This document shows positions 1 through 41,030 of a stretch of 41,030 bases of DNA, piece by piece. The notes below the pieces were generated by a model. The model had not been told where the DNA came from. It saw only the letters and a program-made list of their open reading frames with translations, and made no database searches. Every line of letters begins with the position of its first letter. Positions within the stretch are counted from its first letter, which is position 1. The stretch spans positions 1 through 41,030 of the IMG/VR virus record IMGVR_UViG_3300032311_000579. One strand, given 5' to 3'. A program made the position numbers and the translations under genes. This stretch comes from a virus.

Positions 1-278
1 AAAATAATATGGTTATAGGCCTGAATAGACTTGTCTGTTTTAGAGGATCTATCAAACCTATCTGTTGGAGAAATGTACGCCTCAACACCAAGAATTGGCT
101 TAATGCCAGTTTCCTTTGCGGCAATTTGCATATCTCTGTGTGAAGAGAGAGTACCATGGTCTGTAATTGCAATCGCAGTTTGCCCAGCATCTAACGCTGC
201 TTGGCATAATTCTTTAGGTGAATTTAGTCCATCCATTAATGAATAGTATGAATGAACATGTAGGTGTGTAAAGCTCAT
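1..278 (-). CDS. dnaE: DNA polymerase III alpha subunit (DnaE-like), 3' part beyond window
   Basis: Reading the complement from the ATG at 278 gives a protein that begins MSFTHLHVHSYYSLMDG and continues open to base 1. This is the N-terminal PHP domain of C-family replicative polymerases: the H-x-H pair (HLHVHS) and the ITDHGTL motif near residue 40 are metal-binding signatures of that domain, and GVEAYIS follows as in bacterial DnaE. The enzyme would copy the phage genome. The ATG overlaps the TAA of the preceding 68-aa gene (TAATG), so translation is probably coupled. Only about 92 residues are in the window, so the palm, fingers and completeness cannot be judged. The N-terminal match is strong. 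Confidence 0.9.
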   Translation of the reverse strand, partial: MSFTHLHVHSYYSLMDGLNSPKELCQAALDAGQTAIAITDHGTLSSHRDMQIAAKETGIKPILGVEAYISPTDRFDRSSKTDKSIQAYNHII

Positions 279-484
279 TAGTATCCGCCCATACATTCGT
301 TTCTTGTATGATAAAGTCTTATCTTAGTCATAGTTTTTTTGTTTGGCGCATAAAGATCTTCGCCACAACACGCTGCTTTTAAATGCCATTCTCTTGCAAA
401 GAAATCATAGAGCATTCCTTTATAGTCTTTATACTTGTGCGCCACAAAAGTATCAAAAGGATCTGGTATTTCGTATGATATCAT
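278..484 (-). CDS. Small hypothetical protein, 68 aa, upstream of DnaE
   Basis: I do not recognise the family. The protein is aromatic-rich in its first half and ends NECMGGY. A short stretch, WHLKAACCGEDLY, loosely recalls the start of WhiB-type iron-sulfur proteins, but the CxxC and final cysteine needed for the cluster are absent. The ATG at 484 lies 6 nt after a TAGAAT -10 box and has no Shine-Dalgarno sequence, so the mRNA is probably leaderless. It is the first gene after the terminator that follows the ssDNA-binding gene and is joined to dnaE by a 1-nt stop/start overlap, suggesting that the two are co-expressed. Confidence 0.7.
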   Translation of the reverse strand: MISYEIPDPFDTFVAHKYKDYKGMLYDFFAREWHLKAACCGEDLYAPNKKTMTKIRLYHTRNECMGGY

Positions 485-490
485 ATTGTC

Positions 491-519
491 ATTCTACTAA
501 ATAATACAGGGGCAGTCAA
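491..519 (-). promoter_or_regulatory. Sigma70-type promoter for the 68-aa gene and dnaE
   Basis: On the complement, TTGACT (519-514) and TAGAAT (496-491) are each 5/6 matches to the -35 and -10 consensus and are separated by 17 nt. The -35 box sits in the loop and 3' arm of the terminator hairpin at 507-532. The expected start site falls on or next to the A of the ATG at 484, so the transcript would be leaderless. Confidence 0.65.
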
Positions 520-532
520 TAGACTGCCCCTG
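507..532 (-). terminator. Terminator hairpin after the ssDNA-binding gene
   Basis: A perfect 11-bp stem (CAGGGGCAGTC / GACTGCCCCTG) with a 4-nt loop lies just past the stop of the ssDNA-binding gene. On the minus strand it is followed by the U-rich run TATTATTTAG, typical but not ideal for intrinsic termination. The hairpin also contains the -35 box of the next promoter. Confidence 0.8.
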
Positions 533-544
533 CTATTTAATTGT

Positions 545-1216
545 TTACCAGTCTAAGTTGCTGCTAGTTGCTGAAGGCTCATCTGCATGAGTACTTTCGC
601 CAGCAAAGAAAGCTTCTTGTTCTGTATAAGGCATGTCACGAACTGCTGCTGTTTCAAGCTCAAACAGTTCTAGCGACGAAGCATCAAATGGCGCCTCATC
701 TTTTGCTAAAGGAATGATTGTGTAACTTGTGTCTGTCTTTGTTCCAGAACGCTTAACACGCCACATCAGATTAGTGATGCTTCCCATTTCGCCAGCATAT
801 TCAATTAGTGTTGGGGTAATTGTTTTACCGCTTGACCCTTGAGAAAGAATAGCCACGTATGGATCTTCCTTGCCATCGTCAACAAGAACATTAATGTAAA
901 GTCGTGAACGACCCTTCCATCCCGCCTTGTAATCTTTACGGTGTTGTTCACATCCGTAGCACTTGCCTTGATCTTCCATTGTGCAAAGACCCTTACGGCG
1001 ATAGTCTTTTGGATTTGTGTGCTCTACGGCAATAAACCCAAGCCCAGCCTTTTCGCTGTATGTCGGTGAGTCTGGATCTAGTTCCTGCAAGAAGCGAATT
1101 TTTACGCTCTCTGCATCCTCTAGCTTTACCCAACGGCCTTTTGTTCCTTCGCCACCATTTGACTGCGGCTTGTCCATAACCTTATTAAGATCTTTTAGAC
1201 CTTTTACTATTCCCAT
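545..1216 (-). CDS. Single-stranded DNA-binding protein (gp32-like), 223 aa
   Basis: The likely role is coating ssDNA at the phage replication fork. Around residues 77-91 there is a small Cys/His cluster (LCTMEDQGKCYGCEQH) that could bind zinc, as in T4 gp32 and related actinophage ssDNA-binding proteins. A beta-rich core follows (RLYINVLV, PYVAILSQ). The tail is Ser/Glu-rich and ends in LDW, resembling the acidic aromatic tips by which such proteins recruit partners. It has a good Shine-Dalgarno sequence (AAAGGAG) before the ATG. It lies between primase and DNA polymerase genes and is followed by a strong terminator. The call rests on motif layout and position; an unrelated zinc-binding replication protein is possible. 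Confidence 0.6.
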   Translation of the reverse strand: MGIVKGLKDLNKVMDKPQSNGGEGTKGRWVKLEDAESVKIRFLQELDPDSPTYSEKAGLGFIAVEHTNPKDYRRKGLCTMEDQGKCYGCEQHRKDYKAGWKGRSRLYINVLVDDGKEDPYVAILSQGSSGKTITPTLIEYAGEMGSITNLMWRVKRSGTKTDTSYTIIPLAKDEAPFDASSLELFELETAAVRDMPYTEQEAFFAGESTHADEPSATSSNLDW

Positions 1217-1258
1217 ATATTTCTCCTTTGTAATTGATGGTGTAAATCCATCTGTTGA

Positions 1259-2263
1259 TTATTTTTGATGGGTCCAAGATTGATATTCAATATTGGAAAC
1301 TGCGTTTTTAATACAGGCTTTAATTTCCTCTTCGGTCAAATCGCCAGCATCTTTTGCATCATGTGGATATATCTTACCATATTCATACGAAGCCCACAAG
1401 AGGTCTTTATTCTTTAATCTAGAGGCAATGCTATTGGCAAGCTCACGACCAGCGTGGTCAGCATCAGTCATTAAAGTAACTTTATTAAAATATCTATTTA
1501 TTAATGCAATATTTTCTGTGGATATATGCCCGCCAAGTGTTGCAATAACATTGGGGAATCCCGCCTGATGAACACGGATTGCATCAAAGCTAGACTCTAC
1601 AATAATAACATTGTCACCTATTTTTTTAGCACGGTGAATGTTAAACATAGTCTTGCTTCTGGGGAGGTTGGTACTGTTTTTAAATTTCTTTTCTGAAATA
1701 GATCTGCCTACGATGCCTACTGCAAGTCCGTCTGGGCTATGTACTGGAACTGTTACCATATCCTGCTTTGGAGAATAGCCTAAAGAGAAATGGGCAATTG
1801 AAGACATATCGATTCCTCTAGACTTAAAGTAGTCTTGTGCTTCTTTGCTTGAAACTAAATCATTATATAGATTATTTAGTATCTCTTCTGGAAACTCTAC
1901 GAAGTCTGGCTTGTCTTCTAGCATATCGTTTAGAAGATCATCAAAGTTTTCTAATGTCTCTGCTTCTTTTGAATAGACATATCTCATGGCCTCAAAGTCA
2001 TTCTTATGCAAAACTCTTTTAACTAGTTCTATTAATGATCCCGTTTCACCACACGATGGATTAAAGCATAGCCATGCCCCAGTTGTTTTACTAATACTAC
2101 AACTTGCGCTGTGTCGGTTGGAATGAAATGGGCAGTAAAAAGAAACCTCTATGTCTGTTTCACCAGCTACCTGTAAGCCAAGGCTCTTTACAATTGCCTT
2201 TATATGTTGCTTAGAGTATTGCGTGGTATCAGCTTTCCTTGCGTAATTGCTTCGTGCCGCCAT
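1259..2263 (-). CDS. dnaG: DNA primase, DnaG-like (CHC2 zinc finger plus TOPRIM), 334 aa
   Basis: This protein would make RNA primers for replication. Using the start MAARSNY, the zinc-binding ligands are C44, H47, C66 and C71 (CPFH ... CFNPSC), the CHC2 pattern. A TOPRIM fold follows: VIIVESSFDAI near residue 218 with its glutamate, then LMTDADHAGRE near 265 with the D-x-D metal motif. It is shorter than cellular DnaG and lacks an obvious C-terminal helicase-binding domain. I chose the ATG at 2263, which has AGGA and GAAGAAGG upstream, over an in-frame ATG at 2314. Either start overlaps the end of the preceding 97-103-aa gene, by about 64 or 115 nt. It sits directly in the helicase operon. 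Confidence 0.88.
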   Translation of the reverse strand: MAARSNYARKADTTQYSKQHIKAIVKSLGLQVAGETDIEVSFYCPFHSNRHSASCSISKTTGAWLCFNPSCGETGSLIELVKRVLHKNDFEAMRYVYSKEAETLENFDDLLNDMLEDKPDFVEFPEEILNNLYNDLVSSKEAQDYFKSRGIDMSSIAHFSLGYSPKQDMVTVPVHSPDGLAVGIVGRSISEKKFKNSTNLPRSKTMFNIHRAKKIGDNVIIVESSFDAIRVHQAGFPNVIATLGGHISTENIALINRYFNKVTLMTDADHAGRELANSIASRLKNKDLLWASYEYGKIYPHDAKDAGDLTEEEIKACIKNAVSNIEYQSWTHQK

Positions 2264-2490
2264 GCCTTCTTCTTTCCTACGTAAGTGCCATAGAGTGTCA
2301 TTAAGAACATCCATGTTGTGCCATCAAATTCTACCGAAAAGTTGGTGTCTATGTCAAGTACCCTAAGATACCCTTTGTCTCTCATCTGGTGCGTAAGCAT
2401 GCTTTCATATTGATGCTTAATGCGAACCATATCAGAGTCATCTAAAAATTCAACTCTAACTTGGAATCTTTTTATCGGTTTGTGATTCAT
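2200..2490 (-). CDS. Hypothetical protein between helicase and primase, about 97 aa
   Basis: I do not recognise a family. The sequence looks like a real small alpha/beta protein: a basic start MNHKPIKRFQVRVEFL, a charged helix (HQYESMLTHQMRDKG) and two beta-like stretches (FSVEFDGTTWMFLM). Its start overlaps the helicase end by about 35 nt, or 56 nt if an in-frame ATG at 2511 is used, and its end overlaps the primase start. Such tight packing suggests translational coupling and a role in replication, possibly as an adaptor between helicase and primase; that is inference from position only. Confidence 0.6.
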   Translation of the reverse strand: MNHKPIKRFQVRVEFLDDSDMVRIKHQYESMLTHQMRDKGYLRVLDIDTNFSVEFDGTTWMFLMTLYGTYVGKKKAWRHEAITQGKLIPRNTLSNI

Positions 2491-3718
2491 TGTTTTGGAA
2501 AGGATTCTCATAAATTTCTTTGACGATACCTCTGTTGATATCCCAATCTAAGTATAAACCAAATTCATGTCCATGTCGATTTTTACGTGAGACAATCTCA
2601 ATCATATTAGTACCTGGATATCTATGAACAGCCATAGCCATATCAGCATCATACTCAATAGCCTTTGACCAAGCCACCTGAGACATCATTGGAGGGTTGT
2701 CCTGATCCGAAACATCATCCGCAGTCGCTGCTGTGATATCAATAATAGGAATATTGTTTGAGACTGCAAGCATCTTAAACTCACGAGAAACATTTCTGTT
2801 TCTTTCAACTTCAGAGTTACTTCTTTTATTATCATTAAACAGCTGATGGTAATCAAGGATAACTAGATCTGGTTTGTGCTGATCTATCTTGCCCTGAATA
2901 GTTGCTGGTGTTACTTCGGTATTGCCCTCATTTGAAATAAGGATAAAACTATTCTTGTCAGCAAATTTCTTTGAAGACCATGAACGGAAGTCATCAATAT
3001 TAATATCTCCCTTAGAAAAATCAGACGCTTTAAATAAACCAGACCCTAGCATTGTATAAATACGATCACGCATATTCTCTGGTGACATCTCAAGAGAAAC
3101 AATCATTGGCTTAAATCCTTGTTCCCAGGCCTTACACGCAAGGTAAGAAGTAAACCACGTCTTACCACGCCCTGGCCAGCCGATAGCGACGATAAGGTGT
3201 CCTGGAGCCATACCTGTTGGGTATGCCAAGTCTATGGCCTCAAAACCTGTTTTGATGCCTGGAGAACCACCCATTTCAGCAGAGCGCACTCTCAATAGCT
3301 CCATATGTCTAATTGCTGCTTCGGCATCTGTAATGTCTAAGTCTCGAACATTATTTGTAAATCTACTAAGGCCAGCTAATTGAGACTGCATATTTTCAAG
3401 AACTCTTGAGGCTGCATCTTCTTTTAAGGATGAGCCAGCACGAAGAATAATAGTCTTAAGCTTGTTTGAAATAAATTCATTTTTAAGTGTATCTAAATAG
3501 TATCCTGTCTGGCCTTTAACATCTACTGGCTCAAAGTCTTTGAATTTTTCCTGAAGGATTCCTGCCTCTGGTACTGCTTTAAACTTATAGTAATATGACT
3601 TAAGGCCATCCCAAATATCTTTATGTGATGTAAATAGATCGTCTACGTTATCCGCAAGGAGTGTACTAATGTCTTTATTCTTGCATACCGCTGAGATTAA
3701 CTCTGCTTCTGTATTCAC
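2456..3718 (-). CDS. dnaB: Replicative DNA helicase, DnaB-like, 420 aa
   Basis: This would be the hexameric helicase that unwinds the fork. Residues 1-100 form a helical DnaB-type N domain. The RecA-like motor follows, with Walker A GWPGRGKTWF at about 179-188, and Walker B DLVILDYHQLF at about 283-293. SRKNRHG near 380 fits the region carrying the arginine finger in DnaB-family proteins. The start codon is GTG inside GTGA, overlapping the stop of the upstream 107-aa gene by 4 nt, with AAGGCGGA as ribosome site. A small possible loader gene lies upstream and a primase downstream, giving a compact replisome operon. Confidence 0.9.
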   Translation of the reverse strand: MNTEAELISAVCKNKDISTLLADNVDDLFTSHKDIWDGLKSYYYKFKAVPEAGILQEKFKDFEPVDVKGQTGYYLDTLKNEFISNKLKTIILRAGSSLKEDAASRVLENMQSQLAGLSRFTNNVRDLDITDAEAAIRHMELLRVRSAEMGGSPGIKTGFEAIDLAYPTGMAPGHLIVAIGWPGRGKTWFTSYLACKAWEQGFKPMIVSLEMSPENMRDRIYTMLGSGLFKASDFSKGDINIDDFRSWSSKKFADKNSFILISNEGNTEVTPATIQGKIDQHKPDLVILDYHQLFNDNKRSNSEVERNRNVSREFKMLAVSNNIPIIDITAATADDVSDQDNPPMMSQVAWSKAIEYDADMAMAVHRYPGTNMIEIVSRKNRHGHEFGLYLDWDINRGIVKEIYENPFQNNESQTDKKIPS

Positions 3719-4038
3719 TCTAGTCCGCCTTGCTCTACCATCTTCTTCGTTTCTTCTAGTAACAAACGACGCTTCTCTTTATCTTTTTCAATCTCAGTTT
3801 TGACTGCATCCATCTTATCAAAGTTATACAAAAAGAACTGTATCGTGTGGCCGTGCTTTGTAAGGTTAAAATAATACTCAAGCAATTCTTTAGCACGATC
3901 AAATCCTACACTATCAATAACATCTTGCATGGCCCATTTTTCACGGAACTTATTTATTGATGGGGCCTTGCCATACTTCTCTTTATAAAGGTTTTGATAA
4001 AGGGAAAGCAGGATGTATGGCTCTTTACTATTTGCCAC
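3715..4038 (-). CDS. Small helical protein upstream of helicase, possible loader or accessory, 107 aa
   Basis: The protein is predicted almost entirely helical: an N-terminal helix (LSLYQNLYKEKYGKAPS), a middle part reading FDRAKELLEYYFNL, and a long charged C-terminal helix rich in Lys/Glu. Small helical proteins next to phage DnaB-type helicases often act in helicase loading or replication initiation, but I see no diagnostic motif, so that role is inference. The start is GTG at 4038, preceded by GAGGAAGAG; it overlaps the previous gene by 11 nt and the helicase by 4 nt. Confidence 0.65.
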   Translation of the reverse strand: MANSKEPYILLSLYQNLYKEKYGKAPSINKFREKWAMQDVIDSVGFDRAKELLEYYFNLTKHGHTIQFFLYNFDKMDAVKTEIEKDKEKRRLLLEETKKMVEQGGLE

Positions 4039-4231
4039 GCTTTAGCTCTTCCTCAACCTCTTCTGTTTTTTGAATTAGTTTGTTCTCAACAAAAGCGTAG
4101 ACTCGTTCTGTTGCAGCTTCTACCGTTTCGCCTTGTCTGACATCGTCCTCGATGCCCACGCCAATTTTAATGCTTTCATAGTTACCAAGATTTCTAGTAA
4201 ATGAAAGATCGACTTTTACTCTCGTTGTCAT
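4028..4231 (-). CDS. Hypothetical protein, 67 aa
   Basis: This is a short protein with a beta-hairpin start (RVKVDLSFTRNLGNYESIKIGVGIE) and a Glu/Lys-rich helix at the C-terminus (VENKLIQKTEEVEEELKRGK). I recall similar start patterns in uncharacterised small proteins beside phage replication genes but cannot name a family. The ATG at 4231 overlaps the TGA of the upstream zinc-finger microprotein (ATGA), with AAGGCGGA upstream as ribosome site. It is part of the same tightly packed operon as the helicase. Confidence 0.65.
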   Translation of the reverse strand: MTTRVKVDLSFTRNLGNYESIKIGVGIEDDVRQGETVEAATERVYAFVENKLIQKTEEVEEELKRGK

Positions 4232-4341
4232 TTGTGTTCCGCCTTCTTATGTCTGCTAAGTGTATCGCTGGCAAATATGCCCCATCGAACTTCTATGTCC
4301 CGTTTACAAATATCGCAAGTAACTGCCCTACTCTTTTCCAT
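4228..4341 (-). CDS. C2H2-like zinc-finger microprotein, 37 aa
   Basis: A complete open frame encodes 37 residues starting MEKSRAVTCDICKRD and ending SRHKKAEHK. It carries C9-x2-C12 and H31-x4-H36, the ligands of a C2H2 zinc finger, with an 18-residue gap in place of the usual 12 or so. Its ATG overlaps the TAA of the HTH gene upstream (TAATG) and its TGA overlaps the ATG of the gene downstream (ATGA), so it is coupled on both sides and fills the only gap between them. It may bind DNA or a protein partner. The gene is below the usual length cut-off of gene callers. Confidence 0.7.
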   Translation of the reverse strand: MEKSRAVTCDICKRDIEVRWGIFASDTLSRHKKAEHK

Positions 4342-4826
4342 TACTCTGCCTTCCATACTGGAACAAACTTACCGTCTTCTGTCTTAGTATACAATACTAA
4401 GTTGTTTTTGAGAAGAGCTTGGACCTCTGCCTTTGAAGGAACTTCTTTTGAGTGTCCTGAATCTAATATATGTTGGTGTATATCTAAGATGTTTTTTTGA
4501 TTAAACATATACTGTGACCAATTTTCGCTGTCTGGTTGTCCTATTGGATATATTTTTTGAGGGGTGGCAACCTTCTCATTTAATATATATTCTTGTATAG
4601 TTACCCTATGCTTGTTAAGCATAGAGGCAACTTCTACAACAGTGTAGGCAGTCTCCATATTCTTTTTAACTTGAGAATATGAATACATAACTCTTTTCTT
4701 GTCTGGATAGCACCAAGCAACCATCTCATCCTTTGATCTGGATGCTTTTAAAACCTTATGTATCTTATCGTTTAAGAAGAAATACCGTAAGCTTTTTGAT
4801 TTGCCGTCTCTTTTGATTCCAGCCAT
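4341..4826 (-). CDS. Helix-turn-helix DNA-binding protein, 161 aa
   Basis: The N-terminal third is basic (MAGIKRDGKSKSLRYFFL) and is followed by a MerR/excisionase-type helix-turn-helix at about residues 59-90, visible as AYTVVEVASMLNKHRVTIQE followed by YILNEKVATP. A second helical part follows, with ILDIHQHILDSGHS. It probably binds DNA, as a regulator or replication-origin factor; which of these cannot be told. The start overlaps the upstream zinc-ribbon gene by 55 nt, but the N-terminus looks like real coding sequence, so I keep the long form. Actinophage genomes often carry an HTH protein of this layout in the replication region; that is recollection, not a search result. Confidence 0.75.
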   Translation of the reverse strand: MAGIKRDGKSKSLRYFFLNDKIHKVLKASRSKDEMVAWCYPDKKRVMYSYSQVKKNMETAYTVVEVASMLNKHRVTIQEYILNEKVATPQKIYPIGQPDSENWSQYMFNQKNILDIHQHILDSGHSKEVPSKAEVQALLKNNLVLYTKTEDGKFVPVWKAE

Positions 4827-4957
4827 TTTCCGAAAGCACTCGTTTCTTTATTGCACATCCAGCGTTTGCCGCACATGATACAGAATAATTCCATATGTAG
4901 TTTTTGTGAGAATACTCTATCTACAAAAACTCTTCCATTACATTTTCCGCACCACAT
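4772..4957 (-). CDS. Zinc-ribbon protein, 61 aa
   Basis: Two CxxC knuckles, C3-x2-C6 and C26-x2-C29, sit 19 residues apart around a beta-rich stretch (GRVFVDRVF), which is the zinc-ribbon arrangement; C35 is an extra cysteine. The rest is a short polar tail. The ATG overlaps the TAA of the metallophosphoesterase gene (TAATG), so translation is probably coupled. Zinc ribbons of this size mostly bind nucleic acid or polymerase; no finer assignment is possible. The 3' end overlaps the HTH gene by 55 nt. Confidence 0.75.
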   Translation of the reverse strand: MWCGKCNGRVFVDRVFSQKLHMELFCIMCGKRWMCNKETSAFGKWLESKETANQKAYGISS

Positions 4958-5757
4958 TATAAAGTAAACAGCTTCCCGTCAACGACACATGAATAATCAG
5001 GGGCGACGTGAATCATCTGAATATGTGGGTAGTCATTAACAATGTGAGCAATTGCAAATCCCTTTTGCCAGTCATGGTGCTGCATATATTTCATTCCTGG
5101 ACCCTTTTCATCACACATATGCCCAAGCTCATATCCACGAAGTGTTTCTCCTTCGCCATTATTTCTTAACTCGTATGTGACTAAGTGTGAGGCAATTCTG
5201 TGTGAGTGTCCTCTAATTAATGAGATCTGTAGGTCTTCCATGTCTTTACGCACAGACCCAGTTGCTGCAATTGATAGTCCGTGGTGTACGTGGATGTCTC
5301 CAAAGCGACGCTTTGGCAATTCATTGTAATGAATATATTCATATCCCAATGAATCAAGTCCCCACAAAGCTTCTGGTGTTACTTCATTTATATAATCTGG
5401 TAGCTTAGCGTCCACGTAGTTAAAAATTCTAACATCGTGGTTTCCAAGCGCTGAGAATAGCTGCGCTTCTGGGAGCATGTCTCTTGTCTTGGCATAAAAA
5501 TCTCTTGCGCCTTTTGCTTCGTGGCGCATCATTGGGACAATAAGGTCTCGACTATCTGTCTTATGAAGGTTTAAAAACTCTGCTGATCTTCCTTCTGTAT
5601 ACTTACTGTAGCATGCTTGATCATCTGTGTCTCCAAGGTAGTCAACGACATCTGGCTTAAACCACTTCATTACTTTAAACCAAAGTGCAATCATCTTGTC
5701 ATCCTGATATGGGAACTGCTGGTCGGATGAAATCATCCACTTTAAATCGTTGCTCAT
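4957..5757 (-). CDS. Calcineurin-like metallophosphoesterase, 266 aa
   Basis: The family's metal-ligand blocks occur in order: D12-x-Q14 (usually D-x-H), G42-D43, G105-N106-H107-D108, H158-H159-G160 and G183-H184-S185-H186. The change of the first His to Gln may alter one metal site but does not break the rest. Such phage enzymes hydrolyse phosphodiesters or phosphomonoesters; the substrate cannot be read from sequence. It is the first gene of the replication operon, behind the strong promoter at 5812-5839. The ATG at 5757 has a modest ribosome site (AAGG, 6 nt away) and a leader of about 48 nt that contains a hairpin. Confidence 0.85.
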   Translation of the reverse strand: MSNDLKWMISSDQQFPYQDDKMIALWFKVMKWFKPDVVDYLGDTDDQACYSKYTEGRSAEFLNLHKTDSRDLIVPMMRHEAKGARDFYAKTRDMLPEAQLFSALGNHDVRIFNYVDAKLPDYINEVTPEALWGLDSLGYEYIHYNELPKRRFGDIHVHHGLSIAATGSVRKDMEDLQISLIRGHSHRIASHLVTYELRNNGEGETLRGYELGHMCDEKGPGMKYMQHHDWQKGFAIAHIVNDYPHIQMIHVAPDYSCVVDGKLFTL

Positions 5758-5774
5758 TATCTGCCTTAATATGT

Positions 5775-5799
5775 AAAAAAGTCACGGGTACGTGACTTT
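5775..5799 (-). terminator. Hairpin with U-run in the leader of the replication operon (terminator or attenuator)
   Basis: A perfect 9-bp stem AAAGTCACG / CGTGACTTT with a 4-nt loop ends in six Ts on the minus strand. Its form is that of an intrinsic terminator. It lies downstream of the promoter at 5812-5839, between the expected start site near 5805 and the ATG at 5757. It could therefore attenuate the operon, protect the RNA 5' end, or stop read-through from the tail genes. Confidence 0.6.
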
Positions 5800-5800
5800 G

Positions 5801-5821
5801 ATGTTACATTTATTGTAACAT
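5801..5821. promoter_or_regulatory. Palindromic operator overlapping the -10 box
   Basis: A perfect inverted repeat, ATGTTACA - 5 nt - TGTAACAT, covers the -10 hexamer (5817-5812) and the expected start site. A dimeric repressor bound here would block the promoter. The spacing and symmetry fit a helix-turn-helix dimer. The binding protein is not identified. Confidence 0.55.
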
Positions 5822-5839
5822 ATTGGTACAGCTTGTCAA
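5812..5839 (-). promoter_or_regulatory. Strong sigma70-type promoter of the replication operon
   Basis: On the complement there is a perfect -35 TTGACA (5839-5834), a 16-nt spacer and TACAAT (5817-5812, 5/6). It lies directly after the stop of the last tail-region gene and drives the metallophosphoesterase-to-SSB block. The expected start is near 5805. Confidence 0.75.
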
Positions 5840-5843
5840 TAGG

Positions 5844-6281
5844 TTATGCGGTTGCTGGTACTCCAGTAGCAAATACAATAACCTTAATTGTAGATGCAGT
5901 TGCTGATCTAAACAGAACAAAAGCTGATGTTGTTGTTACTTTTGAAACCTGTGTAAATATTTGAGATTTAGCCCAAGTTGGCTGACTAATTCCTTCAATA
6001 TAAAACTGAACCCATACTGCGGGTGGGGAGGCCCACTTTTGATTTCCAAATTTAAATTCTTTTGGTTTTGGAGTTCCTGATTCTACATTGATTGATACAG
6101 GGCCAGAATTCCACAGCATGCTTGTAACTTGATCTTTCTTTCCTTCTTCTTGAGCATTTTGCAATATGATGCTTTGGGCTGTGCTTTTTGCTTCTATTGC
6201 TCCTAGATCTATAATAAGATTATTAATGATCTCTGCTGTTACTGGATCTCCAGGAGTTATAGCTCTTGATTTTATTGCCAT
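5844..6281 (-). CDS. Putative virion or minor tail protein, 145 aa
   Basis: The N-terminal 50 residues are helical with Ala/Gln-rich character; the rest is beta-rich with small polar residues (VSINVESGTPKPKEF, FYIEGISQPTWAKS, STIKVIVFATGVPATA), like the head domains of phage fibre or receptor-binding accessory proteins. It is the last gene of the tail block and has a strong ribosome site (AAAGGAG, 6 nt before the ATG). No named family is recognised, so the structural role is inferred from position and composition. Confidence 0.6.
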   Translation of the reverse strand: MAIKSRAITPGDPVTAEIINNLIIDLGAIEAKSTAQSIILQNAQEEGKKDQVTSMLWNSGPVSINVESGTPKPKEFKFGNQKWASPPAVWVQFYIEGISQPTWAKSQIFTQVSKVTTTSAFVLFRSATASTIKVIVFATGVPATA

Positions 6282-6284
6282 TCT

Positions 6285-6443
6285 TTACTCCTTTGGCTGT
6301 TCCGCTGGAACTTCCTGTGATTTATTTGCTTCAGCAAGCTGTGTTATTTCTGCTCTAAGGATTGCTACATGCGTCTCATATTGTGAGACGATCTCACCAA
6401 TACGCTGTTGCAGTGCTTGTACTACTAGTTCTACTTTATCCAT
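6285..6443 (-). CDS. Coiled-coil microprotein, 52 aa
   Basis: An open frame from the ATG at 6443 encodes 52 residues, beginning MDKVELVVQALQQRIG, with hydrophobics in a heptad pattern (V, L, V, L, I, I, V, I, L, I, L), then a polar Pro/Glu tail. It has a clear ribosome site (AAAGGA, 5 nt before the ATG) and stops 3 nt before the next ATG, filling the gap between two tail genes. It is probably a short oligomerising helix, perhaps a fibre chaperone or fibre-associated peptide; no transmembrane segment is seen, so a holin is unlikely. Confidence 0.65.
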   Translation of the reverse strand: MDKVELVVQALQQRIGEIVSQYETHVAILRAEITQLAEANKSQEVPAEQPKE

Positions 6444-6476
6444 TATATTCCTTTTCTATTCATAATAAGGATACCA

Positions 6477-9173
6477 TTATCCTTCAAGAGCGTCAAGTCT
6501 AGACTGCATTTCATTTATTCTGGATGTCATTTCTTTAAAAGCCCCAACTAAGAATAGTGGAATCTTTTCATAATAAATACCTACGGGCTCATCATTTTTA
6601 TATTGTATTAAAAATTCATTATCAGTATGTTGAACTAAATCTTCAACTATCATACCTAGTTGGTTAAACCAAGGATCTTCTACAACTTCTGGCTTATAAT
6701 TAAATGTAACTAGGTTCATATTGTTTATGATGTTACTGTAATTAGATACAGATGTAAATGGAGCAACATTATCTTTAAGTTTAATACTGGATCCAGTACC
6801 TGTTCTAACTTTAAGAAACCCGCTTGAATCCTGATATATAGCACCTTGACCATTAGAAGAGGTTGTTCCTAGAACATTAGCATTTATAGTGCTTCCAATC
6901 TCCATTTTGTTAAAATAAGATGTACCGCTATTTGCAATTATTCCTGATCCAAAAATTGCTCCTTTGCTAAACCAAGCCAAGTCTGAAGTAATCATAATTG
7001 TGGTTGTTACATCGTCTAGCGTATACAACGTCATTGAAGCAGCTTCATAGCCGTTAGGTCGTGGCGCTTGTATTTTTAATTGTCCATATGTAGTAATTCC
7101 AAAACCTTCAATAGATCCTGGCTGCGATCCTGAGTTTGTATGAAATGTTAATTTATTAAAAACCTCATTTAATGATATTCTAGGAAACGTGTCTGAGGTT
7201 TGAGTTCTAATAACGTTACCAGTTAGAACACCAGTATATATATAGTCGGCTACAAGTGCATCTGCTGCTATTGTTCTTGCCTCTAAAATTCCTCCATTTA
7301 GCGTAGCGCCGTTTGTACCAGCATTTAATTTTCTAAGTATCGCAACTTTATCAAAGCTAGTAGTTGGCAGATATGCAGCGGCTATTTGTTGAGAAGTAGA
7401 GTAACTATTTAATGTGCTAGTTAGCCCAAGGTTAGTGACATAGCTATTTAGTGTTGTTGATAAAGTATTACTTGTAACATAACTTGCTAATGTTGATGAA
7501 AATGATCCGTTTGTTACATAGCCTGCAATTGATGAACCAGTTCCAAGAACTGCATTTGTGGCGTATAGGGTTCCATCTATTCCAACTTTAAATTTAGCGT
7601 TTGCAGCAACTTGAGATCCTACCCATAGCCTATAGTCTGGATCAGTTGCACTTAGTCTTACTATAGAAGCAAGAGTTCCTGTGGCGTCTCCTAAAGTTAT
7701 GACTCCGCTACTTTCAATTTTTGTATTTGAGCTTTCAATAGAGCCCACTGTTTTTGATGTTCCATTAAGTGTCCATCCACCTATGTATCCTTTACGGGCA
7801 TCTATTAATCCGTCAGACGCTTGAATAAAAACGCTTTGTGCCCCAGCTGCATCATGTGCATATAAACCACCAGATTGCATGACAACCCTTGCTCCAGATA
7901 CTGTTCCATCTTGTGCAAATGTTCCACCAGCAATTATGCTTCCTGTGGTTACTCTAAGGTTTCCAGTAAATGTTCCGCCAGTTGCATTTATTTTACCAGT
8001 TGTATATACATCCGATCCGTCCCAGTATAAGAATGAGCTTGCGCTTCCAACTCTAAACTGCCCAGTGTTTAGCCAATAGTTATGGCCATAGTTTGTTGTT
8101 GATCTATCTAATATAATTCCGTTGTATGTACCAGCTGTTTGTGTTGGAGTAATTGTATTAGATGTGTTTATAGATTGCGTAATGCCTGTTCCTATTTTAA
8201 ATAGGTCTGCTGTCTTCCCGCCAATAGATAATATAGATCTTAATTGGACATTGCCTGCTGGGGCATTAGGGTCTGAGACGGGGCCAAAACTTCCAGACGC
8301 AACTTGTCCCGCAACTCCAGTGTTCCAAGAAATACTATTAAATGGACTTTTTGCTGTTACCTGCCAATAGTAAACTGTGTTTGGGGTCAAGCCTGTTATA
8401 GAAAATTTTGTTGTTGCTTTTCCGTCTACCTGCCCGTACTCCCATAATGGGTTTGTAACGGTTGCAGGATTATTGGGAGACCATCTAATTACATAGCCAT
8501 TTGTATCTGCGTCTGTACTCGCTGTCCAGGACACATCAATCTTTATACTAAATCCACTTTTATCTTCAGGATCAATTGAAGGGGTTACTGCAACTCCTGT
8601 AGGTGCCTTTGGAACTTTTGTTGTATCTATTTCAGAATTAAGAATTTCTACGGGCCCCGCCGTTACTTCTGATATATTTAGATCATCCCACCTATCTCTT
8701 GACCTAACCTTAACCCATCTTGGAGCATAGCTAGAAGCTTGAATGGTGACGTTAGTTGAAGTTCCAACATAAACAATATTCTGCACAGCAAAATCACTTG
8801 TAAGGCTTTCAAATATAACTACGTCATCTTGTGTGCTCAAAGGATCTAGATCAAATTTAACTCCATAAGACTTGAATCCCGACGTTAGGGTCAGGTTTTT
8901 AACTGGCAGTGTTCCGTTTTCTATAACGTGTTGTACTAGGTATGCGGGAGACCTTTCGCTTTCAGTTATTAATTTTGTCTCTTCGTCTTCGTGTAAATAT
9001 GTGAAAAAAAACTTATACGTTTTATCTTTTACTGGGACCATTCTTATTGTTTTGGTATACGAGTTTGCAGATGTTGATTTAGCTTTTTCTGCAGCGGCGT
9101 TTGGATCTGTTTCAAGATCAGCTGGGATTGATTCGCCGCCCCCATCAGTCATCATTGGGTCCGTATATCTCAT
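6477..9173 (-). CDS. Tail fibre protein with FN3 domain and C-terminal S74 intramolecular chaperone, 898 aa
   Basis: A long beta-rich fibre. Residues about 188-295 form a fibronectin type III domain (VSWTASTDADTNGYVIRW ... GLTPNTVYYWQVTA). A glycine/serine/threonine-rich shaft follows, including a short repeat region near 548-600 (SYVTSNTLSTTLNSYVTN). The C-terminal 100 residues are an S74 self-cleaving chaperone: S795-S-I-K-L-K800 matches the Ser-Lys spacing of the known catalytic dyad (S-x4-K), followed by GMIVEDL and a terminal coiled coil (MTSRINEMQSRLDALEG). In this family the chaperone trimerises the shaft and then cuts itself off before the Ser. Likely role: host recognition or a side fibre. 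The start codon follows the upstream TAA directly, so translation is probably coupled. Confidence 0.85.
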   Translation of the reverse strand: MRYTDPMMTDGGGESIPADLETDPNAAAEKAKSTSANSYTKTIRMVPVKDKTYKFFFTYLHEDEETKLITESERSPAYLVQHVIENGTLPVKNLTLTSGFKSYGVKFDLDPLSTQDDVVIFESLTSDFAVQNIVYVGTSTNVTIQASSYAPRWVKVRSRDRWDDLNISEVTAGPVEILNSEIDTTKVPKAPTGVAVTPSIDPEDKSGFSIKIDVSWTASTDADTNGYVIRWSPNNPATVTNPLWEYGQVDGKATTKFSITGLTPNTVYYWQVTAKSPFNSISWNTGVAGQVASGSFGPVSDPNAPAGNVQLRSILSIGGKTADLFKIGTGITQSINTSNTITPTQTAGTYNGIILDRSTTNYGHNYWLNTGQFRVGSASSFLYWDGSDVYTTGKINATGGTFTGNLRVTTGSIIAGGTFAQDGTVSGARVVMQSGGLYAHDAAGAQSVFIQASDGLIDARKGYIGGWTLNGTSKTVGSIESSNTKIESSGVITLGDATGTLASIVRLSATDPDYRLWVGSQVAANAKFKVGIDGTLYATNAVLGTGSSIAGYVTNGSFSSTLASYVTSNTLSTTLNSYVTNLGLTSTLNSYSTSQQIAAAYLPTTSFDKVAILRKLNAGTNGATLNGGILEARTIAADALVADYIYTGVLTGNVIRTQTSDTFPRISLNEVFNKLTFHTNSGSQPGSIEGFGITTYGQLKIQAPRPNGYEAASMTLYTLDDVTTTIMITSDLAWFSKGAIFGSGIIANSGTSYFNKMEIGSTINANVLGTTSSNGQGAIYQDSSGFLKVRTGTGSSIKLKDNVAPFTSVSNYSNIINNMNLVTFNYKPEVVEDPWFNQLGMIVEDLVQHTDNEFLIQYKNDEPVGIYYEKIPLFLVGAFKEMTSRINEMQSRLDALEG

Positions 9174-10148
9174 TTAAAAACCCAAGCCTAGCCTATATTC
9201 AATGTCCATCTGCTTGCCTAAAGTTTTTGTAATAACATCAGTTAGCACAGACCTGCTTATCATTCCATAGTCTGTCCTAAAGGAGTCTTCGTCGTTTATT
9301 CTAAGTCCGTCCAGAAGGGCTGTTGTTGCACCAGAGCTTTTGGCTTTAACTCCAATTGATATTTTAACTATTGATGATTTATCTGGTGTGCCAGATGTAA
9401 ATCCGCTGGTATATAAGTTGCTTAACTTTAATGGCTTAACCTTATAGCCTATCGGAGAATCTCCAGTATACTGCGTAGATGTTTCTCCAGGATATCTAAT
9501 TTCATAATAGTTATTATTTGAATCATATGCTCTTAAGAATATATAGTCTAAGTTTAAATCGCTCTGATAATAAGCCAGGGTCATGCTGTCGTTTGCGCTA
9601 TACCCAGAGATGTCTAGGTTAAAGTCATAGAAATAATCTTTTGATTGTGATGCTGCTGCGCCAATTGACATATAGTACGGACCTATTTTAGGAGATGATA
9701 TGGTAACTAGACTTGGGTAACTTCCAGAACTATCTACCCAAGACTGATTGTCCTCAAATGACGATATAGATCTACTTGCAAAGTCAGTTGTGCCAATGGT
9801 TATATTTGGGAATAAGCCAATCTCATTGATTATTCCAGATACATCCACTGGAATTGTTGTTTTATATACAACACCGTATGTGCTTTGACCAGTTGTTTGG
9901 CTTGTCTGTATATCTACACTTGTTATGTTTACTTCTGATCGATAGAATTCAAAATTAAGCTGTGTATCATTTACGGTTGCTGGTACTGATCCGATTCCTA
10001 AAGCAATATCTTTTGCTGTAGTGGTCGCTTGCCCAGCCAAGTATTCCGTTATATACCTTTTACCAAACTTGGTTAAAATGTTTTTAGATCTTGCAATCTC
10101 TTTTCCATCTTCATAGAATATGTATTCTCCATAAATATTATTGTCCAT
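9174..10148 (-). CDS. Minor tail protein, 324 aa
   Basis: The start MDNNIYGEYIFYEDGKEI begins a beta-strand-rich protein with an early block typical of phage tail-tip or fibre-linked proteins (LTKFGKRYITEYLAGQ, KDIALGIGS, EIGLFPN). The middle (about residues 110-250) looks like a beta-sandwich, possibly carbohydrate-binding (FYDFNLDISGYSANDSMTLA). The end returns to a helical piece (SVLTDVITKTLG). I chose the ATG at 10148, which overlaps the previous gene by 11 nt and has GGGGG upstream, over an in-frame start at 10166. The role in the adsorption apparatus is inferred from position between hub and fibre genes. Confidence 0.7.
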   Translation of the reverse strand: MDNNIYGEYIFYEDGKEIARSKNILTKFGKRYITEYLAGQATTTAKDIALGIGSVPATVNDTQLNFEFYRSEVNITSVDIQTSQTTGQSTYGVVYKTTIPVDVSGIINEIGLFPNITIGTTDFASRSISSFEDNQSWVDSSGSYPSLVTISSPKIGPYYMSIGAAASQSKDYFYDFNLDISGYSANDSMTLAYYQSDLNLDYIFLRAYDSNNNYYEIRYPGETSTQYTGDSPIGYKVKPLKLSNLYTSGFTSGTPDKSSIVKISIGVKAKSSGATTALLDGLRINDEDSFRTDYGMISRSVLTDVITKTLGKQMDIEYRLGLGF

Positions 10149-10479
10149 ATACGTTTGCCCCCACAACTGAATCTCCTACGTGATTTTTAACATTAAAAAC
10201 AAATTCAATGTACTGATTTTTATTTTTATCTGTGACGAGCTTTTTACTTACTAAAGTAATGTCTTCAAGGTTGGGTGCATCAAATTCATTTGGTAGTGGT
10301 GGAGGATCTACAACCTCTGAACCTTCTCCACCATCTCCGTCGACAACAACTTGATCAAAAGAATAAGGGTCAACTATAACATAATAGTCTGGCTTAAGTG
10401 TTTTAATTAGCGGGTCGTCGGGGAAAAGGAAAAGCTTTTGAGGCTTTGCTGATGCCGATGAAGGTTGTCTAGTGCTCAT
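10138..10479 (-). CDS. Putative minor tail protein, 113 aa
   Basis: The first 60 residues are low in complexity and rich in Pro, Asp and Gly (DGDGGEGSEVVDPPPLPNEF). The last 40 form beta strands (ITLVSKKLV, YIEFVFNVKN, DSVVGANVYG). It may be a linker or Ig-like adaptor in the tail tip. The ATG at 10479 has no Shine-Dalgarno sequence and lies 6 nt after an extended -10 box (TGGTAGAAT), so a leaderless transcript is likely. No family is recognised. Confidence 0.65.
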   Translation of the reverse strand: MSTRQPSSASAKPQKLFLFPDDPLIKTLKPDYYVIVDPYSFDQVVVDGDGGEGSEVVDPPPLPNEFDAPNLEDITLVSKKLVTDKNKNQYIEFVFNVKNHVGDSVVGANVYGQ

Positions 10480-10485
10480 ATCTAC

Positions 10486-10514
10486 ATTCTACCATTTCAT
10501 CCAGTATAAATCGA
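10486..10514 (-). promoter_or_regulatory. Extended -10 promoter, leaderless type
   Basis: TGgTAGAAT (hexamer at 10491-10486) lies 6 nt before the ATG at 10479; a weak -35 TCGATT (10514-10509, 3/6) is 17 nt further up. There is no Shine-Dalgarno sequence before the ATG. The box overlaps the end region of the upstream 1173-aa gene. Confidence 0.45.
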
Positions 10515-13500
10515 TCTACAGACTATACTTGTAGTTGGTGGAGAAGTAGAGTCATAAGTGTTGTCTAACGATAATATTACAAATTTGCTAGCCGCATATC
10601 CTGTAGGTATACCGACATCTTCTGTGGAATATATTTTATTCTCTGGATACGATATCTCAATAACATCTCCGACCTGCAAAAGAGGGTTAATAAAAGTTTG
10701 AAGAGATAACACTTTCTGCTGTTTTGACCATTGGTCTGTCATCCATTTTGCAAGGGCTTTTGCCTCGTCCTCTCTCTGGATCCAAGTAGAGTCAAACGCC
10801 ACCTGCTCTTTTTTATCCTCATCTGTTAGGTCTGGGTTAATATATTCAAACTGATCAGACGGAGTTATGAAGTCTCCAACCACAATAAATTGCTTTTCTT
10901 CTCCGTTGGCAAGAGATGTAAATGCACCAGTATTGTTTAATACAAATGTATCCATAGTAAATGGATCAAGGGATGCTCCAACAATTGTTACGTCCTCGTT
11001 ATTTACCAGCTTCGTATATCTTGGAAATCCTGGCGTTGTGTATCTTGCCTTAATTCTTCTTAGTTCTCTTGCAACTGGCCCAAATTCTTTTAGCCATGAA
11101 ACGGTAGATGTTGTTTCACCTTTATTGAATATGAAATCCCCAAAAGTTTTTATTACAGAGGAAGTTCCACCAACAAATCCTTTGTATAAACTATACTCAT
11201 CTTTTGAAAGAAATTCTTCTTTTGAAAGTGATGTTGTGTAAACATAGTCAAATGCTGACACTCCTTGCAAAGACAACAGGCCTATTTTTTCTGTTATGTT
11301 TATTGGGTCTGTATCAATTACTGCAATGACAGCATTATTAATTGATATCTTAAGTGCTAAAGCTTTTTTTGTTCCATTTGCTGGAATGGACCAGTTAGCC
11401 TTTATATCAATTCTATAAAGCTCTCCGCCATTAATATTTGTTATAATTGTTCCATCTGTTTCTTTTTGAGACGTTGTCATCTTGATAGGCTTGCCAGCAG
11501 TTATTTTATAAAAATTAACATCTCTATAGTTTTTGTCAACTGTTGCATTCTGTGAAGTTCCTATTGTAAGCATATATCCACTTCTATTGTCTGGGCTTAA
11601 AGCAAATGCAATACCAGATATTGTTTTTTGATTTCCTGTGGCCTTTTGAGATACCTCATCAACTAATAGCGGGAAATACATATTAGTTCCAATTGCAAAG
11701 CTGTTATTGCTGGTTGGTGTTACATCTCCTAAAAACTTTGCATCCTCTTTAGTTGTTACTAGAGAGTATATTGTGTTTGGCACAATTGTATTTGGCTTTG
11801 ATGGATCATCATTTGGTTTTTCTGTGTGGAGTGGCGCATTGATTGTCATCATTGATCTTGGTATAGAGTTTAAAAGGTTGTCTTTATTCTTTATAGGGTT
11901 GCCCTTTTCATCTCTTTTTACTTCTGTCTCTGTTAATTTAAAAATAGATTGATCTACACTACCAAATGTTCCTTCAGCTGAGGTCCACTTTCTACCTTCC
12001 CATTCATTGGCAAGTGAGTCTGTATTTACGTTATGGGTTAGTGACGCTGTGTCTGTAGGCTTTACTATTTCAAAAACATTTCTAGCTTTTATTCTGTATA
12101 TGCCAGTTGGCTTAAATGTGTTTGGTTGGGCCAGGCCTTGATATTTTTGAATATCCGACTCAGATGTTATCCATTTTGATGCAGAGATTTCTTCTCCAAG
12201 CGGAATATATTCATATAGAATGGCGTCATATTCAATAATTTCTTTTTCTACAACTAGGTACCCAGTAAATGAATAGAACTGCTTTTCTTGCCCTGATATA
12301 ACTACTGGTTGTAATCTGATGACTCCATCTTTTGCGTGAAGATCTGGCTTATCGGCATTCCATGGTGGCTCAACTGGGAGTAATCCAGGCTCTATCAAAG
12401 CTGCGGCGCCAAGAGTTACTACTGGCGATGTGTACAGGTTGTCAGCGTTTACTAAATAAGAAGAGCTTAGTTGTGGGCTATATAAAATTTTAATCGCCTT
12501 TACTGATGGTACGTTGTCAATAGATAAAGAAGCTATGTTTGCTAGGTTCGTAACGGAGCCAGAATATTTTGGGGAATATCTAAACGATGCTCTTATGGGA
12601 TTATCTTTTGCGAATATCTTATCTCTAGGATAAAACTGCAGGATGTCATTGTGATCAAATATTGCTACCGTTTGTGTGTCTTTACATAAATCTTGTATGT
12701 GCTGCCATACAGTTTTTTCTTTATCTGTATACCAGTGGAAAGGCGTTATAGTAGAAGTATCGCTATCGGCTAAATTAAATTGATAATTTGTAAATCCAAT
12801 TGAATCTAAGAGCCTTCTGATTATTGCAACGGAAGACATGTCTGATGTTACTATGTCTGGTGGCTTTATGTATTGAAGTTCTCTAGCACCGTCCAAGGAC
12901 ATTATGTCTACCAAGCCAAATTCATCAACGCTATAAGAATCTATGTAGAATGTTCCAAGCTTTACAATCTCCATATCAACTCTTACGTATGGCTTAAGGA
13001 TAACATTTTTATATAAATTGATTTTATTTTTATTAAATGAATTTATCTTATCGTAGTTTTCATATCCTTTGTCGTATGCATTTACTGAAATTCTCATTGA
13101 GTTTGCTGTTACATCTCCGACTGGGACTATGCCGTCAACTTTGTCAGATGAGTTTGCTGATATATTAAAAGACTCTACCCTATCTCCTATATCAATAACA
13201 TATCTTGCTGACAGCTCGACCATTCCGAGAAATCCTAATTTAGGCGCAGTGCTTGTATCTGGTTTGGTTGATATTGGCACACTTATCTTTTTTACTTCTA
13301 GTTTTAATTTATGAATGTCAATAGATTTTTGAGTATCTAGATCTGCCTCAACAGTTGTCCATGTTGGAAGTCCGTTATAGTATATGTTTATAACACCATT
13401 AACAATCCCAGCAGATGTTCCATTATAGATTGTTGTTTCGACCCCGTCCTTATTTGTTGCTTTTAGGTTCCATTCTGTTGGAGTTGAGTGTGATGTTTCA

Positions 13501-14018
13501 AACTTAACAACTATTTTATTAGCCGCCGCTGTTTTTAAAATTGGGTACTCTACAGTTAATATGCAATTGGTTAGAGATGTATCTCCTGTTGGGCTAAGCA
13601 CTACAGATGGGGATACCCAATATTTATATGGCAGCTGCATGCTTGAAAAGTATAATCTTTTATTAAAAGAACTTGACGATGCATATGACTGCTTTGACCC
13701 TATTCCACTTTCTAAGTTTGCCTTTACGCTTCTGTCTCCGTCAATGATATACTGAATGCCAGCCATCTTTGGTCTTCTTGGATCTATTATGCTGGTTATT
13801 GGAAATAGCTTTTCAAATGGTCTATAAGTATTTCCATAAGCATCTGTTTTTGTTACCTGAAGATCACCAGAAGGATTTGCGGCTGTTCCATTTGGGCCAC
13901 GCATAGTAACGCCATCAATTAAATCATTCATGTTATATTCTACGAAGCACCCATTAGTCATTTTAAATGACTGTGACGTGTTTAAATATCCAAGTAAGCC
14001 TGGTGATCCTGTAATCAT
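10497..14018 (-). CDS. Tail hub / tail-associated minor tail protein, 1173 aa
   Basis: This large protein follows the tape measure and distal tail genes, the position of the tail hub or tip protein. The first 90 residues resemble hub N-termini (FVEYNMNDLIDG, FEKLFPITSIIDPRRP). About residues 190-260 are beta-sandwich-like, then come hub-type blocks: VNAYDKGYENYDKIN, KPYVRVDMEIVKLGTFYIDS, TVWQHIQDLCKDTQT. A long beta-rich carbohydrate-binding-like part follows, and the end has a conserved helix (EAKALAKWMTDQWSKQQK) before QVGDVIEISYP, which is usual in such proteins. It probably contacts the host surface. The start MITGSPG overlaps the upstream stop (TAATG), with GAAGAAG upstream. Confidence 0.8.
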   Translation of the reverse strand: MITGSPGLLGYLNTSQSFKMTNGCFVEYNMNDLIDGVTMRGPNGTAANPSGDLQVTKTDAYGNTYRPFEKLFPITSIIDPRRPKMAGIQYIIDGDRSVKANLESGIGSKQSYASSSSFNKRLYFSSMQLPYKYWVSPSVVLSPTGDTSLTNCILTVEYPILKTAAANKIVVKFETSHSTPTEWNLKATNKDGVETTIYNGTSAGIVNGVINIYYNGLPTWTTVEADLDTQKSIDIHKLKLEVKKISVPISTKPDTSTAPKLGFLGMVELSARYVIDIGDRVESFNISANSSDKVDGIVPVGDVTANSMRISVNAYDKGYENYDKINSFNKNKINLYKNVILKPYVRVDMEIVKLGTFYIDSYSVDEFGLVDIMSLDGARELQYIKPPDIVTSDMSSVAIIRRLLDSIGFTNYQFNLADSDTSTITPFHWYTDKEKTVWQHIQDLCKDTQTVAIFDHNDILQFYPRDKIFAKDNPIRASFRYSPKYSGSVTNLANIASLSIDNVPSVKAIKILYSPQLSSSYLVNADNLYTSPVVTLGAAALIEPGLLPVEPPWNADKPDLHAKDGVIRLQPVVISGQEKQFYSFTGYLVVEKEIIEYDAILYEYIPLGEEISASKWITSESDIQKYQGLAQPNTFKPTGIYRIKARNVFEIVKPTDTASLTHNVNTDSLANEWEGRKWTSAEGTFGSVDQSIFKLTETEVKRDEKGNPIKNKDNLLNSIPRSMMTINAPLHTEKPNDDPSKPNTIVPNTIYSLVTTKEDAKFLGDVTPTSNNSFAIGTNMYFPLLVDEVSQKATGNQKTISGIAFALSPDNRSGYMLTIGTSQNATVDKNYRDVNFYKITAGKPIKMTTSQKETDGTIITNINGGELYRIDIKANWSIPANGTKKALALKISINNAVIAVIDTDPINITEKIGLLSLQGVSAFDYVYTTSLSKEEFLSKDEYSLYKGFVGGTSSVIKTFGDFIFNKGETTSTVSWLKEFGPVARELRRIKARYTTPGFPRYTKLVNNEDVTIVGASLDPFTMDTFVLNNTGAFTSLANGEEKQFIVVGDFITPSDQFEYINPDLTDEDKKEQVAFDSTWIQREDEAKALAKWMTDQWSKQQKVLSLQTFINPLLQVGDVIEISYPENKIYSTEDVGIPTGYAASKFVILSLDNTYDSTSPPTTSIVCRSIYTG

Positions 14019-14704
14019 TAAACTTCTTCCAGTGCTATAGATACATCCCAGAATTCTTGCGCCTCTGGCAGAACCGTAACAGCAGATGCCGTTGATGAGG
14101 CAGGTGTTCCAGATATAGTTCCTGCAACAGTAAATGATGTTGGGGTTGCTGCGGTGATAGTAAATACTCCGTTATATGCTGCAAATGTTGCTCCAGATAC
14201 GCTAATCTTATTTCCAACTGCAAAACTATTTCTACCAGTATATGTTGTTACTCCAGCAGCATACGATATAGCGGTTATGTTTGAATTTTTAAATACTCCA
14301 CCCGTTTTTAAATTTCTTTTTGTAACAGTAAAACTACAAGATGTGAATGACATCATCATTGTTTTTTCTCTTGAGGCGGTTCCGTTTGGAGAAACTTTTA
14401 CATTAAATGCACCCTGGCCAGCAACTGACTCATAGAACTCTTTAATGTTCATAGCCCCCCAGGCTCCATCTACAGTCATAGAAGAATATGTTGGTAAGCC
14501 TACCCAACTAACTGAAAGCATGTCTTTATCAGCAATAAATATCTTTCTTAATGTTCCATTTGACATTCTCTGGGTTTTTTCAATTCTCTGTATATCCAAT
14601 GTAGCGCTTGCTCTATTGTGCTCGCTTAATGCCTGCCAGACTACAGGGGTAACCGATGTGTTTTCAAATGTTATAAGGGATCCAAGCGGAAGGGTTAGTG
14701 CCAT
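14018..14704 (-). CDS. Distal tail / minor tail protein with Ig-like insertion, 228 aa
   Basis: It directly follows the tape measure, the usual site of the distal tail (Dit-like) protein that caps the tube. The first 130 residues are a tail-protein core (SLITFENTSVTPVVWQ, TLRKIFIADKDMLSVSW). Residues about 140-210 form a Gly/Ala/Thr-rich Ig- or HYR-like module (SGATFAAYNGVFTITAAT), and the last residues (EFWDVSIALEEV) return to the core, so the module appears inserted in a loop. A good ribosome site (GTAGGAG) lies before the ATG. Exact Dit homology is inferred from order. Confidence 0.75.
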   Translation of the reverse strand: MALTLPLGSLITFENTSVTPVVWQALSEHNRASATLDIQRIEKTQRMSNGTLRKIFIADKDMLSVSWVGLPTYSSMTVDGAWGAMNIKEFYESVAGQGAFNVKVSPNGTASREKTMMMSFTSCSFTVTKRNLKTGGVFKNSNITAISYAAGVTTYTGRNSFAVGNKISVSGATFAAYNGVFTITAATPTSFTVAGTISGTPASSTASAVTVLPEAQEFWDVSIALEEV

Positions 14705-17700
14705 TATTTAACTCCTACTGTCATTGATGTGCCAGACATTTTAGAATTGCGGGAATCAAGAGTCTTGATTGCTGTGATAGTCTTCTGTGTTACTATATTT
14801 GACAATTGATTTATATCCCCATCGAAGCCGTTAATATTATTTGTAATATTATATGTTGCTCCACCCATTGTAGCATTATTAGCGTTTGGATTAAAGGGGT
14901 TCATGTTAGCAGGAACTACTGCTTCATTTTTATGAAGCATAGCAAGCATATCAGCTGGTACGTTATTTATTCCAGTTTCAAATTTAGGAATAGACATATT
15001 GGCAGAGTATGTAGGATTTACATATCCTCCATCTGCCATTCTTGGCCTTGCAGAAGGTACAGAAACTTTTGGTTTTACTGTAACCTTTGGCTCAACCATT
15101 GATATTGGAGGAAGATTTTGTATATGGATTCTCATTAGATTAACTAATTCTTCAACCTTTAGCATCTGCTCAAGACTGCTATAGCTGTTGCCAGACATAC
15201 TCTGAAGCCAGTCTGGATTAATTCTTCTAGTGTTTCCTTCTTTTATTATTGCATCTGTATTGTATCCTGTAACAATTTTCCAAAGGTCGTCTTCTGTCCA
15301 AGGAGTAACCTCTTTAGCAGCTTTTTCTGCACCGAAACGGCTATCATTTACAACACTTGTTTTTACCTTACCAGTATTTAAAAGATCTGCTAGAATTCCA
15401 AATTGATCTTTTTGTATTCCAAACATTCCGCCTGCTGCAGCCGTTGCATCATCTACCACCCATCCTTCTGTAGGCTTAAAGAATCTGCTTGCGTGTAAAT
15501 ATCTTCCATAGTCTGCACTCATTGGTTTTGTAAAATGTTTTGGATCAAGCTTTGCGACATGCTTGCTTTTTGCTAGTGCCAACCATTCAGGAACAATAAT
15601 TGCCATTTCATCAGTAAATCCTCCGCCAGCAAAAACTGGGCTTGGTATTTCTCTAGGTAGTAAATCTATAGTAAACTTTCCCTTAGTTAATTTTGAGCCA
15701 GGCGAAGGAGGTGTACCGTAATTACGAGATCCAGGATTTGTTGCATAATCAAATCCCTCGTCTAGGCTATAATATCCGCCAGCTTTTGGATTTCCAAATT
15801 CATCAACCAGGGGGGAACCATGAATATCATATTTGCTAAATCTAAGCGGGGTTTCTACGTCCAAGCCTAAAACATTTTTTACATAAGATTCGTTTAGTGC
15901 TTGAATAAATGGGCTTGGCCTAGCAACAAGCTCTTCTTTTGTTCCAGTCATTAGTCTTGAAGAAGTTGTAACGCCTGGTAATTGGCTTGCAACATGCAAT
16001 AAAAATTCATCAAATGTCATTGCTGCTCGGTAGTACCTACCAGCAGTGGGTAGTGGAGCTAAATCTTTCTGTTCAATTCTTTTACCATTTTTATCAATAC
16101 GAGCTCTTCTAATAAATCCTGTTTTAATTAGGTCTTCATATACTACGGCATACTGGCTTCTCATTGCTGCTCCGAGGTCACCGTCTAGCATTAGAGCCCC
16201 TCTATCTCCAGCCCCTCCACCAATTACGCTAGTCTTTGAGCCAAAAGCCGTGGACCATCTTGGATCGGCTTCAGCTCCACCAATTGTATATTTAAATGCA
16301 AAAGAATCTGTGCCATCTATATTTTTTAATCTTACATCTTCTAGGGAAGCTTTTAATGCTGCGGCTTCATTATATGGCACAAACCTTGATTTTTCTGACA
16401 TAGGGCGATCAAGTCCGACAGATTTTAACATAGCATCTCTGTAATCAGACCAACCTCCCCATTTTTTAAGAAGCTCTTCGTTTTTATAAAACGCAGCGCT
16501 GCCTGAATCCATTTGGGTTTGTGTAATTTTTGGGAAAGGCTTACCTATTGGAACCTTTATACCAGCAAGCATTGCTATCATTTTTTTCTGTTTGTAAGAT
16601 AATGTTTCTACTGGTGCTTGTGTGTAAAGGCTTTCCCACCACATTGGATTTTGACGAGCATACGGATCAGCCGCATCTGTTTTAATTGATGGCCTCCAAG
16701 GCCAGTTCATAATATCATCTACGTTGCCATCAAGAAGTTCTTGGAATAAATATCTTGGGTTGTCAGTTATGGTTCCTACATTACCCGTACCGATAAGACG
16801 TGGGGCGAACCTTCCTTCTGATTTAGCTATACTTGTTGCAAGATTAATTTGCTGCTGTATCGCCATTCTGGAGGCTTCCCCAGGAGTAATTGATTGAGTA
16901 AGTGTTTGTGTCATTTCATCAGACACGCCAGGTCTAGCTACCTGTTGAGAAATTGATGGCGGGCGAAGTGTAGAGCTTGACATAACAGGAGATAAATTAT
17001 CCATAAATGGTCTTGCCGTACCAATCATTATTGCTGGTATTGCATTCTGAGCAAATTTAGATGCGGTTGCTCCCATATATGGAATTGAGCCTTGAGGCAA
17101 AAGGGTTCCTAGTGATGGAACACCAAACTTTGCTGCTCCGTATGCACTAACACCAGATCTAACTGCTGCGCTTCCTGCAGCACCTCCCAAGAATAGTGAG
17201 CCAACGTTTAGTCCACTTAAGCCATGCTTAATCATAAATGCTTTATCGGCCTCTGATTTTAATCCTGCGGCTTTTAGGTCTTGAATATCTTTCCATTGAG
17301 CTTTATTGTTTGTGCTAAGGAATTGTGGCGTTCTGCTAGCAGTGTTTCCTGCCATATACATTGATAGCAACCAATCAGCGGACCTTCCAGTTTCTTTAAC
17401 CATTTCAGACAAGAAGTTTCCTGCTTTTTTATACCAAGGCTTTGGCGCTTTATAATTACTTGCCATATGACCTGCAGGCAAATGCTTATGTCCTGCTGGG
17501 CCACCGTCGTGGAATCTCTTTGCATTTATTAATCCACCATTTGCTTTTTTAACTGGATTATCTAAATTCATTTCGCCAAAATTTTTAAACTTTGAAAAAT
17601 CAAATGGCTTGTTATCTAAATTAAATCTTTTTCTTATTGATAAAATATCGTCTCTACTTATATAAGAATTATATCCTGACACTCCATTTTGCATAATGTT

Positions 17701-20700
17701 AAAGGCTTCAAGTGTGAGTGGGTCTGACAACTGGGCATGCTCTCTGTCTACTCCTTCGCCTTTCAAATTTGTTCTGTTATTTACAGTTGACAGTAAATGT
17801 ATTAGCTCATGAACCATTAAATCCCTATAAAGATTTTTTGTTAGCGGTGTGCTATTTTTCCAGTTATTTTGTGGAAGATTAATTCTTCCTAGGGAATTGG
17901 ACGGCTCTTTAGTATTGTAGCCACCCGTATATCTCCAAAATTGATCTTTGCTATCCCAGCGGGATTGGTCTGGTATGTAGTCGCTATCAGAACCTGCGCT
18001 AGCACCCGTTTCATTATTATTTTTAAATTTAGCATGTATGTATTGGTCAAACTTGCTCGGCATCTGGTCTTTAGATGGTATGGGTATAAATTTTAACCCA
18101 GTCTCGTTAGAAAGCATTTGCATCGCATTTATTAATGGCCTGTAGTTTTTATCCCTTTGGTTTAAATCTTTTGCTGGGTCTGAGACGACAACATAAATAG
18201 GTGATCCAGAGCTTGTTGGGAAAAGCTCTCCTGCAGCATTTCTTTGCTTATATGCTCCAGCCAAAGATTTAATCTGTGAAAGTATTCCGAAGCCGCCAAG
18301 TGCTAATGATGGAATTAGTTTCTTTAGCATAGAAGCCTTGTCTTTACCTTGAGGGCTAATTTCTTTTCCATCAGGAGATGCAAATTGTCTATGCTTATGT
18401 CCTACTAATCCACCCTTATGGAATTTCTTTATTCCGTGTAGAGGATTCATAATTCCTTTTATTAATTTAGGAATTGATGATACGCCCTTGGATATCGGTC
18501 CGCCTGCAAACGTTGATCCTATGCTTGTGTAGTCGTTCCATTTTCCTTCGCCTGCGTATATATTAGTCGCAGACTGCTGAAGGTATTTGCCAAAAAGTTC
18601 ATATAATATTGGGCCGCCAGGATTCATATGTTTCATAACTGGTGTCATTGTATTAGAGAATGAATGCACAAGCTTAGACCAATCAGATCTCTTGCTTGGA
18701 TCTGAAACTTCTCCTGGTTCTAAGAACTTAAGCCAATTAATGCCTCCAGAATTTCCAGCACTTGAAGTGTTTCCAAGATTCATGCCTTGCTCTTCACGGT
18801 ATTGATCTACTGTCTTATACTTACTCTTAATCTTTGGCAGATTTCTTCCGTGACGATGACCTACTGGTCCGCCTGTATGGAAGCCAATAGCTTTCTTGAC
18901 TTTCTTAAATAGCTTGCCCCAGTCAATAACTGACTCCATCGATCCGCCAGAAACTAATGTTCCATTTGGACCAATCAGTTCGCCGCTTGAACCGAGCATT
19001 CCTCCGCCTTCAATGGAACCTCCGCCTTCAAGTCTGCCTTTACTTAAAAAGTTTTTATGCTTTTCTGGAATAAACTCTGGATAAATTGTTTTGTATTTAT
19101 CAGGCAGGAATAATTCTGCTCTTCTGTTTCTGGCTCTGTTCTCAGCAGTTGTATTTGGAACAAGAGGTCTGTACTCCCCGTATCCCACTGGCAAAAATGC
19201 TGTACCAGGAACAAACTTTGACATATATTCTGCAATAGCATTTGCTCTATTTTGTGAAAGGATCTTGTTGTCTTTTCCTTTACCTACAGAGTCTGTGTGT
19301 CCTTGAACAACTATTGATGCTAGCTTATGCTTAATAAGATCTTTAGCAATTGCTTGAAGTTCTAGTCTTTGCTCTTTATTTAATGTGTAAGAGTTTGTAG
19401 CAAAATTAGCTGTGATTGGCGGAACTTCAATTTTAATAATCTGCTTATTAGCATCTTGCCATGCTTCTATTGGGCCCATTAGCTTTCCGCCCTGCATGTT
19501 TACATTTATATTTGATGTGCCAGTTCCAAATGAACTAGTGTGTGTAGATAAAGGAGTTGGCTTTACAGGTCCACCCGCTGCATATTTACCAGCATTCAGT
19601 GCATCAAAATGATCTACTCCATATTTGGCTACCGAGTCTGCTTTAATTACATATTCGCCATTTGATAAGTAAGCTGGGATAGAATCAGATGTTGCAGTTC
19701 CTGCTCCTCTAATATGTCCACCGTCTGCCTTAGTATAAGGGTTGACTGTTCTGCTTATATTCCCATCTTCTTTTATTCTGTAAGTGGATACCTTGCCATC
19801 TTTATCCCTTACTGAGAAAAATTCTCCAGGAACTAGGCCTTTTTCTTGAGCAAGCTTTTTTAGTTTTTGACTAATTCCCCACGGCCCAAAGTCGTATATC
19901 CCACCATATCCTGCAACATCTGCGTCACTGAGCTGGCTTGTTCCTATTCCAGCATTTCCCAAATTGTATGGGTTAGCACGTGTTCCATCTCCACCAGCAC
20001 CAATGTTTAATCTCTTTCCATCAATGTTTATAATTACATTTCCACTAACATCTATGCTGCTTAATGCACCAAGTTTGCCTTCAAGGCTAGCAACCATTGC
20101 AGCGCCTAAGTCTAGATCTTTTAATCCATTAAGTTTAACTCCAGCTTTTTCTGCTGCGTCAGCAACTGCTGCAAGCATCTTCTTTGATGCTTCGCTTGAC
20201 TTCCAAGCGCCTCTTGTTGCTTCTGGCTGCTTTAGCAATTCAATTTGCCAATTAAGCATTGCAGTATTTATTGCTGAAATAGAACTTTCTGCATTAGTAA
20301 TTTTGCCACTTAGATCCCCAAGCTTTTCTCCTGCTAATTGAGCATTGTCTGAGATTCCTTGCTGCTTGCTCTGTATGGCTTCAATTAGTTTTTGAAGTGG
20401 AACATTCTTTAGAATATTTGAATCTTCAATTGATTTTTTCTGTGCGTTATATTGAAGCTCACTTTGGTATCCTTGTATATCAAGGCTTGCTTGTTGAGCA
20501 CCAGCAATGTTTCCAGTTGCAAGTGCGGCATCATATTCTGCCTGCTTCTTTGCAATCTCTCTTCCTATATCGCCTTCTTGCTTTGCTGCATCTAGCGCCT
20601 TAAGTCTTGCATCTGCAAGCTTATTGTTTGCATCTATTTGTTTTTGAAGTGAAGCAATCTTATCTCTATCTGATATTTGATCTGCTACAGATTGTCCTCT

Positions 20701-23700
20701 TGCTGCCTTTTGATATTTTGCCTGAAGCTGTAACATTCTGTCTAGATCAACATATTGCTTTTTCAATACGCCTTCTCTGTTGGCAGATTCAACTTTTTTA
20801 CCTAAAGATATCTGAAGGTTATAAAGATCATTTGTCTGCTCTGCGTTAAGGGCCCTTAAGTCTCCAGTGTATCCCTTAACTTGAATTCTTGTTTTTTGCC
20901 ATAAAGATAAAGCAGTTTCTTGCTCGTTAACAATTTGTCTAATTGATGGGTCAATTTTTGCCATCTCATCAACGACCTCTTTGGTTAAGTAAACTTGATT
21001 TTCAACTTGGCTATTAATTTCGTCAATAGCAATTTTTTCTTGATCAAGCATTAATTGCTTTTCTTGACCACTTGAAAAGTATGTTCCATCCTTAGCTGCT
21101 TTTTTACGTGCTTCCTTTAAAGCTTTTGCTTGTCTAGACTCGACATCCGTAGACAAAGCCATCATTGCAGTATTTAGCTGATTTGCTTGTTCTGTTGCAT
21201 CACGGTTAGTTGCCATTGCGGTAGTCAAACTATCAATTGCAGATGCTGCAGCAGACGCTGTATCCTTTATGTCATTAAATCCTTGTGAACGAACTGTGTA
21301 GGCTGCGGCATTTGCTGATTGGTCTGATAATGCGTACATAGTGTATATCTTTTTAGCTGCATCTTCTGCTGACATGCCCATAGCAATTAATTGCTCTTTA
21401 AGTCTTATGGCAAGCTCTCTTTGTTTTTCTGGGTCTTCGTTGCCTGTTTGATTAATTAAAGCTACTTGATCAGAATAATTAGTTTTAACTTCTTTTTTTA
21501 ACTTCTTGTATTCTTCAATAGTTATATCTAGTGGGGTTCCAGATCCTTGCATGCTTTCATACAAAAGAGTATTTCTTTCTTTTAAAGCTTTTGCATTATT
21601 GATTGCTTCTTTTATTTTGTCATTAAAGTTTGTAAATTTAAGTCCTGCTTTTTCTGCAGCTTCTGCAGTCATGCCATATCCTAATGCATTTAGTCTAAGA
21701 GCCTCTTTGTGAGCCTGCCATTTATCCCATGCAAACTTTGCTATTGCAGCACCTGCTCCAACAGCAAGATTAAATCTAGTAAATATGCTTAATGATGTTC
21801 CAAGTGCTTTGCTGAAAAGATTTGAGCTTCCAGTTAGCTTGCTTAGCATTGTTCCATATTTAGTTAGCTGCGGAGCACCCGTAATTTTGTTAGCTCCAAC
21901 TGCAAACATTGGAGTTCTTGCTTTTATAAATTTATCGCCCATAATGCTTGCGCCTTTACCGCCGCCCATACCTTGTCCCATTAATAAGAATGGAAGGAAT
22001 GACCCCATTGTTGATAATGCGTTTCCAGGAGTTCCGCCAATTTTTTCACCAGCATATTTTGAGCCCTCACTTACGCCCATAATTAGCAAGAGCTGCTTGA
22101 GCATTGGAATTATTCCACCAAGCCTAAATCCATTCGGAATAGCTCCGCCAGCCTTATATCCATTTGGAATTATCCCTCCAGCATTTCTTGGAACAAATAG
22201 CTCTGGTCCTTTTTCTCCAACAATATATGGCTGGCCTGCATTGACTGGTCCACCCATTTCTCTTTTTTCTATTCCAAATACCAACTGTTTTAAAGTTTCT
22301 GTTAGTGGTGTATCTTTTTTAGATTCCCAGTTTGCAAACTTCTTTCTTAGAATTTCTCTATCTATAGTAGATAAAACTTTTCTTCCCTCTGGTGCAGAAA
22401 GAGTAGATGAGGCTGCAGATCTGATTACAGAGTCCATAATGCTTGGCTCTAATGCTTTTACTAAATGTCCTTGTGCATTCTTTGAGTATCCATATGGCAT
22501 TTCTTTAGCAAGTTCGGCTGCGAATTTATCATACAGAATTCTTTGAGTTCTCTTAGTTAGTCCAGTAGAACCAAAAAGCTTTTCAGCCATTCCAATTTGT
22601 AGTGATGTTACGCCCCATCCTCCAGTAGAATCTTTACCAAAGCCAGCTCCAATTTTATGCATTGCCTTACCTTTAGTTAGGGCTGCAACTAGTCCGCCAA
22701 ACATAAAGCCGTTCGCATCAGTCTTAAATGCATTGTCTGAAAGACTTACTGAATGGCCAGATTGTCTGCGCTTTAATTCATCTGCTGCAACCATCTTTGC
22801 TATAGCAGCTGGGGTCATTTGTTTTTCTGGTGAGATCTGTAATCCTGAGTGAACTCCGTGAAGTTCTTTCCAATTAACTCCTCGTGCGTCAGAAAGTCTT
22901 CTAATCATTGCTTCATAAACAACTTTTTCTTCTGCATTTAAGTCAAATCTTGCAACAGTCTGCTTTAGTTTTGGCAAAGCATCTTCAATTTCTTTAAGCA
23001 TACGTGAATGATATTGATCTGCTGTCATTCCATTTGGTATGCTGTGGGTAGATTCGGCAAAGAACTTTTTAGCTCCGCTGCCCTTTCTTCCAAGAAGATT
23101 TATGTATGCCTGTTCTTTTACTGATGGCATCATTGCTGCGTACCCTCTGAGCCCAGAAGCTGCTGAGAATACTCCAGCTGGACCTACATCTGAAAGAACA
23201 TTGCCCGATAAATTACCTCTTGCTAAATCTTTATCTCCACGTAATGCTGACGCAACTAGCTGTCTAAAGTACTGGTCTGTTGTGAACGTTGCGTCGGTTG
23301 CTGCTAGAGTTGGATCAAATTTTGACTCAAGTGCTAATAATTTTCTTTTGCCAGTTGGGTCAGTGGGATCTCTCATAACAACAATTTTTTGTTTTGGGGC
23401 ATGTAGTCCATGAACGTCACGAGCAATTTCTGTTGCTCTCATTTCCGCAAGAGCCGCTCTTTCGTCTAGCACTGGTTTTACGAATACCTTTTCGTCGCCC
23501 TTCATGTAGAGCCCGCCCACTCCTGCAACAGGGAAACTTCTACCAGTGGTTGGGGATAAAAGTTCTCCATATTGAGTTACTGGTTTCTTTGCAAATCTTG
23601 ATTCTGATACGGCGGTGCTTGCTTTTTCCATTGCCGCCCTTGCTGCTCTTTGTGCTTCAACTTGTTTAATAGATCTTGGCATGCCAACAAAGAAAGGCTT

Positions 23701-26700
23701 ACCATATCCGTATCTTCCTTTTTCTACGGTTCCTCCAGGAACTTTTCCGCCTGCATTTAAACTTTCAATTCTTGCAGTATATAGAGACCCTATTCCGTCT
23801 TTTAATTCTCCAGAGGCAGTTACGCTTCTTCCTGCTTGTCTACCTCTAACTGTTCCGTAAGAAAGAAGTTCGTCAAAGAAATTTGAATTATTTCCTCCGC
23901 CAACTTTATTTAAATGTCTTCTTAAAATTCTTTCTGCAAACATTTCAAATGTGTCGTCTGGACCAAAGTTTGGCTTTGTGCGAGATTTTCCTCTGCCACG
24001 TAATGCTGTGATCAATGATCTGTATGCTTTCATAAATTGAGCTGGGTTTCCGCTATAACCTAAATTTTCTGCAGCTGATCTCATAATCACCATCGGATGA
24101 ATTGGTACACTTTCTAGGTCATCTGCAAAGGCTGATGCGTTTCCACCGCTAATTGCTTTTTTGTTTGCACTTGATGACTGAGGACCCATTGCCCCTGGTA
24201 CAAAATAATCATCTGATCCTTCTATGCTTCTCTTACCTGAAAAATGGCCCTTCTCAATTCCCTTCCAAAGTCCTTTAATTTCTTTGTCAGTCATCTTTTC
24301 AATATCACTAGGCTTGTAGAAACCACCTGTTTTTGGATTTGGATAAAGTCTGCCAAACATTGTCATACTTTCATTTAGCCACTCACGTTGTCTGGTTGCG
24401 TTACCGCCAGTTTTTGTATCAAAGAAAGCTCTTGCAAAAACCTTTGATCTTCCTTCTGGTATATACCTAGCTCCTAGCTTTCTTACCATTCCTGGAATAA
24501 TTGAACCGCCAAATACTCTTCCCATTCCAGATGTATTTCCTGGTCCGCCGTTTAGCTCGTACATTAAAGGCATATTTCTTTGTGCAATGTGCGCTGGTAT
24601 TACTGCTTCTCCAGGTGTTAATACAACTGGGACCTGACCACCTTCTTGTGCATAATAAGATTTGCCTCCAAGAATATTTGTTATTAATGGTAGATGCTTT
24701 TCAGTAGCAGCTTTATTGATTACAAATGATCCAGGCTCAGCTGTTGTATGGTATGTATCTGTGTCGCCAGTTCCTGGAACAAAACCACCTTTTGCAAACT
24801 TTGGCTTTGTTGTCTCTATGTTGTATCCAGCACCAGAAGTTCTTACCCCGCCAAGAGCTCTTGCGATTCTATCAACCATTGCTTTTGTAGGTCCTTTATG
24901 GAACATCTCTTTCATATTAGACTTTCCTGTAGCTGGATCTACTACTGGCTGAGAGGTTAGTGGTACTGTTCCTAGGTTTGCTGTTCTGCCCATTCCAGCT
25001 GCAGTTAGTCTTGTTGTTTCTGCAAGCATTGCTTCTACGGTTGCATTTAATGAAATAATTCTTGCTCTAGCTTGTTCTACTGTTATTTTACTTTGCTGAA
25101 CTTGCTGAACAATTGCTGCAGTTTCTTTTGCTGCAAGGTCTGTTATCTGGCTAAACTCTGGCAACAATGCTTGGTAAGAATCAGATAAGCTTGATGTAAC
25201 AGTTCCTGTTGCCATCACTTCCGCCTTTAGTATCTTAAGCTCTGCTTCAGATTGCATAGCAATAGCGGCTGTCATTGCATGCCATTTTGCAGCTTCTGCT
25301 GCAACAATTCCTGTGGAGGTTCCTCCTATTGATGTTAGTCCAGGTATTTTTGGTAGATCGCTGTCCATATAAGCCTGTGGATTTCTGCCAACTCTTATAT
25401 TTACTGGCTTTGATCCTGGTACTGTTCCAAATATTGTTCCTGCTTGTGGATTTCCAGATGGAATTAAGTGAGACATGTCTCTAGAATATGGTGCACCAAC
25501 TAGTGGATTATTTTTATCTACCACTCTTCCAGCGGGTCCTGCTGCCATAATTACTCCGCCTGCTACTGTTGATATTGCTGGCTGAACAGATACTTTGGCT
25601 GCATTTGCTTTTGCTTCTAGATTTATAAATGACTCTGCAAGTGTATTTACTGCATTAGATAAAACAATAGTTGCTTCTGTATCCGAGTAGAACGATGTTG
25701 CAAGACCTTTAGCAGCAGCATCTGCGGCTATGATCTCTGGTGTTAATAATTTAAATCCTTGCCCACCCTTTGCTAATTGTCTTAGATGGAATATTCCCTT
25801 GATTACATATCCAATAAAGTTGCCCATAACACCAGCCAACATAATAAGAGGTCCAGCAATTGCTGTGAAACCTCCTAATACATTTAATAATGTTTTAACT
25901 GGCTCTGGAAGCTTCTGGAAAAACTTTATAATTGAGTCGACAACTTTTAATACCTTTGTGCTTATTCTTAAGAATTGCTCTCCTGCGCCAGCTAGGTCTG
26001 CTTGAACTGATGCCCAAGCTCTTTTGAACTGCCCAGAGGCTGATTCTGTCATCATCTTTAATTCTCGATCTGAAATTGCTGCTAGGTCTGTTACGCTGGC
26101 CTTCATTAAGTCCATTACCTGAAGTGTTTGTGATCCAGACTTTCCTAGGTTTTCAAATAACGCCGACATTCTTGCAAACTGGAACTTACCAAATAGCTGT
26201 TCAATTGCTCTTGATTTATCTAGAGGATTAAGTTTGTCTAGAGCTCCTTGCAATTCTAATATTGTTGCAGTTAAGTCTCCAGCATTACTATTTACAATTC
26301 CTTTTAGATCAATTCCAAATCCAGCAAATTGCTCTGTTGCAACTTTAGTTGGGTTAATAAGTGATGCCATTGCTGACTTAATTGCGTTTGCACCTTCTGA
26401 TGCATTTACTCCGCCTTCTTTCATTGCAGTAAGGTAGAGGGCTAAATCTTTTACATCTCCGCCAAGAGATTTGATTACAGGCCCTGCCTTTGGAATAGCT
26501 TCTGTCAGGTCTGCAAGGCTTGTGGAAGTCTGGTTTTCAACTGCGTTAAGGAAATCGATTGATTGTGCAAGTTCATCTGTGTTTTGCTTAAATGCATTTT
26601 GAATAGCAAGAGTTGCTTTCATTGCATCTTGTCTATCAACTTCACCAAGAACTGCAAGTCTAGTTGTTTGCTGTGTGGCTGCGATTAATTCATTGCCCTG

Positions 26701-27501
26701 TTGTCCAGTTGCTGCTAGGTCTGCAGCAAGTGCAATTGTTTCTTTATAGGCAACACCGTAGGATCCAGCAATTTCCCTAGCTGTGGCTGTTACATCTTTT
26801 CTTACCTGTGCCAGATCTGCAGATGAAGTTGCTGCAAGCCCTCCATAAACTTTTGTTAATCTTACTAATTCTGCGTCTGCTTCTCTGAATGCTTTTTGTG
26901 CTGCCGCTCCGAACATAACCAAAGGAACAGTTAGTCCTACTGTAAGCTGACGACCAGCCCATTGAGTATTTTTACCCCAGTTAATAAGACCTGTTGATCC
27001 GTCAAGCATTACCTTGTTCATTATTGCGGCTTCTTGTCGAGCAATAGCCATCTTGTTCTTTATTTCATCAAGACCTTTTGCAACCATGACATTGTATTGC
27101 ATTTGTCCTTGTGCATTTTTGCCTACAGGCTGAACTATAGCCTGTTGCAGCATTACCTGCTGCTTAGCTAAGTCTCTAATTAAATTGCTTGTCTTCTTTG
27201 TATGGCCGCTCCAAGCGTTGTAATAATCGTTGAGCTTGAGACGGCCTCTATCTAAGTTCTTTCCGAACTTGTCTACGTCTGATGATAGGGATACAAAGTG
27301 TTGCGAGAACTGTCCTGTTGATGTTAGCGTTGTTGCAAACGACTTGTTCATTACAGCAATTTGATTTGCTAGTTTTGCGTTTGTTCCCGCTGTTGTTTCT
27401 TGCAGTTTTATGAGTTGGGCAGTAACCGCAGCTAGCTGAGCTCTTAAGCTCGTAAAGTCTGCGTGGGCTGTAATATTGGTCGTTATTATATTATCTGCCA
27501 T
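14704..27501 (-). CDS. Tail tape measure protein, 4265 aa, multi-domain
   Basis: This sets tail length and is threaded through the tube. Residues about 190-530 match the TP901-type core (YKETIALAADLAATGQ, LALYLTAMKEGGVNASEG), followed by a hydrophobic stretch near 538-571 (FTAIAGPLIMLAGVMGNF). Gly-rich tape-measure motifs recur near 898-972, 1749-1798, 2591-2645 and 4155-4203 (for example VGEKGPELFVPRNAGG). Between them lie extra modules: a kinase-like region (about 1310-1480; K1342, D1423/D1425, N1430), a coiled coil (about 2100-2457), an OmpA-like domain (about 2690-2805; GHTDS at 2734, R2752) and an HELIH region (H3231). Three FH-x-GG-x2-GH(K/R)H motifs punctuate 2870-3342. The frame is unbroken. 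The start at 27501 has only a weak ribosome site amid TA repeats, so coupling to the chaperone gene is likely. Confidence 0.95.
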   Translation of the reverse strand: MADNIITTNITAHADFTSLRAQLAAVTAQLIKLQETTAGTNAKLANQIAVMNKSFATTLTSTGQFSQHFVSLSSDVDKFGKNLDRGRLKLNDYYNAWSGHTKKTSNLIRDLAKQQVMLQQAIVQPVGKNAQGQMQYNVMVAKGLDEIKNKMAIARQEAAIMNKVMLDGSTGLINWGKNTQWAGRQLTVGLTVPLVMFGAAAQKAFREADAELVRLTKVYGGLAATSSADLAQVRKDVTATAREIAGSYGVAYKETIALAADLAATGQQGNELIAATQQTTRLAVLGEVDRQDAMKATLAIQNAFKQNTDELAQSIDFLNAVENQTSTSLADLTEAIPKAGPVIKSLGGDVKDLALYLTAMKEGGVNASEGANAIKSAMASLINPTKVATEQFAGFGIDLKGIVNSNAGDLTATILELQGALDKLNPLDKSRAIEQLFGKFQFARMSALFENLGKSGSQTLQVMDLMKASVTDLAAISDRELKMMTESASGQFKRAWASVQADLAGAGEQFLRISTKVLKVVDSIIKFFQKLPEPVKTLLNVLGGFTAIAGPLIMLAGVMGNFIGYVIKGIFHLRQLAKGGQGFKLLTPEIIAADAAAKGLATSFYSDTEATIVLSNAVNTLAESFINLEAKANAAKVSVQPAISTVAGGVIMAAGPAGRVVDKNNPLVGAPYSRDMSHLIPSGNPQAGTIFGTVPGSKPVNIRVGRNPQAYMDSDLPKIPGLTSIGGTSTGIVAAEAAKWHAMTAAIAMQSEAELKILKAEVMATGTVTSSLSDSYQALLPEFSQITDLAAKETAAIVQQVQQSKITVEQARARIISLNATVEAMLAETTRLTAAGMGRTANLGTVPLTSQPVVDPATGKSNMKEMFHKGPTKAMVDRIARALGGVRTSGAGYNIETTKPKFAKGGFVPGTGDTDTYHTTAEPGSFVINKAATEKHLPLITNILGGKSYYAQEGGQVPVVLTPGEAVIPAHIAQRNMPLMYELNGGPGNTSGMGRVFGGSIIPGMVRKLGARYIPEGRSKVFARAFFDTKTGGNATRQREWLNESMTMFGRLYPNPKTGGFYKPSDIEKMTDKEIKGLWKGIEKGHFSGKRSIEGSDDYFVPGAMGPQSSSANKKAISGGNASAFADDLESVPIHPMVIMRSAAENLGYSGNPAQFMKAYRSLITALRGRGKSRTKPNFGPDDTFEMFAERILRRHLNKVGGGNNSNFFDELLSYGTVRGRQAGRSVTASGELKDGIGSLYTARIESLNAGGKVPGGTVEKGRYGYGKPFFVGMPRSIKQVEAQRAARAAMEKASTAVSESRFAKKPVTQYGELLSPTTGRSFPVAGVGGLYMKGDEKVFVKPVLDERAALAEMRATEIARDVHGLHAPKQKIVVMRDPTDPTGKRKLLALESKFDPTLAATDATFTTDQYFRQLVASALRGDKDLARGNLSGNVLSDVGPAGVFSAASGLRGYAAMMPSVKEQAYINLLGRKGSGAKKFFAESTHSIPNGMTADQYHSRMLKEIEDALPKLKQTVARFDLNAEEKVVYEAMIRRLSDARGVNWKELHGVHSGLQISPEKQMTPAAIAKMVAADELKRRQSGHSVSLSDNAFKTDANGFMFGGLVAALTKGKAMHKIGAGFGKDSTGGWGVTSLQIGMAEKLFGSTGLTKRTQRILYDKFAAELAKEMPYGYSKNAQGHLVKALEPSIMDSVIRSAASSTLSAPEGRKVLSTIDREILRKKFANWESKKDTPLTETLKQLVFGIEKREMGGPVNAGQPYIVGEKGPELFVPRNAGGIIPNGYKAGGAIPNGFRLGGIIPMLKQLLLIMGVSEGSKYAGEKIGGTPGNALSTMGSFLPFLLMGQGMGGGKGASIMGDKFIKARTPMFAVGANKITGAPQLTKYGTMLSKLTGSSNLFSKALGTSLSIFTRFNLAVGAGAAIAKFAWDKWQAHKEALRLNALGYGMTAEAAEKAGLKFTNFNDKIKEAINNAKALKERNTLLYESMQGSGTPLDITIEEYKKLKKEVKTNYSDQVALINQTGNEDPEKQRELAIRLKEQLIAMGMSAEDAAKKIYTMYALSDQSANAAAYTVRSQGFNDIKDTASAAASAIDSLTTAMATNRDATEQANQLNTAMMALSTDVESRQAKALKEARKKAAKDGTYFSSGQEKQLMLDQEKIAIDEINSQVENQVYLTKEVVDEMAKIDPSIRQIVNEQETALSLWQKTRIQVKGYTGDLRALNAEQTNDLYNLQISLGKKVESANREGVLKKQYVDLDRMLQLQAKYQKAARGQSVADQISDRDKIASLQKQIDANNKLADARLKALDAAKQEGDIGREIAKKQAEYDAALATGNIAGAQQASLDIQGYQSELQYNAQKKSIEDSNILKNVPLQKLIEAIQSKQQGISDNAQLAGEKLGDLSGKITNAESSISAINTAMLNWQIELLKQPEATRGAWKSSEASKKMLAAVADAAEKAGVKLNGLKDLDLGAAMVASLEGKLGALSSIDVSGNVIINIDGKRLNIGAGGDGTRANPYNLGNAGIGTSQLSDADVAGYGGIYDFGPWGISQKLKKLAQEKGLVPGEFFSVRDKDGKVSTYRIKEDGNISRTVNPYTKADGGHIRGAGTATSDSIPAYLSNGEYVIKADSVAKYGVDHFDALNAGKYAAGGPVKPTPLSTHTSSFGTGTSNINVNMQGGKLMGPIEAWQDANKQIIKIEVPPITANFATNSYTLNKEQRLELQAIAKDLIKHKLASIVVQGHTDSVGKGKDNKILSQNRANAIAEYMSKFVPGTAFLPVGYGEYRPLVPNTTAENRARNRRAELFLPDKYKTIYPEFIPEKHKNFLSKGRLEGGGSIEGGGMLGSSGELIGPNGTLVSGGSMESVIDWGKLFKKVKKAIGFHTGGPVGHRHGRNLPKIKSKYKTVDQYREEQGMNLGNTSSAGNSGGINWLKFLEPGEVSDPSKRSDWSKLVHSFSNTMTPVMKHMNPGGPILYELFGKYLQQSATNIYAGEGKWNDYTSIGSTFAGGPISKGVSSIPKLIKGIMNPLHGIKKFHKGGLVGHKHRQFASPDGKEISPQGKDKASMLKKLIPSLALGGFGILSQIKSLAGAYKQRNAAGELFPTSSGSPIYVVVSDPAKDLNQRDKNYRPLINAMQMLSNETGLKFIPIPSKDQMPSKFDQYIHAKFKNNNETGASAGSDSDYIPDQSRWDSKDQFWRYTGGYNTKEPSNSLGRINLPQNNWKNSTPLTKNLYRDLMVHELIHLLSTVNNRTNLKGEGVDREHAQLSDPLTLEAFNIMQNGVSGYNSYISRDDILSIRKRFNLDNKPFDFSKFKNFGEMNLDNPVKKANGGLINAKRFHDGGPAGHKHLPAGHMASNYKAPKPWYKKAGNFLSEMVKETGRSADWLLSMYMAGNTASRTPQFLSTNNKAQWKDIQDLKAAGLKSEADKAFMIKHGLSGLNVGSLFLGGAAGSAAVRSGVSAYGAAKFGVPSLGTLLPQGSIPYMGATASKFAQNAIPAIMIGTARPFMDNLSPVMSSSTLRPPSISQQVARPGVSDEMTQTLTQSITPGEASRMAIQQQINLATSIAKSEGRFAPRLIGTGNVGTITDNPRYLFQELLDGNVDDIMNWPWRPSIKTDAADPYARQNPMWWESLYTQAPVETLSYKQKKMIAMLAGIKVPIGKPFPKITQTQMDSGSAAFYKNEELLKKWGGWSDYRDAMLKSVGLDRPMSEKSRFVPYNEAAALKASLEDVRLKNIDGTDSFAFKYTIGGAEADPRWSTAFGSKTSVIGGGAGDRGALMLDGDLGAAMRSQYAVVYEDLIKTGFIRRARIDKNGKRIEQKDLAPLPTAGRYYRAAMTFDEFLLHVASQLPGVTTSSRLMTGTKEELVARPSPFIQALNESYVKNVLGLDVETPLRFSKYDIHGSPLVDEFGNPKAGGYYSLDEGFDYATNPGSRNYGTPPSPGSKLTKGKFTIDLLPREIPSPVFAGGGFTDEMAIIVPEWLALAKSKHVAKLDPKHFTKPMSADYGRYLHASRFFKPTEGWVVDDATAAAGGMFGIQKDQFGILADLLNTGKVKTSVVNDSRFGAEKAAKEVTPWTEDDLWKIVTGYNTDAIIKEGNTRRINPDWLQSMSGNSYSSLEQMLKVEELVNLMRIHIQNLPPISMVEPKVTVKPKVSVPSARPRMADGGYVNPTYSANMSIPKFETGINNVPADMLAMLHKNEAVVPANMNPFNPNANNATMGGATYNITNNINGFDGDINQLSNIVTQKTITAIKTLDSRNSKMSGTSMTVGVK

Positions 27502-27510
27502 ATATATATA

Positions 27511-28175
27511 TTACTCTATAGAGTATCCTAATCCTGCTCCGATGCCAAATCCAGCTTCTGCTGCAAAACCACCTTGTAATGAAACAACATCATCTGCTGA
27601 TGCTTCTATACCAAGTGCTCTTCTTCTAACATCTTCGAAGGTTGATCCCTCCCCATTTTGATTACTGCTTTCATTTAATTCAACACCCTGAATTAAAGCT
27701 AAGAACTTTCTTTTCTCTTCTTCAGTTTTTTGCATTGACTTAAAAGTCTGGACCATCTCTGGCATTGAAAGACTATCTTCTAGTTCTTCGTAATTTTTCC
27801 AATTACCTAAAAGAAATACTTCCCCTTCTAAGGCGGCTAAATCTAGTTCTGACCAGCCAGTACTGTTGCCGCTAGTAGGTTTGGGTCGTCCATCTTAATT
27901 CCTCCGCATACTTCAAGAATGCGATTGATTGTTGGAACGTCAAGTGTGTCTTCAAATGCGTCAATATCTTTAACTAGCTCTGGGAGTTGCTTTTCTAAAG
28001 CCACTGCACATGCTTCAATTAAAATTGTTAGTGTTTCGTCTTCTGATGTTACTTCTGCTGTCTTTTGAATGACTATCATAAACTTGCGAAGCTCTTTAAT
28101 TGTTAAAGGCTTAAGTTTAACTGTTGCGCCATTTTGTAGTTGAATCTCTTCAACGTCGTATACTGTAGTTGCCAA
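27511..28175 (-). CDS. Tail assembly chaperone, long form by -1 frameshift (gpG-T type), about 221 aa
   Basis: The long form shares the first 99 residues of the short chaperone, slips back one base on CCCAAAC, then continues in the -1 frame for 122 residues to the stop at 27511. The extension reads SELDLAALEGEVFLLGNW, then LEDSLSMPEMVQTFKS, a pattern common in actinophage chaperone T parts, and ends EAGFGIGAGLGYSIE. In known phages the long and short forms bind the tape measure and recruit tail protein in a fixed ratio. There is no separate ribosome site for the extension. Coding continuity across the join, conserved gene order and a perfect slippery heptamer support this well. Confidence 0.85.
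27843..28175 (-). CDS. Tail assembly chaperone, short form (gpG type), 110 aa
   Basis: This gene lies between the major tail protein and the tape measure, the fixed place of the chaperone. The protein has a beta start (VEEIQLQNGATVKLKPLTIKE), helices (LRKFMIVIQKTAEV, LTILIEACAVALEKQ) and ends VLAGQN. The start codon is TTG at 28175, set by the strong site AGGAGG 6 nt upstream; no ATG fits. Expression probably comes from the extended -10 promoter at 28205-28210. Residues up to N99 are shared with the frameshifted long form. Confidence 0.85.
   Translation of the reverse strand: MATTVYDVEEIQLQNGATVKLKPLTIKELRKFMIVIQKTAEVTSEDETLTILIEACAVALEKQLPELVKDIDAFEDTLDVPTINRILEVCGGIKMDDPNLLAATVLAGQN
27879..27885 (-). 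promoter_or_regulatory. -1 programmed frameshift site CCCAAAC
   Basis: Read on the minus strand, the heptamer is in phase as C-CCA-AAC, matching X-XXY-YYZ. After slipping to CCC-AAA the ribosome reads CCT ACT AGC in the frame that stays open to 27511. No strong downstream stem-loop was checked by folding. Confidence 0.85.
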
Positions 28176-28204
28176 TTTAATCCTCCTAGGATCTTGTCTT
28201 AATT

Positions 28205-28213
28205 ATTGTATCA
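28205..28213 (-). promoter_or_regulatory. Extended -10 promoter for the tail chaperone and tape measure
   Basis: TGaTACAAT on the complement (hexamer 28210-28205) has the TGn extension and 5/6 of the -10 consensus; the -35 position holds only TTGCTC (3/6 at 17 nt). It lies just after the terminator at 28241-28260 and about 30 nt before the TTG start at 28175. Confidence 0.5.
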
Positions 28214-28236
28214 TATCCAAAATACAAGAGCAATAG

Positions 28237-28260
28237 AAAACCCCCTAATTTCTTAGGGGG
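28237..28260 (-). terminator. Terminator after the major tail protein
   Basis: A perfect 8-bp stem CCCCCTAA / TTAGGGGG (28241-28260) with a 4-nt loop is followed on the minus strand by TTTTC. It lies 25 nt past the stop of the major tail gene, behind an AT-only stretch of TTAA-like repeats, and is followed by a promoter for the next tail genes. Confidence 0.85.
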
Positions 28261-28284
28261 CATTCTATTAATTAAATTAATTAA

Positions 28285-28977
28285 TTATGCTACTAGGACA
28301 CGGTCAACAATAACGCCGTATTCCTTGCCTTGCTTTGCTTCTACTGGAAGCAAACGGAAGGTTACTGGGAATGTTGTTGCTGCGTTACGTGATAGTGAGA
28401 ACTGTGACTGTTGTACAGAAAGAACACGACGAGCATAATATACACGCTCTGCCTTTGTTACGCCTTCTGTAGGTGCCTGTCCAACTGCTATTAGCTGACG
28501 CTCTGTTGGTGCAATACCAAGAGCTCCTGCCTCTAGACCAATTGTAGATGTCTTTGCATCTGTTGCTCCTGATGTTGCTGCAGTTCCTGCCTGTCCGAAT
28601 ACTGCAAGAACGTTCTCAAGAGTACCTTCAGCAAGCTCTGTTGCAATCATAACTTCCATTGACTCTTTGAAAAGCTTTGCTGAGTCAAGAAGCTGATCTA
28701 CTGTTACTGAACCGTATGATGGGTTGTAAGTAATTTGAAGACCGTTATTTGTAAAACCTACGTTTCTCCACTTTGCAGCGTTTGCTTGCAAGTTAAGAGT
28801 GTCTGCGTATGGTACTGTTGCTGGTACTGGTGGTGTTGCTCCTGCTGCTTTTACAACAAAGTTTACACCGTCGGTTGAACCTGGCTCCATGTCTTCCTTG
28901 TAGTTTGCTGATGTTGAATCAAGTGCTGACAAGAATAGTGGAGAAGCTCCAACTAGAATATTTTTGGCTGATGCCAT
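28285..28977 (-). CDS. Major tail protein (tube), 230 aa
   Basis: The start MASAKNILVGASPLFLSALD and the beta-rich, Ala/Thr/Val-rich sequence are typical of siphophage tube proteins. The protein has the size, lack of charge clusters and position (after tail terminator, before chaperone) expected for the subunit that polymerises into hexameric rings. I chose the ATG at 28977 because GGAGG lies 8 nt upstream; an earlier ATG at 28992 overlaps that site. An own terminator and a possible promoter at 29064-29092 suggest high expression. Confidence 0.85.
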   Translation of the reverse strand: MASAKNILVGASPLFLSALDSTSANYKEDMEPGSTDGVNFVVKAAGATPPVPATVPYADTLNLQANAAKWRNVGFTNNGLQITYNPSYGSVTVDQLLDSAKLFKESMEVMIATELAEGTLENVLAVFGQAGTAATSGATDAKTSTIGLEAGALGIAPTERQLIAVGQAPTEGVTKAERVYYARRVLSVQQSQFSLSRNAATTFPVTFRLLPVEAKQGKEYGVIVDRVLVA

Positions 28978-29063
28978 TTGTATTACCTCCATTAAATAAA
29001 TATATATATTGACTTACTTTTTAAATCTAAATCAAAGCTGGCTAGGCTTTTTCCTCTTAGCTA

Positions 29064-29092
29064 ATTTTACTGGATAACTATACTAAAAGCAA
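29064..29092 (-). promoter_or_regulatory. Possible promoter of the major tail protein gene
   Basis: TTGCTT (29092-29087, 3/6) and TAAAAT (29069-29064, 5/6) are spaced 17 nt, starting right after the stop codon of the tail terminator gene. The leader would be about 80 nt. The 116-nt gap before the next gene is the longest in this block apart from those with terminators, which favours a regulatory role. Confidence 0.4.
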
Positions 29093-29602
29093 CTAGTTGA
29101 ATCTACCCTTAGAATCAGTAGTCCTGGAGTATTTGACCTCTAGGATCACATCTGTTGACATAAAGCCTTTTAATTCTAGGGAGGGCTCTATGGGTGATGT
29201 TTCTATCACATGAATACTATGGAATTTTAGCTTACTGGGCCGAATTGAATTATTTACATCTTGGGCAGATTCGTCCATTCTTCTGAATAGGTCCATCATG
29301 ATGTTTCTTATTTCATAGATTTCTGTGACATCTGTTGAATATATAGTAAAAAGAATTTTCTCGCAGGCCAAGAGCCAGATGTCTTCAAATGAAAGGCCTA
29401 TCTTGTCATAGATAATGTGCTTCTTTCCATTTAAAAATTGATCCATTTCTGGGGATTGCTGTACTGGGATAATGGGTATAATCTCTGTACCTAGGTTATC
29501 TGAATAATAATCATAGGCATCAAATATGCCCGCCGCCTTTAATTCTTTCCATAAAAATTTACGAAGCTCAAACATTGCGTCTACTTTATAATCTACGGTC
29601 AT
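29093..29602 (-). CDS. Tail terminator / tail completion protein, 169 aa
   Basis: This gene lies just before the major tail protein, the place of the tail terminator that caps the tube at the neck. The sequence is alpha/beta (FELRKFLWKELKAAGIF, KIGLSFEDIWLLACEKILF, YEIRNIMMDLFRRMDE), and the C-terminal strand pair (FMSTDVILEVKYSR) fits the fold of such proteins. The ATG overlaps the TGA of the upstream gene (ATGA), with GGAGG 6 nt before it. Assignment relies on order and size. Confidence 0.7.
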   Translation of the reverse strand: MTVDYKVDAMFELRKFLWKELKAAGIFDAYDYYSDNLGTEIIPIIPVQQSPEMDQFLNGKKHIIYDKIGLSFEDIWLLACEKILFTIYSTDVTEIYEIRNIMMDLFRRMDESAQDVNNSIRPSKLKFHSIHVIETSPIEPSLELKGFMSTDVILEVKYSRTTDSKGRFN

Positions 29603-30387
29603 AGTGAGCCTCCAAATGCTGCATGTAATGATGCGTCTGCCTGTACCCTTATTTTACCAGGGGTGAAGCTATATTGCACTTTTTTAATATTCATTGGAAC
29701 ATCAAGCGCTTTTGCTATTTTTGAATTAAATATCCTTTGTAGCCCAGACGATTTAATTGAAGCATTAACTAATTGACCTCCAAAAAATCTTCCATACGAC
29801 AATGCAAACTGATGTGAGGCTTGGGCTCCACCAGGCTTCTTAACGGTCACTGACGTGCCTTTGGGCATAAAGACTGTTTCACCATCCATCTCGAACACAA
29901 GTCGCTCAGCGGACCTTGGGCGGATTACTATGGGCATTCCAGCTTCCATTACGTCTGCCTTGTTTGCAAATACATATTTTTTCTTTTGTTTTTTATTTTT
30001 AGTTGGTACGGATGAAACTGATGGCTTAAAGTTATAATTTATTCTAAATGAAAGTCCGTCTGTTTCAATTGTATAAAGTTTAAATAGTCTAGAGGACGGT
30101 GTGCCTGTCTTATTCCATTCATAAACATGGTGTAATGATCTAGGCTTTGTTCTTGCCTGTGAATCCATATATAGCCCAAAATCTTTTTCTATCTGATTAA
30201 AGATAGTTGTTTTAAACAAATTCTTAAATGATTCGTTTGTAGTTAATTTAGACATTACTGCAGCCTCATAATATAAAAATGCAGATATCTGTGCAACTGT
30301 GCTGTCCTTTAAAATTCCTGGGGCTGAACCTGCCATCAATCTTTCAAGCCCACTAGCAGTCTGAATTAAGGCTACGCTAGAATCCAA
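29599..30387 (-). CDS. Neck / head-tail connection protein, about 262 aa
   Basis: It lies between the head closure-like and tail terminator genes, where HK97 gp10-like neck proteins occur. The N-terminal half is helical (STVAQISAFLYYEAAVMSKL), the middle strongly basic (TKNKKQKKKYVF), and the C-terminal half beta-rich with PKGTSVTVKKPGGAQ. At 262 aa it is longer than typical gp10, so a fused extra domain is possible. I propose a TTG start at 30387 (GGAG 11 nt upstream, 11-nt overlap with the previous gene); the in-frame upstream ATG would overlap that gene by about 60 nt. Confidence 0.65.
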   Translation of the reverse strand: MDSSVALIQTASGLERLMAGSAPGILKDSTVAQISAFLYYEAAVMSKLTTNESFKNLFKTTIFNQIEKDFGLYMDSQARTKPRSLHHVYEWNKTGTPSSRLFKLYTIETDGLSFRINYNFKPSVSSVPTKNKKQKKKYVFANKADVMEAGMPIVIRPRSAERLVFEMDGETVFMPKGTSVTVKKPGGAQASHQFALSYGRFFGGQLVNASIKSSGLQRIFNSKIAKALDVPMNIKKVQYSFTPGKIRVQADASLHAAFGGSL

Positions 30388-30802
30388 TTTCCTGATTCTC
30401 CGATCTCTTTGCAATAGAGTTATATGCAAGGACATTACCAAATGGATCGGTAATCGGGGTAGAGCTTATAACCTCAAATACTGTGGGGGTATTGTTTGGA
30501 TAGTTGATTTCTTTCCATACTACGTTGCCACTCATATCTCTAACGTTAGTAACTTTCTCTCTATACGTTATTGGGTCTGGTGTTCTTATCTCAAGCATTT
30601 GCTCATTCATATATTTGTTGTTAAATGTTTGTTTGTCTCCGCCTCTGCCTGTACCAGAATTTGAAATAATTCCTTTTGCAGAACATGGAACAGACCTAGT
30701 GAATATCCACTCTTTTTTAATAGCGCCAGTATTTTCATCCTGAGTGTCTAATTGAAGGTAGATATCTAGCTTCATTGGCATTAATGAAGTTGCCAGACTC
30801 AT
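30377..30802 (-). CDS. Head closure / head-tail stopper protein, 141 aa
   Basis: A beta-rich small protein (KLDIYLQLDTQDENTGAI, WIFTRSVPCSAKGII, MLEIRTPDPITY, PTVFEVISSTPITDPFG), with the pattern of SPP1 gp16-like stoppers that seal the head after packaging. It follows the connector gene with TAA directly before its ATG (TAAATG) and no ribosome site, so translation is probably coupled. The exact family is inferred from order and strand pattern. Confidence 0.65.
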   Translation of the reverse strand: MSLATSLMPMKLDIYLQLDTQDENTGAIKKEWIFTRSVPCSAKGIISNSGTGRGGDKQTFNNKYMNEQMLEIRTPDPITYREKVTNVRDMSGNVVWKEINYPNNTPTVFEVISSTPITDPFGNVLAYNSIAKRSENQEIGF

Positions 30803-31762
30803 TTAGATTATAACCATACCGTTTGTGACATATGGTGCAAGCAGCTGATCTGCATATAAACTTCCAGTGCCCTTGTGTGCGGTATCTAAAAATTCAAACT
30901 TCCAATCAAAAGTGCTTATATTTTTTACGTACTTGTCTTTCCAAGCACGATCTTTTTCAAAGTATTGTTGCATTAATGCTAGGCAAGCTTCTGATACATT
31001 GTCTGGGACACGCTTCCATCCATACCAACCTTGAACATCGTACTGGTATCCTTTTTTAAATGATCCAGAGTATCCTTGGTCATTAATTGATGGAGGTATA
31101 AGTCCATTGGCTGTATACACAATGTTGTCTATTAAGTTCTGCTTGTTTGCTGCAATTGCATATTGTGATTCTGTTATTAGATGCGTAGAATAAAATGGTC
31201 CTGGGAGTGGTACGCCTTCTTCTTTAATAAAATCAATTTGCAATATTCTTGTCTTTAGCGGAAGCACATCTGTGCCACTGCCGTATTGAGTCTCCGTCAT
31301 ATATTTTTCTGAAAAGAATTGATTTGTATAGGCATCAATTAATTTTCTTGCGTATCGTTCTGCAATTTTTAATTCATTATAAGACCTATAGTTTGGGTCA
31401 GATACGTCTGTTCCAATATTTAGTCTATCAAGTGATTCAGAAATGCTAACATACGGCCTGACAACATCTACTATTTGTTTGTGTGTTGTTGGGATTCCGT
31501 TTACAGAATAGCTCCAGGTAATCTCTAGAGTAGGCTCATTAAAGTTAGATGCCGCTTGTGGAATTATAATTTCATAAGTCCCAAAGTCTGAATCTAACTT
31601 TGTTGCAGTGTAGGAAGCTGATGGCAAGCCGCCAAACGGTGCTCCGTCTGGGTTGGATCTTTTAGCTAACGCAGTTACTGTGCCGTCTGCGTCTGTTATT
31701 TCACCTGCCCAGTAAATTTTAGTTATTACTTTTGAGGCCTGATCTTTATATATTTCTGCCAT
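30803..31762 (-). CDS. Head-tail connector protein with N-terminal extension, 319 aa
   Basis: The C-terminal two thirds are helical, with the layout of gp6/gp15-type adaptors that dock under the portal (YNELKIAERYARKLIDAYTN, PDNVSEACLALMQQYFEKDR). The first 110 residues form a beta domain (ITKIYWAGEITDADGTVTAL, GTYEIIIPQAAS, ITWSYSVNG), which looks like an added Ig-like module. The start ATG lies close after the previous gene without a clear Shine-Dalgarno sequence. Confidence 0.7.
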   Translation of the reverse strand: MAEIYKDQASKVITKIYWAGEITDADGTVTALAKRSNPDGAPFGGLPSASYTATKLDSDFGTYEIIIPQAASNFNEPTLEITWSYSVNGIPTTHKQIVDVVRPYVSISESLDRLNIGTDVSDPNYRSYNELKIAERYARKLIDAYTNQFFSEKYMTETQYGSGTDVLPLKTRILQIDFIKEEGVPLPGPFYSTHLITESQYAIAANKQNLIDNIVYTANGLIPPSINDQGYSGSFKKGYQYDVQGWYGWKRVPDNVSEACLALMQQYFEKDRAWKDKYVKNISTFDWKFEFLDTAHKGTGSLYADQLLAPYVTNGMVII

Positions 31763-31778
31763 TAACTTATGTTAACGT

Positions 31779-32171
31779 TTAGTTGTAGAAGTCTTGAACT
31801 TCCTTTGGTGTCGCTAAACGAAAACCCTCCTCTGTATCAAAGATTTTTTGAGCATCATCTTCAGACATTGCTATAAAAGGATGATCTTTTGTAAAGGTAT
31901 ATCCGTGGATATCGTATCTGTGATTATCTCTTGTCATTCTTACAAGCAGGGTATCTTCTGGTTGCGCTTTTGGATCAAACTTTGGAAGAATTTCAATTTC
32001 TTCTGTGTCTCTTTCAATTGCCTCTACCGTACTTTGATATACACTCCAGGTAACGCCTTCTTCTGCTAGAGCTGCAATAATGTCTTTTTTATTCTTTAGG
32101 CCTTCTGTATCAACTGCAAAATCTGTTGCAATTACTTTTAATTCAGCCACCTTTAATGTGTCAAACGACAT
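31779..32171 (-). CDS. SAP/HeH-like head protein, 130 aa
   Basis: Residues about 5-42 (LKVAELKVIATDFAVD, then KKDIIAALAEEGV) show the two short helices and turn of SAP, LEM or HeH folds, which bind DNA in many phage head-region proteins. The rest is acidic with a beta-strand pair (LLVRMTRDNHRYDIHGYTF). Proteins of this type follow the capsid gene in many actinophages. A strong ribosome site (AGGAG) and an extended -10 promoter precede it. Confidence 0.7.
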   Translation of the reverse strand: MSFDTLKVAELKVIATDFAVDTEGLKNKKDIIAALAEEGVTWSVYQSTVEAIERDTEEIEILPKFDPKAQPEDTLLVRMTRDNHRYDIHGYTFTKDHPFIAMSEDDAQKIFDTEEGFRLATPKEVQDFYN

Positions 32172-32201
32172 ATTTTATTTCTCCTTTTTCTAGGTCCTTT
32201 A

Positions 32202-32230
32202 ATTATAGCATTGTTAAATTTAAATGAAAA
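32202..32230 (-). promoter_or_regulatory. Extended -10 promoter after the capsid terminator
   Basis: TGcTATAAT (hexamer 32207-32202) is a perfect extended -10; TTTTCA (32230-32225) is a 4/6 -35 at 17 nt. The first Ts of the -35 box are the U-run of the capsid terminator. It drives the SAP-like, connector and neck genes. Confidence 0.65.
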
Positions 32231-32252
32231 GCCCCCAAAATTAATTGGGGGC
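32227..32252 (-). terminator. Terminator after the major capsid protein
   Basis: An 8-bp stem GCCCCCAA / TTGGGGGC (32231-32252) with a 6-nt AT loop is followed on the minus strand by TTTT. It limits read-through of the highly expressed capsid gene; the next promoter starts inside its U-run. Confidence 0.85.
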
Positions 32253-32278
32253 CTTTCTGTAGTCTAATTCTTAATTAA

Positions 32279-33328
32279 TTAAGAAGCAACCTTAACGTTC
32301 TTTACAACGACCCAAGCGTCTGCCTGCTCGATTTGAACGCCAACACGAGTATACATTGTGTACTCGATTGTGTCCTTACGTGGCTGGAAGAAGCGGTAAA
32401 CAGTTACATCACGCTTGATACCAATAACTACGTTATTTGGGAATGTCAAGTGGACGTCTCCGTGTGAACCTGATGGGCTTGCGTATGTACCTGTCTGTGT
32501 CTCAGGAAGCAATGGAACTTCAACGATTGGAATACCAAATGCGTATGGAGCTACATATCCTGCTGGACCTCCAAGAACAGGAACATCACCACGGATAATG
32601 CCAGAGGCAATATCTTGTGGAGTAACGTTCTGAATGTTCTGTGAGTTAGAGAACAAGTAATCCTGGATCAAGTTTGATCCAGCAAGGAAGCGAAGGTCTG
32701 TGCGACGTTGCTTGTACTTGCGTGGCATAGCCTTTAGAGCTGAGTTAAATACGTTACGGGAAATTCCCGCACCTGCTGCATCTACTACTCGGCCATGTGT
32801 CTTTGCCTTCTTAACTGCACCGTCGAATGACTTGTACAGCGCATCGCTTGAAAGTGATGTATCACCGTTAAGAATAAGATCTTCGATGTCATTTCCAGCT
32901 TGTGTTGCCATCATACGTGCAATATGATCTTCAAGATCTGCACCTTCGATGTTGTCTTCTAGAGACTCAGTTGAAAGTTCCCAGTCCATGCGGAGCTTCT
33001 TTGTTGTGAGAGAGATCTTTGAGAATGTTACGCCTTGGTTTATGGCTGTGTTTTCTCCTTCGGATGCAAGCTTTACAAGCTTTTCTCCTACTGACATGCG
33101 ATCAATTTCTGTTGTGTCGGATTTCATACGAACCGTACGTGCAACCTTACCAATTACGGTAGCATCGAACATATAGTCCAAGAATCTTGCTGATTGTTCT
33201 GGGTTTAGAAGTCCACCGTTGCCATTTTCTGAAGCAACATGAACACCTGAACCACCTGTTGAAGAACCGAACCCAGTTGATACTGTTGTACCAGCTGCTG
33301 CGGCCTTTTCTAATAATTCATTACTCAT
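32279..33328 (-). CDS. Major capsid protein, HK97 fold, 349 aa
   Basis: The shell subunit. Its order (portal, protease, capsid) and length are standard for HK97-type heads. The N-arm is Gly/Ser-rich (STGFGSSTGGSG), then LLNPEQSARFLDYMFD and the strand-turn blocks typical of this fold (KISLTTKKLRMDWELSTE, DIEDLILNGDTS). A basic helix (SALKAMPRKYKQRRTDLRFL) and a C-terminal strand pair (VIGIKRDVTVYRFF) complete the fold. No separate delta domain is seen, as the scaffold is encoded in the protease gene. AAGGTAGGTG serves as ribosome site. Confidence 0.9.
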   Translation of the reverse strand: MSNELLEKAAAAGTTVSTGFGSSTGGSGVHVASENGNGGLLNPEQSARFLDYMFDATVIGKVARTVRMKSDTTEIDRMSVGEKLVKLASEGENTAINQGVTFSKISLTTKKLRMDWELSTESLEDNIEGADLEDHIARMMATQAGNDIEDLILNGDTSLSSDALYKSFDGAVKKAKTHGRVVDAAGAGISRNVFNSALKAMPRKYKQRRTDLRFLAGSNLIQDYLFSNSQNIQNVTPQDIASGIIRGDVPVLGGPAGYVAPYAFGIPIVEVPLLPETQTGTYASPSGSHGDVHLTFPNNVVIGIKRDVTVYRFFQPRKDTIEYTMYTRVGVQIEQADAWVVVKNVKVAS

Positions 33329-33349
33329 TTTTATTTCACCTACCTTATT

Positions 33350-33916
33350 TTAGTTAAAGATTTCATTTACGGAACCGAGGAAAGCTCCTGACCATTTTGA
33401 TTTGGATTTGGTAAACACCTCAGACCCGCCAAGGTCAGAGGACTTCTTAATTGCGGTATCGCCTTCTACGGCATCAACCTGCTTTTGAACACCATCAATG
33501 GTGCCCTTTATTTCTGTCACAGCAGCACTAAGTGCGCTGTGCTTTTCTGCCAACTCAGAAATTCTATCGTCGACGCTCTTGCTGAAAGCTTCTACAGATG
33601 TTTTAATTTCTGTAACTTGTGCAGCATTTGCTTCTGTAGCTTTTGTGAGTGTCTCTGCGAAAAAGCCTTTTAGATCGCCTAACATTTTTGCAAAATCAGG
33701 TTCATCAACCATAACTTCTACTGTATCGGCTGCTTTTTCAACGTTGTCGGCAGAGGCTTCTTCAGTTGCAACTTCTGCAACCTCGGATGATTTGTCAAAA
33801 AGATCGACATTTGCTTCATCTGCTGCTGGAGCTTCTACGGCTGCGGCTTCAGTTGATTCGATTGTTGCTTCTGCTGTTAAAGCTTTTTCAACATTATCAA
33901 TGTTTGTATCTGACAT
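33350..33916 (-). CDS. Nested scaffold protein (internal in-frame start), about 188 aa
   Basis: Within the protease gene an ATG at 33916 (protein start MSDTNIDNVEKALTAEAT) is preceded by a full Shine-Dalgarno sequence AAGGAGGT 6 nt upstream. That is stronger than most start sites in this window. The product would be the acidic coiled-coil scaffold without the protease, the arrangement known from the lambda C/Nu3 pair. It would be made in excess over the protease fusion, guide shell assembly and then be cleaved. Internal initiation is inferred from the site. Confidence 0.65.
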   Translation of the reverse strand: MSDTNIDNVEKALTAEATIESTEAAAVEAPAADEANVDLFDKSSEVAEVATEEASADNVEKAADTVEVMVDEPDFAKMLGDLKGFFAETLTKATEANAAQVTEIKTSVEAFSKSVDDRISELAEKHSALSAAVTEIKGTIDGVQKQVDAVEGDTAIKKSSDLGGSEVFTKSKSKWSGAFLGSVNEIFN

Positions 33917-34702
33917 TTTATTACCTCCTTCTACGTTTGCCTGTTTTGCTAATTGTGTTTCAGGCAACGGTAATCTTGACTTCTTGAATGAAGCAAGAAT
34001 CTTATCTATCTCTTTTGACTTATTGATATCTGAACTTTCTACCCAACCGATTAGCGCAGCTGGTTTTCCAGATATGGGTGAATCAAAAGTTTTTTCTGTG
34101 GACATAAATACTGAGTCGCTGTCTTCGCAATAAAAAATATTTTCTGTTACTACATTTGTAGCAAGGCCTTTGTAAATCATTTGTCCGTTAACCTTTTCGA
34201 TTGACAAAATATTACATAGCTCGTTTGCTGGTGAGTCAACAATTGAAAGCTCAACTAGATCATAATCCTTGATAAATCTAACTGCTTCTCCTGTTGCCTT
34301 GTTAACTTCGTTGTCTGACTCTTTAATCTTTCCGCCGATTGAAAAACCAGAAAGAGTACCATCAAGAACTTTTTCCCAAGTATCTTGTGCACCCTTTGAA
34401 ATGTATGAAGTTACATAAACGCCATTGTAAAAAGTTTGAGACTTTTGATCGTAGTAGGTTTCTGGTTTGAATGAAACAACTTTACCTACTGCATTCGACT
34501 GATGCATCTCACGGAGATTTCCTCTGAAGTTTTCAAAAGCTTTTACGCTTGCTTCTGCTGTGACTACATCGCCTGTCTGGTCAACATTGTCTAGTGTTGC
34601 AAAACCAGATACAGTTCTATTTTCTCGATTGACCTTAGTAAACGGAATCGACAAATGTAGATTTTCGCCATTACTAGACCAATGGCCTTTTTCAATGTTC
34701 AT
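33350..34702 (-). CDS. Capsid maturation protease with C-terminal scaffold domain, 450 aa
   Basis: Residues about 10-175 form an HK97-type (U35) prohead protease. The catalytic candidates are His in LREMHQSNAVG near residue 67 and Ser in LSGFSIGGKI near residue 121, with the conserved VELSIVDSPAN following. After a linker, the C-terminal part (from about residue 263) is acidic, Ala/Glu-rich and coiled-coil (ELAEKHSALSAAVTEIKGTI), typical of a scaffold core. A strong internal start at 33916 would give the scaffold alone. The ATG at 34702 has no Shine-Dalgarno sequence and lies 7 nt after TAAAAT, suggesting a leaderless mRNA. Confidence 0.9.
   Translation of the reverse strand: MNIEKGHWSSNGENLHLSIPFTKVNRENRTVSGFATLDNVDQTGDVVTAEASVKAFENFRGNLREMHQSNAVGKVVSFKPETYYDQKSQTFYNGVYVTSYISKGAQDTWEKVLDGTLSGFSIGGKIKESDNEVNKATGEAVRFIKDYDLVELSIVDSPANELCNILSIEKVNGQMIYKGLATNVVTENIFYCEDSDSVFMSTEKTFDSPISGKPAALIGWVESSDINKSKEIDKILASFKKSRLPLPETQLAKQANVEGGNKMSDTNIDNVEKALTAEATIESTEAAAVEAPAADEANVDLFDKSSEVAEVATEEASADNVEKAADTVEVMVDEPDFAKMLGDLKGFFAETLTKATEANAAQVTEIKTSVEAFSKSVDDRISELAEKHSALSAAVTEIKGTIDGVQKQVDAVEGDTAIKKSSDLGGSEVFTKSKSKWSGAFLGSVNEIFN
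33923..33930 (-). promoter_or_regulatory. Internal Shine-Dalgarno for the nested scaffold
   Basis: AAGGAGGT on the complement, 6 nt before the internal ATG at 33916; it lies in a coding region that would not otherwise need it. Confidence 0.7.
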
Positions 34703-34709
34703 ATGCTTA

Positions 34710-34738
34710 ATTTTAGTGGTTTATCTACTATAACGCAA
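34710..34738 (-). promoter_or_regulatory. Possible leaderless promoter of the protease gene
   Basis: TTGCGT (34738-34733, 3/6) and TAAAAT (34715-34710, 5/6) with a 17-nt spacer; the ATG at 34702 starts 7 nt after the -10 box and has no Shine-Dalgarno sequence. Confidence 0.45.
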
Positions 34739-34755
34739 ATAACAGTTGATTAAAC

Positions 34756-36345
34756 TTATTTGACTTTTGGACCATCGCCCTTGGGGTTTCTGGCCTCTCC
34801 GCTTTTATCTGGGGCATTGGCTGATCTTTGTTGATCTCGCTTTTTATTTCCAGTGGATTTTGCTTTCTGGTCAGCCACCTGCTGTGGCTTTAAATCTACC
34901 ATTTCGTCCCCGCCGTCAACCGTTGTCATATTCTTTCTAATACGAACTTCGTTTGGAGTTATTACCTGCATTCTTAAATAAATTTCATCAATACGGCTTT
35001 GGGTCTCTTCATCAGTAAGACTAAGCTCGTTGAATTTTAATTGTACGACATCTGTCTTTTCTGCAATTAAATAATTTAATTTCTTTTCAAGTCTATCCTG
35101 TGAAGGTCGACAAACCTGTTCTTTAAATGTCTTGTCCGCATCTCTGGCTGCTGCTAGGTTAATCCCCTCTGGGATACCTATCTTGCTAATTGGAACACGG
35201 TGAGCCAAAAGAATTTCATCTCTATTAGACTTACGATAAATATTAAATGAAGACTCTTGCTCTCCTGCTTCAATTGGCTCCATCTTAAATTCTGTTTTTG
35301 AGTCTGGAGTATCCGCTGGAAGTGGGATATAAAGGGATCTGTGATTCTTGCCTTTTAGTCCAACCTGGAAAAATTCAAGCAATTTTCTTTCTGACTCTGG
35401 TGAAAGCTTTGCTCCTTTTACTGTAATAATATATCTTGGGACCGCCTTGTTTTCAAAGTAGTCTAAGTTGTATCTTCCAGCAAATTCGTTTCCTGCCAGC
35501 GCTTGTTGTGCTGCAATAATATCTGGGACTCCGTAGTAGTTATTCATTGGAGTGTATTTCTTTAAATGTATAATTTCATTTGGTCGATCTTCTTGACCAG
35601 CAATTGGGCTTGGTGTTTCAAGGTCTCCAAAATTGCGGAAGTAAACCGCCTTGCCATAAAGCAATTGAATAAATCCATCACGTAATCTGCGTACACGCAT
35701 TGTTTTGGCTGGTATGTGGCCTATGTAGCCTATGTCTCCAGCAGTTGTACGTCCAATCTCTATGTAGCCGTTTCCAGTCGCCTCAAGGTCCGTGTAGGCC
35801 TTTATAAGGGTCTCTGTAAATGACTCCTCTTCGTTGCAATCATCAAGCCAGCGATCTAGCTGTGTTTTAATTCTATCAATTTTTGCACGTGCTCTGTCGA
35901 CCTGCTTTTGATCGGTTATGGCATCCATTGCATCTTTTGCTTTTGATGTCTCCGTAAACATATATCCTAGACCAACAATATTAGAAACCTTTGCATTAAT
36001 TGCTGCGTAATTGTATGTTGAAACTTCATATATTTTTGAAAGATATTCTAAATTATAAGTTGGCTCGACAAGGTCAAATAAAGCATATCCGCTAATTGCT
36101 TGCTGCAAAAGGTTTTGTTGTGTTCCTGAGCCGTCGACTCCTACAAAAGCCTTTGAAAAATCACGATTAATTTTGCGCTTAAAGTTTGTGCCAAGGCCTC
36201 TAAGTTTTTTAATTTCCTCTAAGCCTATTTTAAATGGGTCTTCTGACTCTTCTGCTTTTTGAAAATGAAACCAGTCAGATGTATTTGAAATGTCAATTGT
36301 ATTGGAAGAGCTGTCGTCTTCTAAAACTTCTATGTTGCGTGTCAT
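34756..36345 (-). CDS. Portal protein, 529 aa
   Basis: This protein forms the ring at the head vertex through which DNA enters and leaves. Its typical blocks are: the N-terminal wing (VEPTYNLEYLSKIYEVSTY), ATGNGYIEIGR, IGYIGHIPAKTMRVRRL, the LYGKAVYFRNFG stretch, and the stem-helix region after GVPDIIAAQQALAGNEFAG and RYNLDYFENKAVPRYII. A C-terminal basic tail (KAKSTGNKKRDQQRSAN) is common. It overlaps the upstream 115-aa gene by 4 nt and is followed by the protease, the standard head order. Confidence 0.92.
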   Translation of the reverse strand: MTRNIEVLEDDSSSNTIDISNTSDWFHFQKAEESEDPFKIGLEEIKKLRGLGTNFKRKINRDFSKAFVGVDGSGTQQNLLQQAISGYALFDLVEPTYNLEYLSKIYEVSTYNYAAINAKVSNIVGLGYMFTETSKAKDAMDAITDQKQVDRARAKIDRIKTQLDRWLDDCNEEESFTETLIKAYTDLEATGNGYIEIGRTTAGDIGYIGHIPAKTMRVRRLRDGFIQLLYGKAVYFRNFGDLETPSPIAGQEDRPNEIIHLKKYTPMNNYYGVPDIIAAQQALAGNEFAGRYNLDYFENKAVPRYIITVKGAKLSPESERKLLEFFQVGLKGKNHRSLYIPLPADTPDSKTEFKMEPIEAGEQESSFNIYRKSNRDEILLAHRVPISKIGIPEGINLAAARDADKTFKEQVCRPSQDRLEKKLNYLIAEKTDVVQLKFNELSLTDEETQSRIDEIYLRMQVITPNEVRIRKNMTTVDGGDEMVDLKPQQVADQKAKSTGNKKRDQQRSANAPDKSGEARNPKGDGPKVK

Positions 36346-36680
36346 TGTACTTTACCACCTCTTGATACGGAGTCTTTATAGATTCCTATGTCGTACGGAT
36401 CTGGGGGGAGTCCCCATCTAAGTCTTTGTTCTTGCTCTTCAAGCTCTTCGTCATTGATCTTTCTTCTCCCAGAAAGGAATTTAGGCTGGCCCTCATGAAT
36501 ACCGTATGAGCGAACTTCTCTAGCCAAAGCATCGATTCTGGATCTATTGCCTTTGATTGATGTGATCGAAAGAAAATTGCCATCGTCATCCCCAATCCAT
36601 CTGCCATCTGGCATTTCCCACACATAGATTCCTAGGGTTGTCTCTTCAACAATCCTGGTATTTTTATTTAAGATATCCAT
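36342..36680 (-). CDS. Conserved small protein upstream of portal, about 112 aa
   Basis: Start MDILNKNTRIVEETTLGIYV, then WEMPDGRWIGDDDGNFLSIT, a pattern I recall just upstream of portal in several actinophages, although no function is known. The remainder is charged and ends in a Glu/Arg-rich helix. I chose the ATG at 36680: it lies 8 nt behind an extended -10 box and has no Shine-Dalgarno sequence. An upstream TTG at 36689 falls inside the -10 box and can be excluded if the promoter is real. It overlaps the portal by 4 nt. Confidence 0.7.
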   Translation of the reverse strand: MDILNKNTRIVEETTLGIYVWEMPDGRWIGDDDGNFLSITSIKGNRSRIDALAREVRSYGIHEGQPKFLSGRRKINDEELEEQEQRLRWGLPPDPYDIGIYKDSVSRGGKVQ

Positions 36681-36688
36681 AGACCACA

Positions 36689-36717
36689 ATCATACCATTA
36701 TATAAGACCAAAGTCCA
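36689..36717 (-). promoter_or_regulatory. Extended -10 promoter of the head operon, leaderless type
   Basis: TGgTATGAT (hexamer 36694-36689) with TGGACT (36717-36712, 4/6) at 17 nt. The ATG of the 112-aa gene follows 8 nt later with no Shine-Dalgarno sequence. It lies in the gap after the LamG-like gene and would drive the portal region. Confidence 0.6.
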
Positions 36718-36742
36718 GATTTGTGACAAAGAAGTGCAATAT

Positions 36743-38548
36743 TTAAAGGCTTATTGACAAAGGCTCTACAGAAGTCAATGTGAAAGGGGTAAAGTTATTG
36801 CCAGCTGTTGCTTCAAGGATGGTCATGCTTGTGTCGTTTACTGTATTTACAATATTTCCAGTATAGAGCAGGTAATGATTTAATACTTTGGCCTCTGATA
36901 GGGCAGATTCATATATGGCCAGGTTGTTATACATATGGCCTATGCCGTATTTTGAGTCAGACTGATTTTGATTAAATTTAAGATTTGTCGCATCAGAGGT
37001 AAAGGTGATTACAATATGATGAGGTAGGCCTATTGCTAGAAAATCAAATACATTTGTAGAAGATGTCCTATTTATACCATTTACGTATATTGATGCAATT
37101 GCTGTTTTTGATATTACTCCTAGTGGTGACCATTCGTATATCTTTGAAGATGCCGAGACTAAAACATTTTCTCCAGATTCTGGTGTGAATATCATTTCTA
37201 CTGATCTTACTGGAGGTATATTGTTTAATGAGAATCCATGGCCAGCATACATCCTTAATCCATTGTTTTTATTATAAGACAAAATTCTACTGTTGCTCTT
37301 AGGCAAAGCATAATCAAAGCTTGAAGATACATAATACCCAGAGTTATCTCCATAAAAGTTTTTTGAGCTATAGAACATGATTTCTAAATTTTTTAATATA
37401 GGCTGATACTTACTTGTATCGTCTGACGACATTGTAACCCTAATGTATATAACGGTTCCTATTTTATTACTGTTCTTATTAAAGTATGGCATTGGGCTTC
37501 CATTTTTACATTCCGCCCATTCTTCTCCGCTTATTTTTACCTCTACCTTTATACCTTTTACATCATTTGACCAGTGTATTTGGCTAGTTGATATATTTAA
37601 GTAGTCTGGAACAATAAAGTAGTCCGTGAATGAATGAGTTGCGGCTACTGATATTTCTGTTTTTGGGAAATAAATATATGATCCATCATTAGACACAGAT
37701 ATTCCACTTCCAATAACATCCGACCAAGATTTAGAGCCTGGGTAGGAAAATTTAAATTTAGGCTTTATCGGGAAAGAGTTCATGCTAAACATGTATCCGC
37801 CATCTGCATCAACTATTTGCGATGAGTTGATTTCCTTTATTCCTTCAGTGTAATGTTTTTTAATTTGGCTATCTGAAAGATTAAATTTATAAAAACCAAC
37901 ACAATCAATTACAAATTTACCATCTGCTGAGCCTGTTTTAAAATCTATGTCTGAGTTAGAAAACCTGTATCCTTCTGTTGATACAGAATCTACTATGTAA
38001 CCATTTACATAAAGAGAAATTGAGTCATTCTGATAAACACCAGCAACATACAATGACTCTGTGTTCGAAACTGTGTGCTGCACTTCTATAGAACCGATTC
38101 TAAAAACAATATTTCCATTTTCATAAAAAATTCCTGCATTAATTGATGTGTCTGCAACTATTGTTATATCGTTTTCAAGTGTGGGCAAAAGGCACCAAGC
38201 TTCAATTGTAAAGGAGTCATCGCTGTTATATTCGTTTGCAATTCCTCTTGGTGTATAGTGAACTTCTGTGTCTGAGAGTATCTGTGTTCCTCTTATCCCG
38301 CCAGAAATTAAAGGCATTAGTTCTTTGTTTGAAGTGTTTACCGCATAGCCATCATTAACATTTCCAGAATAATCATAAACTGGAAGTCCGCTAAGGGCAG
38401 AATAGGTGAGGCCACTGTCTTTTAAAGCCTGGTATGTTGCAAATTGTGAGATTATTCCAGAGTATGATCCAACGCTTCCAGATCTAACTTCATCTAATAG
38501 ATAGAACGATGTTGGATGGTCATTTAAGACTACGCTTTTATATGACAT
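36743..38548 (-). CDS. LamG / concanavalin A-like minor tail or fibre protein, 601 aa
   Basis: Two lectin-like jelly rolls are visible. The first (about residues 108-225) reads DDSFTIEAWCLLPTL ... ISLYVNGYIVDSVS; the second (about 445-570) has SVEMIFTPESGENVL, IASIYVNGINRTSS and NLAIYESALSEAKVLNHYLL, as in Laminin_G_3 proteins. Such domains in tail proteins bind cell-surface sugars. A ribosome site (AGTAGGT) precedes the ATG. It lies upstream of portal with the other receptor-type genes, unusual for this gene class. Confidence 0.75.
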   Translation of the reverse strand: MSYKSVVLNDHPTSFYLLDEVRSGSVGSYSGIISQFATYQALKDSGLTYSALSGLPVYDYSGNVNDGYAVNTSNKELMPLISGGIRGTQILSDTEVHYTPRGIANEYNSDDSFTIEAWCLLPTLENDITIVADTSINAGIFYENGNIVFRIGSIEVQHTVSNTESLYVAGVYQNDSISLYVNGYIVDSVSTEGYRFSNSDIDFKTGSADGKFVIDCVGFYKFNLSDSQIKKHYTEGIKEINSSQIVDADGGYMFSMNSFPIKPKFKFSYPGSKSWSDVIGSGISVSNDGSYIYFPKTEISVAATHSFTDYFIVPDYLNISTSQIHWSNDVKGIKVEVKISGEEWAECKNGSPMPYFNKNSNKIGTVIYIRVTMSSDDTSKYQPILKNLEIMFYSSKNFYGDNSGYYVSSSFDYALPKSNSRILSYNKNNGLRMYAGHGFSLNNIPPVRSVEMIFTPESGENVLVSASSKIYEWSPLGVISKTAIASIYVNGINRTSSTNVFDFLAIGLPHHIVITFTSDATNLKFNQNQSDSKYGIGHMYNNLAIYESALSEAKVLNHYLLYTGNIVNTVNDTSMTILEATAGNNFTPFTLTSVEPLSISL

Positions 38549-38555
38549 CCAAGAC

Positions 38556-39683
38556 CTACTGCTCTTCTAGTGTTTTTACTCTTGCTGTGAGTTCTTGTAC
38601 CGCTTTAATTAATGGCGAAATAAACTCTTCGTATCTCAATGCCTGTTGACCCTCTGGGTCAGCGACATCCGATATTACCCATCCGCCAAAGTCTGCTACT
38701 CCAGCAGCATCTAATACTGATTTAACTTCTTGTGCAATTAAGCCGTAATGCGTTCTACTTCCATCTATCTTATTATACTTAACAGGATTAAGGTTATTTA
38801 TAAAATCTAAACCAAGGTCTGACGTGATTATGTTTTCTTTTGTTCTTGCATCAGATATTACTGTGGCTGCAGAATTTAAATATATATTTTTCCAGCCTCT
38901 TGTTGTGCGCTGGTCTCCAGCATTTAATGGCCCCAAGAGACCTAATGTAAATTGATTTGTAGTTAAAGGAAACCAATTAGAGTTAACTCCAATTGGTGAA
39001 ATATCTGTCGCTGCGTAATTTAATGAAATTCTTGTAGCAATAGGATCTATGTTTGCATTTGTTCCAGCTGGTCCAGCTGGTCCTGTTGCACCTGGTAAGC
39101 CATCAGCTCCACGGGGAATCGTAAAGTTTAAAACTACATCGCTAGTTGTGCCAGAATTTGTTACTGCAGCATTTGTGCCAGCGGCTGAAGTTGTAACTGT
39201 TGGGGCCACTGTTATTGTTGCTGCCGCATCTCCTTTAGGTCCAGATGCGCCCGTATCACCTTTGGCACCAGTTAGCCCTGTGTCTCCACGAGGAATTGTA
39301 AAGTTTATTGTTTGAGAAGGAGCGGTTCCAGTTATGGTTACCTGTGGCTGTGTGCCAGCTGCTCCTGCTGATACAGTTCCAACGCTTAACACGTTTGCTG
39401 GTCCTGGCCCGCCCAGAACGCCGTCTACTCCTCTTGGAATATTAAATGTTAGTGATTGTGAGGGCGCTGTTCCACTAATAGTTACTGAGGCGCTCTGCCC
39501 AGGATTAATAGTGTTTGTAGCAGCAACAGTTAATACGTTTGCTGGTCCTGTCGCTCCCTGTGGCCCAGGGTTTGCTGCAATGAATGCAGCTATGTCTGTT
39601 CCTAAAGCGCCCAAGTCCCTAGGTACATCGGGAGAGTCCGTGTAGCTTGGGAAACGCCATCCATTAACACCTGTTGTTGCCAT
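38556..39683 (-). CDS. Collagen-like fibre protein with C-terminal S74 chaperone, 375 aa
   Basis: The N-terminal part holds three repeats, each a beta block followed by collagen-type Gly-X-Y triplets: NPGPQGATGPA with VTISGTAPSQSLTFNIPRG; VTITGTAPSQTINFTIPRG, then GLTGAKGDTGASGPKGDAA; LNFTIPRG, then GLPGATGPAGPAG. The C-terminal 100 residues are an S74 chaperone (S277-D-A-R-T-K282, the Ser-Lys dyad spacing; YGLIAQEVKSVL; KAVQELTARVKTLEEQ). The product is probably a trimeric fibre matured by self-cleavage. The ATG lies 6 nt behind an extended -10 box and has no Shine-Dalgarno sequence. It follows two dioxygenase genes that may act on its prolines or lysines. Confidence 0.85.
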   Translation of the reverse strand: MATTGVNGWRFPSYTDSPDVPRDLGALGTDIAAFIAANPGPQGATGPANVLTVAATNTINPGQSASVTISGTAPSQSLTFNIPRGVDGVLGGPGPANVLSVGTVSAGAAGTQPQVTITGTAPSQTINFTIPRGDTGLTGAKGDTGASGPKGDAAATITVAPTVTTSAAGTNAAVTNSGTTSDVVLNFTIPRGADGLPGATGPAGPAGTNANIDPIATRISLNYAATDISPIGVNSNWFPLTTNQFTLGLLGPLNAGDQRTTRGWKNIYLNSAATVISDARTKENIITSDLGLDFINNLNPVKYNKIDGSRTHYGLIAQEVKSVLDAAGVADFGGWVISDVADPEGQQALRYEEFISPLIKAVQELTARVKTLEEQ

Positions 39684-39689
39684 TTTTTA

Positions 39690-39698
39690 ATTATACCA
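39690..39698 (-). promoter_or_regulatory. Extended -10 promoter of the collagen-like fibre gene, leaderless type
   Basis: TGgTATAAT (hexamer 39695-39690) overlaps the stop codon of the upstream dioxygenase; a clear -35 is not seen. The ATG at 39683 starts 6 nt later with no Shine-Dalgarno sequence. Confidence 0.55.
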
Positions 39699-40353
39699 CT
39701 TTACTGTTATATACAGACAGGTGTGAGGTATACCTATCTCCAGAAATAACGTCATTTACTTTATGCAGGTATGGTTCTTTGCTTGGGAAAATAAGCAGGC
39801 TTCCTTCTTCTGGCTTTATTGATATGCCGTGATTTGGAAACTCAATTTCCCCACCCTCATAATCTGAGTTTAGATAAGATATCATGGAAAAAGCTAGATC
39901 GGTGTCACCATCATAATTATCGCAATGAGGACCCATTCCTGGACCAGTCCATCTTCTTACTGGAATCTCGTCTGTCATTAATGTATACTTTGATGGATCT
40001 AGATTGTGATTAGACAGGTATTGATTTAGACACATCTCAAATGCCATCTCAAGGCTATTCTTAATGTATAGTATTTTTTGATCTAGTCTTCCATTGTCAA
40101 TTTTATTTTTAACATTCTTTGTTATTATATTTTTGTTTTCGCCGTATACAACTTCTGGGTTGTTGCTTGCTATCCAAGGACTCCATTTAGATATGACGCC
40201 GTGGCTTCTTTCATCAAGGTCGACTTCATTAATAAACTCTAGCAATTCTTTTGGATAGCTGATAACATTTTTAAAATACCAAATGTTGCTCGATAACTGT
40301 TTTAATATAAACATATGGTACATATCTTCTGGATTGAAGTCTTGGCTACTCAT
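39691..40353 (-). CDS. 2-oxoglutarate/Fe(II) dioxygenase (prolyl hydroxylase type), 220 aa
   Basis: The metal site is H143-C144-D145 (GPHCDNYDGD) with the distal H197 (YLHKVND), and R207 (SGDRYTSHLS) is the expected 2-oxoglutarate anchor. The jelly-roll strands around it (AFSMISYLN, GGEIEFPNHG, GSLLIFPS) fit prolyl 4-hydroxylase-like enzymes. The reaction would hydroxylate a side chain using O2 and 2-oxoglutarate. The start MSSQDF overlaps the stop of the other dioxygenase (TAATG) with GAGG upstream; an in-frame longer version with a very basic N-terminus (start 40488) is a read-back into that gene and is rejected. Substrate is unknown; the neighbouring collagen-like fibre is a candidate. Confidence 0.85.
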   Translation of the reverse strand: MSSQDFNPEDMYHMFILKQLSSNIWYFKNVISYPKELLEFINEVDLDERSHGVISKWSPWIASNNPEVVYGENKNIITKNVKNKIDNGRLDQKILYIKNSLEMAFEMCLNQYLSNHNLDPSKYTLMTDEIPVRRWTGPGMGPHCDNYDGDTDLAFSMISYLNSDYEGGEIEFPNHGISIKPEEGSLLIFPSKEPYLHKVNDVISGDRYTSHLSVYNSKVV

Positions 40354-41030
40354 TAATTTCCCTCTACTTCTGATGCAGGTATTGTGGCTCCGTCTGGGGA
40401 TAGTCTTAGACCTCTGTCTCTGATATCTTTCCATTCTTCTTGTTCGCCCTTTTGCATTGCTCTTACTCCAGCTAGCTCTTCTGCCCAAGCGGCTCTTACA
40501 TCTTCTGGATAATCTGATTCTTCTCTATCATCCCAAAAAGATCCAAGTGTATATCTTGCAGCTTTTTTAACAACTGTAACTTCGTGCATGTTCTTGTGGC
40601 CACCATGGAATATTAAAAATGAACCAGCTTTTGGAACAACTTCCAAAGGAATCTCTCCGTGCTTTGCATCAAACTTTAAAGTGCCGCCTTCAAAGTCGTC
40701 ATTTAAATAAAGGAACCCAGCGTATCTACTTCTTGTAAATGCACCCATATTTCCTTCGTGATCGCTATTGTCTGAGTGCTTTGGGGCAAATGCTCCTGGA
40801 AGCCATCTTTGAACATGGAAGCTAATTTGCGACATATCTTCAAATGATTTATTTGCCACATCCGCAGCTGACTGTCTAAAGCGATTTTTTAAATCAGTAA
40901 ACCAAGTTGGGCTAAGATTAAACTCTTGTAAGATTGGCTCTCCGTCATATGGATATCTTGCAGAGGATGACTCATAGAAAGATATTCCTTTCCAGTAGCC
41001 TTCTTCATTTTGCTCAAGCTTATTTAATAG
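40353..41030 (-). CDS. 2-oxoglutarate/Fe(II) dioxygenase, 5' end beyond window
   Basis: The frame is open from 40353 to the window edge at 41030 (at least 225 residues), so the GTG at 40859 is not the true start. The upstream part reads KGISFYESSSARYPYDG and LSPTWFTDLKNRFRQS. The catalytic set is H-S-D in PKHSDNSD, a distal His in NMHEVTVV and Arg in KAARYTLGSFW. FLYLNDDFEGGTLKF is the usual strand between them. It is of the prolyl/lysyl hydroxylase type. It is coupled to the second dioxygenase by TAATG. The N-terminus cannot be seen here. Confidence 0.85.
   Translation of the reverse strand, partial: LLNKLEQNEEGYWKGISFYESSSARYPYDGEPILQEFNLSPTWFTDLKNRFRQSAADVANKSFEDMSQISFHVQRWLPGAFAPKHSDNSDHEGNMGAFTRSRYAGFLYLNDDFEGGTLKFDAKHGEIPLEVVPKAGSFLIFHGGHKNMHEVTVVKKAARYTLGSFWDDREESDYPEDVRAAWAEELAGVRAMQKGEQEEWKDIRDRGLRLSPDGATIPASEVEGN

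Follow-up and report, generated by a model that had tools for sequence, protein, structure and literature searches.

Ordered arrays of phage 2OG-Fe(II) oxygenases accompany a Pro-aromatic repeat protein, their candidate substrate

We analyzed an IMG/VR viral contig of 41,030 bases (the window, i.e., the whole stretch at its full length) which, in our preferred reading, ends inside a cassette for the hydroxylation of a virion repeat protein. The association of an ordered array of 2OG-Fe(II) oxygenases with a gene for a Pro-aromatic repeat protein is strong, and we consider it reasonably likely that the array acts on this protein. In many aquatic phages, the array travels with the repeat protein next to tail genes, which suggests that the phages modify their own particles. 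If true, dense hydroxylation, perhaps followed by sulfation, sits on phage tail proteins. Phage genomes often encode 2OG-Fe(II) oxygenases, for most of which no substrate is known. In the present case, the genome context names a specific candidate, which is thus testable with a synthetic repeat peptide.

The following features are found at the end of the window:

40353..41030, minus strand: 2OG-Fe(II) oxygenase A (array group b), 225 aa, 5' end cut by the record end; HxD...H...R; PF13640 at 42.2 bits
39691..40353, minus strand: 2OG-Fe(II) oxygenase B (array group a), complete, 220 aa; H143, D145, H197 and R/K 2OG anchor; PF13640 at 44.1 bits
39684..39698, minus strand: extended -10-like TGGTATAAT plus TAAAAA, a leaderless promoter-like site that abuts the fibre ATG and overlaps the end of gene B
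38556..39683, minus strand: collagen-like S74 fibre gene F, 375 aa; 20 Gly-X-Y triplets in short runs
38700..38855, minus strand: Peptidase_S74 / endosialidase chaperone domain of the fibre, C-terminal (residues 277-328); PF13884 at 50.9 bits (cut-off 22)

Both oxygenases exceed the Pfam 2OG-FeII_Oxy_3 cut-off of 27 bits and carry the iron/2OG motif HxD...H...R. The stop of gene A and the start of gene B share TAATG, and F follows B after 7 nt. Coordinates, Pfam matches and motifs thereby confirm what an earlier note on this DNA had described, i.e., two adjoining, TAATG-coupled oxygenases followed after 7 nt by an S74 fibre with Gly-X-Y runs. On the 3' side of the fibre gene we find a Laminin_G_3 (lectin-like) gene and then portal, protease and capsid. 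The window portal is 57% identical to that of Streptomyces phages of the Stanwilliamsviridae (Muntaha, Wakanda), which are the closest named relatives by portal and show a similar head-tail gene order; unlike in the array-carrying relatives, the region preceding the Muntaha portal has no annotated oxygenase or repeat gene.

We gathered relatives by searching with the B protein or the portal. Their fibre gene is preceded by a run of 5-8 oxygenase genes; grouped by similarity, these follow the fixed order c-d-e-b-a with window A in group b and window B in group a. That is, the pair is adjacent as stated earlier, but its description as ‘two tandem’ enzymes is an artefact, since the record ends inside a larger array of which A and B are merely the last two of five or more members. 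The HxD...H motif and the basic 2OG anchor are intact in 331/331 complete array members (Arg in 174, Lys in 157). Compared with relatives, dN/dS values range from 0.03 to 0.28 for A and B (0.03-0.08 for B), i.e., the genes are under purifying selection. Intact motifs and low dN/dS together rule out that the enzymes are degenerate.

Proteins of the DUF6065 and phrog_7084 families are interspersed among the array enzymes, and further AspH-like and other divergent oxygenase-like genes are found in the same cassettes. In near-identical relatives (98% nt), the cassette extends upstream as array, DUF6065, AspH-like, sulfotransferase and then repeat protein. DUF6065 genes lie within arrays at, e.g., L033:2464-3168 and L070:3743-4456, and the respective motif matches in 73/124 Pro-repeat loci vs. 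0/67 collagen loci. An AspH-like (PF05118) hydroxylase and a sulfotransferase-like gene are also seen between repeat gene and array in contig L003 (L003:734-1342, L003:1-774).

The repeat gene itself is known from relatives, as the window record stops before reaching it. In contig L007 (98.1% nt identity to the window over 8.7 kb), it is located at L007:3118-4446, 4-6 kb beyond the window end, and L008 (98.3% over 11.3 kb) holds it as well. The encoded protein combines Fn3 with tandem repeats of the form (PPGFFA/S)n or (PPHFPPFFPPYFPPFF)n, often with a Hint/intein-like C-terminal domain. We use ‘Hint-like’ as a label only, since Intein_splicing scores 19.6-19.9 bits (E under 1e-3) on these proteins against a curated cut-off of 35.8; Cys1 and the C-terminal HN are visible in some of them. 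The neighbours of the repeat gene are tail-type genes, and a virion role of the protein is therefore likely, judging from gene context. Further repeat types are TPFGF (L024; L543), FPTF and NPGF, such that no single X-Pro-Gly rule applies. Two Pro-aromatic repeat genes are present in L544 (1632-4697 and 9479-10954, one gene having FPTF and the other PPYF-type repeats) and in L547 (reverse complement; 6828-9209 and 13934-14899). The repeat peptide PPGFFAPPGFFA has no tryptic sites. Scanning 84,980 cellular genomes gave no PPGFF repeats, and a BLAST search (which masks repeats) of the named phages in INPHARED found no relative of the repeat protein. Likewise, no such Pro-repeat gene was flagged beside oxygenases in four translated stretches of named or single-cell marine phages, and our literature search found no link between phage oxygenases and proline-rich repeats.

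The association was assessed starting from the arrays as well as from the repeats. For the former, we used the 60 relatives in which three or more array genes and 1.5 kb or more of downstream sequence are visible. A Gly-X-Y gene lies downstream of the array in 48/60 loci, while 12/60 have none. All Gly-X-Y-free array loci with enough upstream view (9/9) show a Pro-aromatic repeat gene; array loci with no repeat gene in view show at most 1.6 kb upstream, which is too short to judge. For the latter, viral contigs were scanned blindly, i.e., without using the enzymes, for DNA coding PPGFFxPPGFF or PP[HY]FPPFFPP. Where at least 2.5 kb of sequence follows the repeat, an oxygenase lies downstream on the same strand in 130/145 Pro-repeat loci among the matches listed, at a median distance of 89 bp. 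When counted by DNA cluster (single-linkage), this holds for 22/27 independent Pro-repeat clusters, compared to 9/112 clusters in a collagen-pattern scan and 0/78 loci in a random 15-mer scan (each among the matches listed).

The same picture emerges per record: PF13640 is present in 25/25 Pro-repeat, 9/40 collagen-like and 0/40 random records (Fisher tests). Here, the record sets were picked by length, and the 25 Pro-repeat records (>20 kb) deliberately include loci without adjacent oxygenase. Such loci exist and count against our preferred reading; for Pro-repeat records without a clear adjacent oxygenase, 10/13 have one elsewhere in the record.

Co-occurrence could also arise without functional linkage, if the genes hitch-hike within a tail module that related phages share. 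Many loci are indeed related, and single-linkage leaves only 37 clusters among the matches listed. Yet the PF04860 portal is found in just 8/25 Pro-repeat records, and therefore several lineages rather than one are involved; gene orders and strands differ as well. The cluster and record counts given above as well as the covariation of enzymes and repeats described below further argue against this explanation, which we consider very improbable. Hitch-hiking within a single lineage in particular is made unlikely by the clusters and the differing portal types.

The earlier note had instead named the fibre as substrate, i.e., the enzyme pair would hydroxylate Pro/Lys in the S74 fibre and thereby stabilize its triple helix or enable glycosylation. 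The Gly-X-Y content of the fibre (longest run of 7 triplets, 20 in total) is equalled by 0/5000 shuffles, which rules out an origin by chance; the runs are short, and Pfam Collagen (PF01391) reaches 14.6 bits on the fibre, below its cut-off of 27.2. The array directly adjoins the Gly-X-Y gene in the 48 loci counted above, a few GLP/GGP and Y-Lys triplets are present, and PF13640 is enriched in collagen-like viral records compared to random ones (p 0.002). Pro-repeat records show a far stronger link, however, and just 20 short triplets would have to serve at least five enzymes. It had been suggested to check whether enzymes and Gly-X-Y repeats occur together in related phages, and genomes that keep the enzymes but lack a collagen-like gene had been named as a refutation; the 12 array carriers without any Gly-X-Y gene downstream are such cases. 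Contig L091, in turn, contains three Gly-X-Y genes, none of which adjoins an array; elsewhere in this contig, an oxygenase lies near an NPGFNEPAF-repeat Hint-like gene (L548).

The position of proline within the triplets is a further point. In hydroxylated collagens Pro prefers Y, while bacterial and viral collagens do not show that preference; the latter holds, e.g., for the collagen-like proteins of E. coli phages (EPcl), which are described as unhydroxylated (PMC3368898). In the window fibre, the X:Y ratio of Pro is 6:2, and in 39 family fibres it is 248:81 (787 triplets), i.e., the enrichment at Y that marks hydroxylated collagen is absent from both. Like the EPcl proteins, the fibre thus has Gly-X-Y runs without a preference of Pro for Y, but it differs from them in adjoining an oxygenase array. 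Based on the co-occurrence and Y-Pro tests, we reject the collagen-like fibre as the main substrate; the earlier proposal is probably wrong on this point, and we regard Pro/Lys hydroxylation of the fibre by the pair as unlikely. What remains of it is the more general idea of virion protein hydroxylation, for which prolyl-hydroxylase-like enzymes and the tail-gene setting make a plausible system.

If the array acts on the repeat protein, the fibre would be a neighbour with its own promoter, although it could serve as an additional substrate. At the fibre start, the 21 relatives listed share TGGTATAATTAAAAA-ATG in identical or nearly identical form, even with a diverged upstream gene, and the window holds one exact copy of this leaderless promoter-like site. 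Since the site is kept where the upstream gene differs, the separate leaderless promoter that had been proposed for the fibre gene is well supported as a sequence feature. In other viral contigs (L359, L365, L367, L396, L440), a 2OG oxygenase is found close to a collagen-like gene, and true collagen hydroxylation may take place there.

We also compared AlphaFold models of the enzymes with known structures, as the earlier note had recommended with regard to prolyl 4-hydroxylases. For B (pLDDT 90.6), the best PDB match is Chlamydomonas P4H-1 with (Ser-Pro)5, followed by PHD2 and PBCV-1 vCPH. For the 252-aa orthologue of A (pLDDT 89.8), it is P3H1, followed by PHD2 and P. putida P4H. Both models match PHD2/P4H structures with E about 1e-9, which supports the double-stranded beta-helix fold, and sequence matches are to P3H1 and PKHD-type enzymes. 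The closest sequence and fold relatives are thus prolyl hydroxylases, while peptidyl-proline hydroxylation itself is predicted: the structural matches have a TM of about 0.5-0.6 at 16-20% identity, which sets the superfamily and does not fix the substrate.

The oxygenases might also act on a small molecule, a nucleotide or a host-surface compound, with their proximity to tail genes being incidental (auxiliary metabolism or host takeover). PHROG 61 is classed as ‘moron, auxiliary metabolic gene and host takeover’, and the small-molecule hydroxylases PolD and PasI are among the related folds. Against this stand the close linkage of the enzymes, in different lineages, to one repeat protein of odd structure, the top PDB matches, which are protein prolyl hydroxylases, and the presence of several parallel paralogues; we deem such a role quite unlikely.

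Enzymes and repeats also covary. A group e enzyme in the third slot of the array goes with PPGFF repeats (68 loci, with no i or f), group i with PP[HY]FPPFFPP repeats (13 loci, with one e) and group f with PPYFPFF-type repeats (L544-L546). Part of this covariation may stem from shared descent. The variants (e/PPGFFA, i/PPHFPPFF, f/PPYFPFF) provide a ready natural series for studying specificity.

Given these observations, we propose that at least five paralogous P4H/PHD-like oxygenases (c-d-e-b-a) would hydroxylate the repeat region of the Fn3 + (PPGFFA)n + Hint-like protein, which is encoded among the tail genes, before assembly. The paralogues may differ in the residues that they target within the repeat unit, and this would account for the retention of so many enzymes and for the dependence of the third slot on the repeat type. 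The added hydroxyl groups could make the polyproline rod, which is otherwise very hydrophobic, stiffer or more soluble, or they could provide sites for attachment, and with a sulfotransferase gene in the cassette, sulfation of the hydroxylated rod would perhaps follow. The full version of this scheme is more tentative: it is possible, though we would not bet on it, that about five oxygenases each modify a different position (Pro, possibly Phe/Tyr) and co-evolve with the repeat, with subsequent sulfation and self-processing by the Hint-like domain. If true, such multi-enzyme repeat decoration would define a new class of post-translational modification of virions that is widespread among phages of aquatic habitats.

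Alternatively, the array could modify several tail proteins (repeat protein, fibre, other adhesins) with one substrate per paralogue. The existence of at least five distinct orthologue groups, of genomes with two Pro-repeat proteins (L544, L547) and of AspH-like and other divergent oxygenase-like genes in shared cassettes is in line with that. Arrays persist without the fibre, however, and the covariation of the third slot with the repeat type suggests the repeat as the shared substrate, which makes a division of labour among substrates doubtful.

The proposed action on the repeat protein has partial parallels in known systems. PBCV-1 vCPH (PDB 5c5t/5c5u), matched in the structure search with B, is also a virus-coded enzyme of the P4H fold, but it is a single enzyme of a eukaryotic algal virus at 17-19% identity, whereas the phages studied here have an ordered array of at least five paralogues beside a repeat gene. 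Eriksson et al. are said to have found in 1999 that the PBCV-1 P4H acts as a hydroxylase on virus-encoded repeat peptides rich in proline. According to the statement attached to reference 162 in PMC7019647, amino-acid analysis of PBCV-1 particles reportedly gave no hydroxyproline despite the viral P4H, which counts against our preferred reading. The (Ser-Pro)5 bound by Chlamydomonas P4H-1 (PDB 3gze, 2jig) is a non-collagen proline-rich substrate as well; this enzyme belongs to a cellular cell-wall pathway and shares 16% identity with B (TM about 0.5), while the substrate of the phage enzymes is a candidate. PHROG 61 and 2297 comprise phage enzymes of the same 2OG-Fe(II) oxygenase superfamily (from cyanophages and others), and EGLN3-like folds are reportedly widespread in aquatic phages (PMC12774648). 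The PHROG 61/2297 records examined show scattered copies or pairs, whereas the arrays described here are long, ordered and linked to a repeat protein.

Two more observations concern the tail genes of the window. The tape-measure protein (14704..27501, minus strand; phrog_10030, E 6e-114) is unusually long with 4265 aa, which implies a very long tail. At the far end of the tail genes, a second S74-domain protein is encoded (6477..9173, minus strand; 898 aa), which also carries Fn3.
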